Assembly: GCF_022201045.2 (NCBI RefSeq)
Contig: NC_068562.1
Coordinates: 6,368,001-6,432,000 of the forward strand
Source of the DNA: Citrus sinensis
Lineage: Eukaryota; Streptophyta; Magnoliopsida; Sapindales; Rutaceae
Length of the DNA stretch: 64,000 nucleotides
Direction of reading: 5' to 3'
Shown here piece by piece: positions 1 to 64,000 of the stretch. A model generated the notes under the pieces. The model searched no databases. It worked only from the letters and a program-made list of their open reading frames with translations, and was not told where the DNA came from. The position numbers and the translations under genes are program-made. The number at the start of each line of letters is the position of its first letter. The stretch's first letter is position 1.

Positions 1-1122
1 ATTTCCTTAGTAAATATTCAGACAGTACTTGAATTTTTGGTCAATTCATATTTAGTTTTAACTATTAAAATCGTATGAAGTCTGAACTCCGCTTTCACTA
101 GGAAATTTAATTAATAATTCCACACGTGCTATAAATATGCAATATGTATACATGTTTCATTGGCTGAAGCTTAATTACCGTCCATCCAGTCTCTAAAGAA
201 TTCAACTTATTTCCATCGCCGGCCAAAACCCAAATTTGAGCGATGCTGAGTTCTCCGAAATTTGTTAGAGGGTTCCAAACGTTGATTGTAGCACGAGCAC
301 CATAGTAATTCCCATCAACTGCAGAAACTTGTGCATACTGATAATCATATATGTTTTTAGTATTTTTTTTCATACAAAAGGAAGATGAAATTATTAGATA
401 CAATTAAAAGATCTTAAAAGTATAATTAAGTGAAAAATCATTATAATTAAAGTTAAATTCTGACCTCATGATTAGAGGGATTATTGACATCGTTTAGCTG
501 TGCTACTTTCTTGTGCAAAAATGCTGGGTAGCTGCGTCGACTATGATTAAAATTCTGTGTTCTTCTCAGTAGTGGGACAGTTCCTTCGGGGCATTCGCCA
601 TTCTTATGCCAACTTTGAAAGAGCATATTCGGATTGTTTTCTGCTTCATCGATTCCTCTTGATTGTGCATGGGGTTTTATCTATGAATTTAAAAGAAAAA
701 TTGTTATTTTTCGAACCATTTAATTAGAAATCTTCAATGCAAATTTTATGTACTAACCTGTACGGTGTGATTTTATGTACTAACCTGTACGGTGTGATTT
801 TTCAGCAGTGGGTGATTAAAAGCAGGTTGTTTTCTTATGTCCACACAGTCAATCACATCACCATCGTCACTCTGCAAAAATATAACTCAATTTGAGCTTT
901 GAAAATTTATAACCTTAAACAAAAATTGAAAAAAAAAATGTTAATAAGCTCAATGGTTTTGACTGTTCCCTCATGCATGGGCAACTCTCTATTTTTCATG
1001 AATTGATCAACTCCTCTTCCATCAACAGATGTTATCAACATGTGAGAAAGTAGTATTAAGAAAATTTTGTAGTCTCCAAGTTTGACACTCTTATCATTCC
1101 AATCAGCCATGTTGAACTTCAA
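1..1122 (-). CDS. Neprosin (DUF239) family protein, copy A, partial and probably mis-spliced
   Basis: This is the 5' part of a predicted secreted neprosin-family glutamic peptidase; the 3' exons lie beyond position 1. Exons by comparison with copies B and C: 949-1122 (start, hydrophobic leader and start of the activation peptide), 785-871 (activation peptide, DVIDCVDIRKQPAF), 465-680 and 179-337 (start of the catalytic domain, including INVWNPLTNF and SLETGWT). Two oddities sit at splice sites. The base after exon 1 is changed so that the donor reads CT instead of GT (position 948). A 27-bp tandem duplication repeats the end of exon 2 with its donor. With the first donor lost, intron 1 would be retained or a cryptic site used, and translation would stop soon after exon 1. 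I therefore suspect this copy is becoming a pseudogene. Family assignment is firm; loss of function is inference. Confidence 0.8.
744..797. repeat. 27-bp perfect tandem duplication across a splice donor
   Basis: Two adjacent identical 27-bp blocks (744-770 and 771-797). Units B and C have one. On the minus strand each block contains the last 12 bases of neprosin exon 2 followed by the GTTAGT donor, so copy A has two candidate donors 27 bases apart. Use of the distal one would add an in-frame stop (GTT AGT ACA TAA). Confidence 0.95.
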
Positions 1123-1941
1123 AATTTTTTACGAACTTAATTTTCTTGTGATAAAATTGGGCCATTGGGCGTTACTATTTATTCCCAATCAGTTTTGTTT
1201 GTTCTTTTTAGACAAGTTGAGAATAATTGGAAGCGCTTAACTTACTAATTTTGTTTGGGTATCCGTTGCTGTATCATTTTATGAAAAGGAAACCAACACT
1301 AACGAAATAATGGATCCTCACTATAATTGTCTGCGGACATATTTTCTAAACTTATTTTCATCGAATAGTACATGTAAAAAATTTCTTTTATTGGCAATTT
1401 TACTAACAATAAAATTTACGTTGGATGAACTGTATAGTTTGAATGAGTCACCTCGTTATCTAATTTACTCAGTCTTTAACAAAATCTCCAATGTGGTTTT
1501 ATCATTCATGCAGCTTAATTTATCACTAATTACATGATTATGGAAGGTTTTCATTTTAATTAGTTCATGAATTGTCTCTAATATTATATAGAAATTTATG
1601 AACTTAACTTTTACTCAAAATTTTGCTCATATATAGCTAAAGATTGTGCCAAGCTTATATGCTTGAAGAGACTATAAAATATTTTTTAACACCTCCATTA
1701 TGCGCGGGTCAACACTTTTATCTAAATTTTATCACGTGAAAGAGGGTGTGTGACACGACCCGCCCCGACTTATATGTCGGATCTGAGGCGAATCATGCGA
1801 ACTAATAGGTAAAACTTTTGACACAAATTTAATTCGTGAAAAAATATATAAAAATGGTCTATGATATAAGCACATAACAACTTATGTGTCTTAAAAAATA
1901 TACATTCAAAATTTAAACAGTTTATGTCTTACTATACATAC

Positions 1942-1943
<2 letters not shown>

Positions 1944-1992
<49 letters not shown>
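1944..1992. repeat. (CA)n(TA)n microsatellite, unit B
   Basis: About 37 bases of alternating AC followed by about 12 of TA. The same tract in unit C is about 6 bases longer and accounts for the whole length difference between the units over this interval. Confidence 0.95.
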
Positions 1993-1999
1993 AGCAACA

Positions 2000-3650
2000 T
2001 AAACGTGCTCAAAATACAAGTTATTCAGTAATGGGTCTCGTGGCCCAACCTTAATTGACTAGAACTGATTTGCACGAAATCCTGCAGAATCATGGGAGAA
2101 AAAGGAATAAATAGAAAAATAATGAGCTTGCAATTCAGTGAGTGGATATAATTTATATATAGAAAAATTAAGTAGTATACTAGGGTATGTACATAATAAT
2201 ATGACATAACTCCACACTGAATGTAATACATCAGCAAACATGGAATTCATATATACATACATGTCAAAACTGCACCAAACAGTACCCAGGAGAAATAACT
2301 CTCAATACTCGTCGGGATCATTATCGTAAGAGTAGAGCAGAGAAAAAATCTCTCAATACGTGGCAAAATTTAACTACATCGCACGGTAAAGTAACCTAAC
2401 TTTCAATATGCATGCGCAGAGCTTATGAGAAAGGGTACATATATGATGACTGGCAAACACAGCTCATGACTCAATCAAACATATAATATGCGTACATGTA
2501 ATTGTAACATGATATTAAATCATAATATTGAACATTAATGATTCATAAAATACATAATAGTAATAATAATATCCACTCACATATCCTATTTCACTCCGGG
2601 ATTCGTTGGGATTCTTGTGGGTTCTTCAATTCTCGAGTTCCTCCTAAAATATAAAATTCAAAAATTAACTATTAAAACTAATATAAAAACTTATACATAT
2701 CATGTAAATTGTAACATAACTGCTCAAACTTTATAAATTTATTACCTATTAGTTTATTGGATATTAATCTAATTGTCCAATTATATTTCCTGTAACTTTT
2801 CCTTTCAATTTCTCTTTTTAACTTATTTCCCTCTCTTGGGCTCCTAATTCTTTTTCCCCTTTTCTCTTCTTTTTTCCCTTTTTCCTTACTCTCGGCTTCC
2901 CTCTTTTCTTTTATTTCTTTTCTTTTCTCTTCTCCTTTTCTCTCGGTTTTTCTTCTTTTTTTCTTCTCTGTCTCACTTCGAAAGTGGATGCAAAATATAT
3001 AATCGCAGTAGTGTCTTTAATATCGTAAAATTGATTCGATAAGTGTTCACTGTGAAGTAGCTTCTATTTCTAGAGCAAGGTGGCGAACACCAGAAGGGGA
3101 TAGTTTAGTTCTCCTTGAAGGTGGTGTGCTCCAAAACTGAAATAGAAGTTAGTGCACCAGATGCCAACATTATTTTGCATGTCATTTACAGAAGGGTTAA
3201 GAGCGACTTGATTAAGGGCAATGCAGCTTTGGAAATTGAGTATTGCTGCAGCCACAGACAGTGCTCAAGCCTGTGTACAAATCATTTACAGTACTTGGAT
3301 TTTACGACTAGCTGGTGGAAGCTGGTCTATATTTAAAAGAACACACCGAGTGGCATTATACGTTTCATTGTTGTTATAGAACTTTGTGAAAAATATATGA
3401 TTTGGAATATAAGAAGAATTCTATCTCTTTGCCTTTATGTTTAAATCACTTGATGTTGCAAGTCAAGAGCATCCGTTCAGCAGGATTTGCGCATTTTACT
3501 TGTGTCTTCATAAAATATTACTATTAATATTATATTTATTGTCAAAAACATAATTTTTTAATTTATGCAGTCAGAAGAGACCAAGGGATGGCTCTTAACT
3601 TTTTCAACCGCTTCCAACCCGGCCCCTAAATTCGTCTTCCAAATCGTTTG
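2000..3650. other. Non-coding part of unit B: AT-rich, then a pyrimidine-rich tract
   Basis: No gene recognised. The segment from 1751 begins TGACACGACCCGCCCCGA, a start resembling dispersed plant repeats, but I could not define its other end or a family. A T/C-rich tract fills about 2780-2960. Around 2990-3340 the composition is less AT-rich, with open frames of about 70 codons that I do not recognise. The stretch is copied with few changes at about 7990-9645. Confidence 0.5.
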
Positions 3651-4526
3651 CAGTTTCAAGATTTTCCAAATCCCTTTCTTCTTCAAGGTTTTGAGTATTA
3701 TGTTGTAATAGATTTTGAAGCGACGTGCGACAAAGAAAGAAATCTTCATCCACAGGGCATAATTGAATTTCCATCCGTGGTGGTGAGTGGTGTAACCGGA
3801 GATATTATAGCATGTTTTCAAACTTATGTGCGGCCAACTTTTGATCCCTTATTGACTGATTTTTGCAAAGAATTGACAGGAATTCAACAGCACCAAGTTG
3901 ACAATGGCGTTACTCTCGGGGAGGCTTTATATTTTCACGACAAATGGCTTTTGCAAATGGGTTTAAGCAACACCAACTTTTCTGTGGTGGCATGGTCAGA
4001 TTGGGACTGTCAGGTAATGCTGGAATCCGAATGCCGAATCAAGAAGATTCAAAAGCCTGCGTATTTCAACCGTTGGATCAACTTGAGGGTTCCAATCAGC
4101 AAGGTTTCTGGCGACATGAGGTGAAATTTGAAAGAGGCTGTTGAGCTTGTTTGGCACGGCCGTGCTCACTGGGGCCTTGATGACTCCATAAACATGGCAA
4201 GATTTCTTGCAGTCATCATGCAGAGGGGATTTAAATTCTCAATTACTAAATCTTTGACGCCGCCGCAAGCAATTACTCAGGATTCTCCGATTACGTCGAA
4301 TCGTCATCATCAGTTTCTTGTGCTGCAGCGTATGTGCACTTTTCAGCATACTTCTCGTAATCCAGCAGAAGTTGAAGAATTTCGGTGTTGCTTCTGTGGA
4401 GCTAAAAGCTTCAAGAAGATAATTCGAAAGCCAGGACCAAAGTGTGGAAGCTTCTTTTTCGGATATGGGAACTTGACGCCTAACAAGGGTGCTAGCTGCA
4501 ATTATTTTCATTCGGCCACCGCTTGA
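3651..4526 (+). pseudogene. ERI1-like DEDDh 3'-5' exonuclease with GRF zinc finger, 5'-truncated, copy B
   Basis: The translation is a plant ERI1-like exonuclease, a family that trims the 3' ends of small or structured RNAs. The exonuclease core starts at VVIDFEATCDKE (catalytic D and E), continues through WSDWDCQVMLE (catalytic D) and RWINLRVP, and ends with GRAHWGLDD (catalytic H and D). A C-terminal GRF zinc finger (about 4380-4515) follows. An in-frame TGA (4122-4124) stands between DMR and NLKEAVEL, where I expect a codon such as Cys, and separates the last catalytic residues from the rest. A few residues (AGLA-like) also seem missing after EAVEL. The third GRF cysteine is Tyr (4464-4466). 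The core runs about 290 codons with no intron, and no N-terminal part with a start is visible. A partial retrocopy is the likeliest explanation, which is inference. Confidence 0.8.
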
Positions 4527-5089
4527 TTATATAATTTACTCAATTTTCAGTTTTGTTTAATGCCTATAATTAATTAATTAATTAAGGTTGGGATGTTAAT
4601 TCTTCAATTACTTAGTGTCAATCAAGACTCTCTCTCGTATTGAGGTGTATTTAATTTATGCAATCTTTCTTTCATTTTCTGTTTAAACTTCAGAAGCATG
4701 CATGTATGCTTTCTACAACTTGATAATTTTGGAGAGAATATATATTTTGACTGATTATTTAACTTCCACTATTGACTTTGAGAGAGACTAGACCAATAAG
4801 ACCTTAAATAAAAATAAATAAAGTTAAAAGTGAATTTTTCTAACTTACCCTAAATTTTTTTCACGTGCTTTAACCATTTCATTTTATATATGAAGAAAGT
4901 CACATTGTTAATTATACCATTAATTTCTGAACAAAAATGTACCTATTTTTTGGTGTCTCCTTTTCAAATCATAAGGTACAACCACACAACTAGTTATTGC
5001 AAAAACGAATAATAAAAGACACTTCCGATGTTATTTAGTAATGAGAAGCTAGTAGTACAACTTTATTCAATTGATGATACATATTACTT
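4527..5089. other. Intergenic between exonuclease copy and neprosin B 3' end
   Basis: AT-rich and non-coding. It lies downstream of both genes, which are convergent. A direct run of TTAATTAA-type repeats sits near 4570. Nothing else was recognised. The copy at 10522-11084 has the same length. Confidence 0.6.
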
Positions 5090-5862
5090 TCATTGGCAAT
5101 TTGCTGAATATCCAGGACCTCCAAAATAAAAGAAGACACCAAACTTGTTATCTTTTCCTGTACGTAAATCGTAGCAGGGGGGTCTTGTCACAAAAGGTTC
5201 AAGATTTTCAGGATCTTTGACATTGTTACCTTCATCAAAGTATCCAAGTTTTGTGAAAAAACTAGCTTTCCCGTAGGCTTCATTAGGAAAATGGCCACTT
5301 CCCATTTGAGTTGAAGTGTGATGACCATTAGGTTGGTTATTGACTATCTCTCCTCCCCAAGATATAGCATCAGAAGTGCCGGCTAAATGTGTAAAGATGG
5401 AGCTTGGCCAATACCCTACTAACTGGTCTTGCACTTGCAGCCACCAATTTCCATCATTATTATTGAACTGATCAAAGAAGAAAAACAAAATCAATGCAGT
5501 CAGTCTCTCCCTAATGGTATTGGGGTTTAATTTAATCCACAGTTAACATTCCTTTTTGCGTTGTCCTAGTAAAATTAACAGACATGAGAATGAGAATAAC
5601 TGTTACTACGTGCCTTATGTATGACAATGGATATGTCACGTTGCTCCCCACCATACTTCGAAACAGGTTCTATAGACCCACCGAGGGCTATATTTTTGTT
5701 TGTTTGCACAAAACCAGGGCAATCAAGATTGTAGCAACCTGTGCTTTGGTAGCCATCACTCTAACAACCATAAGAAAACGTGTTAGCAAAAATTTAGAAG
5801 CAATTAATCTAGTCATATTCTCTCCCCCTCTCTCTCTCTCTCTATATATATATACACACACA

Positions 5863-5893
<31 letters not shown>

Positions 5894-7111
5894 GTAGTAA
5901 TTTAAGAAAATTTTCAATTTTTAATATGGAACTGAGGAATGATCATATCTACTTACAGTCCAATATATGAACAATCTTGTTTTCTTCTCGCCATTGTTAA
6001 CCTGGAATCATGAATGATTTCCTTAGTAAATATTCAGACAGTACTTGAATTTTTGGTCAATTCATATTTAGTTTTAACTATTAAAATCGTATGAAGTCTG
6101 AATTCCGCTTTCACGAGGAAATTTAATTAATAATTCCACACGTGCTATAAATATGCAATATGTATGCATGTTTCATTGGCTGAAGCTTAATTACCGTCCA
6201 TCCAGCCTCTAAAGAATTCAACTTATTTCCATCGCCGGCCAAAACCCAAATTTGAGCGATGCTGAGTTCTTCGAAATTTGTTAGAGGGTTCCAAACGTTG
6301 ATTGTAGCACGAGCACCATAGTAATTCCCATCAACTGCAGAAACTTGTGCATACTGATAATCATATATGTTTTTAGTATTTTTTTTCATACAAAAGGAAG
6401 ATGAAATTATTAGATACAATTAAAAGATCTTAAAAGTATAATTAAGTGAAAAATCATTATAATTAAAGTTAAATTCTGACCTCATGATTAGAGGGATTAT
6501 TGACATCGTTTAGCTGTGCTACTTTCTTGTGCAAAAATGCTGGGTAGCTGCGTCGACTATGATTAAAATTCTGTGTTCTTCTCAGTAGTGGGACAGTTCC
6601 TTCGGGGCATTCGCCATTCTTATGCCAACTTTGAAAGAGCATATTCGGATTGTTTTCTGCTTCATCGATTCCTCTTGATTGTGCATGGGGTTTGATCTAT
6701 GAATTTAAAAGACAAAGTGTTATTTTTCGAACCATTTAATTAGAAATCTTCAATGCAAATTTTATGTACTAACCTGTACGGTGTGATTTTTCAGCAGTGG
6801 GTGATTAAAAGCAGGTTGTTTTCTTATGTCCACACAGTCAATCACATCACCATCGTCACTCTGCAAAAATATAACTCAATTTGAGCTTTGAAAATTTATA
6901 ACCTTAAACAAAAATTGAAAAAAAAAATGTTAATAACCTCAATGGTTTTGACTGTTCCCTCATGCATGGGCAACTCTCTATTTTTCATGAATTGATCAAC
7001 TCCTCTTCCATCAACAGATGTTATCAACATGTGAGAAAGTAGTATTAAGAAAATTTTGTAGTCTCCAAGTTTGACACTCTTATCATTCCAATCAGCCATG
7101 TTGAACTTCAA
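5090..7111 (-). CDS. Neprosin (DUF239) family secreted glutamic peptidase, copy B
   Basis: Seven exons (minus): 6938-7111, 6774-6860, 6481-6696, 6195-6353, 5957-6001, 5614-5760, 5090-5467. Their phases join and give about 401 residues, normal for the family. Order: hydrophobic leader (IFLILLSHMLITS), activation peptide (about 50-90, DVIDCVDIRKQPAF), then the neprosin catalytic domain. Domain signatures are WTSDGYQSTGCYNLDCPGF, GGSIEPVSKYGG, NWWLQ, LVGYWPSSIF, WGGEIVN, HHTSTQMGSG and the C-terminal FYFGGPGYSANC. The two glutamates catalytic in Nepenthes neprosin probably correspond to E in SLEAGW and E in WGGEIV. Intron 6 appears to start with GC (AAG/GCACGT) rather than GT; otherwise splice sites are ordinary. 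Neprosin is a secreted prolyl endopeptidase in Nepenthes; the substrate of this protein is unknown. I saw no coding lesion. Confidence 0.86.
5822..5893. repeat. (TC)n(TA)n(CA)n compound microsatellite in neprosin B intron 5
   Basis: Alternating TC, TA and CA tracts. The counterpart in unit C (about 11818-11876) has a different make-up, with extra C and a GCGCGC end, and explains most of a 14-base offset change between the units. Confidence 0.93.
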
Positions 7112-7930
7112 AATTTTTTACGAACTTAATTTTCTTGTGATAAAATTGGGCCATTTCGTGTTCCTATTTATTCCCAATCAGTTTTGTTTGTTCTTTTTAG
7201 ACAAGTTGAGAATAATTGGAAGCGCTTAACTTACTAATTTTGTTTGGGTATCCGTTGCTGTATCATTTTATGAAAAGGAAGCCAACACTAACGAAATAAT
7301 GGATCCTCACTATAATTGTCTGCGGACATATTTTCTAAACTTATTTTCATCGAATAGTACATGTAAAAAATTTCTTTTATTGGCAATTTTACTAACAATA
7401 AAATTTACGTTGGATGAACTGTATAGTTTGAATGAGTCACCTCGTTATCTAATTTACTCAGTCTTTAACAAAATCTCCAACGTGGTTTTATCATTCATGC
7501 AGCTTAATTTATCACTAATTACATGATTATGGAAGATTTTCATTTTAATTAGTTCATGAATTGTCTCTGATATTATATAGAAATTTATGAACTTAACTTT
7601 TACTCAAAATTTTGCTCATATATAGCTAAAGATTGTGCCAAGCTTATATGCTTGAAGAGACTATAAAATATTTTTTAACACCTCCATTATGCGCGGGTCA
7701 ACACTTTTATCTAAATTTTATCACGTGAAAGAGGGTGTGTGACACGACCCGCCCCGACTTATATGTCGGATCTGAGGCGAATCATGCGAACTAATAGGTA
7801 AAACTTTTGACACAAATTTAATTCGTGAAAAAATATATAAAAATGGTCTATGATATAAGCACATAACAACTTATGTGTCTTAAAAAATATACATTCAAAA
7901 TTTAAACAGTTTATGTCTTACTATACATAC

Positions 7931-7932
<2 letters not shown>

Positions 7933-7987
<55 letters not shown>
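7933..7987. repeat. (CA)n(TA)n microsatellite, unit C
   Basis: Longer allele of the tract at 1944-1992; otherwise the flanks are the same. Confidence 0.95.
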
Positions 7988-9645
7988 AGCAACATAAACG
8001 TGCTCAAAATACAAGTTATTCAGTAATGGGTCTCGTGGCCCAACCTTAATTGACTAGAACTGATTTGCACGAAATCCTGCAGAATCATGGGAGAAAAAGG
8101 AATAAATAGAAAAATAATGAGCTTGCAACTCAGTGAGTGGATATAATTTATATATAGAAAAATTAAGTAGTATACTAGGGTATGTACATAATAATATGAC
8201 ATAACTCCACACTGAATGTAATACATCAGCAAACATGGAATTCATATATACATACATGTCAAAACTGCACCAAACAGTACCCAGGAGAAATAACTCTCAA
8301 TACTCGTCGGGATCATTATCGTACGAGTAGAGCAGAGAAAAAATCTCTCAATACGTGGCAAAATTTAACTACATCGCACGGTAAAGTAACCTAACTTTCA
8401 ATATGCATGCGCAGAGCTTATGAGAAAGGGTACATATATGATGACTGGCAAACACAGCTCATGACTCAATCAAACATATAATATGCGTACATGTAATTGT
8501 AACATGATATTAAATCATAATATTGAACATTAATGATTCATAAAATACATAATAGTAATAATAATATCCACTCACATATCCTATTTCACTCCGGGATTCG
8601 TTGGGGTTCTTGTGGGTTCTTCAATTCTCGAGTTCCTCCTAAAATACAAAATTCAAAAATTAACTATTAGAACTAATATAAAAACTTATACATATCATGT
8701 AAATTGTAACATAATTGCTCAAACTTTATAAATTTATTACCTATTAGTTTATTGGATATTAATCTAATTGTCCAATTATATTTCCTGTAACTTTTCCTTT
8801 CAATTTCTCTTTTTAACTTATTTCCCTCTCTTGGGCTCCTAATTCTTTTTCCCCTTTTCTCTTCTTTTTTCCCTTTTTCCTTACTCTCGGCTTCCCTCTT
8901 TTCTTTTATTTCTTTTCTTTTCTCTTCTCCTTTTCTCTCGGTTTTTCTTCTTTTTTTCTTCTCTGTCTCACTTCGAAAGTGGATGCAAAATATATAATCG
9001 CAGTAGTGTCTTTAATATCGTAAAATTGATTCGATAAGTGTTCACTGTGAAGTAGCTTCTATTTCTAGAGCAAGGTGGCGAACACCAGAAGGGGATAGTT
9101 TAGTTCTCCTTGAAGGTGGTGTGCTCCAAAACTGAAATAGAAGTTAGTGCACCAGATGCCAACATTATTTTACATGTCATTTACAGAAGGGTTAAGAGCG
9201 ACTTGATTAAGGGCAATGCAGCTTTGGAAATTGAGTATTGCTGCAGCCACAGACAGTGCTCAAGCCTGTGTACAAATCATTTACAGTACTTGGATTTTAC
9301 GACTAGCTGGTGGAAGCTGGTCTATATTTAAAAGAACACACCGAGTGGCATTATACGTTTCATTGTTGTTATAGAACTTTGTGAAAAATATATGATTTGG
9401 AATATAAGAAGAATTCTATCTCTTTGCCTTTATGTTTAAATCACTTGATGTTGCAAGTCAAGAGCATCCGTTCAGCAGGATTTGTGCATTTTACTTGTGT
9501 CTTCATAAAATATTACTATTAATATTATATTTATTGTCAAAAACATAATTTTTTAATTTATGCAGTCAGAAGAGACCAAGGGATGGCTCTTAACTTTTTC
9601 AACCGCTTCCAACCCGGCCCCTAAATTCGTCTTCCAAATCGTTTG

Positions 9646-10521
9646 CAGTTTCAAGATTTTCCAAATCCCTTTCTTCTTCAAGGTTTTGAGTATTATGTTG
9701 TAATAGATTTTGAAGCGACGTGCGACAAAGAAAGAAATCTTCATCCACAGGGCATAATTGAATTTCCATCCGTGGTGGTGAGTGGTGTAACCGGAGATAT
9801 TATAGCATGTTTTCAAACTTATGTGCGGCCAACTTTTGATCCCTTATTGACTGATTTTTGCAAAGAATTGACAGGAATTCAACAGCACCAAGTTGACAAT
9901 GGCGTTACTCTCGGGGAGGCTTTATATTTTCACGACAAATGGCTTTTGCAAATGGGTTTAAGCAACACCAACTTTTCTGTGGTGGCATGGTCAGATTGGG
10001 ACTGTCAGGTAATGCTGGAATCCGAATGCCGAATCAAGAAGATTCAAAAGCCTGCGTATTTCAACCGTTGGATCAACTTGAGGGTTCCAATCAGCAAGGT
10101 TTTTGCCGACATGAGGTGAAATTTGAAAGAGGCTGTTGAGCTTGTTTGGCACGGCCGTGCTCACTGGGGCCTTGATGACTCCATAAACATGGCAAGATTT
10201 CTTGCAGTCATCATGCAGAGGGGATTTAAATTCTCAATTACTAAATCTTTGACGCCGCCGCAAGCAATTACTCAGGATTCTCCGATTACGTCGAATCGTC
10301 ATCATCAGTTTCTTGTGCTGCAGCGTATGTGCACTTTTCAGCATACTTCTCGTAATCCAGCAGAAGTTGAAGAATTTCGGTGTTGCTTCTGTGGAGCTAA
10401 AAGCTTCAAGAAGATAATTCGAAAGCCAGGACCAAAGTGTGGAAGCTTCTTTTTCGGATGTGGGAACTTGACGCCTAACAAGGGTGCTAGCTGCAATTAT
10501 TTTCATTCGGCCACCGCTTGA
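9646..10521 (+). pseudogene. ERI1-like DEDDh exonuclease with GRF zinc finger, 5'-truncated, copy C
   Basis: Sister of the copy at 3651-4526, with the same open stretch, the same in-frame TGA (10117-10119, after DMR) and the same missing start. Differences are few. VFADMR replaces VSGDMR, and the GRF finger keeps its third cysteine (FFFGCGN, TGT at 10459-10461), which copy B has lost. Since the TGA is shared it predates the duplication. A shorter product ending before the catalytic H-D pair should be inactive. Translation starting downstream of the stop would give only the finger and a fragment. It lies convergent to neprosin copy C, 560 bases away. Confidence 0.8.
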
Positions 10522-11084
10522 TTATATAATTTACTCAATTTTCAGTTTTGTTTAATGCCTATAATTAATTAATTAATTAAGGTTGGGATGTTAATTCTTC
10601 AATTACTTAGTGTCAATCAAGACTCTCTCTCGTATTGAGGTGTATTTAATTTATGCAATCTTTCTTTCATTTTCTGTTTAAACTTCAGAAGCATGCATGT
10701 ATGCTTTCTACAACTTGATAATTTTGGAGAGAATATATATTTTGACTGATTATTTAACTTCCACTATTGACTTTGAGAGAGACTAGACCAATAAGACCTT
10801 AAATAAAAATAAATAAAGTTAAAAGTGAATTTTTCTAACTTACCCTAAATTTTTTTCACGTGCTTTAACCATTTCATTTTATATATGAAGAAAGTCACAT
10901 TGTTAATTATACCATTAATTTCTGAACAAAAATGTACCTATTTTTTGGTGTCTCCTTTTCAAATCATAAGGTACAACCACACAACTAGTTATTGCAAAAA
11001 CGAATAATAAAAGACACTTCCGATGTTATTTAGTAATGAGAAGCTAGTAGTACAACTTTATTCAATTGATGATACATATTACTT

Positions 11085-13095
11085 TCATTGGCAATTTGCT
11101 GAATATCCAGGACCTCCAAAATAAAAGAAGACACCAAACTTGTTATCTTTTCCTGTACGTAAATCGTAGCAGGGGGGTCTTGTCACAAAAGGTTCAAGAT
11201 TTTCAGGATCTTTGACATTGTTACCTTCATCAAAGTATCCAAGTTTTGTGAAAAAACTAGCTTTCCCGTAGGCTTCATTAGGAAAATGGCCACTTCCCAT
11301 TTGAGTTGAAGTGTGATGACCATTAGGTTGGTTATTGACTATCTCTCCTCCCCAAGATATAGCATCAGAAGTGCCGGCTAAATGTGTAAAGATGGAGCTT
11401 GGCCAATACCCTACTAACTGGTCTTGCACTTGCAGCCACCAATTTCCATCATTATTATTGAACTGATCAAAGAAGAAAAACAAAATCAATGCAGTCAGTC
11501 TCTCCCTAATGGTATTGGGGTTTAATTTAATCCACAGTTAACATTCCTTTTTGCGTTGTCCTAGTAAAATTAACAGACATGAGAATGAGAATAACTGTTA
11601 CTACGTGCCTTATGTATGACAATGGATATGTCACGTTGCTCCCCACCATACTTCGAAACAGGTTCTATAGACCCACCGAGGGCTATATTTTTGTTTGTTT
11701 GCACAAAACCAGGGCAATCAAGATTGTAGCAACCTGTGCTTTGGTAGCCATCACTCTAACAACCATAAGAAAACGTGTTAGCAAAAATTTATAAGCAATT
11801 AATCTAGTCATATTCTCTCCCCCCCTCTCTCTCTCTCTCTATATACACACACACACACACACACACACGCGCGCGTAGTAATTTAAGAAAATTTTCAATT
11901 TTTAATATGGAACTGAGGAATGATCATATCTACTTACAGTCCAATATATGAACAATCTTGTTTTCTTCTCGCCATTGTTAACCTGGAATCATGAATGATT
12001 TCCTTAGTAAACATTCAGACACTACTTGAATTTTTGGTCAATTCATATTTAGTTTTAACTATTAAAATCGTATGAAGTTTGAACTCCGCTTTCACTAGGA
12101 AATTTAATTAATAATTCCACACGTGCTATAAATATGCAATCTGTATACATGTTTCATTGGCTGAAGCTTAATTACCGTCCATCCAGCCTCTAAAGAATTC
12201 AACTCATTTCCATCGCCGGCCAAAACCCAAATTTGAGCGATGCTGAGTTCTCCGAAATTTGTTAGAGGGTTCCAAACGTTGATTGTAGCACGAGCACCAT
12301 AGTAATTCCCATCAACTGCAGAAACTTGTGCATACTGATAATCATATATGTTTTTAGTATTTTTTTTCATACAAAAGGAAGATGAAATTATTAGAAACAA
12401 TTAAAAGATCTTAAAAGTATAATTAAGTGAAAAATCATTATAATTAAAGTTAAATTTTGACCTCATGATTAGAGGGATTATTGACATCGTTTAGTTGTGC
12501 TACTTTCTTGTGCAAAAATGCTGGGTAGCTGCGTCGACTATGATTAAAATTCTGTGTTCTTCTCAGTAGTGGGACAGTTCCTTCGGGGCATTCGCCATTC
12601 TTATGCCAACTTTGAAAGAGCATATTCGGATTGTTTTCTGCTTCATCGATTCCTCTTGATTGTGCATGGGGTTTTATCTATGAATTTAAAAGACAAACTT
12701 TTATTTTTCGAACCATTTAATTAGAAATCTTTAATGCAAATTTTATGTACTAACCTGTACGGTGTGATTTTTCAGCAGTGGGTGATTAAAAGCAGGTTGT
12801 TTTCTTATGTCCACACAGTCAATCACATCACCATCTTCACTCTGCAAAAATATAACTCAATTTGAGCTTTGAAAATTTATAACCTTAAACAAAAATTGAA
12901 AAAAAAAAGAATGTTAATAACCTCAATGGTTTTGACTGTTCCCTCGTGCATGGGCAACTCTCTTTTTTTCATGAATTGATCAACTCCTCTTCCATCAACA
13001 AATGTTATCAACGTGTGAGAAAGCAGTATTAAGAAAAATTTGTAGTCTCCAAGTTTGATACTCTTATCATTCCAATCAGCCATGTTGAACTTCAA
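11085..13095 (-). CDS. Neprosin (DUF239) family secreted glutamic peptidase, copy C
   Basis: Exons (minus): 12922-13095, 12755-12841, 12462-12677, 12176-12334, 11938-11982, 11609-11755, 11085-11462. Each has the same length as in copy B, and the joined product is about 401 residues. It has the same leader, activation peptide and catalytic-domain signatures, with the C-terminal domain from NWWLQ to the end identical to copy B. Changes cluster in exons 1 and 2 (for example KSIKLGDYKFFLILL, SEDGDVIDC). The intron 1 donor GTTATT is intact, and the GC-type intron 6 start is shared with copy B. Upstream DNA is diverged from that of copies A and B, so regulation could differ. I saw no coding lesion. 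Confidence 0.86.
11818..11876. repeat. (TC)n(CA)n microsatellite in neprosin C intron 5
   Basis: Shorter counterpart of 5822-5893, ending in alternating GC. Confidence 0.92.
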
Positions 13096-13876
13096 TTTTT
13101 TTTGCGAACTTAATTTTCTTGTGATAAAATTGGGCCATTGGGCGTTACTATTTATTCACCAATCGGTTTTGTTTGTTCTTTATAGATAAGTTAAGAATAA
13201 TTGGAAGTGCTTAACTTACTAATTATGCTTGGATGTCCGTCGCTGTATCATTTTATAAAAAGGAAACCAACACTAACAAAATAATGGATCCTCACTGTAA
13301 ATGTATGTAGACATTCTAAACTTATTTTCATCCAATGGCTCGTGTAAAAATTTTCTTTTATTGGTAATTTTACTAACAATAAAATTTACGTTGGATGAAC
13401 TGTATAGTTTGAATGCGTCACCTTGTTATCTAATTTGCTCGGCCTTTAACAAAATCTCCAATGTGGTTTCATCATTCATCCATCTTAATTTATCACTAAT
13501 GACATGGTTATGGAAGGTTTCTATTTTAATTAACTCATGAATTGGCTCTAGTATTATATAGAAATTTATGAACTCAACTTTTACTCAAAAGTTTGCTCAT
13601 ATATAGCTAAAGATTGTGCCAAGCTTAAATAATTGAAGAGACTATAAAAATGTTTCTTTTACACCTCCATTAAGTGTAGGTCGACAATTTTACCTAAATT
13701 TTATCACGTGAAAGAGGGTGTGTTTGCCTCACTTGAGCATTAGTCATTTAGTTGACTTTGATACTCTATATATAGTAATGCTCATCATTACTTGGTTTTA
13801 ATGCTACCCCATGAGTTTAAAACTTGTATTAAAATATAGATCGTCATTACTAGAATCCAAGTAAGAGACAATTATG

Positions 13877-13878
<2 letters not shown>

Positions 13879-13909
<31 letters not shown>

Positions 13910-13938
13910 CCCGGCCGGGGCGGGGCGCGGGGGCGGCG
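13879..13938. other. 40-base C homopolymer followed by a G/C-only block
   Basis: Forty consecutive C (13879-13918), then about 20 bases made almost only of G and C (CCGGCCGGGGCGGGGCGCGG is typical), in otherwise AT-rich DNA. It may be a real tract or an assembly or polymerase artefact at a join. It lies 150 bases beyond the array edge. Confidence 0.9.
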
Positions 13939-13944
13939 AGAAAA

Positions 13945-14370
13945 CGATTGTGAACTTGGACATATGGAGCTTAGAGCATTTAGTGCGTAATCACAAGATA
14001 TTATTGGGTGGAAGATGCCTAGTGAGATCAATTTAGCAGCGTGCAAGAATCTCAAATCCTTCTACCATTCTCTATGGCTTTCAATTCCATAATTATGTAT
14101 GAGTGGCTCTGCAACCAAATTTATCAATTTCAGTTCCTTGATCATTTAAGTTGATGGTCTTTTGGAGACTTGACGAGCATTAATATTTCGAGTCCTAGTC
14201 TTAAGAGATTGCAAATCTCTAATTCTGTAAGATTGGTTGAAGTGAAGATGGAGACCCCTAAATTAAGCTTATACAGAAATCAATAAGGTGATGTAGTATC
14301 CTTTTCTTTTGATGCTTCGACTTTTTTGGAAACTGATCATGTTTTCTCTCCAACACTCAAATTGGTACGT
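13945..14370 (+). pseudogene. F-box/LRR (FBD-like) gene fragment
   Basis: Short plus-strand frames read like the leucine-rich repeats of plant F-box/LRR proteins. Pieces are SLEHLVRNHK (about 13970), ACKNLKSFYHSLWLSIP (about 14040), SSPSLKRLQISNS, RLVEVKMETPKL, GDVVSFSFDASTFLET and FSPTLKLV (to about 14365). The pieces sit in more than one frame and are interrupted by stops, including a TAA between LYRNQ and GDVV. No F-box or start is present. Intact relatives are substrate receptors of SCF ubiquitin ligases; this remnant is not expected to be functional. Confidence 0.7.
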
Positions 14371-14789
14371 TATAAGCGTTAAACTTCTTGCAAAGTCCCA
14401 TCAGTTTTCCGAAGTGTTGAGCCTGCGATGTGCCTCTGGAGAGGTATAGTAGTACTACTTCCCAGGATCCTCCATCAAACCATCCCCGGCTCAAAATACA
14501 GCCGACCAAGGTCATCAACGACATCCCCCGGCTTTCCCTTACCAACAACATGCATTAAACCATTTGAAACAGCCTTTACTTTATCATGGCAGACCAGGTG
14601 TCATATGACTGATGGAAAATTATCAAGAATCATGCATTGTGAATTAACTTACCTGTTCAATTCTACCTTTTCGCAAGATGAGTTCCTGTTAGATATACAA
14701 GCATATAAGAAAGAGTAATTTGATGCAAATGACAAACAGTCAACAGTAAGGGGCCTAGAATTATAACAGTGTACGGTAAAATTTTTACC
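14371..14789. other. Unassigned stretch between two pseudogene fragments
   Basis: No gene recognised. A minus-strand open piece around 14465-14570 reads VVGKGKPGDVVDDLGRLYFE and looks protein-like, but I cannot place its family and it soon meets a stop. Confidence 0.4.
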
Positions 14790-15111
14790 ACAGCACCAAC
14801 GACCAATACATACAAGTCTGCAGGTGCTGCATTCTGCAAAATTACATCTCCTTTGGGAGGAAAATATTCCACCTCCATTCTGTCACCTTCAAAATCCAAG
14901 AAAACCAAATATGAAGGCACAATTGGAAAAGCAGGTCATTTACCACTCCACGGAAGAAGTAACTTGATCAACCAGTTGAAAAAAATAGGAAGTATGAAAT
15001 GCTTAATTTATTCTTTGCCTTAGGAAGTGACTCAATGGTCTCTTGTTGCCGCAGTTCTTCTAAATCAGTTACGTGCCTCAAACACAAATGAGCGAGTTTC
15101 TGATCTTGCAA
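14790..15111 (-). pseudogene. AKT1-type Shaker K+ channel fragment
   Basis: The minus strand first reads LQDQKLAHLCLRHVTDLEEL and RQQETIESLPKA, then SISYFLFFS, a TGA, FFRGVVNDLLFQL. After a shift it reads MEVEYFPPKGDVILQNAAP and ADLYVLVVGAV. These match in order the C-linker and start of the cyclic-nucleotide-binding domain of plant AKT1 inward-rectifying potassium channels. Pore and ankyrin parts are absent. A stop, a frame change and an odd insert before the EVEYFPP part show that it is dead. Assignment rests on my memory of the family. Confidence 0.75.
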
Positions 15112-15814
15112 CTGTACTGAGAGTTGGTTCTTTATTATAAAACTTGTGTAGTGTCCCTCTAAAATAAACCCGAATTAAAGATCAATACTCAAACTAGAAC
15201 CAGAAGCACAACAGTTACAAAAATACGGTCACGTAATTAAGGATAGATTCTCAACTTCACAAGTATTTCCTTGTGCGAGTGGTGCCATGAGCAGCAAGAT
15301 TGTTCATACTTCCAAATTCATAAAAAGTACACCAATTTCAGAACTGATAACACAGAGAAATCAACATGAAATAGCTGGAAAATAATGGATAATTGGATAT
15401 TTTAGCACCGCATCAGACTTGACTTCTGCCTTTACTCCAACGTAGCATAATGCTACTGCATTTAAAATTCCTTCCCTTAATGAATGCCCACAAGAAGAAG
15501 AAACGTAAAAATTATTGCTTAGCTCAAATTTAGATGCCAGTATCCAAATTAGCGGCTTATTTAATTTCCTTGCATATTCGGCATCATAGAATGATTTATT
15601 TGCTAATTAGACCGAATCAATCGAATTTCCAATTTTCAAATACTGTGTTCTCTGCATGAATGAAGCTACAATTCAAAGAAATATAATCATGTAGCTGGAA
15701 ATCACCCATCCAGAAGTACAAATTAAAGATTACTGTCAGTTGGACCACGAATAGCTTGGGTCCCCTGCCAACCTAGTAGGAGTGCAGCAGCTAGCTTGGA
15801 ATTGCAGCTTAAGG
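15112..15814. other. Intergenic, 3' of the methyltransferase gene
   Basis: AT-rich and non-coding, with no open frame of interest. It probably contains the 3' untranslated region of the methyltransferase. Confidence 0.5.
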
Positions 15815-18800
15815 TCAAGAAAGTTCAAGTAGGCATACACATTCGATATGAGGAGTGTGAGGGAACATATCTACTGGTTGTAAACTTTTTAGTTTATAAC
15901 ATCCCTTTATGTTTTGATCTCCCTGCACGAGAAATTTCAAGAGTTAAGACCACAGCAAGTTAAAGAAAAAGTAGATTTAGTATAACCACTATACCCACCA
16001 CACCATGACAAAGGTAATCAAGGTCACGTGCACACGTGGCCGGATTGCACGATACATAAACAATGCGTGGTGCCTTCAGCTTTAGTAGGAACTTGATCAA
16101 TTTCATATGCATACCAGGGCGGTTTGGATCTGCAGAATTTGCCATATTAAAAAAATAAATTAAAAAAAACCCTTACTTCCAGATAATTTTTTATGCAACT
16201 ATTGAATGGTGAAAGCGAATTCTTATCAGTTCACTTACTTTTAAAATAATAAATCACAATTCCCTGGCTTACTGTAATACAGTCTTGTACTATTGTGATT
16301 CAATTAGAATTTGCTCATCAGTCATCAACCACAAACCAAATCATGCCTCAAGTCAATTGCTGCCAATTCAGGTCTGAAAACCTAAAATTTGAAATTATCT
16401 TCCTCGTATATCTAAATGTCATCCCAGCCCTCCCCCCACCCCGACTCCACCAAGAACTCAAGCAATTGTCAACTATCCAGTCTATCATTAGAACAGCTTA
16501 AAATGCGCTGTAGCATGACAATTAACTTTTCTAGACGAAACGATGAATTCAGTGAAGAAGAAACCTAGCAAGAAGAATACCTGAAATGACAATGTCTGGT
16601 TTTGGAAAAGCATTGCCAAAATCTCCACCAATTTTGTTGAGATCCCCTTGAACAAAAGTAGCATTAGAAATATTGTTCAACTTTGCATTTCTACAAGCAT
16701 CTGATATAGCTTGAGGAACTACTTCATATCCATAAACATGTTTAACCCTGACAGTATGGAATGCAAAGGGAAACTATGATATTAGGTCATATATGGTTAA
16801 AAACCAAGTAAACAGAAAATTGATGATACTCAACAATTAAATCTAATGAAGCAAGGAGATATACCATCTTGCAAGTGTTAAACCAATGGTACCGGTTCCA
16901 CAAAATAGGTCAAGCACAATCTCGGAGCCATCATCTCTGAGACCAGCACAATCTTCAATGAGTTTATAAAGAACCTCTGCCTAAAACAGTGTAGATCTTT
17001 GCATTTACTGTTATGGGAACTACCCATGAAGCCAAATGAAAAGCTGAAGCAAGAGATCAAGGAACAAAGAACGGGAGCAAGTATCTGCTGGCATACCTGG
17101 TGAGTATTTGTCTGGAAGAAAGAGTTGGCCGAAATTTGAAACGTAAGCCCTCTTAATGTCTCGGTGATGTTAGATTTCCCATACAGAGTGTACTCCTCCT
17201 CCCCGACAGATGTGTTACCGACAGAAGTATTTACATTATTCATAATGCTCACCTATCATTCATCAGAAATCTATGTTACTATAACTATGTAATGCAAAAA
17301 TAAACCAGTAATATACAGTCTTTACAGACTGAGATAAGAGGCTGTCAGGAGGAAGCCAAAGGATTTTTCACTTACACATCTATGTTAAAGAGGCTCAAAT
17401 CAGGGGTGAAAGCTGAAAACTTTGCTTACAGGGGCCGAAGTGAATAATATATATATAGTTTAGAGATTATTTTTTAATTCCTATTATAATTTAGGGGATA
17501 TCATGTATATTTAAAAAAAAAATTGAAATTTTACAGAGACTATGGCCCACTCTAGTCTCCACGAAGATCCGCCCCTGGCTCAAATTGATATGAGACAATC
17601 TATATGGATAATTTATAGAACATTTAGACTCATATGAAGTTTAAGAGAGTCACCATATATTAATGGCTTTGGGTTTGCCAGATATCTAACTGCAGGAAGT
17701 AGGTTCTAGAAAAATTAGAGTTGGGTTTTACATAGAAAAGATAGATAAGAACACGTATGCACACCTAAAAGATATGCATCTTTAGTCAGGACAGAGAGAA
17801 ATTTTCATTGCAGATAAGGAGTATACAGAGCTAGGAAAGTACAAGACCTTTTCATTTGCACGATGTCCACAGTGGCAGATAAGACAGAAGTGAGAAAGGA
17901 TTGTACAGTGCAATTGATTCAAGTTTTAAATTCTCATAACGGGTCAGACCAATCAAATGGAATCAACATAAGAACCAAAAGTAGGTTAAATGATACAAAG
18001 AGATTATTTGATAATTGCAACCCTGAAGACAGAATATATGAGCCGACAAAAAGATCCCTCTTCATATATACAGTAACATTTCATGTTATCCTAAAGCAGT
18101 TAAAAAAATTTGCTATCAAATGCACTCTATGATCCTTTCCCACTTCTGGCTAAAGAATTTGCTATCGCATGCACTGTATGATCCTTTCCCACTTCTGGCT
18201 AATCTGCCATATAGGATAGTGTGCAAATAAAAGCATTTGACAATAGCCACTCAACAATTTGACTAACTGTATCAAGTAAAACCACAAAATCTATATTGAC
18301 ATAAATGAAAATCTATATTGTCATAAATGATAATAGGAATTTCCATACAGACCACTAACCACTTCAGGCACAGATGAAATTTTCTCAACCAGTGGCTTCA
18401 GCAGCTCTGGCTTGTAAGATGAGGTTACAAAATTGACCATGAGTTCGGGTAGCCCAGTCTTCACATCACTGGAGCACAAATCATAAAACTATTAAATCAC
18501 AGGAAAAGTTAGTTTACTGAATTCAATTTTTCCTCAACCCCAGTCTAGCCCCAATGTTCAAACATTATGGCATTGCATTATAGGAGAATGTCCACAAAAT
18601 GTAAAATATAAGTAATATCACTGAGCAGTAGTGACTTCCTTATCAAAGAGTGAACATAAAAAGTTAAGAACAAAAGCAATCTTGTATGTTGATTATGAAG
18701 CCATCAATGATGATATGATTTATGGTAGAACTCAAAGTACCTTCCAGTTCTTAGCATTAGATGCTTGAGAAATCCAGAATGTGAGTGAACATCATAAGGA

Positions 18801-21172
18801 GATAGGCCTAATTGTGGGTCTCTCCAGTAATCTTGGACAGCCGCAAGAACCTATGTATTAAATGGAATACAAAGAGGCACAAATAAATTTCTCTTACACA
18901 AATCCATACATACTGCCAATAATAATCAACAACAAATAATGGCAAAAAGTTAGTTAAAGCTGCATTTCCAGTGTGTATGAACCCTTTTTTTCTCTTTTCT
19001 TTTCCCAATTCTGTTTCCAATAAATATCCACATCATTATGTGCCCAGTAACTCTACAATTCTGTGTGCTATAATTGAAGAGTTTTAGCATATAAAGCACA
19101 GGCAACTAGAGAACATGGAGTCACATTTTACACCTGGTTGTATCAAACTGAGATATAACACTACAATAAAATGGAAAAAATATCAATAGATTCATAAAGT
19201 GGCACTTGTTACAATGAGCATTGGGTGCTATACAACATTTAATATGTATAAATAAGGGATCGACAGTAAGTAAAATTAACAATGGAAGTCAACTGAAATA
19301 GGAAATGAATATTAATTTCTTTTTGCTAAGAAGTAATATCCAGTGTTCGCACATGAGAATATACAGAAATACTATCATAAAAATTAAAAACAAAGCTTAC
19401 CAGATTGGCAGGCTCACTTTGCAACAAGCACTTGTCAATATTAAGAACCTTATCAAAAAATCCAGGAGCATGTAATCCCAGAGCATAATTCTCTATATGA
19501 TCTCCTCTTTTAGGTAATGATTCTTTAGGAAACCATCTTTTAAGACCAAATGAGAATTCCATCTACAGAAACATGAATGTAGCTACTGAGAATTTCTGCT
19601 TTCATAATTGATTCAACTAATTTGTTTACATACATTTTTTCAGTAGAAAAAGAAAAATAGAAGTGATACCGTTTCAAAAGGTGAATCGTACGATCAATTA
19701 AACAATAATAAAAATATAAAAATACATCATGAAGCCATGCGCTCATTATAACATACCAGTGAATTGATCACTGAAACTGAAAAGGAGGCATGCATCTATC
19801 AGCTTATTTCTACTTTTTCTGTAGGTCAGATGCATCTTAACTATCTTTATTTTGTATCATGCACTGAATTTACATTAGAAGTAACAGTGGTAATGGCAGC
19901 ATGTGAACACTTCAGCAGAAGCAGCATGAACAAATTTCTACATTCATCTGCAATTTGTATTTACATTTACTTTTTTAAAGCTTACATAATATTGTTACCC
20001 ATTCACTGAAAAATTTCTATATTTATTTATTACATTATCTTGCATCTAGGTTATTTCCATGCAGGAAAAGATAGTCGATTGTTATCTCAGTAAAAGAGGC
20101 AAAAGCACTGTATTTAAAAGTTGATATACTGAATACCTTGAAGCTGAAGAAAACAAACAAAGAGGGATTGAAACCACTACAGTTATCACACTTGAGCAAG
20201 TCTGGCAAAGCTTTATTTTGCACACTAACCTTATTCCTATAATGAAATTGAATATCACAGGGAACAATGGGCTTCATGATGCCAGCAAATTCTGGATCTT
20301 TATCAGAAAATTTTCCAACATGTACCACCAGATCACGGACTTGTCCTTCCTTAGCTCTGAGTTGAGCCTCATAGGACAGGTTTTGTGTCTTACAACCTCC
20401 GCAATATGAGGCATACTCACAAGGAGCATCCACAGAATCCCAATGGGGAGATAATGTCTTCAACTTGGTCACCTGCAATTGCAACAAAATGAGTAAAAAG
20501 CAAAAAAATATTTTGAAAATTAATTAATTCTCTTTCTCATATATATATTTTTTTTCACCGAAATTTTAAAAAATCAAACAACCCCACAAACGATGCGACA
20601 GTTATACCAACCATGTGCACAAACTGAGCTCAAAATCATTTCAGTTCATCAAATAAACCTCAATGTAAGACAAATTTCACCACAGACAAAACAAAACCGA
20701 ATACAATAATCAAAATTCAAACTACAAAAAACAACAAAGGTCGAGCTATAAAAGCAATAAATCGACTAACCTCAGCATAACTGCCTTTCTTGCGAGTGAC
20801 TCGACCAATGAACTTCTCACCAGGGAGTACACGGTCACACAATACAACGAAGCCAGTGTCTGCCACCTTGCACACTCCTTTCCCTTTATATGCCAAACTC
20901 TCACAGACCAACTCCAGTTCTTGGCCTCTCTTGGGAAAATACGAACTGGCCCTGTTACTGTCAGATTTTTTATCATCATTACTACTGTTACAGTATATTT
21001 TTTGTTGGGTTTGTTGTTTTTGTTGCTGCTGTTGGTTTTCTTGTGGGTTTTGAGCGAAAGAGAGAGATGCAAGTGCGCTGCTAGAACTGGAGCGGAATTT
21101 TGGAAGCCACGATGGGCTTGAAATAGTCGTTGTTGTTGCTGTCAAATGTCTCAAACTGTGGCTTCGCATCAT
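15815..21172 (-). CDS. TrmA/RumA-like SAM-dependent RNA (uracil-C5) methyltransferase, probably organellar
   Basis: Ten exons (minus): 20771-21172, 20230-20472, 19401-19562, 18741-18850, 18360-18468, 17097-17252, 16865-16980, 16581-16747, 15999-16129, 15815-15922. They join in phase to about 567 residues. The Ser/Gln-rich N-terminus (1-70) looks like a plastid or mitochondrial transit peptide. A TRAM domain follows (about 75-135). The [4Fe-4S] motif C-x5-C-x2-C is at about 152-161 (CEYASYCGGC). The Rossmann SAM site is VLDLFCGTGTIGL (about 416-428), and the catalytic cysteine lies in YVSCNPATC (about 516). The family makes 5-methyluridine in tRNA or rRNA; the exact target cannot be told from the sequence. 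Homologues are single-copy in plants, and this copy looks intact. A MITE-like insertion sits in intron 5. Confidence 0.9.
17429..17577. mobile_element. Small MITE-like element in methyltransferase intron 5
   Basis: 149 bp with imperfect terminal inverted repeats. The left end is CAGGGGCCGAAGTG, and the right end read backwards is CAGGGGCGGATCTTCG. The interior is AT-rich. Flanks (GCTTA left, GCTCA right) only loosely resemble a target duplication. CAGGGGCGGA-type ends are common in plant hAT or related MITEs; the superfamily is uncertain. Confidence 0.55.
18107..18203. repeat. 49-bp tandem duplication in methyltransferase intron 5
   Basis: Two adjacent copies with a period of 49 bases (TTTGCTATC...CTTCTGGCTAA) and about four mismatches. 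Non-coding. Confidence 0.85.
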
Positions 21173-22539
21173 GTGTTCGCGTTCGTGTTTGCGTTTTGGT
21201 TATAGTGGGAGATGAAACAAAAAGGAATGGCCATAGACGATTAGAGTTATGACTGCATTTGGGATAGAGGGCAACTTGGGTGTTAAGCAGTTCTATGGAG
21301 GCTAATTCAGTAATTGAAAGAAGAGCATCAAATGGGCCAGCCCAATACTAAATGGCTGTCTTGTATTACTTACTTACTTGGGTCCGTGCTATATAAGGGT
21401 TTGTTTGGCGCCAGCATTGCATGGTATAAGATTACTTTAATAAATAAGTTTTTTTAAATTATGTTATAAAAAGAATAAAATGAAATTGTCAAATAGATAG
21501 AGGATATTTTAGATATTTTAATATTAAAAAAAAATTTCAACCTTTACTCCTAAAGTCCAAAATTTAAGATTTTGTTAATAGAGGCAAAATAGATTAATAC
21601 TCTGTTTGGTACAGTTTTCAATAAAACTTATTTAAATAGAACTTTTATAAGTAAAGTTTTTACCCTAAAAAATTTTAGTTATTTGGTTGTCAAGAGCTTT
21701 TATTAAAATTATTAAATTACTTTAATAGATAAACTTTTTAAAGTTATGTTATAAAAAGAATAAAATGAGATTGTCAAATAAGTAGATGATATTTTAAATA
21801 TTTTAATATTAAAAAAAATTCAACCTCTACTTACAAAAACTCAAAATTTAAGGTTTTATTAGTAGAGGTAAAATAAGTTAAATAACCTTTAAAAGCTCTA
21901 CTTAAACTTAAAAAAAAAACAACAACAATAATAAAAAATTTGATAAGAGTTTATGTGATTAAATAAATACTTATAATCATTAGATAAGACATACCAAATA
22001 GGTACTAAATGGGCTTTAAAAGCTATACTAAAAAAACCACCAAGTAACAACAAAAATTTTGATAAAAATTTATAGGATTAAATAAATAAATACTTATAAT
22101 TATTAAATAAGTCATACCAAATAGATACTAAAATAAAAATTGTGATGAATTCTAGTTTGGGTTTCCTATTGAATATGAGAGTATATCCTTTGATTTTTTA
22201 TCCTCAACGAGTTCATGTTGGAATTTGATTGAATATTTACACTATGTACTTTTTTTTGCTGTATTTCATACAATTGCTGTATTTTATCTTATATGACATT
22301 GAATAAAAAGAAATCATATGAAAACAAATAAAAATAAAAATATATCAAGACAAAAAAACATCGAACGGACCTCATTTAAATCTCTCTTAGCCAATCTAAA
22401 CCGTCGGATCTGCACACACATAAGTATAAATTAGATTCCGCTTCTCAAAAACCCTAACAAAGAACCAAAAAAGAAAAAAACCCGCAACCTGTCGCTGACG
22501 TTAACTCAGACGAAGAAGATCTGATTAAAGCAATCAATC
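21173..22539. other. Divergent intergenic region with imperfect AT-rich repeats
   Basis: Promoter space for the methyltransferase (leftward) and eS30 (rightward). A block of about 115 bp at 21430-21545 recurs imperfectly at 21714-21833, and one of about 90 bp at 21930-22010 recurs at 22050-22140. They look like old duplicated AT-rich repeat DNA; no termini could be assigned. Confidence 0.6.
22449..22457 (+). promoter_or_regulatory. Telo-box of the eS30 promoter
   Basis: AAACCCTAA, about 85 bases upstream of the start codon. This element is typical of plant ribosomal-protein gene promoters, so its place supports the eS30 call. Confidence 0.75.
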
Positions 22540-23720
<1,181 letters not shown>

Positions 23721-25249
23721 ACTCGAACTCAAGACAAGTTTTTGAATAAACTGTGGAGTCTCATGTGAAAAATGGATATTATTCTATTTAAATCAACTTC
23801 GCTGGCCTTAGTATTTCTTAGTAGTTTTTTTTTTTAAATTGTTAATTCAAGTTCTTTTTAGTTGAAGCAAATTTTGATCAGTTTAGGATTGAATTTAAGT
23901 TCTAGCTTATGCTGGTTTTCTCAGTCATTGTCATGGAAGAGGACATGAAGTATGTATTGATCGTTGACTGATTTTTAGCTGGGAAAATCAATTAGACTCT
24001 GGCTATTCAATTACTGCTGTGTCTCAATGTTTGTTGACATTTATTTCTTTTTCTTTTTTTTAAGGTACAATTATTACCTGTGTTTTCTATTTCTTATTTT
24101 TGATTTATGTGTGAATACCAATGCAAATTCTCGGTAGTGAGAGAAGCAGAAACTAATGCAAATTCCTCTTATATAGAGTCTTTTCACATAAGGAGCTCTC
24201 AATTGAAAGCGTTTGGACAAACCAATATTGGGTAAAAAAAAAAAGAAATTCCATGTGATACGCATGTTAGTTAATTATAATTTGAAGTTCTAATTTAATT
24301 CAGTTAATAGCAACCATTAAATTTTCATAAAAATGAAAATAATTAATTGGATAGAATTGTGACATTCTTATATTAAACTAAGGTTTGGTCGTTTGGAGAA
24401 ACCTGGACAATCCGACGCATGGAATATAATGAGGGTATAATGTATGAAGTATTCGAAGGGTCAGACAACCTAAAGCTCGAAAAAGGAAAGAAATTCAAAA
24501 AAGAAAAGAATACTAATAATTAAAAGATTATATATATTAAGAAAAAGACAGGATCAGATCCTAGGTTTCTCTCCAAACTCCACTTGCAATAAAGACGCTA
24601 AACTTACGTGTATATATCTTCATTAAAACAGGAATTTCAAAACACCCCCATATTGAAAGAAACCCAAGGAAAAGCCTTACAAGCCTTTCCCTCTGTTTCT
24701 TCACAAAACATTAATTTTGTTCTTCACTCAATTAATGCTGGAGCAATTCGTGAATTAAGGCAAATGCACGAACCGATCTGCTCTCATTGTCTCAAACGTT
24801 TCTCCATTGATTCATCTTTTATATATCATTAATAACATACTTGGTAACGGCGACCTCATTCTTCTCATCTTCTTTCCCAGAATCATGTCACATACTGCAC
24901 CACATTTTCCAAAGACAATAAGATGAAAAATTTGTTGACTGTATGAAGATCTTTCCTTTCTTTGCAAAATTCTTTTTTGACAAGTACCCATCATTTGGGA
25001 AAGGGACGTTTCTATAAGTTTATATGTGGTGATCTCTGATCTTGGTGAGATTTTGATGACACATTTTACACGATGATGGAAAATGATCCAATATCAAATA
25101 CCCCTTTGGCTAAACTGAAGCTTGCTCTGCCATTGTCATTGTAAAATTGCTGGTTCAGAGTCTGGTTTGCCTTTAAGAGGATTACTGGATTCCATCTTGC
25201 AGAAGCTTCAATACCAAGGATCTGATTCTGACGAAACATTGAGGTTAAG
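23721..25249. other. eS30 3' flank and leader region of the glycosyltransferase
   Basis: AT-rich; no coding gene recognised. From about 24550 the DNA is richer in coding-like composition and probably forms the 5' leader of the glycosyltransferase. There are several upstream ATGs, and a possible leader-intron acceptor (TTGCAG) near 25200. Confidence 0.45.
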
Positions 25250-27926
25250 ATGCAAACAAGATTGGTGGTACCATCAGAGGAGGGGAAGGACCCTGCCTCT
25301 ACTTTTAGAACAAACCAAAGGCCTTTATCACTCAAATTTATGCAAATTTTCTTGATGTTTTTGGTTGTGGGGCTTTGTTTTTCGATCATTGGTTTGTATA
25401 CAACGAAATTTAATGCAGTCCGTAATATCATGCCCATTGCACCATCCATCATTAATGTTCGCTTGGAAGATGTAAGCGACATAAAAAGTTGGATTAAGCC
25501 TCCAACAAACCTGTTGCATAACATGAACGACACTGAATTGTTCTGGAGGGCTTCATTTGTTCCTCGAATAAAGAAGTATCCATTTAAGAGAGTACCCAAA
25601 ATTGCCTTCATGTTCTTGACAAAGGGGCCATTGCCACTGGCACCTCTTTGGGAGAAATTCTTCAAGGGGCACGAAGGGCTCTACTCTATCTATGTTCATC
25701 CTCATCCGGCTTACAATGGCAAATTTTCACCTTCTTCAGTTTTCTATAGGAGACAAATTCCGAGTCAGGTATTAAACTACCATTCTTTATATAATTGTGG
25801 CATGACTTTATACAAATAGAGATTGTTAACTACAATTACAGGGGTCTCTTTATATTGAACTTATTGTTTTTGAGAATTCTTGTACGTTTTTGGTTTATAG
25901 AGACACTTGTGGGTTGCACAGGAAATCCATTTATTAAATTTTTGAAAAAAAAATTGCCATTAAATGGGACGGCCCTTTAGAGATGGCAGCTAATTGAATC
26001 CTTCATCTTAACTGATTAATGGTTTAGATGGCAGTCCTTATTCTTGCTTTGTACTTCAGTCAACAGAAACTAATTTATGTTTGCTTTGCTTTCTGTAAAC
26101 TCTGCACGGCTAGAGATCTCCTGCATTGGTGATTTGAATTGGTTATTTGCTCTTACTAATCCAGTTCCTAGTCTAATTCTGAACAATCTTGTCTCCTTTC
26201 CTCTGTGTGCTATGCTTTTATCATCCTGATTGATTCAAAATTACTTTCCAAATTATTTGATCAACCTAAAAATGGTATTGTCCTAAATTATTCTTCCAAG
26301 GTACATTTGAACATTACGACTTGCATGCTCTGCTATCAGAAGAGACACTGCTGATTGTTATAGAGTAATTGAGGATCCGAAAGGATGAGGTGCAAAATAG
26401 GAGCTATTTCAATTTAAAATAATCACAAACATGAGGACTGGAATGTGGTATCTGTTGGCAAAGAGTCCTTATAAGAATTGTTGTGACAGTTCATCCATCC
26501 AGGGTGGATATTATTGTCTGAATGAGTAGAGAGGGAATAAATGTAGTTGAAATTATGGCAAGAAAAATTCAGTCCATTGCTTTGGCTCCTGTTCTTCAGA
26601 AAGAAAGAAAGAGTAAGTGATATGTGCAAAGAGGGATTATGTTTATTACTCAAGTAACGATCGCATTCATGTGCCTGACCTAGATATTTGTAATAAGGTT
26701 CGTTTAGTTGAGTTCTAACAATTGAGGGAAATTATGTGCATAGCATATTTTTAAAAAGCACCATCGGATATGTGCTACTTAAAATAAATTTTAAGAAATT
26801 AACACTGTCCTATTCCTTGTATCGATATCCGTACCCAAAAGCTGCTGTTTATTTGCATTCAATTTCCTATTGATGTACAATTTCTTTCATCGAGCAGCAT
26901 TTCGCCCCTCAATTGGCACTTGAATGTGTTCTTGGTATATCTTAATGAGCATAAGTGATTTTTATTCAGCTGAGGAAATTTGTTATTATGAATCATAGAA
27001 GTTTATTCCCAGTTTCTGAATTTATGCACAGTAATTATTAGTTACCTTAGAATTGCTACTCACAATGTCACAGCGCTAACATCACATTGGTGCTAAATTT
27101 CATATTTCTTTCTTTTACAAGACTAAGCCTTTCCATTGGGCATATTTTTGTTTGTGGAGTGGAATTTATATATGTTGGCAAGAGCTAATGGTTGTCCCAT
27201 TAAAATTTTGTTTCCTCAACATCCAATACGTCCATGCTCCTTTTCCATGGATATGATTATTTACATATTTGAGAATTTTATTTGCAGCCAGCTGAGTGGG
27301 GAGAGATGAGTATGTGCGAGGCTGAGAGAAGACTCCTGGCTAACGCATTGCTTGATGTTTCCAATGAATGGTTTATCCTCCTCTCTGAGTCTTGCGTTCC
27401 TCTCCACAACTTCAGCATTGTTTATTATTACATATCAAAATCCCGATACAGTTTTATGGAATCATATGACGATCCTGGACCCTATGGAAGAGGGCGCTAT
27501 AATGGAAACATGGAACCTGAAGTCACCCTTTCCCAGTGGCGTAAAGGCTCGCAGTGGTTTGAAATTAATCGGAGGCTTGCAGTTGACATAATCGAAGACA
27601 CCAGCTACTATCCTAAGTTCAGAGATTTCTGCAAACCAGGATGTTACGTGGATGAACATTACTTCCCCACAATGCTGACCATACATTTTTCACGTCTTCT
27701 TGCGAACCGAACCCTTACTTGGACGGACTGGTCAAGGGGCGGTGCTCATCCCGCTACGTATGGTGGGGCTGACATAAGCGAGGAATTTTTCAGGAAGATT
27801 ACTGCAAGTTCGCAGTGCTACTACAATAAGCAGGTGACTTCATTTTGTTATCTTTTTGCAAGGAAGTTTGCTCCAAGTGCTTTGGGTCCTTTGTTAGAAT
27901 TGTCTCTCTCAGCTTTTGGGTTTTGA
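25250..27926 (+). CDS. GT14 / DUF266 core-2/I-branching-like glycosyltransferase
   Basis: Two exons, 25250-25768 and 27288-27926, with a 1.5-kb intron; 385 residues, typical of the family. A short cytoplasmic tail is followed by one hydrophobic membrane anchor (about 31-52, [17 protein letters not shown]), giving a type II Golgi topology. The GT14 catalytic region starts at [20 protein letters not shown] and continues with [82 protein letters not shown] and a C-terminal [13 protein letters not shown]. These are the conserved blocks of plant DUF266 proteins. Some GT14 members add glucuronic acid to arabinogalactan proteins; the acceptor of this one is unknown. The last part reads straight to the stop without a third exon. 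Confidence 0.93.
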
Positions 27927-28770
27927 CAAGGGCTTGGCCACTGAGATGCACACTTAGACAAATGCTAACTGGAACATGGGAGTTTTGTTACTGCTAACCC
28001 AGTCTCCATTATATGAGTTTCATCCATCTTTACCTTGCCTTTACAGGTTTTTTCAATATCACTCAATTTGAAGAATATTAGATTCTAAATTAGGCATGCT
28101 AGACAGCTCCGTCTAATGATTGATATACCATGTTGTCTAGTACCGGTCAATCAAATGTAATGTTACTGTAACATACATATAAAGTTGCGTACCACCATCC
28201 GTTTTGATGATATGTCTTATTATCTCCCAATAAGATTCTCATGTAAGGTAACCTTTTCATTTCTCTCCAAGATTTGGAGATAGTTGTGCTTAACTTGAGT
28301 GGCTACAAATTTTTTTTCATAGCAATTTTTGAATGGCCTTCAATCTTTGATTCTCCATTAAACTCATAGAAAGAGTTAATTAGTTACCTTCTTGTGATCA
28401 CCATTCCAAATCAAAATTCTCAGGTGAGATGGTAAGGCTTCAATGCACTGGACAGGACAGGGATGAAAAAGAGTATCTACAATATATAGCATAATAATTT
28501 ACCTCAAGTTAAATGGTAAATAATATATACATAATATTTCTGCAATATCACATAACTCCTAGGAAATCCGATAGAAATGTTATTCGCAATGCCTTAACGA
28601 TTTCCAAAATTATTTTGTCTTGATACATTGACGAATGTTAACTTATTTCCCACCTAACTGAAAATCAATAAGATGTTCTTCCTTGAATCAAACTTGTATA
28701 ACAGGACATTCTGGTAACATTTACACCAGTACTGGATTCCATAGTCATTGATAAGCAAGTCAACAGTACC
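27927..28770. other. Intergenic between convergent glycosyltransferase and amidohydrolase genes
   Basis: AT-rich and non-coding. It must contain both 3' untranslated regions. No repeat or gene recognised. Confidence 0.5.
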
Positions 28771-31700
28771 TTACAGTTCATCGCGGTAGTTTCCCTCTGG
28801 CAAAGAAATTTCTGGTCCAAACTCAAGAAGATACCTTAAAGCAAGTGATGCATGAAGTGCGGCTCCATAAGGAAGTGCATCTTCATTGAGTGTGAAGTAG
28901 GGGGAGTGTGTAGATTCAACCTTCCCAAGTGTCTCATTCTTCATCCCTAGGAAGAAGAAGTATCCAGGCATTACTTCTTGGTAAAATGAGAAATCTTCAG
29001 ATCCCATCACTGGTGCCATAACCTTAACTTTTTGAGTATCAAGCATATCTCCAGCAACAGTTTGGAAGTACTTGTGCAAATCGTTATTGTTTATGGTGGG
29101 AGGGAAAAAGGGTTTCTCTTTTGACAGGAAATCAACAGTTGCACTGCATCTCTGTACTGCAGCTTGCCCAATGATAACCTGCAGCAAAGTAAACAGAGTC
29201 TTGAAAAATAAAAAGGAGAGAATTTTGATTAAAAATAAAAACTTTCCATTGTCGTGGATCTTTTCTTTTCTTTTTTATGCTTTTCCTCATCTGAATAGCA
29301 CTCGCATTACCAGTTAGATCCATGATCAACCATTCCATTCCATTCTTTTGAGGAAGCTACTAGGTCCATATCAACAGGCAATTGATTTATCATAGTCCAT
29401 TCAGAAGTTCAGGGATAATAGAGGTAGTGACATCATTTTGAATGGTTAAAGTACTATCTCAGTTATCATGTTAGAAAATTATAAACCACATTTGTTATGG
29501 TTGCAAAAAATGCCAACTATTTGCATAAAGTTACTTCATGGTGTTTGGTCAATTTATGAATGATCATTTACATTAAGTTATTTAACTGTCATACCTCCTC
29601 AATACGTTGCTTTAGTTGCGTGAAGCTTTCCTTTGAAAAGGCCCGGAAAGTGCCTCCAATTAATACTGAATCTGGAATGACATTGAATGCACCACCTCCT
29701 TGAAATTTTGCAACTGTCACGACCTACAAATGAATGCCCAGAGTTAAAGTACAGTGGACTCAGAACAATATCACAATTTGAAGACATGTTCCATCAAATT
29801 AATTTGACTGTCAACAGTTACATCCTCCACAGTAACAGAGGTCAAAACAGAAGTATTCGACCAAAGTTAAATAAAGAAATCATAATGATGACTCTCCTCT
29901 CGTCTCCTCTTCAAGGGCAGAGCACCTAAGATCCCCCTGAACCTTCACAAGAACCTCAATGTCTATTGATCACGTAATGGTGTACTCTCCTTGCAGAGTT
30001 CCTAATCCCTAGCACATCAATTACTTTATGTGTGCCATGTTCTGCCCCTTGGAAAAGGGGATCAAGTTTTACTATGTATAAGAAACATTGCCTACTCTGA
30101 CAAAACCACCAAGTATCAATCAATTAAAAAAGGGACACCATTCAAAGGCAGAAAAGATTTTATTGAATTATAGCTGCCTGCACTCACAAGAAGAAAGTAT
30201 TCCAAATACATTGAAGAACTTTAAAACACACAGGAAAGGCAAGGAAAAAACATAAGAAACAGTTGATGGAATTTACCTGTGAATCAAGTGGATCAGCTTC
30301 ACGAGAAACAAGATGTTGTAAACTAACAATCACATTAGAAGCTGCCAATATTGGATCTATTGAATGCTGAGGAATGGCCGCATGACCTCCTTTTCCACCT
30401 ATTACTGCTTCAAAGAAGCCACTCCCAGCTAACAGAGGACCAGGTCTTGAAGCTACTTCACCTATGGGTAAGTTAGGGTCGACATGTAACCCAAATATGG
30501 CATTAACTTTTTCCAGGACTCCTGCTTCGAGCACTTTGTGGGCTCCTCCACCTCCTTCTTCGGCTGGTTGGAAAACCAGAACAACTGTACCCTAGTGAAA
30601 CAAGCAAAAAAAGATCAATCTCAGGCATACACAAGTCTCTGTGTGTGAGTATTATGAAGAACTTATCTTCAATAAGTTAAATGCCACTCATTCTTACTCA
30701 AAATGATAACGAAGGTAATACTAATACCAATAAAAAATGTAAAACTAATAATTGTTCAGAAATTATCATTTGAGAAGAGGAAGCTGAAACATAAACTTGA
30801 GATTTTTTTATACTTGTATTTACTCACACTATAGGTGTAAAAGTTTTAATTGAAGCACTCAACTCCATTTACAGGCAATGTTTCAGATTGGCACTTTCAA
30901 AACTTGACCTATACGAGGAAGAGTACATGTTTCCTCAACATTATCGTGAAGATTAGCTTGACTCAACCCACTAACAATAGTCTAAAATCCATACACTCCA
31001 TTGGGAGAAGCATCAAACATCTTTATTCTTGAAATATCACTAGCATGGCTCGATAATTGGCTTTCTAAATGGCATCCCCTTTTCTTGACTATTATTGATA
31101 TCAGCTTTTGAAATAATTATTAGAACAATCTAATAGGAAAATACAGAATTCACTGAATTAGCCATTATAGTCTACACAAAATTACCAATATACCATTGTT
31201 TATCTAGTTACTGTTGTTGCATAACATACAACATATGTTTATAAACTATACCCATAACCTAGTTTCCCGAGTAGAAGATGACATGTGTGAATAAAGCAAC
31301 AAACCTTTAACTCCTCACGGTGCTCTTGAAGAATTTTTGCTGCACCTAGAAGCATGGTGACATGGCCATCATGCCCACAGGCATGCATTTTCCCAGGAAT
31401 TTTACTCTTGTACTCCCACTCAACCATTTCCTACAAAATCCAATTGCCCCATCAATCCAGTTCTCAATAACGTTCTTTTTTCAACCCAAGGGGGTAAAAG
31501 ATTGAAAATGAAATGAAAACATACCGATCTGTTATCACCATCAAAGCTATCTAAAATTTGTAAATTAAAAGAAACCAAAATCAATCAAATTTTTTATGCT
31601 GTGCTCTACTTCAACTTATCTCATTCAACAGCATAAGCCAATCATGCAATTAATAACTAAACAGCATACGAAGAGCATAAAAGAGATACAAATTCAAGTG

Positions 31701-32193
31701 ATCAAACAATCTGGCAATAAACTGAAGTCAACCAAAAAAATAAACATTTTTATAAAACAATCAGCTAATTTAACAAACATGGGCTATAAATAAATAAATG
31801 ATGAGAAAATTTTCAAACCTGCAGAGGAAGAGAATCCATATCTGCTCTCAATGCAACAAAAGGAGGCTCACCAGTCCCAATAAAACCAACAACACCAGTT
31901 ACTGCTACCGGGTGTTTGTATTTAATACCCATTTTATCCAATTCTGATCTAATAAGCTGACTAGTCTCAAATTCCTGATAGCCCAGTTCTGGATTCTGAT
32001 GTATTTTTCTCCTGATACCAATCATCCAGCCAACAAGCTCTTGTCTTTTTGCAAAATTAAGCAACTTTTTTGGAATATCCGATAACCCATTTGAGCTTGA
32101 AGAGCCATACGAGAATCTAACAGGACATGGATTGAGCAAATGAAGAACAAAAACTACGAAGACCCACTTCGAGAAACTCATGGCTCCACCCAT
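28771..32193 (-). CDS. IAA-amino acid hydrolase ILR1-like (M20 amidohydrolase), ER-retained
   Basis: Five exons (minus): 31819-32193, 31305-31430, 30277-30591, 29595-29723 and 28771-29178, all joined in phase 0; about 450 residues. A signal peptide (about 1-28, [18 protein letters not shown]) leads into the M20 fold: [28 protein letters not shown], the metal site [32 protein letters not shown], then the dimerisation domain and [12 protein letters not shown]. The metal-binding Cys, His and Glu residues of plant auxin amidohydrolases are present. The protein ends in RDEL, a plausible HDEL/KDEL-type retrieval signal. The family frees indole-3-acetic acid (or jasmonate) from amino-acid conjugates in the ER. 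The conjugate preference cannot be told. The first in-frame ATG (MGGAMSF) is used; a second lies four codons in. No lesion. Confidence 0.94.
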
Positions 32194-35100
32194 AAGTTTC
32201 GATTTCCAAGAACAAAATGAGGAATAAGCAACTTCAGACCCTATTATGCGTTGAAGTTGATTTCTTTAATAAATAGGTTTTTCGAATAATTTAAGGAGAA
32301 TAAAAAATTTAGCATGTGGTCTCAGCAAAGAGACGCTCGTCTTTTGCAGTATCTATCAAGAGTGGTTACGGTTCAAACTGGATTCTCATTTGCTGACTTA
32401 CACAGCATCACCCAAACGCGGCTTCTCATTTGAAGCGCCGTTTGTTTAAATAATATTTTTTAAATGAGATTATTGAGACAGTTTTATTTAAAGAGTATTT
32501 TATAATTTTTAATTTAGTATTATATTATTTTTTATTTTAATATTGAAAAGTATTGTAATTATTAAAATAATTAAAATTATTTTTATTCTAATTTTTTTTT
32601 AAGAAATTATTTATTTTTTCACACTATTATTGGAAGAGTCTTGGATGGTATTCTTGCACGTGCCGATTTCTCATTTTTCATATTTTTCAGATTTGGCAAA
32701 TAATTTTTCACGTGCTGTAATGGGACAATTGTGGAAAATAGCTAATATAGGGTAATCTATAAAAATAACTTAACATTTTTCTTACTCTAATAACTTAAAA
32801 TATTTTATTCGTATATAAATAAATGCACCTGAGTAATTAGTTATGTTACACATATGGACAACTAAATATTAACGAACAACAGACAACCAATAATCAACAA
32901 GTAAATAATAATTTAGATGTCGATCTTTATCCGCCACAATAAATTTACTGACATGTATTCACATCAAAAATATTATTTTATTATTGAAGTAAGGAAACTG
33001 AGAAGTTAGTTGTTTTCATAAATAATCACCCTTATTTTTCTTTATAAATCTCCCTTATTATATTTGTCTGCACGTTTGGGTTCGAAGAGGTATGATATAG
33101 ACTACCCTAATTAAATTTTTATATGAATTATGTTTCTTTAGGAGAGGTATAAATTTGTCGGCACGTTTGCTTATGTCTTTTTCAATCCAACATCAATTAG
33201 TAGAAGTAGCAAATATGGAATTGAAAAGGGTTTGTGAATTTTTATTAAATAAGGAAGAGAATGTACATAGCACATGAACCCTTTCTTTTTATAAATTTTG
33301 TTATAACACAATAAAATAATCTAGGGCTCATAATAGTCCAAAACCTCTCACGTTAATAAGAATATTATTTGATTAATTTCAGGGTTGGCTAGCTTCTGGG
33401 GTCCGGGCCCAACTGGCCAAGTAGCTTCTTTCTTTTCTTTTTTTTTAGTTAATCTAACATTATCTTTATTTTCACATGTGATTATTTATATTAAAAACAA
33501 ATTATATAGAATAATCATGCAGATAAAATATCAATAGCAGCCCCATATGCATGGCTAGCTTCTTCCAGGAGATAAAATAAATAATCACTAGTATCAGAAG
33601 TAGTGCTGTCAACAATCTCAAAAGCCTAGCTTCAGATGGCGCGATTTCATCAACTCCGGTGGCCCCAGTCTCCGCATCATCTTCGCAGCTAGGGGTGTTT
33701 AGAATTCAATCTGATCCACTCAATCTATTCGATCCGTATAAATCCAATCCGTGGATTGAATATGAATTGAAAATTTAAAAATCCGTAGTCGATGAATTGG
33801 ATATGGATTTGCTTCTGTAAATCCGTAGAAATTCGTGAATCCACAAAAAAAAATATATATATATATATAATTAAAAAATTATAAATATAACATGACATTA
33901 CATAGTTACATAAGCACTATAACATATCTTAGCCATTACCCAATAATAATATAAAATGAAAAAGAATTAAATAATCAAATATACAAATATAACTTGTAAA
34001 AATTATAAAAAAATAAAAGCAAAGTCACACGCACTAGCAAAAACAGAGTAACATAACGTCAAGTCACCAACAATTTGTAAAGTCACCCAAAAGCAAAGTA
34101 ACATGACGCCAAGGCACCAACAATTTACAAACAAAAAACCTTAAGTTTTTCCGCCGTCACACGCACTAGCAACACTCAATACTGGTTGGATACACTCTCG
34201 ATGCGGATTTGAAGGACATCGGCCATGCGATTCCGGCGAGAGCAAGCTATCTTCTTTCCCAATTCCATCGAGCCACTTCACATTCACTGGTTCTAGCTGA
34301 ACAATTTCACTATCACAACCTTCAAGATCACCACCCATACGGCTTCTCCTGAATCCTGATTCACCCGTACAACGAGGGCCAGCATGCACATGATCATTAT
34401 GCCTCACTGGAGTGGAATTCTCAGAACCTTCAGATATCAACTGATTTTCTCCAAATCAGCATTGAACTGAAGCATGCGGATATATATTGTCGTTTTAGTT
34501 TTCTTTAATTTGGAACTTGTACACAAATGAATTTTAATTGTTAGACATATGTGTGTATAAACAATATCAGTGATTATATGTGAAGGAGAATAAAGAAACT
34601 TGTTAGTTTATAAAATCTGTATGTGAAAGAAGTTATTAAACTTATTAAGTATATACCACTAGCATAGTTTCTTAATTAATTCTATGTGACAGAAGTTAAA
34701 TCTAAACATTGCTTTGAAGGCCAAAGTTCAATTAATTCTTAAGGTCTGGTCATCTACGTGTAGCTAAAACACCAAATTATGACTTGGCGCATCAGGAGAG
34801 TTTCAAAGCGTGCATGTGACGCTAGCCGGCCAGATCATAATCATATATGCTACAAAGTTACCCCTTCGTTCAGGAATTTTGATTTTTCTCATGAACCTTT
34901 TTTTAGAAATAAAGAACATTATTCCCGTATACAAGTCAATTGGAATGTTTGATACTGTTTCAGTGTTCATCAAGTTTGTCTTCGGGGCCAACTGGCAGAG
35001 AGAAATCGTTTCAGGAATCTTGAGTCACCAAATACTATCACTTGAAGGGATAGTGATACATTTGGAATCAGATGCAGCTTCAGCTTCACAACCTCTTGTT

Positions 35101-35198
35101 GCCTATAGTAATTAACTATATAGCTTCACTTTCTCGCACAAATCAATACCCTTTCTCCATATCACAGCTTTGCTTCTTCAGTAGTTTCCTCTCCATTT
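32194..35198. other. 3.0-kb AT-rich intergenic region
   Basis: No gene recognised. About 33692 begins TAGGGGTGTTTAGAATTC followed by several ATCC/GGAT-rich near-repeats to about 33840, resembling one end of an hAT-type element; the other end was not found. A 99-codon minus-strand frame at 34141-34440 and a 101-codon plus-strand frame at 34810-35115 show no family I know and are not called genes. The right part is presumably the lectin promoter. Confidence 0.45.
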
Positions 35199-36158
35199 AT
35201 GGTATGATATACGCAACTTTAGTATATTTTGTTATTTTAGTTTAATTTTATATTAATGCTGGGTTTAAATTTTTGCTTATTCTCAATGATTTTCCTTATA
35301 AACACATTCCAATAAAACCCCCTCCCCCAACCGTTTACGTTTTTTTTTTTTTTTCTAATAATTGGATGAAGCATGACTTGGTGATTTAGTGTCTACAGCT
35401 GAAACTAAAATTGTCCCAATACTGTAAACGTGGAGCTCTTTTGAGTAATTGTTAATATTATTGTAGGAAGGTGGCAAGGATCATGCTAGTGGGCAAAAGA
35501 AGAGTATAGTAATTGGACCATGGGGAGGAAATGGAGGAACCAGTTGGGATGATGGCATCTACCATGGGGTGAGAGAGATCACCCTTGCTTATGACCGTTG
35601 TATTGACTCGATACGGGTGGTGTACGATAAGAAGGGCAACCCTGTCACAGCAGAAAAACATGGAGGAGTCGGAGGCAATCGGACAGCTGAGGTTTGCTCA
35701 ATTCCTACTCTATTGTCCTTCCCCGTCTAGTTTATTTTTCTTCTTGATATGGGAACTTTTTGATCCTTAAAACAACTTGCTCGCCTGCGCTGTAAATTTT
35801 CATTCAATTTCAGATAAAGCTTCGATTCCCAGAAGAATTCTTGATCAGTGTTAGCGGCCACTACTGTCCTGTCGTCTATGGTGGCAGCCCTGTGATCAGA
35901 TCCCTAACATTTAAGAGCAACAAAAGAACCTTCGGTCCTTTCGGAGTTGAAGAAGGAACCCCATTTACTTTCTCAATGGATGGAGGACTGGTTGTTGGTT
36001 TTAAGGGAAGGAGTGGCTGGTATGTCGATGCAATCGGTTTCTATTTGTCTAAGAAACAATCATCAAAGCTCCTTCAAAGGGTCCAAAAAGGGCTTCAAAG
36101 GCTTGCAAGCACAACTGCGAAGTCGTCTGCCACCAAGGATGGTGGAAAAGCCCATTAG
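35199..36158 (+). CDS. Jacalin-related lectin (mannose-binding type)
   Basis: Proposed exons are 35199-35201 (start codon only), 35467-35691 and 35814-36158, total 190 residues. The single jacalin beta-prism domain reads GPWGGNGGTSWDDGIYHGV, ITLAYDRCIDSIRVVYD, GVGGNRTAEIKL and EFLISVSGHYCPVV. It ends with the sugar-binding loop GRSGWYVDAIGFYL (GxxxxxxD-type loop at about 150-165). A basic Ser/Lys-rich tail of about 25 residues follows. No signal peptide is seen, which fits the cytosolic/nuclear class. The tiny first exon is inferred because exon 2 opens in phase 0 with EGGKDHAS and has no ATG of its own at its start. Such an ATG/GT arrangement is the least certain part. Members bind mannose or glucose glycans and often respond to stress. 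Confidence 0.88.
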
Positions 36159-37031
36159 ATAGAGGCTAATACCTCGACAATAAAGTTGATACTGCTGATG
36201 TATTATTACGAACAAATACTTAGAATTATGAGCGCTCCTGCTAGAGTTTTATGTATTGGGTCCTCGAATTTTCTTAACATATCACGTCTTCATTACAGAG
36301 TCCATCTTCATCAATCATTATGTCACTGTTAGGATAACCATTCAAATCCCTACAAATACATGAATAAGGATCAAAAGATCTTTTAAACCAAACACGGGTA
36401 ACTTAATTTTCAAACTGTATTAAACCTCGGCCATCAGTGAAAGAAATCATATGTACTTGCCTACTTGATATCCATGCAAATCCAAGATACAGTTGATTGA
36501 TCTAGAATTGGGAATTTTGAGCTTCTAAAACTCTGCATAAATACTCTAATTTCTCTATTTAAAGACAAAGGAATTAATAAGTTCTTACCAGGTTAAATTT
36601 TCAACTGCATGCACAGCACTAAGAGCATGCTATCGTCGAACAAGACAGACATTTATAAACATCAGTATCAAGTCTATCTCAGCGGCCTTAATTCAATTAA
36701 AGAACCTGAAGTTGATTCGCTCAAATCTACAGAAAGAGCTTCACTGCTATGACAAAAACCAAGACAGACAGACCCTTGAACACCAGCATGCTGTGATCCT
36801 GTGGATAGGAGGGATAATACAAGGAAAAAAAAAATTGTTAACAACATAGACAATGTACAGGATATCAAATAACCGGCATCGGCATCCATAGGCACCAACC
36901 ATAAGGTGTACATAAAATCACAAATCGAAATTCAGTCAAATTTACAAATAGTAAGTTTTATCCAACTTTTAACATGATCCTGGAGACCATATATATGACT
37001 ACACATCAAATATGAATGAGCCAACTCTAGA
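36159..37031. other. Intergenic between lectin and CHMP1 3' ends
   Basis: Convergent 3' ends. Non-coding, moderately AT-rich. A purine/pyrimidine-mixed stretch near 36670-36900 is probably the CHMP1 3' untranslated region. Nothing else seen. Confidence 0.5.
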
Positions 37032-38253
37032 TTAACCTCTAGCCTTGAGCTCGGCAAGACGCCTTGATAAATCGTCCTCATCAACTTTCTCTTGTTGCTT
37101 GGTTGGCACAGCATGTGCAGCCGGTTGTGGGAGCCCAACTGAAACCTCCAGTCCATAATCATCAGCAACCTGTTGCATCAAACTGTTGACCTCCCCTTCT
37201 GGTGTGGATAATGAGGTTGACCCTGCCATAGCACTCTCCATGAACTCTGCTTGAACCTCCATGTTCACAAACTGCTTCTCAAATGAGTCCATAGTCTCTG
37301 ACATCTTCTGCAAATTACCTGTAACAAATGTTGATTTAAAACATTATCCATAACTTATCTTTACATCAAACCAATCATTCTGAACATGAATTAAAAGCAA
37401 TCATGTACCATCCTAAAATTTGCCAATAAACAGAATTTCTATATTATCAAGGAACATTTGAAGGTAAAATGGCTTCAGGAATTGGAAAGCAATCTTTTCA
37501 CAGGTGTTCCCAAAGCAAAGTTCTACACTACAAAGGTGCAGTAATCATTAAGGCCAAATCTTTAAAGATTGCAGAGCCAAATTGCATATTTTTCGCCAGA
37601 GCCTGGAGCCATCTATATCAACTAATAATATTCAGGATGAAGTTTACTTTTGAATTTTCTCTCTGCAACCATACAATGCTTTTGATATCTAACAAAGCTA
37701 ACAAAAAAATAAAATAAATAAAATAAAATCATTTTTTCCTTTAGGAAAAATGCATGATCACTCAATAAACAATTCAACTTTTGAAAATATACGATCACCT
37801 GAAAAACCAACCAAAACAAAAGCACCAGCAATGGTATATCGCATCAATATTCATATTCAACATAATTCACTAAATCACGGAACTTGGGAAAACAAATTGA
37901 CAAAAAAAAAAGAAATATTTTTATGTACCGGTAGCGAGAGAGGATTCAAGGGACTTGACGATGTTAGCCATGGACTTATTAATGGTGGTCATTTTGGCCT
38001 GGGTGTCGAGACGAGCCACGACGGCGTCGAGACGAGAAGCGAGGCGGAGATAATTCATCTGTTCGGTGCGCTTGCGGATGGAGTTCTCGGCGTAGATTCT
38101 GGCGCCGTCCATGTTGCCTTTCTCGATGGCCTTTTTCACCTTCAATTTCTCGGCTTTCTCTTCCTTCTCGCATTTTCTCGCCTGGCGTTGAAGAGATTTT
38201 GAGGTGAATTTCAAGTCCATGATCTGATTCAACAGCTTCTCCGTGTTTCCCAT
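37032..38253 (-). CDS. CHMP1: ESCRT-III subunit CHMP1 (DID2/Vps46)
   Basis: Two exons (minus), 37929-38253 and 37032-37318, joined within a Gly codon; 203 residues, the usual length. Snf7 domain: [20 protein letters not shown], basic helix [40 protein letters not shown], then acidic helices [16 protein letters not shown]. The C-terminal MIT-interacting motif is [19 protein letters not shown]1 recruits the VPS4 ATPase on endosomes, and in plants is needed for sorting membrane proteins into multivesicular bodies. The 5' end lies in a short CG-richer segment. No lesion. Confidence 0.96.
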
Positions 38254-39938
38254 CGCGAAATGTTTCGGATCTGAGAATTGAATCAAGCAAGGGTTTCAAA
38301 GAATTGGGGATTTTGATCGAAGACGACTTTTTGTGTTATTGAGATACTTCTTTCGCCTTTTCTTCCTCTATTATTTTATTTTATTTGTTTTTCTGCTATT
38401 CCTTTGCTTCGAGGAAAGACAAGGAGAGAGAACGTGGATTAATGTGGGCCAATTTCAAAATTGGGCCTGGCCTAACCAAATCAACATATTTCAACCAAAA
38501 TAAATAAATAAATGCACAAAATCTTTAACGGTCGATTGGAAATATATATATATACACACGGGCGGGCGCGATACAGACCCTTATTATTATTTTTTCAATT
38601 AACACGAAATAGAACCTTATTATTAAATATTTTGTACACTAGATGAAGAAAATGCTAGCGACATAACGAGATAGATACACCTCACAGAAAATACACACGG
38701 ACCCAGTATAGGAAGTCGAATTCTTAGCCGCGTTTAGGAGGAAGGCGGCAAAATCATATCACATTAATTAATTGATGCTTTAATTATAAAATAAAATAAC
38801 ACATCAATTTAAAATGGCATGGGATAGGAACTTGTATTTTTTTCATAACACATATGGAGCATGTAAACACACTAAAGTACACATGTAACGTCTCCATGCT
38901 TAATGCTCTGGTCTTGCTTCTCAATCTTTTGCTGCATATTCATTAATTTATTGTAAGTGCGACCGAAATTTAGTAACGTGATCACTTATGACATGTCGCA
39001 CTTGAATTTGATATCTGAACTCGCTGCAAGAGAATGAATCTGAAATGAGAATATGTGTATATTTGATCCCACAATCTTTCCTGGCAATGTAGAATAATCT
39101 CTGCACCAATTATCTTCACCTTCATCGCCTCCTGCCATGCAAATTGCAGCAGTTGATAGAGACTCAATTTGTTGAATGGAATCATGGGACATGGCTGATG
39201 ACGAAGAAATATCATTTTCTAAATTTTTTACATAAATCAATGTTGCATGAGAAGTTGTGCCATCAGAAGCAATAACGGAAGAAAACAAAAAGTACCGCCA
39301 AACAATGTCTTAGCAATCCACGTGTCACCAATCCTGCACATCCTCCCAAGTGTCTCACCTTCGCTACTAGTTCATCCTTATTACCCGGCCACCTGTTTAA
39401 GTCTCCATGCGTGTTTTGTGACGACTCAATGTGATATTTTGAGAAAATTTTGTGTCTTCTGGTTTGATCGCTATCTTTAAAGCCTTGAACACGCTGTCCC
39501 ATTTGATTATTTGAGTTATCTCAAGAACCTGTGCATGTTGCTGTTTTCAGCAGAAATTTATCAGTTTAGTTGATTACAAGCTTTGCTGATCTGAAAACGG
39601 ATACCCATTGGCTATTTGAGCCTAAACTGAAAACCCTTTTTGCTTTTTTGAGCAAAAATCGCATTTATTTGTTTGTTTGATCCAAAGCAATGACACCCAT
39701 TTGGCTATTAGCTATTTCAACCAAATATTTTCTCTTTGGTTACTGAGCTCAATTCTCATTTCAGCTATTTGTACTAATGATCATATTTTTGCTTAGAGAT
39801 AATTGGCCTCTTATTTGAAACAAGCAGTGTTTGATTCAAAGCACGTAGACCAATTTTGGCCATTTGAGCAAATAGTACTCTTTTAATCGTTTGAGCTGCT
39901 GTGTATTCTTGGTGGCTTTGGTGTGAATTCTACGAGAA
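38254..39938. other. Intergenic between CHMP1 and anoctamin 5' ends, with an unrecognised coding-like patch
   Basis: Divergent promoter space. On the minus strand at about 38982-39502 there are overlapping frames with protein-like composition, for example FSKYHIESSQNTHGDLNRWP and NKDELVAKVRHLGGCAG (39300-39480). A second frame has SLSTAAICMAGGDEGEDNWC and RDYSTLPGKIVGSNIHIFSF (39040-39190). The two frames overlap rather than join, so this may be two exons of an unknown gene or a decayed gene. I do not recognise the family. Elsewhere the region is AT-rich. Confidence 0.4.
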
Positions 39939-42900
39939 ATGAACGGGAATGGAGAAGAAGTGGCTGTATATGAGATAGCAGTGGTGGTATCACAAAGTAA
40001 TGTGATTAAAGATAAGGAGATTGGTGACTGTCTTGACATTCTTGTAGCTGAGTTTAGGAATGTTGGGTTGATAGTTGATATAGTTTCTGGAGTTTCAGAT
40101 GAGTTTATCAAGGTTTGATTTCTTTAAATATTGATTTCTTAAACATTCTTTTAATTTGGTTTACATATTGTTTGTTTGAATGAAGGCATTAATTTTAACT
40201 ATGATATGTTCTGCCTTTGTGATTTAATATAAGCTGCTTGATTAATATTTATGTTTGCTTGCACTAACTTATTTGCAGTGTTATTGAATATTATACTTCA
40301 GTTACTTTTCTGTGAACTCAACTTGTTGCTTCTTTTGGTCAGCAAGTATTTGTATGTGCTACTGTATATATGTGGGTGGGAAGGCCCCAAGGGTTTGGCC
40401 GAGTGGTTTTCAAGAAGCTTTATTTATCTTGCCACGGGGTTGGAATCTTAGCAGAGATAAAGGGTAAAATATTGAATTTGTGCTTTGCACACACCTTTAC
40501 CTTTTAGAAGTATAAATATGTGGGTGGGAAGAATATTCTGTCCTCTAAAAACTTCTTTTACTTCTGTTTCTTTGTCATTTTCCGTTTTTGATCACATAGA
40601 TGGTACCATGTCAATTATTTGAATTGATGGTCTTCTTTATATTTTTCCTTGTGTCATTGAATAATGATTCAATTTTTAGTTCTGTGGCTACTCTCCTTGA
40701 CCAATTTCAATTGGTGGGAATTTTCAAGTTTTTCTCGAGTTGAGTTGTTGATTTAGAACTATCTTCTTCTCAGGTGGCAGCACCTCCAGTGACTTTGGGG
40801 AGGGCTGCAGCAGAGATACAATTGAAGAAACCTACTCGTATTGGTGATTTCTGCAATGCAGCTCCTGACTTCAATGGAGTTTTACTTTTCTTTTCACATG
40901 ATCTATTTCCCTTAATGAGAAGTGCTAGAATCCCATTATTTTCACAAGGCGCATTGTTGGGGAGGTATTTATAGCCTGATTTTAATTCCAGGAATGGATC
41001 TACAATTTGAATGGGAAGAGATGGATGCTTTTCTGAAACAGCCAGATGGTTCGTTGTTTAGTTGGTCCGAGCGTTTTCAATGCTACCACCACTTAATATA
41101 TGGGATTGTGAGTCATTCAATTATTTTATTTTCTCAGATCAATGAACTTGGTTAATCATTTTCAAATGGTCAAATTTTAATGTAAACATTTTTGTAGTAA
41201 CAGAAGTTAGCCGGTTGATTTGCTAGTTGGCCAGGTAAAGAACTATACAGTATGAGAAACGAACGATAGTAGGTTCAGGTGTTTGAATGTTCCCTTTGGA
41301 TGTTGAATTTGTTCCATTTAAAGGATAATTTGAACTAAACTATCTTTTGATTGTTTAGCTCATATTCAAATCTCGCATTGTTGACAGTTTTCCTGATCCT
41401 AAATATGTATGTACATGGGTATCTTTATGCATTTCCTTGTCTATGTGTACATCATAATATGCTCTTGAGAGTCCACCTATTCTAAATCCAGGTAAACAAG
41501 AGCAATTTAATGATATCTCTAAAATACGATGGGAAAGAGTTCTGTTGGGAAGTTGGGCAATCTTTACTGCAGACATTGGAATCTAAGGGCATTGTTAAAC
41601 AAGTGTTTCCTTTACACGGTAGGGCAATTTAGATTTATTATCATACTACTTGCAGTCCTGGTGTTGACCAATCTCTGGAAGTAAAATGAACTTTTATTTA
41701 TAGCTGAAATGAAGAGGAAAAAACTCCTGAGAAGTTGGGCACTGAATTGGTGGGACCTCACTGACCAGCCAATTGATGAGATTTATTCATATTTTGGGAC
41801 AAAGGTAACCCTGATGAAAATACATGTTTGCATTTGTACATTATTTCTCTGTTTTGCTTGATTTGTTAGTCAAGAAGTTCATGCTTTTTAGGTTGCTATC
41901 TATTTTGCTTTCCTTGGAAAGTATACACAATGGTTGTTCTTTCCAGCTGCACTTGGGCTTATTGTGCAATTGGTGGATTTTGGGTAAGTTTTGCCAGCTC
42001 TTGAATCTTTTTGTGGTTTTTAATGCCTTTCTGCTTGGTGCCTCTAAAGCAACTTGCTCTTGATGCCTCTGGGCTCACTGCTTGTGTTTCCTTCAGATCG
42101 TTGCAGTTGCTAGCGCTCCCTGTCTTTTTCATAAGCATAACCTTATGGGCTGTGTTGTTTTTCCAGTTCTGGAAACGGAAAAACTATGCCCTTTTAGCCA
42201 GGTATATCTACAGTAAAAATGGTGGGACAATTATTATCTTTGTGCAAAAATAGGCTTATTTTAGGTTTATTAATGTTTTCTTAACTCCCTCTACTTGTGT
42301 GAACTTGGGCTATTCAGATGGCAGATAAATTGTACAATTGGTATTGGCCAAGGACATAAACTTTTGGGCATGAAGTGGAGTTACCGACAGCCTCCTGTGG
42401 AAGTTATAAAAACTTTAGGAACTGATAAGGCAAGAGAGAAAGAACTATATCAAAGACATGAATGGCTTGGACATCTCATGCGATTTAGAAATGATGTGTT
42501 TGTTATCTTGAGTATCATCTGCCTCCAATTGCCATTTGAGTTGGCATATGCTCATCTTTACGAGGTCATTGGATCTGACATTATAAAGTAAGACTCCGAG
42601 TCATGCTACTTCATCATTTCTTTTTTCTTCTTTGCTGTGAATCGCTGAAAGAAAGCCAGGGTGTTTATGTTCTTGGCTACATCTTACATCTGTATTTATG
42701 GTCTCCCTTAATTTCAGTCTATGTTATGACCTTACACCTGGTACCAAGTATATATAGAATTCTCAGATTATCTCATGAGTATGCCGTCGTGTATATATAT
42801 ATATATATATATAAATTTTCTTATGGGTGAACATCGATTTACAGACTTCATGTTTCACATTTTTGTATGTGGATTTAATAGCATAAATAGCAGATTAAGT

Positions 42901-44885
42901 GAGATTCGATCTGTGTCTCTTTTTGAGCTGCAACTGTTACAATAACTATGATTTACTGCAATACAGTTTATATTTATTCTATTGTTGATCTCTAATTCAC
43001 GGACACTACCACTTATGCCACATGTCTTTATTCAATTATACCAAAAGTCATTGTTACTGTAAATAATGGAAACAGACTGGAAATCCTAAATTATTTATAA
43101 AGGATTTTCCTCCACTTGTAGTGCTTAGCAACAACCTGTCTAGTGATTTCTTATTTATTCTTCTCATAAAATAGTTTGATATATCTTTCTATTTTTTGGT
43201 TTTCAGGTTTGGGTTGACAGCCATTTATCTTTTTGTCATTCAATATTTTACCCAGATTGGGGGAAAGATATCAGTCAAACTCATCAAAAATGAAAACAAT
43301 GAGAATTCGGAAAATAGGGCTGACAGCTTGGTCTACAAAGTAGTGAGCAGTAATTAATGTTGCATTTTTTATCTGTTCAATTTTGTGGAAATATCACTTC
43401 AGGAGCTCACTTAATATGCAGGTGTTCGGTCTTTATTTTATGCAATCATATATTGGAATTTTCTATCATGCCCTTTTACACCGCAATTTCAGGACTCTTC
43501 GCCAAGTCTTAATACAGCGTCTTATAATCTCTGAGGTATAAAACATTCGACTAGATTTCTCTACCTTATGTTAATGTTTTACAACTCAATTGGTTAATGT
43601 TCTTTGGGTTTGAAATTGCAATACAGGTGTTGGAGAATTTGCTAGAAAATTCCTTACCATATATGAAGTACAGCTATAAAAAGTACAAAACTATTAGGTA
43701 AAGCCTTTTCTGTCGTATCACCCTGTCGATGCAGGGCACCTACACTCTCCATTTGAATTCGCAAATAATTTCTTAACATTTCTTTTATGTCAAGAAACAA
43801 GAAGAAACACGAGAACAATAAACCAAGTGGGAAGATCCATGTCTCTACCAGGGTGGAGAAAGAGTACCTCAAACCTGCATATTCTGCAAGCATTGTAGAG
43901 GAGCTAGAGGATGGGCTGTTCGACGGTAATATGCTAACTCTTGCTACTTCTAAATAACTGATGGATGCATTTTGGATCCAAATGCAGATTTTTATCGTTA
44001 GATCAAAGGTTATAGTGGTCAAAATTATCTTTTCAAGTGGTTTTGTAGCACATCTTGACTTATAAATTATTTCTGCCGAATAAATATCTCCAACTATCTG
44101 CAGATTTTCTGGAGTTGGCATTGCAGTTTGGAATGATCATGATGTTTGCCTGCGCCTTTCCCCTTGCATTTGCCTTTGCTGCAGTGGTATTTGTTAGTTT
44201 TAGTGGCATTTTCACCTAATTTATGAATACTGGTTGACATTCATTTGAATTATGTTGAAGTAAATTAATTAGAAGTTTGGTATACAGAACAACATTATGG
44301 AAATTAGGACGGATGCATTGAAGCTGCTTTCTATGTTTAAAAGGCCTGTTCCTCGGGATGCCGTCACAATTGGCGCGTGGATAAACATATTTCAGGTGAT
44401 GGGGAATAATTTGTATGAAAGTGGACACTTTTCGACATGTATTTTTATCCTCAATACTTAGGTATCAAATATTAATCCAGATATAACTACTTCTCTGAAT
44501 CACAGTTCCTGATAGTGATGTCAATTTGCACCAATTCTGCTCTTTTAGTATGGTTATACGATCAGGAGGGGAAGTGGAAAATAGAGCCTGGGCTTGCAGC
44601 CATTCTCATCATGGAACACGTTCTCCTGCTGATTAAATTTGGATTTTCTCACTTTGTTCCTGAGGTGACCCCTTACGGTTACTCTTCTGCATTTTAATTT
44701 TGAAAACTGTTAAGCATCATGTTGCCAAGCTGAGACCTGTGTTTTTACTTTCACAACAGGAGCCTGCTTGGGTGAGAGCGAACAGGGTGAGGAATGCAAC
44801 ACAGGCACAGGATGTCTGCTCTAAACAGCTTTTGAGAACCATTTCTGGAGAAAAGACGTCTAACGAATCAAAGAAGAACGAGTGA
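39939..44885 (+). CDS. Anoctamin-like (TMEM16) membrane protein
   Basis: Sixteen exons: 39939-40112, 40774-40843, 40992-41107, 41492-41618, 41704-41804, 41892-41983, 42097-42201, 42318-42587, 43207-43339, 43422-43535, 43627-43697, 43795-43925, 44104-44186, 44288-44395, 44506-44664, 44760-44885. All phases agree; 659 residues. The cytoplasmic N-terminal domain (about 1-195) includes [20 protein letters not shown] and [20 protein letters not shown]. Hydrophobic segments follow at about 200-225, 235-255, 310-335, 355-370, 400-415, 510-530, 568-585 and 595-615. The family signature [16 protein letters not shown] is near 405. TMEM16 proteins are calcium-activated ion channels or lipid scramblases; plants have usually one member (At1g73020 in Arabidopsis), whose activity is poorly known. 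This copy looks intact. Confidence 0.93.
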
Positions 44886-45124
44886 GGTAGTTTGGCTTCT
44901 ATAGCTTGCCAATTTCTGTATCTAATCTCTGTAAGAGTATGCAAGTAAACAAGAACAAGAAGCTGATGCTGCTGTTGTTTCTTGAGGACAGAATGATGAA
45001 ATTTGAATGGTACTGGTGAACCTATATGGAATTTACTGCAAATTTACTTCATCGCATACATATACAAAAAAATATTTATATTTCAACATCATATACATCG
45101 CTAGGAAGCAGGGGTTTTCCTTTC

Positions 45125-45409
45125 TCAGCTGCGAGGGCTTCCCGTGTCACAATTATCAACACTACTCCTGGAGCTACCAAATTTGCCACTGACTTGTCGA
45201 GCGTATGCAGCAACAGCCTTAGCCCATCTGATGATCTTAGCCTTCACCTCATTCGAATCCATTTCTTTCAATGATGAACCCGGCTCCATTGATATTTCCT
45301 TGAACGAGAAGAAACTGTTGTAGTGTCTGCGTTTCGAGGAGCTGCTTGCAGGGTCTTTATCCTTGACAGCTCTGCTGTTTTGCAGAGAGAGATTTTTCTT
45401 GACAGACAT
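45125..45409 (-). CDS. Small uncharacterised plant protein
   Basis: A single-exon frame of 94 residues. It is basic and Ser-rich at the N-terminus (SVKKNLSLQNSRAV, PASSSSKRRHYNSFFSF) and has a helical, conserved-looking core, VKAKIIRWAKAVAAYARQVS, then GKFGSSRSS. The WAKAVAAYARQVSG block is familiar from short plant proteins of unknown function. No signal peptide or membrane segment is seen. It is convergent with the anoctamin gene, 240 bases from its stop. I cannot assign a role. Confidence 0.6.
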   Translation of the reverse strand: MSVKKNLSLQNSRAVKDKDPASSSSKRRHYNSFFSFKEISMEPGSSLKEMDSNEVKAKIIRWAKAVAAYARQVSGKFGSSRSSVDNCDTGSPRS

Positions 45410-47069
45410 GGCTTCTGCTGGCTGCCTTTGTTTCCGCAGCCGGTGAAATGGTTGGTGAATGGAGACAACATATTATTGATGAGATTTATAAGGTTAGCGA
45501 ATTAAAGTTTCCCAAGCAAACATAATATTCTAAAATTTCTAATACGTGTGGTGAGGTACCCATTTCCATTGACTTGACTTTTCTTTTCGTTTTATTCTCT
45601 TCAGATTCTTACAGATTACCAAAACCGTGGTCTAATGATAAAAACAAAATTATCCTTGTTTTAGAAGAAACAACATTAACCCCCCATTTTTTTTTCCCAT
45701 TGTGAAAATAAATTGAAAACATCAATGGCTACCATCTCTTGCTGATAGAAGAAAATAAATTCAGTGTTTTATAATTATTTGTATTACTCAAAATTTCGAG
45801 TTATATTTTTCTTAGTTTTATTCATCAATAGAATTTACCACTATAAATCACAACGTTGACTATTTTTCTTTTTAGATATAAAATTATAAATTACTAAGTC
45901 TTGTTCGTTTATGTATATAATTGGATTTAAGAAGTTTCGAAAGAAACTTTGAAGTTCTTGCTCAGTAAGTCATTAGACTCGGTCTAACCCACATAGTAGC
46001 TTACAATTTTGAACAAAATTTTTAGTATAATGTATTGAGTCGTTGTGTGTTATTTCTTATTGATTTATAAAGGTAGAAAAAATCAATAAGAAAAGACATG
46101 TATTAATTTTAATAGTATACACTAAGCCCCACTGTTTAAAAGGAAAAAGAAGAAAAAAACATGTAGCTCATGTCATACAACGATGCTTGTGTGCATGTGT
46201 GGTAGTGTTACGTGGGATTCTACTCATTGTACTTTGTTTTATAATTTATTCACAAATATTTTGCAAAAAAGAGTCACGCAATTTATAACCAATTGCTTCC
46301 AATTATTAACAATGATTCAGACTTTTTAATTGAAGAGTTTTCGACATGGTGATGAAATTGAAAGCTGAAGCTAAATTAAACGCTTATAGATTTTACTTCA
46401 CATTAATCTTTGTTCTACTTTTACTTCATTAATCTTTGGGGTAAGGTGACGATTATCAAGAAAAATGATATCTACTAGTTGAAGGAGTGCAAAAATATTT
46501 ATATTCTACAATGCGAGACACAATTTTTACACTTGAAACTTTAATCAAATAACCCTCAAGAGTTGGAGAAACCCTTTTGATTTTAAATCAAAATATAAAT
46601 TGGTTGAAAGATGAATTAACTTGCATACATCTTTACTTGAAATCTCAAATTAAATTTAAGGCAATTAGCTACATCCCTCGGGTTTCAAAATATTTTACAA
46701 ATCTTTTCTTGTAAGCATGGAAATGCAATAATACTTAATAAAGTAGTATACTATTCAATTCATCTATCGTTTCCCGGCCAAAATTTTGCTTTCAATGCCT
46801 CAAAATTTTGAGGACTCTTATGTTAAAAAACAAATTAGTAATTTTGACATAATCAGTAATTTTCAAATTAAAAAAAAAAATAATAGTACTTGATATTGTT
46901 TATTCATCCACGTACCATGTTTATCATTGGATTTAATACAATTACTAAGAATTACTACTAAAATCTTAACTTGCAGCACTACTAATTATATCGATCAGCG
47001 AAAATATAGAATTAATATTAAGTATGGTTGGTAGCGACATATAATTTTAATTTAGTGATCTCCACTAGT
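45410..47069. other. AT-rich intergenic region
   Basis: No gene or bounded repeat recognised. The first about 150 bases should hold the promoter of the small minus-strand gene. Confidence 0.5.
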
Positions 47070-47477
47070 TAAGGGTGGCAAAAATATCCGTCCGGTCCGA
47101 ACTCGGGCCACACCCAGGCATTTTAGCGGGCCAGTCTTGGGCATTAATTGATAAACTCAGAATCCAGATTTTATTAAAAAAAATATTATAAAATATATAT
47201 CATTTTAAATATTTATATTTATTTGACTCATTTATTATACATATATAAAGTTTTAAACACTTAAAGTTCATATTTTCATGTCAAATTTCATTAAAATAAA
47301 TTTAAAACTTATAAAATTACCAAAAAATAAAAAATATATACACATATAATATTAAAAAAATATAAAATTCAGATACCCGGATTAAAACCCGACACAACCC
47401 GGCCCGAGCATCTATGCATCCAGGTCGGGTTCGGTCATTGCGATATCCGGACCCGATCCGGGGTTTTGACATCCCTA
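47070..47477. mobile_element. hAT-type MITE, 408 bp, with perfect 8-bp target duplication
   Basis: Ends are imperfect inverted repeats: left TAAGGGTGGCAAAA, right (read backwards) TAGGGATGTCAAAA. It is flanked on both sides by CCACTAGT (47062-47069 and 47478-47485). Subterminal regions are rich in CCGG/CCCGA words while the centre is AT-rich. An 8-bp duplication with these ends points to the hAT superfamily. It has no coding capacity. Confidence 0.85.
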
Positions 47478-48495
47478 CCACTAGTAGGTTTTTTGGGGAA
47501 ATTTTTATTTATTTTAGTGTAGATAGCAGGCAAGACTATATTTCTTAATTTTAATAGGACTCTTACGAGTATTATTTCTATATACTATATATAAAAATAA
47601 TCAAGTTACTAATAACTGGATGAAAGCAAAAAATAACTCCTCAACGTACGAAATTATAGAGGATCTCGTTTAAAATCAACCAGTTCCATCGAATTGAATA
47701 TGATTGTATTTATGATAGCATTTACTATATTAGAAATATCAATCAATCCAATTATTGCAATTGTTCAGGATACCCTTTTTCAGATTCTAGTTAGTTGGTT
47801 GGTAGCGACAAATGATTTTAATTTAGTCGAGTTATTTGATCTTGGGCGAATGAAAAAGGAAAGGGACAAGATTATATAAGCTGATTATTGCTTGGGCTAC
47901 TAAGAAGTCATCTCCAATGTAAAAAGGAAAAAGTTGAGAAGTCTCATGTGATGGGGAAATTACAATTTACACGTCATTTTATTTGCTTGGTCCTGGATAG
48001 TCAATTAATTTCACACGTACGCGTCCCGCATTTATAACTATAATTTTATATAGCACCGTAATGCTAAAATTAATAATATTTGATACGATCAAATTACTTA
48101 ATAAGAATACAATACAAATAAATAGATACAAATCGTTAAATTTAACACAATTAATTAAATAGACAAGGTCTGAACGATTTTTTTCATGTCAGATTAGAGT
48201 TAAGTTCTTGACCGATTTTAATCGAATAATGACACAATTATATTTTTTATTCTAAATTAATTTATAAATTTTTGTTTTGAAAATTCAAATATTGAACATA
48301 AATATCTCTCTTTTTGTTGATTGGAAGAATGAACATATATACAATGTTTCATTTATGAAATTTTATAGATTTAAAACTTCAATAATGTAAATTTGTAAAA
48401 TATTGATAGACATTCATATATATATTGGGTAATTTATTTAATTTTCATACCAGTTTAAAATTTCAATATTTTGACATAATTATTAAATAAATCGT
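47478..48495. other. AT-rich spacer between the MITE and the large hAT element
   Basis: No gene recognised. A 61-codon frame at 47694-47879 has no known relatives that I can name. Confidence 0.45.
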
Positions 48496-50712
48496 GTTTA
48501 AAATAAGGGTGGGCAAATTCGGTTTGGATCGGTTTGAGACATATTATCAAACCGATCCAAACTTATCGGTTTGAAATATTCCCAAACCGATATAGACATA
48601 AATTTTTTATAAACCGAACCGATCCAAACCGACTGGATCGGTTTGGATCTTCGGTTTGAGTTATAATAACAGAATATATACTGGTTTTATATTTGTTCAC
48701 AATAGAATAATTTTAATAAACAAAATCTCTCCATGTTCAATCAAAACAAACTTACAAAATTTGTTCACAACATAATACATTATAATAAAAAAGTTCTCCC
48801 CATGTTCAATCAAAACAAACTCACAAAATTAAAATAAATTTGAACAACATTTAACAATCAAAATATTGTGCATTTGTCGTCAAAACTTATGCCCAATTGC
48901 TTTTCATTTGTCAAAATCTGCATAAAATGGCAAATATAATTAGTTAGATTACTTAACTTAGAATATAATGTAATTATACAATATTTAAAGCATAGTTACC
49001 TTGCTCCACAGACGCACATAATTCCAAATCACTGAAGGATGATGATAATGCTTCTACATCAAACTTCCTAATATATTTTTCATCCATACCAGATGCTTTA
49101 AGCCATTGTTGACTGCATATCAAAGCCTCCACCATTGTAGGGGTTAATGAACTTCGAAATGCATCAACTACACGACCTCCGGTACTAAAAGCCGATTCAA
49201 AAGCCACAGTAGATACAGGAATTGCTAACACATCCTTTGCAATTTGTGACAAAGTCCTAAACCTGGCACTATTTGCACTCCACCAGCCCAAAACATCAAA
49301 CTGATCATCATTTTCATCCTCACTAGGTTCGAACAAATACCTCTCAACCTCATTTTTCAAATCAATGGAATTTTTCTGCACTTTTAACTGCTTATATTGA
49401 GTCTTTGTATTAATAAATTAGTAGTCCTTGCCACTTTTCCTTCTTAAACCCGCATCAATTGCCCAAACATCATTACTAGATTGGCTACCACCACCAGAAG
49501 TAGATTCCACAGGACAATAGGTCTTATATAGCTATGAAAATAAATTGAAGTAAATATGAATACATTTAAATTAAAAAAAAATAAAATAACTATTATTATA
49601 ACTAAATTTGTTTTGAAAGTTTAAGAATATACCTTCAAAAGTAGCTTCTTAATGTTTGATGTAATTTCTTCCACTTTCTCAGGATTATGCAATTGTTCAA
49701 AGCAAAACGACACATAATTCAATTTGTACCTTAGATAAAAAAAGAAAAAAAGAAATTAGAGTAAATAATTAGCACAATAGATTTTATCATAAAAAATAAA
49801 AAATTCAAATGAAATAACAGATTTTTACCTTGGATCAAGCACCACAGCAATGATCAATAGGTGGTTGATGGTGTCCACAGAACCCCAATACCTGTCACAC
49901 TTTATTTTCATTTTTGCAGCCATTTTACTGAGAAGTACGTCCTCATTTTCAATATACAAATGCAATTGGGTTTGAATGGTGCAAAGATGATGAAAATACA
50001 AGTTAGATGTCACTGATAATGAAGCACTAAAATCAACTGTAACATCATTGAAAATTTTCAAAAACTCAATAAATATTTCAGCATTTTTCCAATCTTCAGC
50101 AGTGGGTGGCCTGATCTGTTCTGCCTTCCTCTCATTGAAAAAACTCATATATGGTCCATCATGTTCCTCTTCTTCGAGCCTTTCAAAAGCTTTCTGAAAG
50201 TGTATGGCTCTCGACAACATAGTGTAGGTAGAATTCCATCTAGTGGGCACATCATATGCTAAAAGTCCTTTATTTTCAATTTTCTCTCTCTCAACACATG
50301 ATTTAAATTTATGCAACCTCAAACCAGAAGACCTCACATACATAATTGCATTGCGAATGCTAGCAATTGAGTCATGCATCTCTTTAAGCCCTTCAGTCAC
50401 AATCAAATTAACAATATGGGCACAACAACGTAAATGTAAACAATCTCCATCTAAAATCATTGCATCGCCCTTCCAATTTTTCAACTTTTTTTTCAAATAA
50501 TTAACAGCAACATCATTAGCACTCGCATTATCAACTGTAATAGTCATCACTTTTTCTATATCCCAATCAAGCAAGCATTTTTCAATGAGCTTGCCAATTG
50601 AATCCCCTTTGTGGCTTGTTATTTGGAAAAAATTCAAAATCCTCTTCTGTAATTTCCAATTATGATCAACCCAATGGGCTGTCACAACCATATAATTAAA
50701 ATTTTGTATGGA

Positions 50713-50720
50713 AGTCCAAG
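50713..50720. repeat. Target-site duplication, left of inner hAT element
   Basis: AGTCCAAG, identical to 54435-54442. Eight bases is diagnostic of hAT insertion. Confidence 0.95.
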
Positions 50721-51104
50721 TAGGGGTGGGCATATTTTAACCGAACCGATCCAAACCGACGGTTTGGATCGGTTTCATTAATAAAAATACTGGTTTCGGT
50801 TTATTGGATTATAAACCGATATCACTCGGTTTGGATTTTAGTTTGGAAAGATTTCAAATGGATTCAAACCGATCCAATCCAAAATTTACACTTTCATACG
50901 TACACAAAGGAAATGTACACTTACATACACAATAGCATATCTCTTACTATAAAAACAAAAAAGATAAACCTAATTTTCCAAACACTCACGCCTCCGCCTC
51001 CACCTCCAGACTCCAGTGCTTCCTATTCCTAATTCCTATCATTCTCTAACTCTCTCAATCTCAAATTCTCAATCACTCATTCTTAAGTCTCCGGAGGTAT
51101 GTTT

Positions 51105-51530
51105 TGATTTTATTTTTCTTGCTAAGATTTTATTTCATTTTAGTCAAAAGTAAAAATAGATTTTGGTATAATTGATGATAATTTATTTGATTAATTATTT
51201 TTCTTGCTACGATTTTATTTCATTTTAGTCAAAGTTAAAATGGATTTAGGTATAATTGATGATAATTTATTTGATTAATTATTTTTCTTGCTACGATTTT
51301 ATTTCATTTAATTATTTTTCTTGATTTTATTTTTCTTGCTACGATTTTATTTCATTTTAGCCTAAGTTAAAATGGATTTAGGTATAATTGATGATAATTT
51401 ATTTGATTAATTATTTTTCTTGGTTTTATTTTTCTTGCTGAGATTTTATTTCATTTTAGTCCAAGTTAAAATGGATTTAGGTATAATACTATAATTGATG
51501 ATAATTTATTTGATTAATTAATTCCATAAC
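51105..51530. repeat. Imperfect tandem repeats upstream of the inner transposase
   Basis: About four degenerate copies of an approximately 80-bp AT-rich unit (ATGGATTTAGGTATAATTGA ... TTTTCTTGCTACGATTTT). The same array occurs reversed at about 55120-55550 in the outer element. Confidence 0.8.
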
Positions 51531-51568
51531 TATTTTTTTAATCTTTATTAATTGTAGAAGCTCTCAAC

Positions 51569-54024
51569 ATGGAAGATAATTCTAATATGAATGATATCAT
51601 GGAAGATGGAGAAACATTGATGGATGATTTTCTGGAACCTAAAAGTAAGAAATCTAAAATAGGGGGTGGTCGTCTTCATGACAGTGAAAGGGGTTCAAAA
51701 GCTTGGCCTCATCATATCAAAGATAAAGTGAATAAGACATGTAAGTGCAAATATTGTGGGAAGCAGTATAAGTGTGATAGTAAGTTTAATGAGACTTCTA
51801 ATTTGTGGACTCACTTAAGGAACAATGTGAAAAATATTGGGCTACTTTAGATGATGAGACTCAAACTAAACTAGCAAGCTTCCGTGTTAAGAAAAAAAAG
51901 TCTAATATGGCAAGTGGTAGTGGCACTGGGAATACTGTGTATGGTAGTGGGTTGGGGCTTGCTGGAAAGTTTGATAAGGAGGATTGTAGGAAGACTGTAG
52001 CTATGTATTTTATTCTTAATGAGGTTCCATTTAGGGAAGTAGAGTCTTATGGGTTTCATCTTTTGTGCGATAAACTTTGTCCTAGATTTGGCCCTCCTTC
52101 TAGGAGAACACTTGTTAGAGATATATATCAATTGTATTTAGCTAAGAAGACAGCATTGAAAAATATGTTTATTGCAAGTAAGTATAGATTTTCTATTACT
52201 ACAGACACTTGGACTTCCATACAAAATTTTAATTATATGGTTGTGACAGCCCATTAGGTTGATCATAATTGGAAATTACAGAAGAGGATTTTGAATTTTT
52301 TTCCAAATAACAAGCCACAAAGGGGATTCAATTGGCAAGCTCATTGAAAAATGCTTGCTTGATTGGGGTATAGAAAAAGTGATGACTGTTACAGTTGATA
52401 ATGCGAGTGCTAATGATGTTGCTGTTAATTATTTGAAAAAAAAGTTGAAAAATTGGAAGGGCGATGCAATGATTTTAGATGGAGATTGTTTACATTTACG
52501 TTGTTGTGCCCATATTGTTAATTTGATTGTGACTGAAGGGCTTAAAGAGATGCATGACTCAATTGCTAGCATTCGCAATGCAATTATGTATGTGAGGTCT
52601 TCTGGTTTGAGGTTGCATAAATTTAAATCATGTGTTGAGAGAGAGAAAATTGAAAATAAAGGACTTTTAGCATATGATGTGCCCACTAGATGGAATTCTA
52701 CCTACACTATGTTGTCGAGAGCCATACACTTTCAGAAAGCTTTTGAAAGGCTCGAAGAAGAGGAACATGATGGACCATATATGAGTTTTTTCAATGAGAG
52801 GAAGGCAGAACATATCAGGCCACCCACTGCTGAAGATTGGAAAAATGCTGAAATATTTATTGAGTTTTTGAAATTTTTCAATGATGTTACAGTTGATTTT
52901 AGTGCTTCATTATCAGTGACATCTAACTTGTATTTTCATCATCTTTGCACCATTCAAACCCAATTGCATTTGTATATTGAAAATGAGGACGTGCTTCTCA
53001 GTAAAATGGCTGCAAAAATGAAAATAAAGTGTGACAAGTATTGGGGTTCTGTGGACACCATCAATCACCTATTGATCATTGCTGTGGTGCTTGATCCAAG
53101 GTAAAAATCTGTTATTTCATTTGAATTTTTTATTTTTTATGATAAAATCTATTGTGCTAATTATTTACTCTAATTTCTTTTTTTTTTTTTAATCTAAGGT
53201 ACAAATTGAATTATGTGTTGTTTTGCTTTGAACAATTGCATAATCCTGAGAAAGTGGAAGAAATTACATCAAACATTAAGAAGCTACTTTTGAAGGTATA
53301 TTCTTAAACTTTCAAAACAAATTTAGTTATAATAATAGTTATTTTATTTTTTTTTAATTTAAATGTATTCATATTTACTTCAATTTATTTTCATAGCTAT
53401 ATAAGACCTATTGTCCTGTGGAATCTACTTCTGGTGGTGGTAGCCAATCTAGTAATGATGTTTGGGCAATTGATGCGGGTTTAAGAAGGAAAAGTGGCAA
53501 GGACTACTAATTTATTAATACAAAGACTCAATATAAGCAGTTAAAAGTGCAGAAAAATTCCATTGATTTGAAAAATGAGGTTGAGAGGTATTTGTTCGAA
53601 CCTAGTGAGGATGAAAATGATGATCAGTTTGATGTTTTGGGCTGGTGGAGTGCAAATAGTGCCAGGTTTAGGACTTTGTCACAAATTGCAAAGGATGTGT
53701 TAGCAATTCCTGTATCTACTGTGGCTTTTGAATCGGCTTTTAGTACCGGAGGTCGTGTAGTTGATGCATTTCGAAGTTCATTAACCCCTACAATGGTGGA
53801 GGCTTTGATATGCAGTCAACAATGGCTTAAAGCATCTGGTATGGATGAAAAATATATTAGGAAGTTTGATGTAGAAGCATTATCATCATCCTTCAGTGAT
53901 TTGGAATTATGTGCGTCTGTGGAGCAAGGTAACTATGCTTTAAATATTGTATAATTACATTATATTCTAAGTTAAGTAATCTAACTAATTATATTTGCCA
54001 TTTTATGCAGATTTTGACAAATGA
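51569..54024 (+). pseudogene. hAT transposase of the inner element (zf-BED, RICESLEEPER type)
   Basis: Order: acidic N-terminus MEDNSNMNDIMEDGETLMDD, BED finger (CKCKYCGKQYKCDS, THL; 51569-51850), then 51810-52257, the RNase H-like middle 52355-53104, a probable exon at about 53200-53296, a linker, and the C-terminal dimerisation domain 53547-53930. A likely last exon ends DFDK at 54024. Plausible GT..AG introns lie after VVLDPR, after KKLLLK and after SVEQ. Lesions shared with the outer copy: a one-base frame change after the BED histidine, and an in-frame TAA after KSGKDY (53507-53509). Lesions only here: TGG to TAG after VVTAH (52255-52257), and one extra T in a T-run near 52300. This copy cannot make a full transposase. 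Confidence 0.88.
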
Positions 54025-54434
54025 AAAGCAATTGGGCATAAGTTTTGACGACAAATGCACAATATTTTGATTGTTAAATGTTGTTCAAATTTATTTTAAT
54101 TTTGTGAGTTTGTTTTGATTGAACATGGGGAGAACTTTTTTATTATAATGTATTATGTTGTGAACAAATTTTGTAAGTTTGTTTTGATTGAACATGGAGA
54201 GATTTTGTTTATTAAAATTATTCTATTGTGAACAAATATAAAACCAGTATATATTCTGTTATTAGAACTCAAACCGAAGATCCAAACCGATCCAAACTGA
54301 TCCAGTCGGTTTGGATCAGTTCGGTTTATAAAAAATTTATGTCTATATCGGTTTGGGAATATTTCAAACTGATAAGTTTGGATCGGTTTGATAATATGTC
54401 TCAAACCGATCCAAACCGAATTTGCCCACCCCTA

Positions 54435-54442
54435 AGTCCAAG
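54435..54442. repeat. Target-site duplication, right of inner hAT element
   Basis: AGTCCAAG, the partner of 50713-50720. Confidence 0.95.
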
Positions 54443-55946
54443 TGTCTATAGTAATAGAAACTCTATACTTACTTGCAATAAACATATTTTTCAATGCTGC
54501 CTTCTCAGCTAAATACAATTGATATGTATCTCTAACAAGTGTTCTCCTAGAAGGAGGGCCAAATCTAGGACAAAGTTTATCGCACAAAAAATGAAACCCA
54601 TAAGACTCTACTTCCCTAAATAGAACCTCATTAAGAATAAAATACATAGCTACAGTCTTCCTACAATCCTCCTTATCAAACTTTCCAGCAAGACCCAACC
54701 CACTACCATACACAGTATTCCCAGTGCCACTACCACTTGCCATATTAGACTTTTTTTTCTTAACACGGAAGCTTGCTAGTTTAGTTTGAGTCTCATCATC
54801 TAAAGTAGCCCAATATTTTTCACATTGTTCCTTAAGTGAGTCCACAAATTAGAAGTCTCATTAAACTTACTATCACACTTATACTGCTTCCCACAATATT
54901 TGCACTTACATGTCTTATTCACTTTATCTTTGATATGATGAGGCCAAGCTTTTGAACCCCTTTCACTGTCATGAAGACGACCACCCCCTATTTTAGATTT
55001 CTTACTTTTAGGTTCCAGAAAATCATCCATCAATGTTTCTCCATCTTTCATGATATCATTCATATTAGAATTATCTTCCATGTTGAGAGCTTCTACAATT
55101 AATAAAGATTAAAAAAATAGTTATGGAATTAATTAATCAAATAAATTATCATCAATTATAGTATTATACCTAAATCCATTTTAACTTGGACTAAAATGAA
55201 ATAAAATCACAGCAAGAAAAATAAAACCAAGAAAAATAATTAATCAAATAAATTATCATCAATTATACCTAAATCCATTTTAACTTAGGCTAAAATGAAA
55301 TAAAATCGTAGCAAGAAAAATAAAATCAAGAAAAATAATTAAATGAAATAAAATCGTAGCAAGAAAAATAATTAATCAAATAAATTATCATCAATTATAC
55401 CTAAATCCATTTTAACTTTGACTAAAATGAAATAAAATCGTAGCAAGAAAAATAATTAATCAAATAAATTATCATCAATTATACCAAAATCTATTTTTAC
55501 TTTTAACTAAAATGAAATAAAATCTTAGCAAGAAAAATAAAATCAAAACATACCTCAGGAGACTTGAGAATGAGTGATTGAGAATTTGAGATTGAGAGAG
55601 TTAGAGAATGATAGGAATTAGGAATAGGAAGCACTGGAGTCTGGAGGTGGAGGTAGAGGCGTGAGTGTTTGGAAAATTAGGTTTATCTTTTTGTTTTTAT
55701 AGTAAGAGATATGCTATTGTGTATGTAAGTGTACATTTCCTTTGTGTACGTATGAAAGTGTAAATTTTGGATTGAATCGGTTTGAATCCATTTGAAATCT
55801 TTCCAAACCAAAATCCAAACCGAGTGATATCAGTTTATAATCCAATAAACCGAAACCAGTATTTTTATTAATGAAACCGATCCAAACCGACCTAAACCGT
55901 CGGTTTGGATCGGTTGGGTTAAAATATGCCCACCCCTAGTTTAAAA

Positions 55947-56539
55947 CGTCTTAGATTTGACATAACATGAAACTCACACAACATGAACATAATCTAATGA
56001 TCTGTTTTGCCAGCCAACATCTGTTGTTTTGGGTGGCCACCATTGGTTCATTGCTACCACTAATTAGACAAGCAAATGCAATGATACTGGGTATGCAACT
56101 TGAGTGACTTTTCATATGATGAATGTTGGAAAATTAAATCCTAAAGACGTTGGTTTTTCGGCTTTGATTTTTTTTTCTTGCCAATAAAGAACCACCAACA
56201 TTTTGATGTAATAATTCATGAATTTCTATTTTTTCTTTCCACCCAATTTTTTACTTGTGAAAACGGGGCTTAAATCAGAAGCACGTGGCTGATCGCTAGG
56301 CAAAGAGAGGTAGAGAACAAGGACGCAATTCTTTTCTAGCCAAAATTTTGCCTTCAATGCCACGAATATCACCATATATCTAATGCAGCATAGGCTGACC
56401 GACAAAATTGTGATCTCTTTACTTTTAAATCTAAAAATAAACCCCCAAAAGAAAAAAAAAAAAAGTAACGAAAACAAGTTTTTAGCGTTTTAATCGGCAT
56501 AAATCAAGCACCACAGCACCCTCTCAACTCCGACGGCAT
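55947..56539. other. Intergenic spacer
   Basis: AT-rich and non-coding. An A-rich tract lies at 56452-56464. No gene recognised. Confidence 0.5.
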
Positions 56540-58076
56540 ATGTTCACAACTTGTCTATTCCTCTTCTTGACACCAGATCTTGCAACTTTAAGGCTTTGAT
56601 GAAAACCACTCAACCGCATTCTTCAGATCTGGCTGGTAGTAGTTATCTCCAACCTGCAAATGTTTGCAATAGCAGAGGAGAGGAGATAATATGAAAAAAA
56701 AAAACTCCACTATTGTCAACAATCACAAACACAGTTCACCATCTGCAGTGGCAAGACTATTCAGAACATGACTAGCTTAACTGAGCATACCAACTTCATA
56801 CTAACGTGTACGAAGCTAGCAGTTATCACCAATGATGTAAGGAAAAATCATTAGAGCAACAATTTTAATCGTAAGCTCAGAAGCCAAGCGTAACTAGTGA
56901 ATTTCATTGGAGAAACCATTAAGACAGGTTTCTTCTTACAAGTTAGTGCTTCATCACTGCTAAGGAGGAAAAAGGTGGTAAAAAGCTAAATAACGAATTC
57001 AAATTGGAAGTAATCAGGCACTATGCCTTTTGTCAAATTTCTGGAAAAACATATTGAAAATCCAACTGTTATTACATGACCAAAGATAAAGAAATTCAAA
57101 TCAAGATTAAGAAGCTTCCTTCATTCACTTAGCAAACAAAATCCAAAATACAATACAAATGATAGTAAGCATTCATCCAAGTGATAGACCAAGGAAGCAT
57201 TAGAAAATGAAAATCATGCTAGATAAAAGCAACAGACTTCTAAATTACGTGACTAGCTATCACCTTTGCCATTCTGTGGATCTCATGTTTCATAACAGAT
57301 TTGTGAAGTAATGCAGCGGGTTTATTCTGTTTCTTGGTTTTAGTCGTCGCAAGCACCACAACTTGATCTTTCCCAGGTTGAATGGTAACTGTTTTCTAGT
57401 TAGCCAATCCTAACACAGAACCACACTGTAAGACTCTCAAGCAGACTATTTTTTTTTTTTAAAATGAGATCTCAAGCAGACTAGTTAACCAAGCTCTAGA
57501 CTCAATTAAGAAATGCAATTGAAACTTCTAAACTAATCAGAGGCCAAACTTCAAATTCTACTTAAGCCAAAAACTGTAAGAACTTAATAACACTATCTTT
57601 GGACTCAAAACAATCAGCATCCAAGGTTCATTTTCTAGGGTATCAAACAGTAAGGAATCATCGAATCCAAAAAAATCATTTCACATAAACATAATAATAA
57701 AATGTCAAAATTCAAAAACTAAGATCTTCATCTATTCTTTAGCATACAAGAAGAAGCTCAAATCAAATTTCCTCAACAAGCAAAGCAGTTCAGCAATAAC
57801 CTAAGCAACCAAACACCACCCACTTACAAGCTTAATTTTTTTTTCCCCTATTCCCACAAAACCGACCAAAAACAAAAGTAGAGCATTCAATTTTTCTCCC
57901 ACCAAATTTATAAACAGAACATGTGATTACAGCGCTTGAAAGTGTTAAGATTTGTAGAGATTGTTAGTCTCTTTGCTAAACTGAGCACTAGCAGATCCTC
58001 TTCCAAACTCCTTCACCAAAAAACAGTTGTTCTTCTTCACAATCTCCCATATCAACTGCCCCCCCACTGTTGCCAT
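56540..58076 (-). pseudogene. RPL28: 60S ribosomal protein L28 (eL28) pseudogene, unprocessed
   Basis: Three exon-like blocks on the minus strand. At 58076 to about 57930: [41 protein letters not shown]. At about 57410-57255: GLAN, then [20 protein letters not shown] and [20 protein letters not shown]. At about 56655-56540: VGDNYYQPDLKN, then KVARSGVKKRNRQ. Splice-like borders separate them, so this is a duplicated gene, not a retrocopy. Lesions: an extra base in exon 1 after NNLY that shifts the frame to a stop; TAG in place of the Lys codon after GLAN; a small deletion after PDLKN that shifts frame (NAVEWFSSKP, stop). Since the start and promoter look normal, transcription is possible, but no complete L28 can be made. 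Confidence 0.85.
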
Positions 58077-58271
58077 CTTCTGTTAACCTACACTCCCCCA
58101 AAACCAAACCAAATCACCACAAAATCAAAATCCAATTAATCTTAAATTACAGAGTCTAGAAAACAAATTCCATCGAATCATAGAGATCGTAGCTGTCGGG
58201 GATTCTGGTTTTGATTGATTTGGATATCTCGAGTGGAGGCTGATAGGGTTTTACTTCTAAAATGAAGCCAT

Positions 58272-58280
58272 AAACCCTAA
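58272..58280. promoter_or_regulatory. Telo-box upstream of the eL28 pseudogene
   Basis: AAACCCTAA on the plus strand, about 200 bases upstream of the pseudogene start. Such boxes work in either orientation in plant ribosomal-protein promoters. Confidence 0.65.
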
Positions 58281-59574
58281 TTTAGTTCTCTTTTTAATTT
58301 TAAGAGTTCTATTACTTGGAGGGTAGGGTTAATTTCCAATTATTACGGTTCTGTCCAGTAAATTTTTGAGTGACAAGAATACCCTTCTTATTCTTCTTCT
58401 TCCTATTATTATGATTAGTAGTTTTGGTAGTTATTTACAGTTTAACCGATCCAGAAAACATATTTTATATCTCCTTGAAAACCCTTGTAATAGAAAAAAC
58501 ATGTTACATCATCCCAAATTATTATTAATACAGAATGCCATGAGACGTCACATTTGTGTATCTTGCACTTTACAAAATTACAGCTGATACTAAAGATTAG
58601 ATCTCAGTCCTTGTTATTTTTTCTCAAAAAAAAAAAAAAAGTTAAAAAGATATTAAAATTGTACAAAGAATTAGTAATTTTGGAAAATACCATTTAACTT
58701 ATCCTAAGAGTGCAAATTAGAGAGAGGATATCAAACATCAAATACCAACAACACTATTTTAATTGTATTATGTAAGACAAACATTCTAAATTAACATTAA
58801 GTTTATCATATCGTATTAATTATATTGCATTAAGTTATATTGCTTTATTTTATATTCTACTGCAATGTAATATTATATTTTGTGTAATATGTACTACGTT
58901 ATATAAAAAAGAGATCTACGTGATCATTTATAAAACTAAAATGATGTGGATAATCATTTCAACAAACCTTAAGATTGTGGGTAGCTTTTCCCCTTAATAA
59001 TATATATTTTTATTTAAATAAATTAAAAATAATAATATGAACCGTGCCATGTTAAACAAACCCATAATACATTAGAATACAGCATACAGCATTGAAGATT
59101 TACCAAACATGCAATCCCATGTACTGTGATTTGCTTAACTAACACACCCTAAAGACATAACAAAGAAAAAATTGCTGGCGCTAGGTATAAATTACTACTC
59201 ATGTTCCAAATCAAGTAACTGAAGAAAATAAAGTTAATAGCCCTCTTGACTCCACCTCAATTCATGAATTAAGAACCCAATAGCAGGTAACAAGAGCCTC
59301 CTAATACCAGATCACCAGCTTTACAACTCAACTAATGTTACACTATTTACATAGGAAAAGCAGGAGGCCTTCATCCTTCCTAGTTCTTACACCTACAACA
59401 GCCAAATGTCACGAAATTGTACAAATGGATTCTAGCTATGCAAAGAGTCCTGCTAAGTATGCAGCAGATACTAGGCAATCAATTCAGATAAAAATGCCCA
59501 GTACACTGACCAAATTTATAGTAGAAAGCACCTACTGTAACCTCTCCCCGCGGGTACCAAATTCACAAGTTGCT
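58281..59574. other. Intergenic, AT-rich
   Basis: No gene recognised. The part from about 59160 is probably the 3' untranslated region of the PWWP gene. The 73- and 102-codon plus-strand frames here are not supported by any family. Confidence 0.5.
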
Positions 59575-62500
59575 TCATGTCAAAGCTCGGTTTGCCGGTC
59601 TCGCAGAACCATTCACTGCTTCATTTATCCTACTGAACACTAACTTTAGAGGGATACAAGAAATTACAGGACCCTTGGGCTTCTGCTCCGCTGGCTTCCT
59701 CTCTACTTGGCTAGTTAGGGAGGAGAGTTTCCGAATCTTTTTGGATAACGACTCAGGTTTTCTGGATTTCAGTGATTTACTTGATGAGTAGCGTGATGAT
59801 AATTTTTTACGCTTGTTGGAATTTCTTCCAGCTTCTGATTTTTGCTTAACTGGATAACCCATTGGAGCAGACTCCACAACAAACACACGAGTTGCATCAG
59901 ATTCCATGCCATCACAATAGCCATCACCCAAAACTTCAACCATCAGAGGGTGACCTATGATAGCTTTACCATTCAATTTACTCATGAGGGAAACCAGTGG
60001 AACATGCTGTCGCCGGTAGCCAGCTTTCACCTCAAGCTCAACGTTGTACAGTACAGAATCAACACAAAGGTTTCTGACGGGAAAATCCTGATATCTGGAG
60101 TGAACTGTGTACCGAGTCTGACGAAAGGGAAGTGACCTTTTTGGATTCAAGGATTCATCGGACAACAGCTTCACCTCTGTGGTTCTCATATGAGGTAAAG
60201 ACTTGCCCCAAGGCTGCTCTTCAGTTTCAGATTTCAACTTGGAACCACAAATGCTATCACAATCAACCTTGTGATCAAAAGAACCATGAGAGAGACCATC
60301 CAGGCGGTGCAAACTGTCGACAAAAGTATTTGGTTCATCATTCATGTCTGAATATTTTCTTGAGGCCTGTTTTCTATTCTTACTCATATGTCTTGACTTC
60401 CTCTTTCCTTTTGACTGCCACTTTGATGTACCTTTCTCCATCCTCTGGCTAATATTATTGGCATGAACAGCCATGGAACAGGGAGAACCAGATTCATTAA
60501 GCCCCTCGTTCCTCAAAGTTACAGCTTCAACTTCACTGCATTGACTAGGTTGCCTTCCTGAGACACCAACTTGAGGCTTCCCTGGTGAAGAAGGCACAAT
60601 TATAGGAGAAATACCTAGCATAATCAAATTGTAAATTAATAAAAGAAGGAAAATCTAAAAATTAAAATAAGAAAACTTTCACACTACTAACTTTCATCTT
60701 TTCCTCCCTCTGCGAATTCAAGAAGGGAGAAGAGAGTCCACAACCACACATATTTCCTAATCATTATGACAAGAGCATTAATGGCACAAGGCTGGAAACG
60801 GAGCAAGTTTGACTAACCCTCTATTATAATGATTAGGCTACATAAATACTGAAGTTCACAAATGTGTTGGTCAAGAATACCTGTACCATGTTTATCCTCC
60901 CCAACAAATGGCACATCAAACAACCTGTCTTTCCCTGCCAAACCTGGTATGCTGGAAATTTCAGTCTCCTTCATCTTTTGATTGCTATGGCTACCATCAC
61001 AAGCAGGTCCAGAGGCATTTAATGAGACGCCATTGTCATATGAAACTCCAGTGCTTTCAGAGTTGTTAATTACCACAGATGTACTTTTCCTTGACTCATT
61101 AGATTCTACTACAGAAGCTTTGCTGTCAGATAACCCTGGAAGAGATGAGCCGTTTGAAGTGGCAAGTTGATCACAAATAACTGGGACAGACACCATAGCC
61201 GTACTCTCCAAAACTTTTGTCAAAGGCCGACGGCGATTTTTCCTCTTTAAGAATTCATGGACATTCGCCACAGGAGTTCTCTTTCTTTTTAAAGTTGAAG
61301 AACAACCTTTGCTACCACTCACAGGACCTCCATTAGACACATTGCCATTTTGTGAATTGCACAATGAAGCACTTTCTTGTTGAATTAACTCAGGTGCCCC
61401 CCCAGCCTGTACTTTCCTTTTTGAGCCTACTCCCATGCCAAGGTCCTCAAGTCCTCTCATACGCTTTGTTCCCTCCATTCCATCATCCTCCGAGTCATTT
61501 GGTGTTCTTCTCCTTTTTCCTTGCACAGAGAGCTCTTTAGAACCGTTAATAAGATTAGGCTCTTGAAAAGAAATTCCATATTGAGATAATTCAGGTGCTG
61601 AATCTGAACTGTCTTCAGAATCACTTGTTTGATCAGTCATATCCTCATTTTCTTTGCTAGAATGGGACATCACAGGAGATTCTCCTGTCAAACTACCTTG
61701 ATCCCCACCTGAATTATCAGGTCTAACCCAGTAGTCTGGATGATCCTTGCCTAAGCGAGCACTCTCAAGCTCAAGAGCGTGAAGGATGGCATCTTCCCTC
61801 CTAGCGTACTTCACAGCTTTCTTACCTGAACTTGCAGCAGAAGCCTTTGCTTTTGCAATGCATTCATCGTATTCTCCACAACGGAACGCCTTTACCCTCT
61901 TAGACTTTTCAAGATTATACCAATCCCTAAGCCATCAAAACAAATAGATTTAGTCAAAAAATTTAGACAACATGCACACATCAATTGAAAACTTAACACC
62001 CAGAAATTTAAAGAAGCCAACATTGTAAGAGCAATAACTTAATTACTCTTCAACCACATTCAAAATACTTAAAGGCAATATCAGAATATTATCAAGAACA
62101 TAAAACATAGATAAGAGTTTGGTTCCTGCCTACAGATAGCTAGTCTTGTCTACTTCTCATATTAAAAGAAATATTTTGAGACATCCAAAAGCATTGGTTG
62201 TGTAATCCTATAAAATTCTATTATTGTCTCTTAGAACTGATCCAAGACACACACATATTAAGCATGCATCTCTTACATGCAGCAAACCTCAAGCTTACAC
62301 CTAAAACACAATGTTCTAATTTCTATCATTAAAAAGCCAATGCTCTGTATGGTTCCCTGAACTCAGCCATATCAACAAATTGTTCAATGCGTATATGACA
62401 TAAACTTTGAAGGGCTCATATAAACTAAAGTAACAACCTCCAGTCCCCTCATACAACTTCAAATGACAAACTCGTTATTAGAAAACTTTGCAAGCAAACA

Positions 62501-63095
62501 ACTTCAAATGAAACCAATTATTATGCTACCTTCCCTTTTCTGAATCTTCAAATACAAGTATCCCACTGCATCCCATTCTTGCCTGGTCTCAAACCCAGAA
62601 CATCAAACTCCAGCGACACAGACAACCAATTACATTAATAAGATGAAAATCCCAAAAAGAGAACTAGCAGGCTCATTTTCATTCATTGCCTGGTCTTTAT
62701 TTTTGGGTCAAAAACCACAAGCTCAAGCTCAACCATCAAGCTAAGTGACTATCAAGACTACAGTAGCACAAAAATCACAATAACAAACAACATAAAAGAT
62801 CATCACCAAGCTTCCACTAGCAGAAATAATCAAGGCAGAAACAGTTAAAAGCAAGGAGAAAGCTAAGTAAGAAAAGTAAATGGGGCACTCACACACTGGC
62901 ATCCTCGCGGCCGAGAAGCTTAACAGGGGTACCAGATCTTGGTGAGACCAAACAACCCTCAGAAATCTCATCAAGACCCAGAATCCGACCCGGCCACCAC
63001 GTCCCGTTTCGTCTCCGTACCCAAACCAACCCGCCAACAGCCGGGTCAATGTTATTGTTTCTGTTGCCATCATCTTCAGATTCAGGACTACCCAT
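59575..63095 (-). CDS. PWWP-domain nuclear protein (At1g51745/At3g21295-like)
   Basis: Three exons (minus): 62893-63095, 60881-61926 and 59575-60614, joined in phase; 762 residues. The PWWP domain is at about 15-105: VGGLVWVRRRNGTWWPGRIL (WWPG replacing PWWP), TPVKLLGREDASVDWYNLEK, FRCGEYDECIAKAKA. The rest is low-complexity, Ser/Lys-rich and charged, with nuclear-localisation-like clusters (GKRRRTPND, KRKRTP, KRKNRRRP, NSNKRKKLSSR). A conserved C-terminal block reads FPVRNLCVDSVLYNVELEVK, HVPLVSLMSKLNGKAIIGHP, LMVEVLGDGYCDGM. PWWP domains bind methylated histone tails or DNA; the function of this plant group is unknown to me. ATG 63095 is chosen as the last of two adjacent Met codons before GSPESEDDG; an in-frame upstream ATG exists at 63119. 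Confidence 0.9.
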
Positions 63096-64000
63096 CATCA
63101 CAAAAACCCACACTACCAAAAATCTACGATTTCTATAAAAACAAAAAATACACTACAAAAATTATCAACTAATTTTTAAAAACCCACCAAACTGATCTCA
63201 TAAATCAATCTTGGCCGTTCATGCGACACGGGTTTGTTTTTTGAACAAGAGCATACAAACCCTTTAAGCCTGTGAACACAGAAGACAAACCCAGTAAACA
63301 AAATCAGCAAAACAAAAGCAAATATTGCATGCTGTACAGAACCCAGAAAAAATATTTTTCAAAAAAAAATCCTAAAAGGCAACAAATTAAAACTTTTTGA
63401 AAACGATACCTGAAGTAAAGAGCTTTATGCTTAAAATAGATCTAATTACGAGAAAAATACAAGAAAATTTAAAAAAATCTGTTTTTTTTTTTTTTCTCTT
63501 TTTCTTTAGTGTTTTTTAGTACTAGAGTTGCGTTGAGATTTTGTAGAAGCAAAAATCTCTGTCTTGTTTATGTGGGTTTTGAACATAGTACGACAGAAAC
63601 TGTGAAGTAAAATGAAATGCGTTCTGTGCTTCGGATCAAAATATTAAAACCCACAAAAATAATAATAATAATCATTAATATTATTATTAATAAATGAAAA
63701 AAAAAGCGCACCTTTTTTTTTTCTTTTTTTTTTTCCTCTGTTTTCACCAGAAAGAGAGAGAAGAGAGGGATTGTTTGTCTGTACTGTACTGTGCGTATGC
63801 GTTTGGGTGAGAGAAGAAAAATATTAAAGAGCGCAGAGTAAAGCCTAGCGAGTGAGGCATTCTCACTCTTTAGTACGGTTTTTAATATACAACTATTAAC
63901 TTTATTTATTTTCATAAATTTTATTCAATTTCTTTCCATGAGTTTATTTTTACATTTTTATTCATGCCAGACAACAATTTTGAATTTACTTGATAACTTT
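63096..64000. other. Leader and promoter region of the PWWP gene
   Basis: Non-coding. A donor-like site (read backwards CTTCAG/GTATCG, near 63409) suggests a leader intron between about 63160 and 63410. Long T/A runs lie at 63481-63495 and 63711-63735. The GAGA/CTCT tract at 63750-63770 may be core-promoter sequence. Confidence 0.45.

What the first reader, a model, noticed from the sequence alone, without database searches (positions are those of the whole stretch)
48496..55946. A hAT transposon inserted into the transposase gene of its near-identical sibling
Both elements have perfect 8-bp target duplications (GTTTAAAA outside, AGTCCAAG inside), near-equal length (3713 and 3714 bp) and opposite orientation. 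The result is a 7.4-kb imperfect palindrome-like structure of two family members. The high identity and exact duplications indicate recent activity. Such paired inverted copies could fold into hairpin RNA and feed silencing of the family.
Basis: seen in the sequence. Interest (0 to 1): 0.7.

Follow-up and report, generated by a model that had tools for sequence, protein, structure and literature searches.

The report
hAT transposon nested inside its twin
A plant jumping gene landed in reverse orientation inside a sister copy of itself, giving a structure laid out like maize's chromosome-breaking "double Ds"; both copies have broken transposase genes, so it is a neat natural case of a known kind and not a new kind of element.

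Summary
A 3,714-bp hAT element (50721-54434) sits inside a 3,713-bp sister (48504-50720 + 54443-55938), in opposite orientation, with perfect 8-bp duplications at both levels. The copies differ by 33 substitutions and 5 indels (99.1%). Related repeats elsewhere in the genome run uninterrupted across the outer insertion point. Of 62 two-ended family members recognised in the genome, this is the only nest. The copies are each other's closest relatives among 7 compared. They alone share a one-base deletion and a stop codon in the transposase gene, so their ancestor probably moved with transposase supplied from elsewhere. A 1,045-bp stretch is identical between them (P about 1e-4), best read as later gene conversion.

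The nest is not palindrome-like: its order is B' A B A', so its two possible hairpins exclude each other. "Recent" means roughly 0.3-3 million years on recalled rates. The closest known structure is maize double Ds, with the same end geometry in a different hAT family. It is a new member of a known kind. Chromosome breakage and small-RNA output could not be tested.

The parts
48496..48503 (.). left target duplication of the outer element, GTTTAAAA
   Evidence: empty-site relatives
48504..50720 (-). outer hAT element, 3' part (B'), ending in the left AGTCCAAG copy
48504..48515 (+). 3' terminal repeat of the outer element, TAAGGGTGGGCA, one change from TAGGGGTGGGCA; the change is private to this copy among five full-length copies
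48664..49708 (-). stretch identical to 53220-54264 of the inner copy (1,045 bp)
49418..49420 (-). stop codon in the outer transposase gene shared with the inner copy
50713..50720 (.). left target duplication of the inner element, AGTCCAAG, inside the outer transposase gene
50721..54434 (+). inner hAT element, complete (A then B)
51097..51557 (+). probable leader intron of the inner copy, holding direct repeats of 67-100% identity
   Evidence: splice sites read by eye; repeats
51819..51820 (+). site of the one-base deletion (between these bases) shared with the outer copy (there between 54830 and 54831); shifts the transposase frame
51569..53954 (+). disabled transposase gene of the inner copy; probable introns 53101-53198 and 53296-53396
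   Evidence: splice sites read by eye
53220..54264 (+). stretch identical to 48664-49708 of the outer copy (1,045 bp), probable gene conversion
53508..53510 (+). stop codon in the inner transposase gene shared with the outer copy
54435..54442 (.). right target duplication of the inner element, AGTCCAAG
54443..55938 (-). outer hAT element, 5' part (A')
55939..55946 (.). right target duplication of the outer element, GTTTAAAA

Best explanation
A nested pair of sister hAT transposons. Shown: one element inserted at GTTTAAAA into an older interspersed repeat, and a sister copy inserted in inverted orientation at AGTCCAAG inside the first one's transposase gene. Shown by comparison: among 7 copies the two form a clade and alone share a one-base deletion and a stop codon that disable the transposase gene. 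Inferred: their ancestor already could not make transposase (firmest for the deletion, which lies outside the homogenised stretch), so the second jump used transposase from another element. Inferred: that jump was local, most simply a copy leaving one sister chromatid and landing in the unmoved copy on the other, because random landing is very unlikely and no third copy of the clade was found. Inferred: the two 3' parts later exchanged sequence, leaving 1,045 identical bp. The product has two pairs of directly oriented 5' and 3' ends (48504 with 50721; 54434 with 55938), the geometry that lets Ac/Ds undergo sister-chromatid transposition and break chromosomes. Whether it ever did so here is unknown; at present it is probably inert. 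The confidence given is for the nested sister insertion with outside transposase.
For: Boundaries, duplications, orientation. Empty-site relatives. hAT domains on separate pieces. Tree: inner+outer 100/99; 87/83 on the A arm and 93/94 on the B arm before the identical stretch, with C3c left out. Deletion and stop present in 2 of 7 aligned copies, inner and outer only. All five full-length copies compared have an interrupted transposase frame. Identical stretch: longest-gap P 6.5e-5 (uniform) and 1.8e-4 (drawn from the density of other variable sites); 0 of 30 changes private to inner or outer fall in it, against 11 of 51 private to the three other copies and 9 of 21 pair-versus-rest sites. One nest among 62 two-ended members, where uniform landing predicts 0.0066 of any kind and 1.2e-4 among five full-length copies.
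Against: One nest in one assembly; no reads were available, and polishing or collapse could make near-identical arms falsely identical. Both copies could have come from a third defective copy since lost. The shared stop lies in the identical stretch and could have been spread by conversion; the A arms could also have converted. Neither part-tree support reaches the tool's star threshold. At 5 of the 21 pair-versus-rest sites the pair keeps the outgroup state, 4 of them inside the stretch, so a conversion donor of another lineage is not excluded. Chance figures are after the fact, assume uniform landing, and rest on counts that are lower bounds.
Confidence: 0.8

Rival explanations
1. Two separate arrivals: both copies came, at different times, from a third defective copy elsewhere that has since been lost or is missing from the assembly, and the second landed in the first by chance or by target preference.
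For: The shared deletion and stop only require a common ancestor, not direct descent of one from the other; cut-and-paste donors can vanish by excision (established for hAT elements, recalled).
Against: No other copy of this clade among the full-length copies compared; random landing predicts 1.2e-4 nests for five full-length copies.
Confidence: 0.25
2. Assembly artefact: two separate loci, or two haplotypes, were joined into one nest.
For: Near-identical inverted copies are hard to assemble; one 1,045-bp stretch is exactly identical; no reads were available.
Against: 33 substitutions and 5 indels separate the copies, both levels have exact 8-bp duplications, and empty-site relatives cross the outer junction.
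Confidence: 0.03
3. The nest is a silencing locus: read-through transcription of an arm pair gives hairpin RNA and small RNAs that silence the family in trans, as proposed for Mu killer.
For: Long inverted arms at 99%; a precedent in another superfamily (start of the abstract of PMC3440606 in the listing).
Against: Only one arm pair can form at a time; no RNA data; the share of C:G>T:A changes is no higher than in single copies (21 of 30 against 33 of 51).
Confidence: 0.08
4. The nest is a live chromosome breaker or rearranger, driven by transposase from the related hAT family that still has open frames.
For: Directly oriented end pairs, three of four terminal repeats perfect, same 12-bp ends in the related family.
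Against: Subterminal repeats of the related family differ; transposase only about 61% identical over the compared part; the structure has persisted for about 1% of divergence, which is not expected of a frequent breaker.
Confidence: 0.06

Closest known systems
Maize double Ds (sh-m5933 type; Ac/Ds family, hAT superfamily)
   Same: A non-autonomous hAT element inserted in inverted orientation inside a near-identical copy (this layout of double Ds is recalled), giving directly oriented 5'/3' end pairs. [quoted passage not shown] nesting is rarer for Ds, probably because nested Ds break chromosomes and are selected against; no double Ds was detected in B73.
   Different: Another family: ends TAGGGGTGGGCA and not C/TAGGGATGAAA; 3.7-kb elements with a near-complete but disabled transposase gene; copies about 1% diverged; one terminal repeat mutated; no breakage shown.
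Mu killer of maize (start of abstract of PMC3440606 seen)
   Same: Neighbouring inverted copies of a transposase gene that could give hairpin RNA.
   Different: Mu killer is a partial inverted duplication of a MuDR element; here two complete hAT elements, each with its own target duplication, interleaved, with no silencing evidence.
Autointegration of Sleeping Beauty and piggyBac (passages of PMC3952818)
   Same: A transposon that lands in its own sequence.
   Different: Autointegration of one excised molecule gives deletion or inversion circles; here two complete copies are present, so the target was a second copy.

Membership tests
hAT superfamily | 8-bp target-site duplications | tested here: met
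   perfect in both nested copies and in three other full-length copies; the two older relatives on C3 do not show perfect ones
hAT superfamily | short terminal inverted repeats | tested here: met
   TAGGGGTGGGCA at 3 of 4 ends of the nest, one mismatch at the fourth
hAT superfamily | transposase with BED finger, RNase-H-like domain and hAT dimerisation region | tested here: met
   zf-BED 3e-7, hAT-like_RNase-H 1.7e-17, Dimer_Tnp_hAT 1.5e-29, on three of four pieces of the outer copy; the fourth matched nothing
Ac/Ds family of maize (double Ds proper) | C/TAGGGATGAAA ends (as given in a passage of PMC3260210) | tested here: not met
   ends are TAGGGGTGGGCA
double-Ds-like architecture | element inside a near-identical copy in inverted orientation, with directly oriented 5' and 3' ends close together | tested here: met
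   ends 3'(+), 5'(+), 3'(-), 5'(-) at 48504, 50721, 54434, 55938
double-Ds-like architecture | breaks chromosomes when transposase is present | not testable with these tools
   needs plants, transposase supply and cytology
autonomous hAT element | intact transposase frame | tested here: not met
   shared deletion and stop in both copies; a further stop and a T-run length change in the inner copy, the latter also seen in the C5 copy
hairpin silencer of the Mu killer kind | transcript across both arms and arm-derived small RNAs | not testable with these tools
   no RNA data held

The most novel reading that the evidence does not exclude
The nest is a natural chromosome-rearranging locus of the double-Ds kind outside maize that can still respond: transposase from a related hAT family with open frames in the same genome acts on its directly oriented end pairs and produces breaks, inverted duplications or deletions around this site.
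Probability: 0.06. Interest if true: 0.65.

Novelty: new member of a known kind. Interest (0 to 1): 0.35.

Why it matters
Nested hAT pairs of this geometry are described as rare, probably because they break chromosomes (passage of PMC3260210). A natural one that has lasted for about 1% of divergence suggests the arrangement is tolerated once the family's transposase is gone or silent. It also records two readable events: a jump by a copy that could probably not make its own transposase, and later sequence exchange between the nested copies. It is a clean worked case rather than a new mechanism.

Tried and rejected
Palindrome reading: rejected on layout and on 27% ungapped self-complement identity. 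Chance repeat: rejected on length, exact duplications and empty-site relatives. A solved-structure relative of the transposase was sought with a 508-aa frame of the C9 copy: 0 of 177,635 distinct sequences matched at E 0.001. Supply of transposase by the related family with open frames stays open: same 12-bp ends, other subterminal repeats. One of five fetched loci of that search (L070) is not a close copy and gave no end pair, and L067 is rearranged, so ends and duplications were found in 3 of 5.

Literature: searches. No title or abstract start in those listings named such a nest in this family; the library lacks most subscription papers. I saw only listings or passages (PMC3744419; PMC3260210; PMC8225341; PMC1978519, a reference-list line; PMC3952818; PMC3440606 start of abstract), no whole paper. 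Recalled and not from a call: the inverted layout of maize double Ds, loss of a donor copy by excision, local and sister-chromatid jumping of Ac, and the substitution rates. The organism was not identified; nine contigs of 25-52 Mb plus two small ones would fit Citrus (recalled, not tested).

Left out of counts: 10 lone ends and one rearranged pair; columns with a gap in any of the five full-length copies; C3c in the part-trees. One of the 21 pair-versus-rest sites (position 721) also differs between inner and outer. A 3,544-bp member on C5 had no match in the scored list and was not examined.

Full report
Observation. The window holds two complete hAT elements, one inside the other. The outer one runs 48504-50720 and 54443-55938 (3,713 bp, gene on the minus strand), flanked by GTTTAAAA at 48496-48503 and 55939-55946. 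The inner one is 50721-54434 (3,714 bp, gene on the plus strand), flanked by AGTCCAAG at 50713-50720 and 54435-54442. They align with 3,669 matches in 3,702 aligned bases, 33 substitutions (24 transitions, 9 transversions) and 5 indel events.

Layout. Calling the 5' part of the element A and the 3' part B, the order along the plus strand is B' A B A'. This is an interleaved pair of inverted repeats and not a palindrome; ungapped identity of the region to its own reverse complement is 27%. A and A' (about 1.5 kb) can pair around a 2.2-kb loop, or B and B' (about 2.2 kb) around a 1.5-kb loop, but not both.

Reality of the insertions. The outer flanks belong to an interspersed repeat with 362 and 301 first-look candidates in the genome, 40 scored in each search. 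With the two flanks joined over one copy of the 8-bp site, repeats on other chromosomes align through the junction. Four fetched ones (L063-L066) show no gap there, at about 72-77% identity (the name line of the first was cut from the print, L063 by elimination). The inner insertion has its own control, because the inner copy shows the uninterrupted form of the site that it interrupts in the outer copy. The 12-bp end motif alone is no evidence: four matches at up to 2 mismatches, which 10 of 100 shuffles reach.

What the elements are. Of four pieces of the outer copy, three match Pfam: zf-BED (3e-7), hAT-like_RNase-H (1.7e-17) and the hAT dimerisation region (1.5e-29). Ends are TAGGGGTGGGCA at three of four positions and TAAGGGTGGGCA at the outer 3' end, a change private to that copy among the five full-length ones, though the same variant occurs at two other members' 3' ends. 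Subterminal AAACCGA/CCGATCC repeats are present at both ends. Splice sites read by eye: a leader intron 51097-51557 holding the direct repeats, and introns 53101-53198 and 53296-53396.

The family in the genome. The window lies at C7:6368001-6432000 of a 299.7-Mb assembly in 11 contigs. Three further full-length copies, on C9, C3 and C5, are 98.0-98.6% identical to the nested ones and have perfect 8-bp duplications; two older relatives on C3 are about 89% identical and have imperfect ones. Searching the two family-specific ends with up to 2 mismatches gave 69 five-prime and 67 three-prime ends, and none with the reversed control patterns. Pairing them gave 56 simple elements (46 of 0.63-0.80 kb), two clusters of two separate elements each, one rearranged pair, 10 lone ends, and one nest, this one. 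Among 62 two-ended members it is the only nest. Uniform landing predicts 0.0066 nests of any kind and 1.2e-4 among five full-length copies; these figures are after the fact.

Descent. In a tree of 7 copies rooted on the two older ones, inner and outer form a clade at 100/99. Without C3c, the A arm alone gives 87/83 and the B arm before the identical stretch 93/94, both below the tool's star threshold. Of 106 variable gap-free columns among five copies, 21 set inner and outer apart from the rest; at one of these (721) the two also differ from each other, 5 are sites where the pair keeps the outgroup state, and 11 are clear shared changes by my own reading of the listing. Inner and outer alone, 2 of 7 aligned copies, carry a one-base deletion in the BED-finger region (between 51819 and 51820; between 54830 and 54831) and a stop codon (53508-53510; 49418-49420). 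The inner copy has a further stop and a longer T run that shifts the frame; the same run length is seen in the C5 copy. The C9, C3 and C5 copies have interruptions of their own. The pair's ancestor therefore probably could not code for transposase, and the second jump was helped by another element.

Possible helper. Seven loci about 61% identical over the 303-aa query have 721-aa frames without a stop in the matched part. Of five loci fetched, four are close copies (99.8% over about 3.4 kb to L067), three have an end pair with 8-bp duplications and a length of 3,548 bp, one (L067) is rearranged and one (L070) is not a close copy. The L067 protein carries the same three Pfam domains. The first 12 bp of the ends are the same as here, but the subterminal repeats differ. 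It may or may not act on the ends described here.

Exchange between the copies. The 38 differences leave one gap: inner positions 2500-3544 (1,045 bp; window 53220-54264, partner 48664-49708) have none. Placed at random, 38 differences give such a gap with P 6.5e-5; drawn from the density of other variable sites, P 1.8e-4. It is not a cold spot: 11 of 51 changes private to the three other copies and 9 of 21 pair-versus-rest sites fall in it, against 0 of 30 private to inner or outer (Fisher P 0.0056 and 9.7e-5; the pair-versus-rest sites are not clearly denser there than the others' private ones, P 0.086). Gene conversion after nesting fits best. A polishing or collapse artefact, or a donor of another lineage, is not excluded. 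The shared stop lies inside the stretch and the shared deletion outside it.

Age. Divergence is 0.0090 over all and 0.0125 outside the stretch: 0.34-0.48 My at 1.3e-8, 0.64-0.89 My at 7e-9 and 2.0-2.8 My at 2.2e-9 per site per year (rates recalled). If the inner copy came directly from the outer one this dates the nesting; otherwise it is an upper bound.

Mechanism and comparison. The four ends read 3'(+), 5'(+), 3'(-), 5'(-), so each side has a directly oriented 5'/3' pair, 2.2 and 1.5 kb apart. In Ac/Ds, directly oriented 5' and 3' ends of closely linked elements on sister chromatids undergo sister-chromatid transposition, with bridges and breaks (passage of PMC3744419). Chromosome-breaking Ds have multiple ends, and nested Ds are rarer and probably selected against, with no double Ds detected in B73 (passages of PMC3260210). 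On paper the present nest works like double Ds. It is not a Ds, since its ends differ. The right-hand pair (54434, 55938) has perfect terminal repeats; the left-hand pair includes the mutated outer 3' end.

Silencing. 21 of 30 changes private to inner or outer are C:G>T:A, and so are 33 of 51 in three single copies. The bias is shared with single copies and gives no support for a special silencing role of the nest.

Verdict. Real, well delimited, and a new member of a known kind. My odds: nested insertion of sister copies 0.97, outside transposase 0.8, local jump 0.6, gene conversion 0.75, present chromosome-breaking activity 0.06.

Noticed in passing
window 1-7740 and 6017-13723: Large direct tandem duplication, 97.7% identical over 7,752 aligned bases, with duplicated RNase_T exonuclease and neprosin-domain reading frames.
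   Followed up: partly
L067 (G000:C8:23367500-23374500), about 1297-4877: In one copy of the related hAT family the last 163 bp of the 3' end lie inverted directly before the 5' terminal repeat, and the last 130 bp are missing from the far end; possibly a product of aberrant transposition.
   Followed up: partly
G000:C5:25777871-25778608: A short member of the window's hAT family has its 3' and 5' ends in direct orientation on the same strand, the end arrangement linked to aberrant transposition in Ac/Ds.
   Followed up: no
L012 and L013 (G000:C3, near 14.02 and 14.06 Mb): Two older relatives of the family share the same 20-bp flanks about 40 kb apart, so they look like a segmental duplication and not two insertions.
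   Followed up: no
L014-L017 (G000:C2 4.08 Mb, C6 11.99 Mb, C3 37.15 Mb, C4 16.07 Mb): Four deletion derivatives of 1.03-1.16 kb keep the same internal piece (280-282 bp) of the transposase gene at 96.8-97.9% identity, so they probably descend from one deleted element that multiplied.
   Followed up: partly
window 48064-48503 and 55950-56014: The site hit by the outer element lies in a diverged interspersed repeat with hundreds of candidate copies; its type was not determined.
   Followed up: partly
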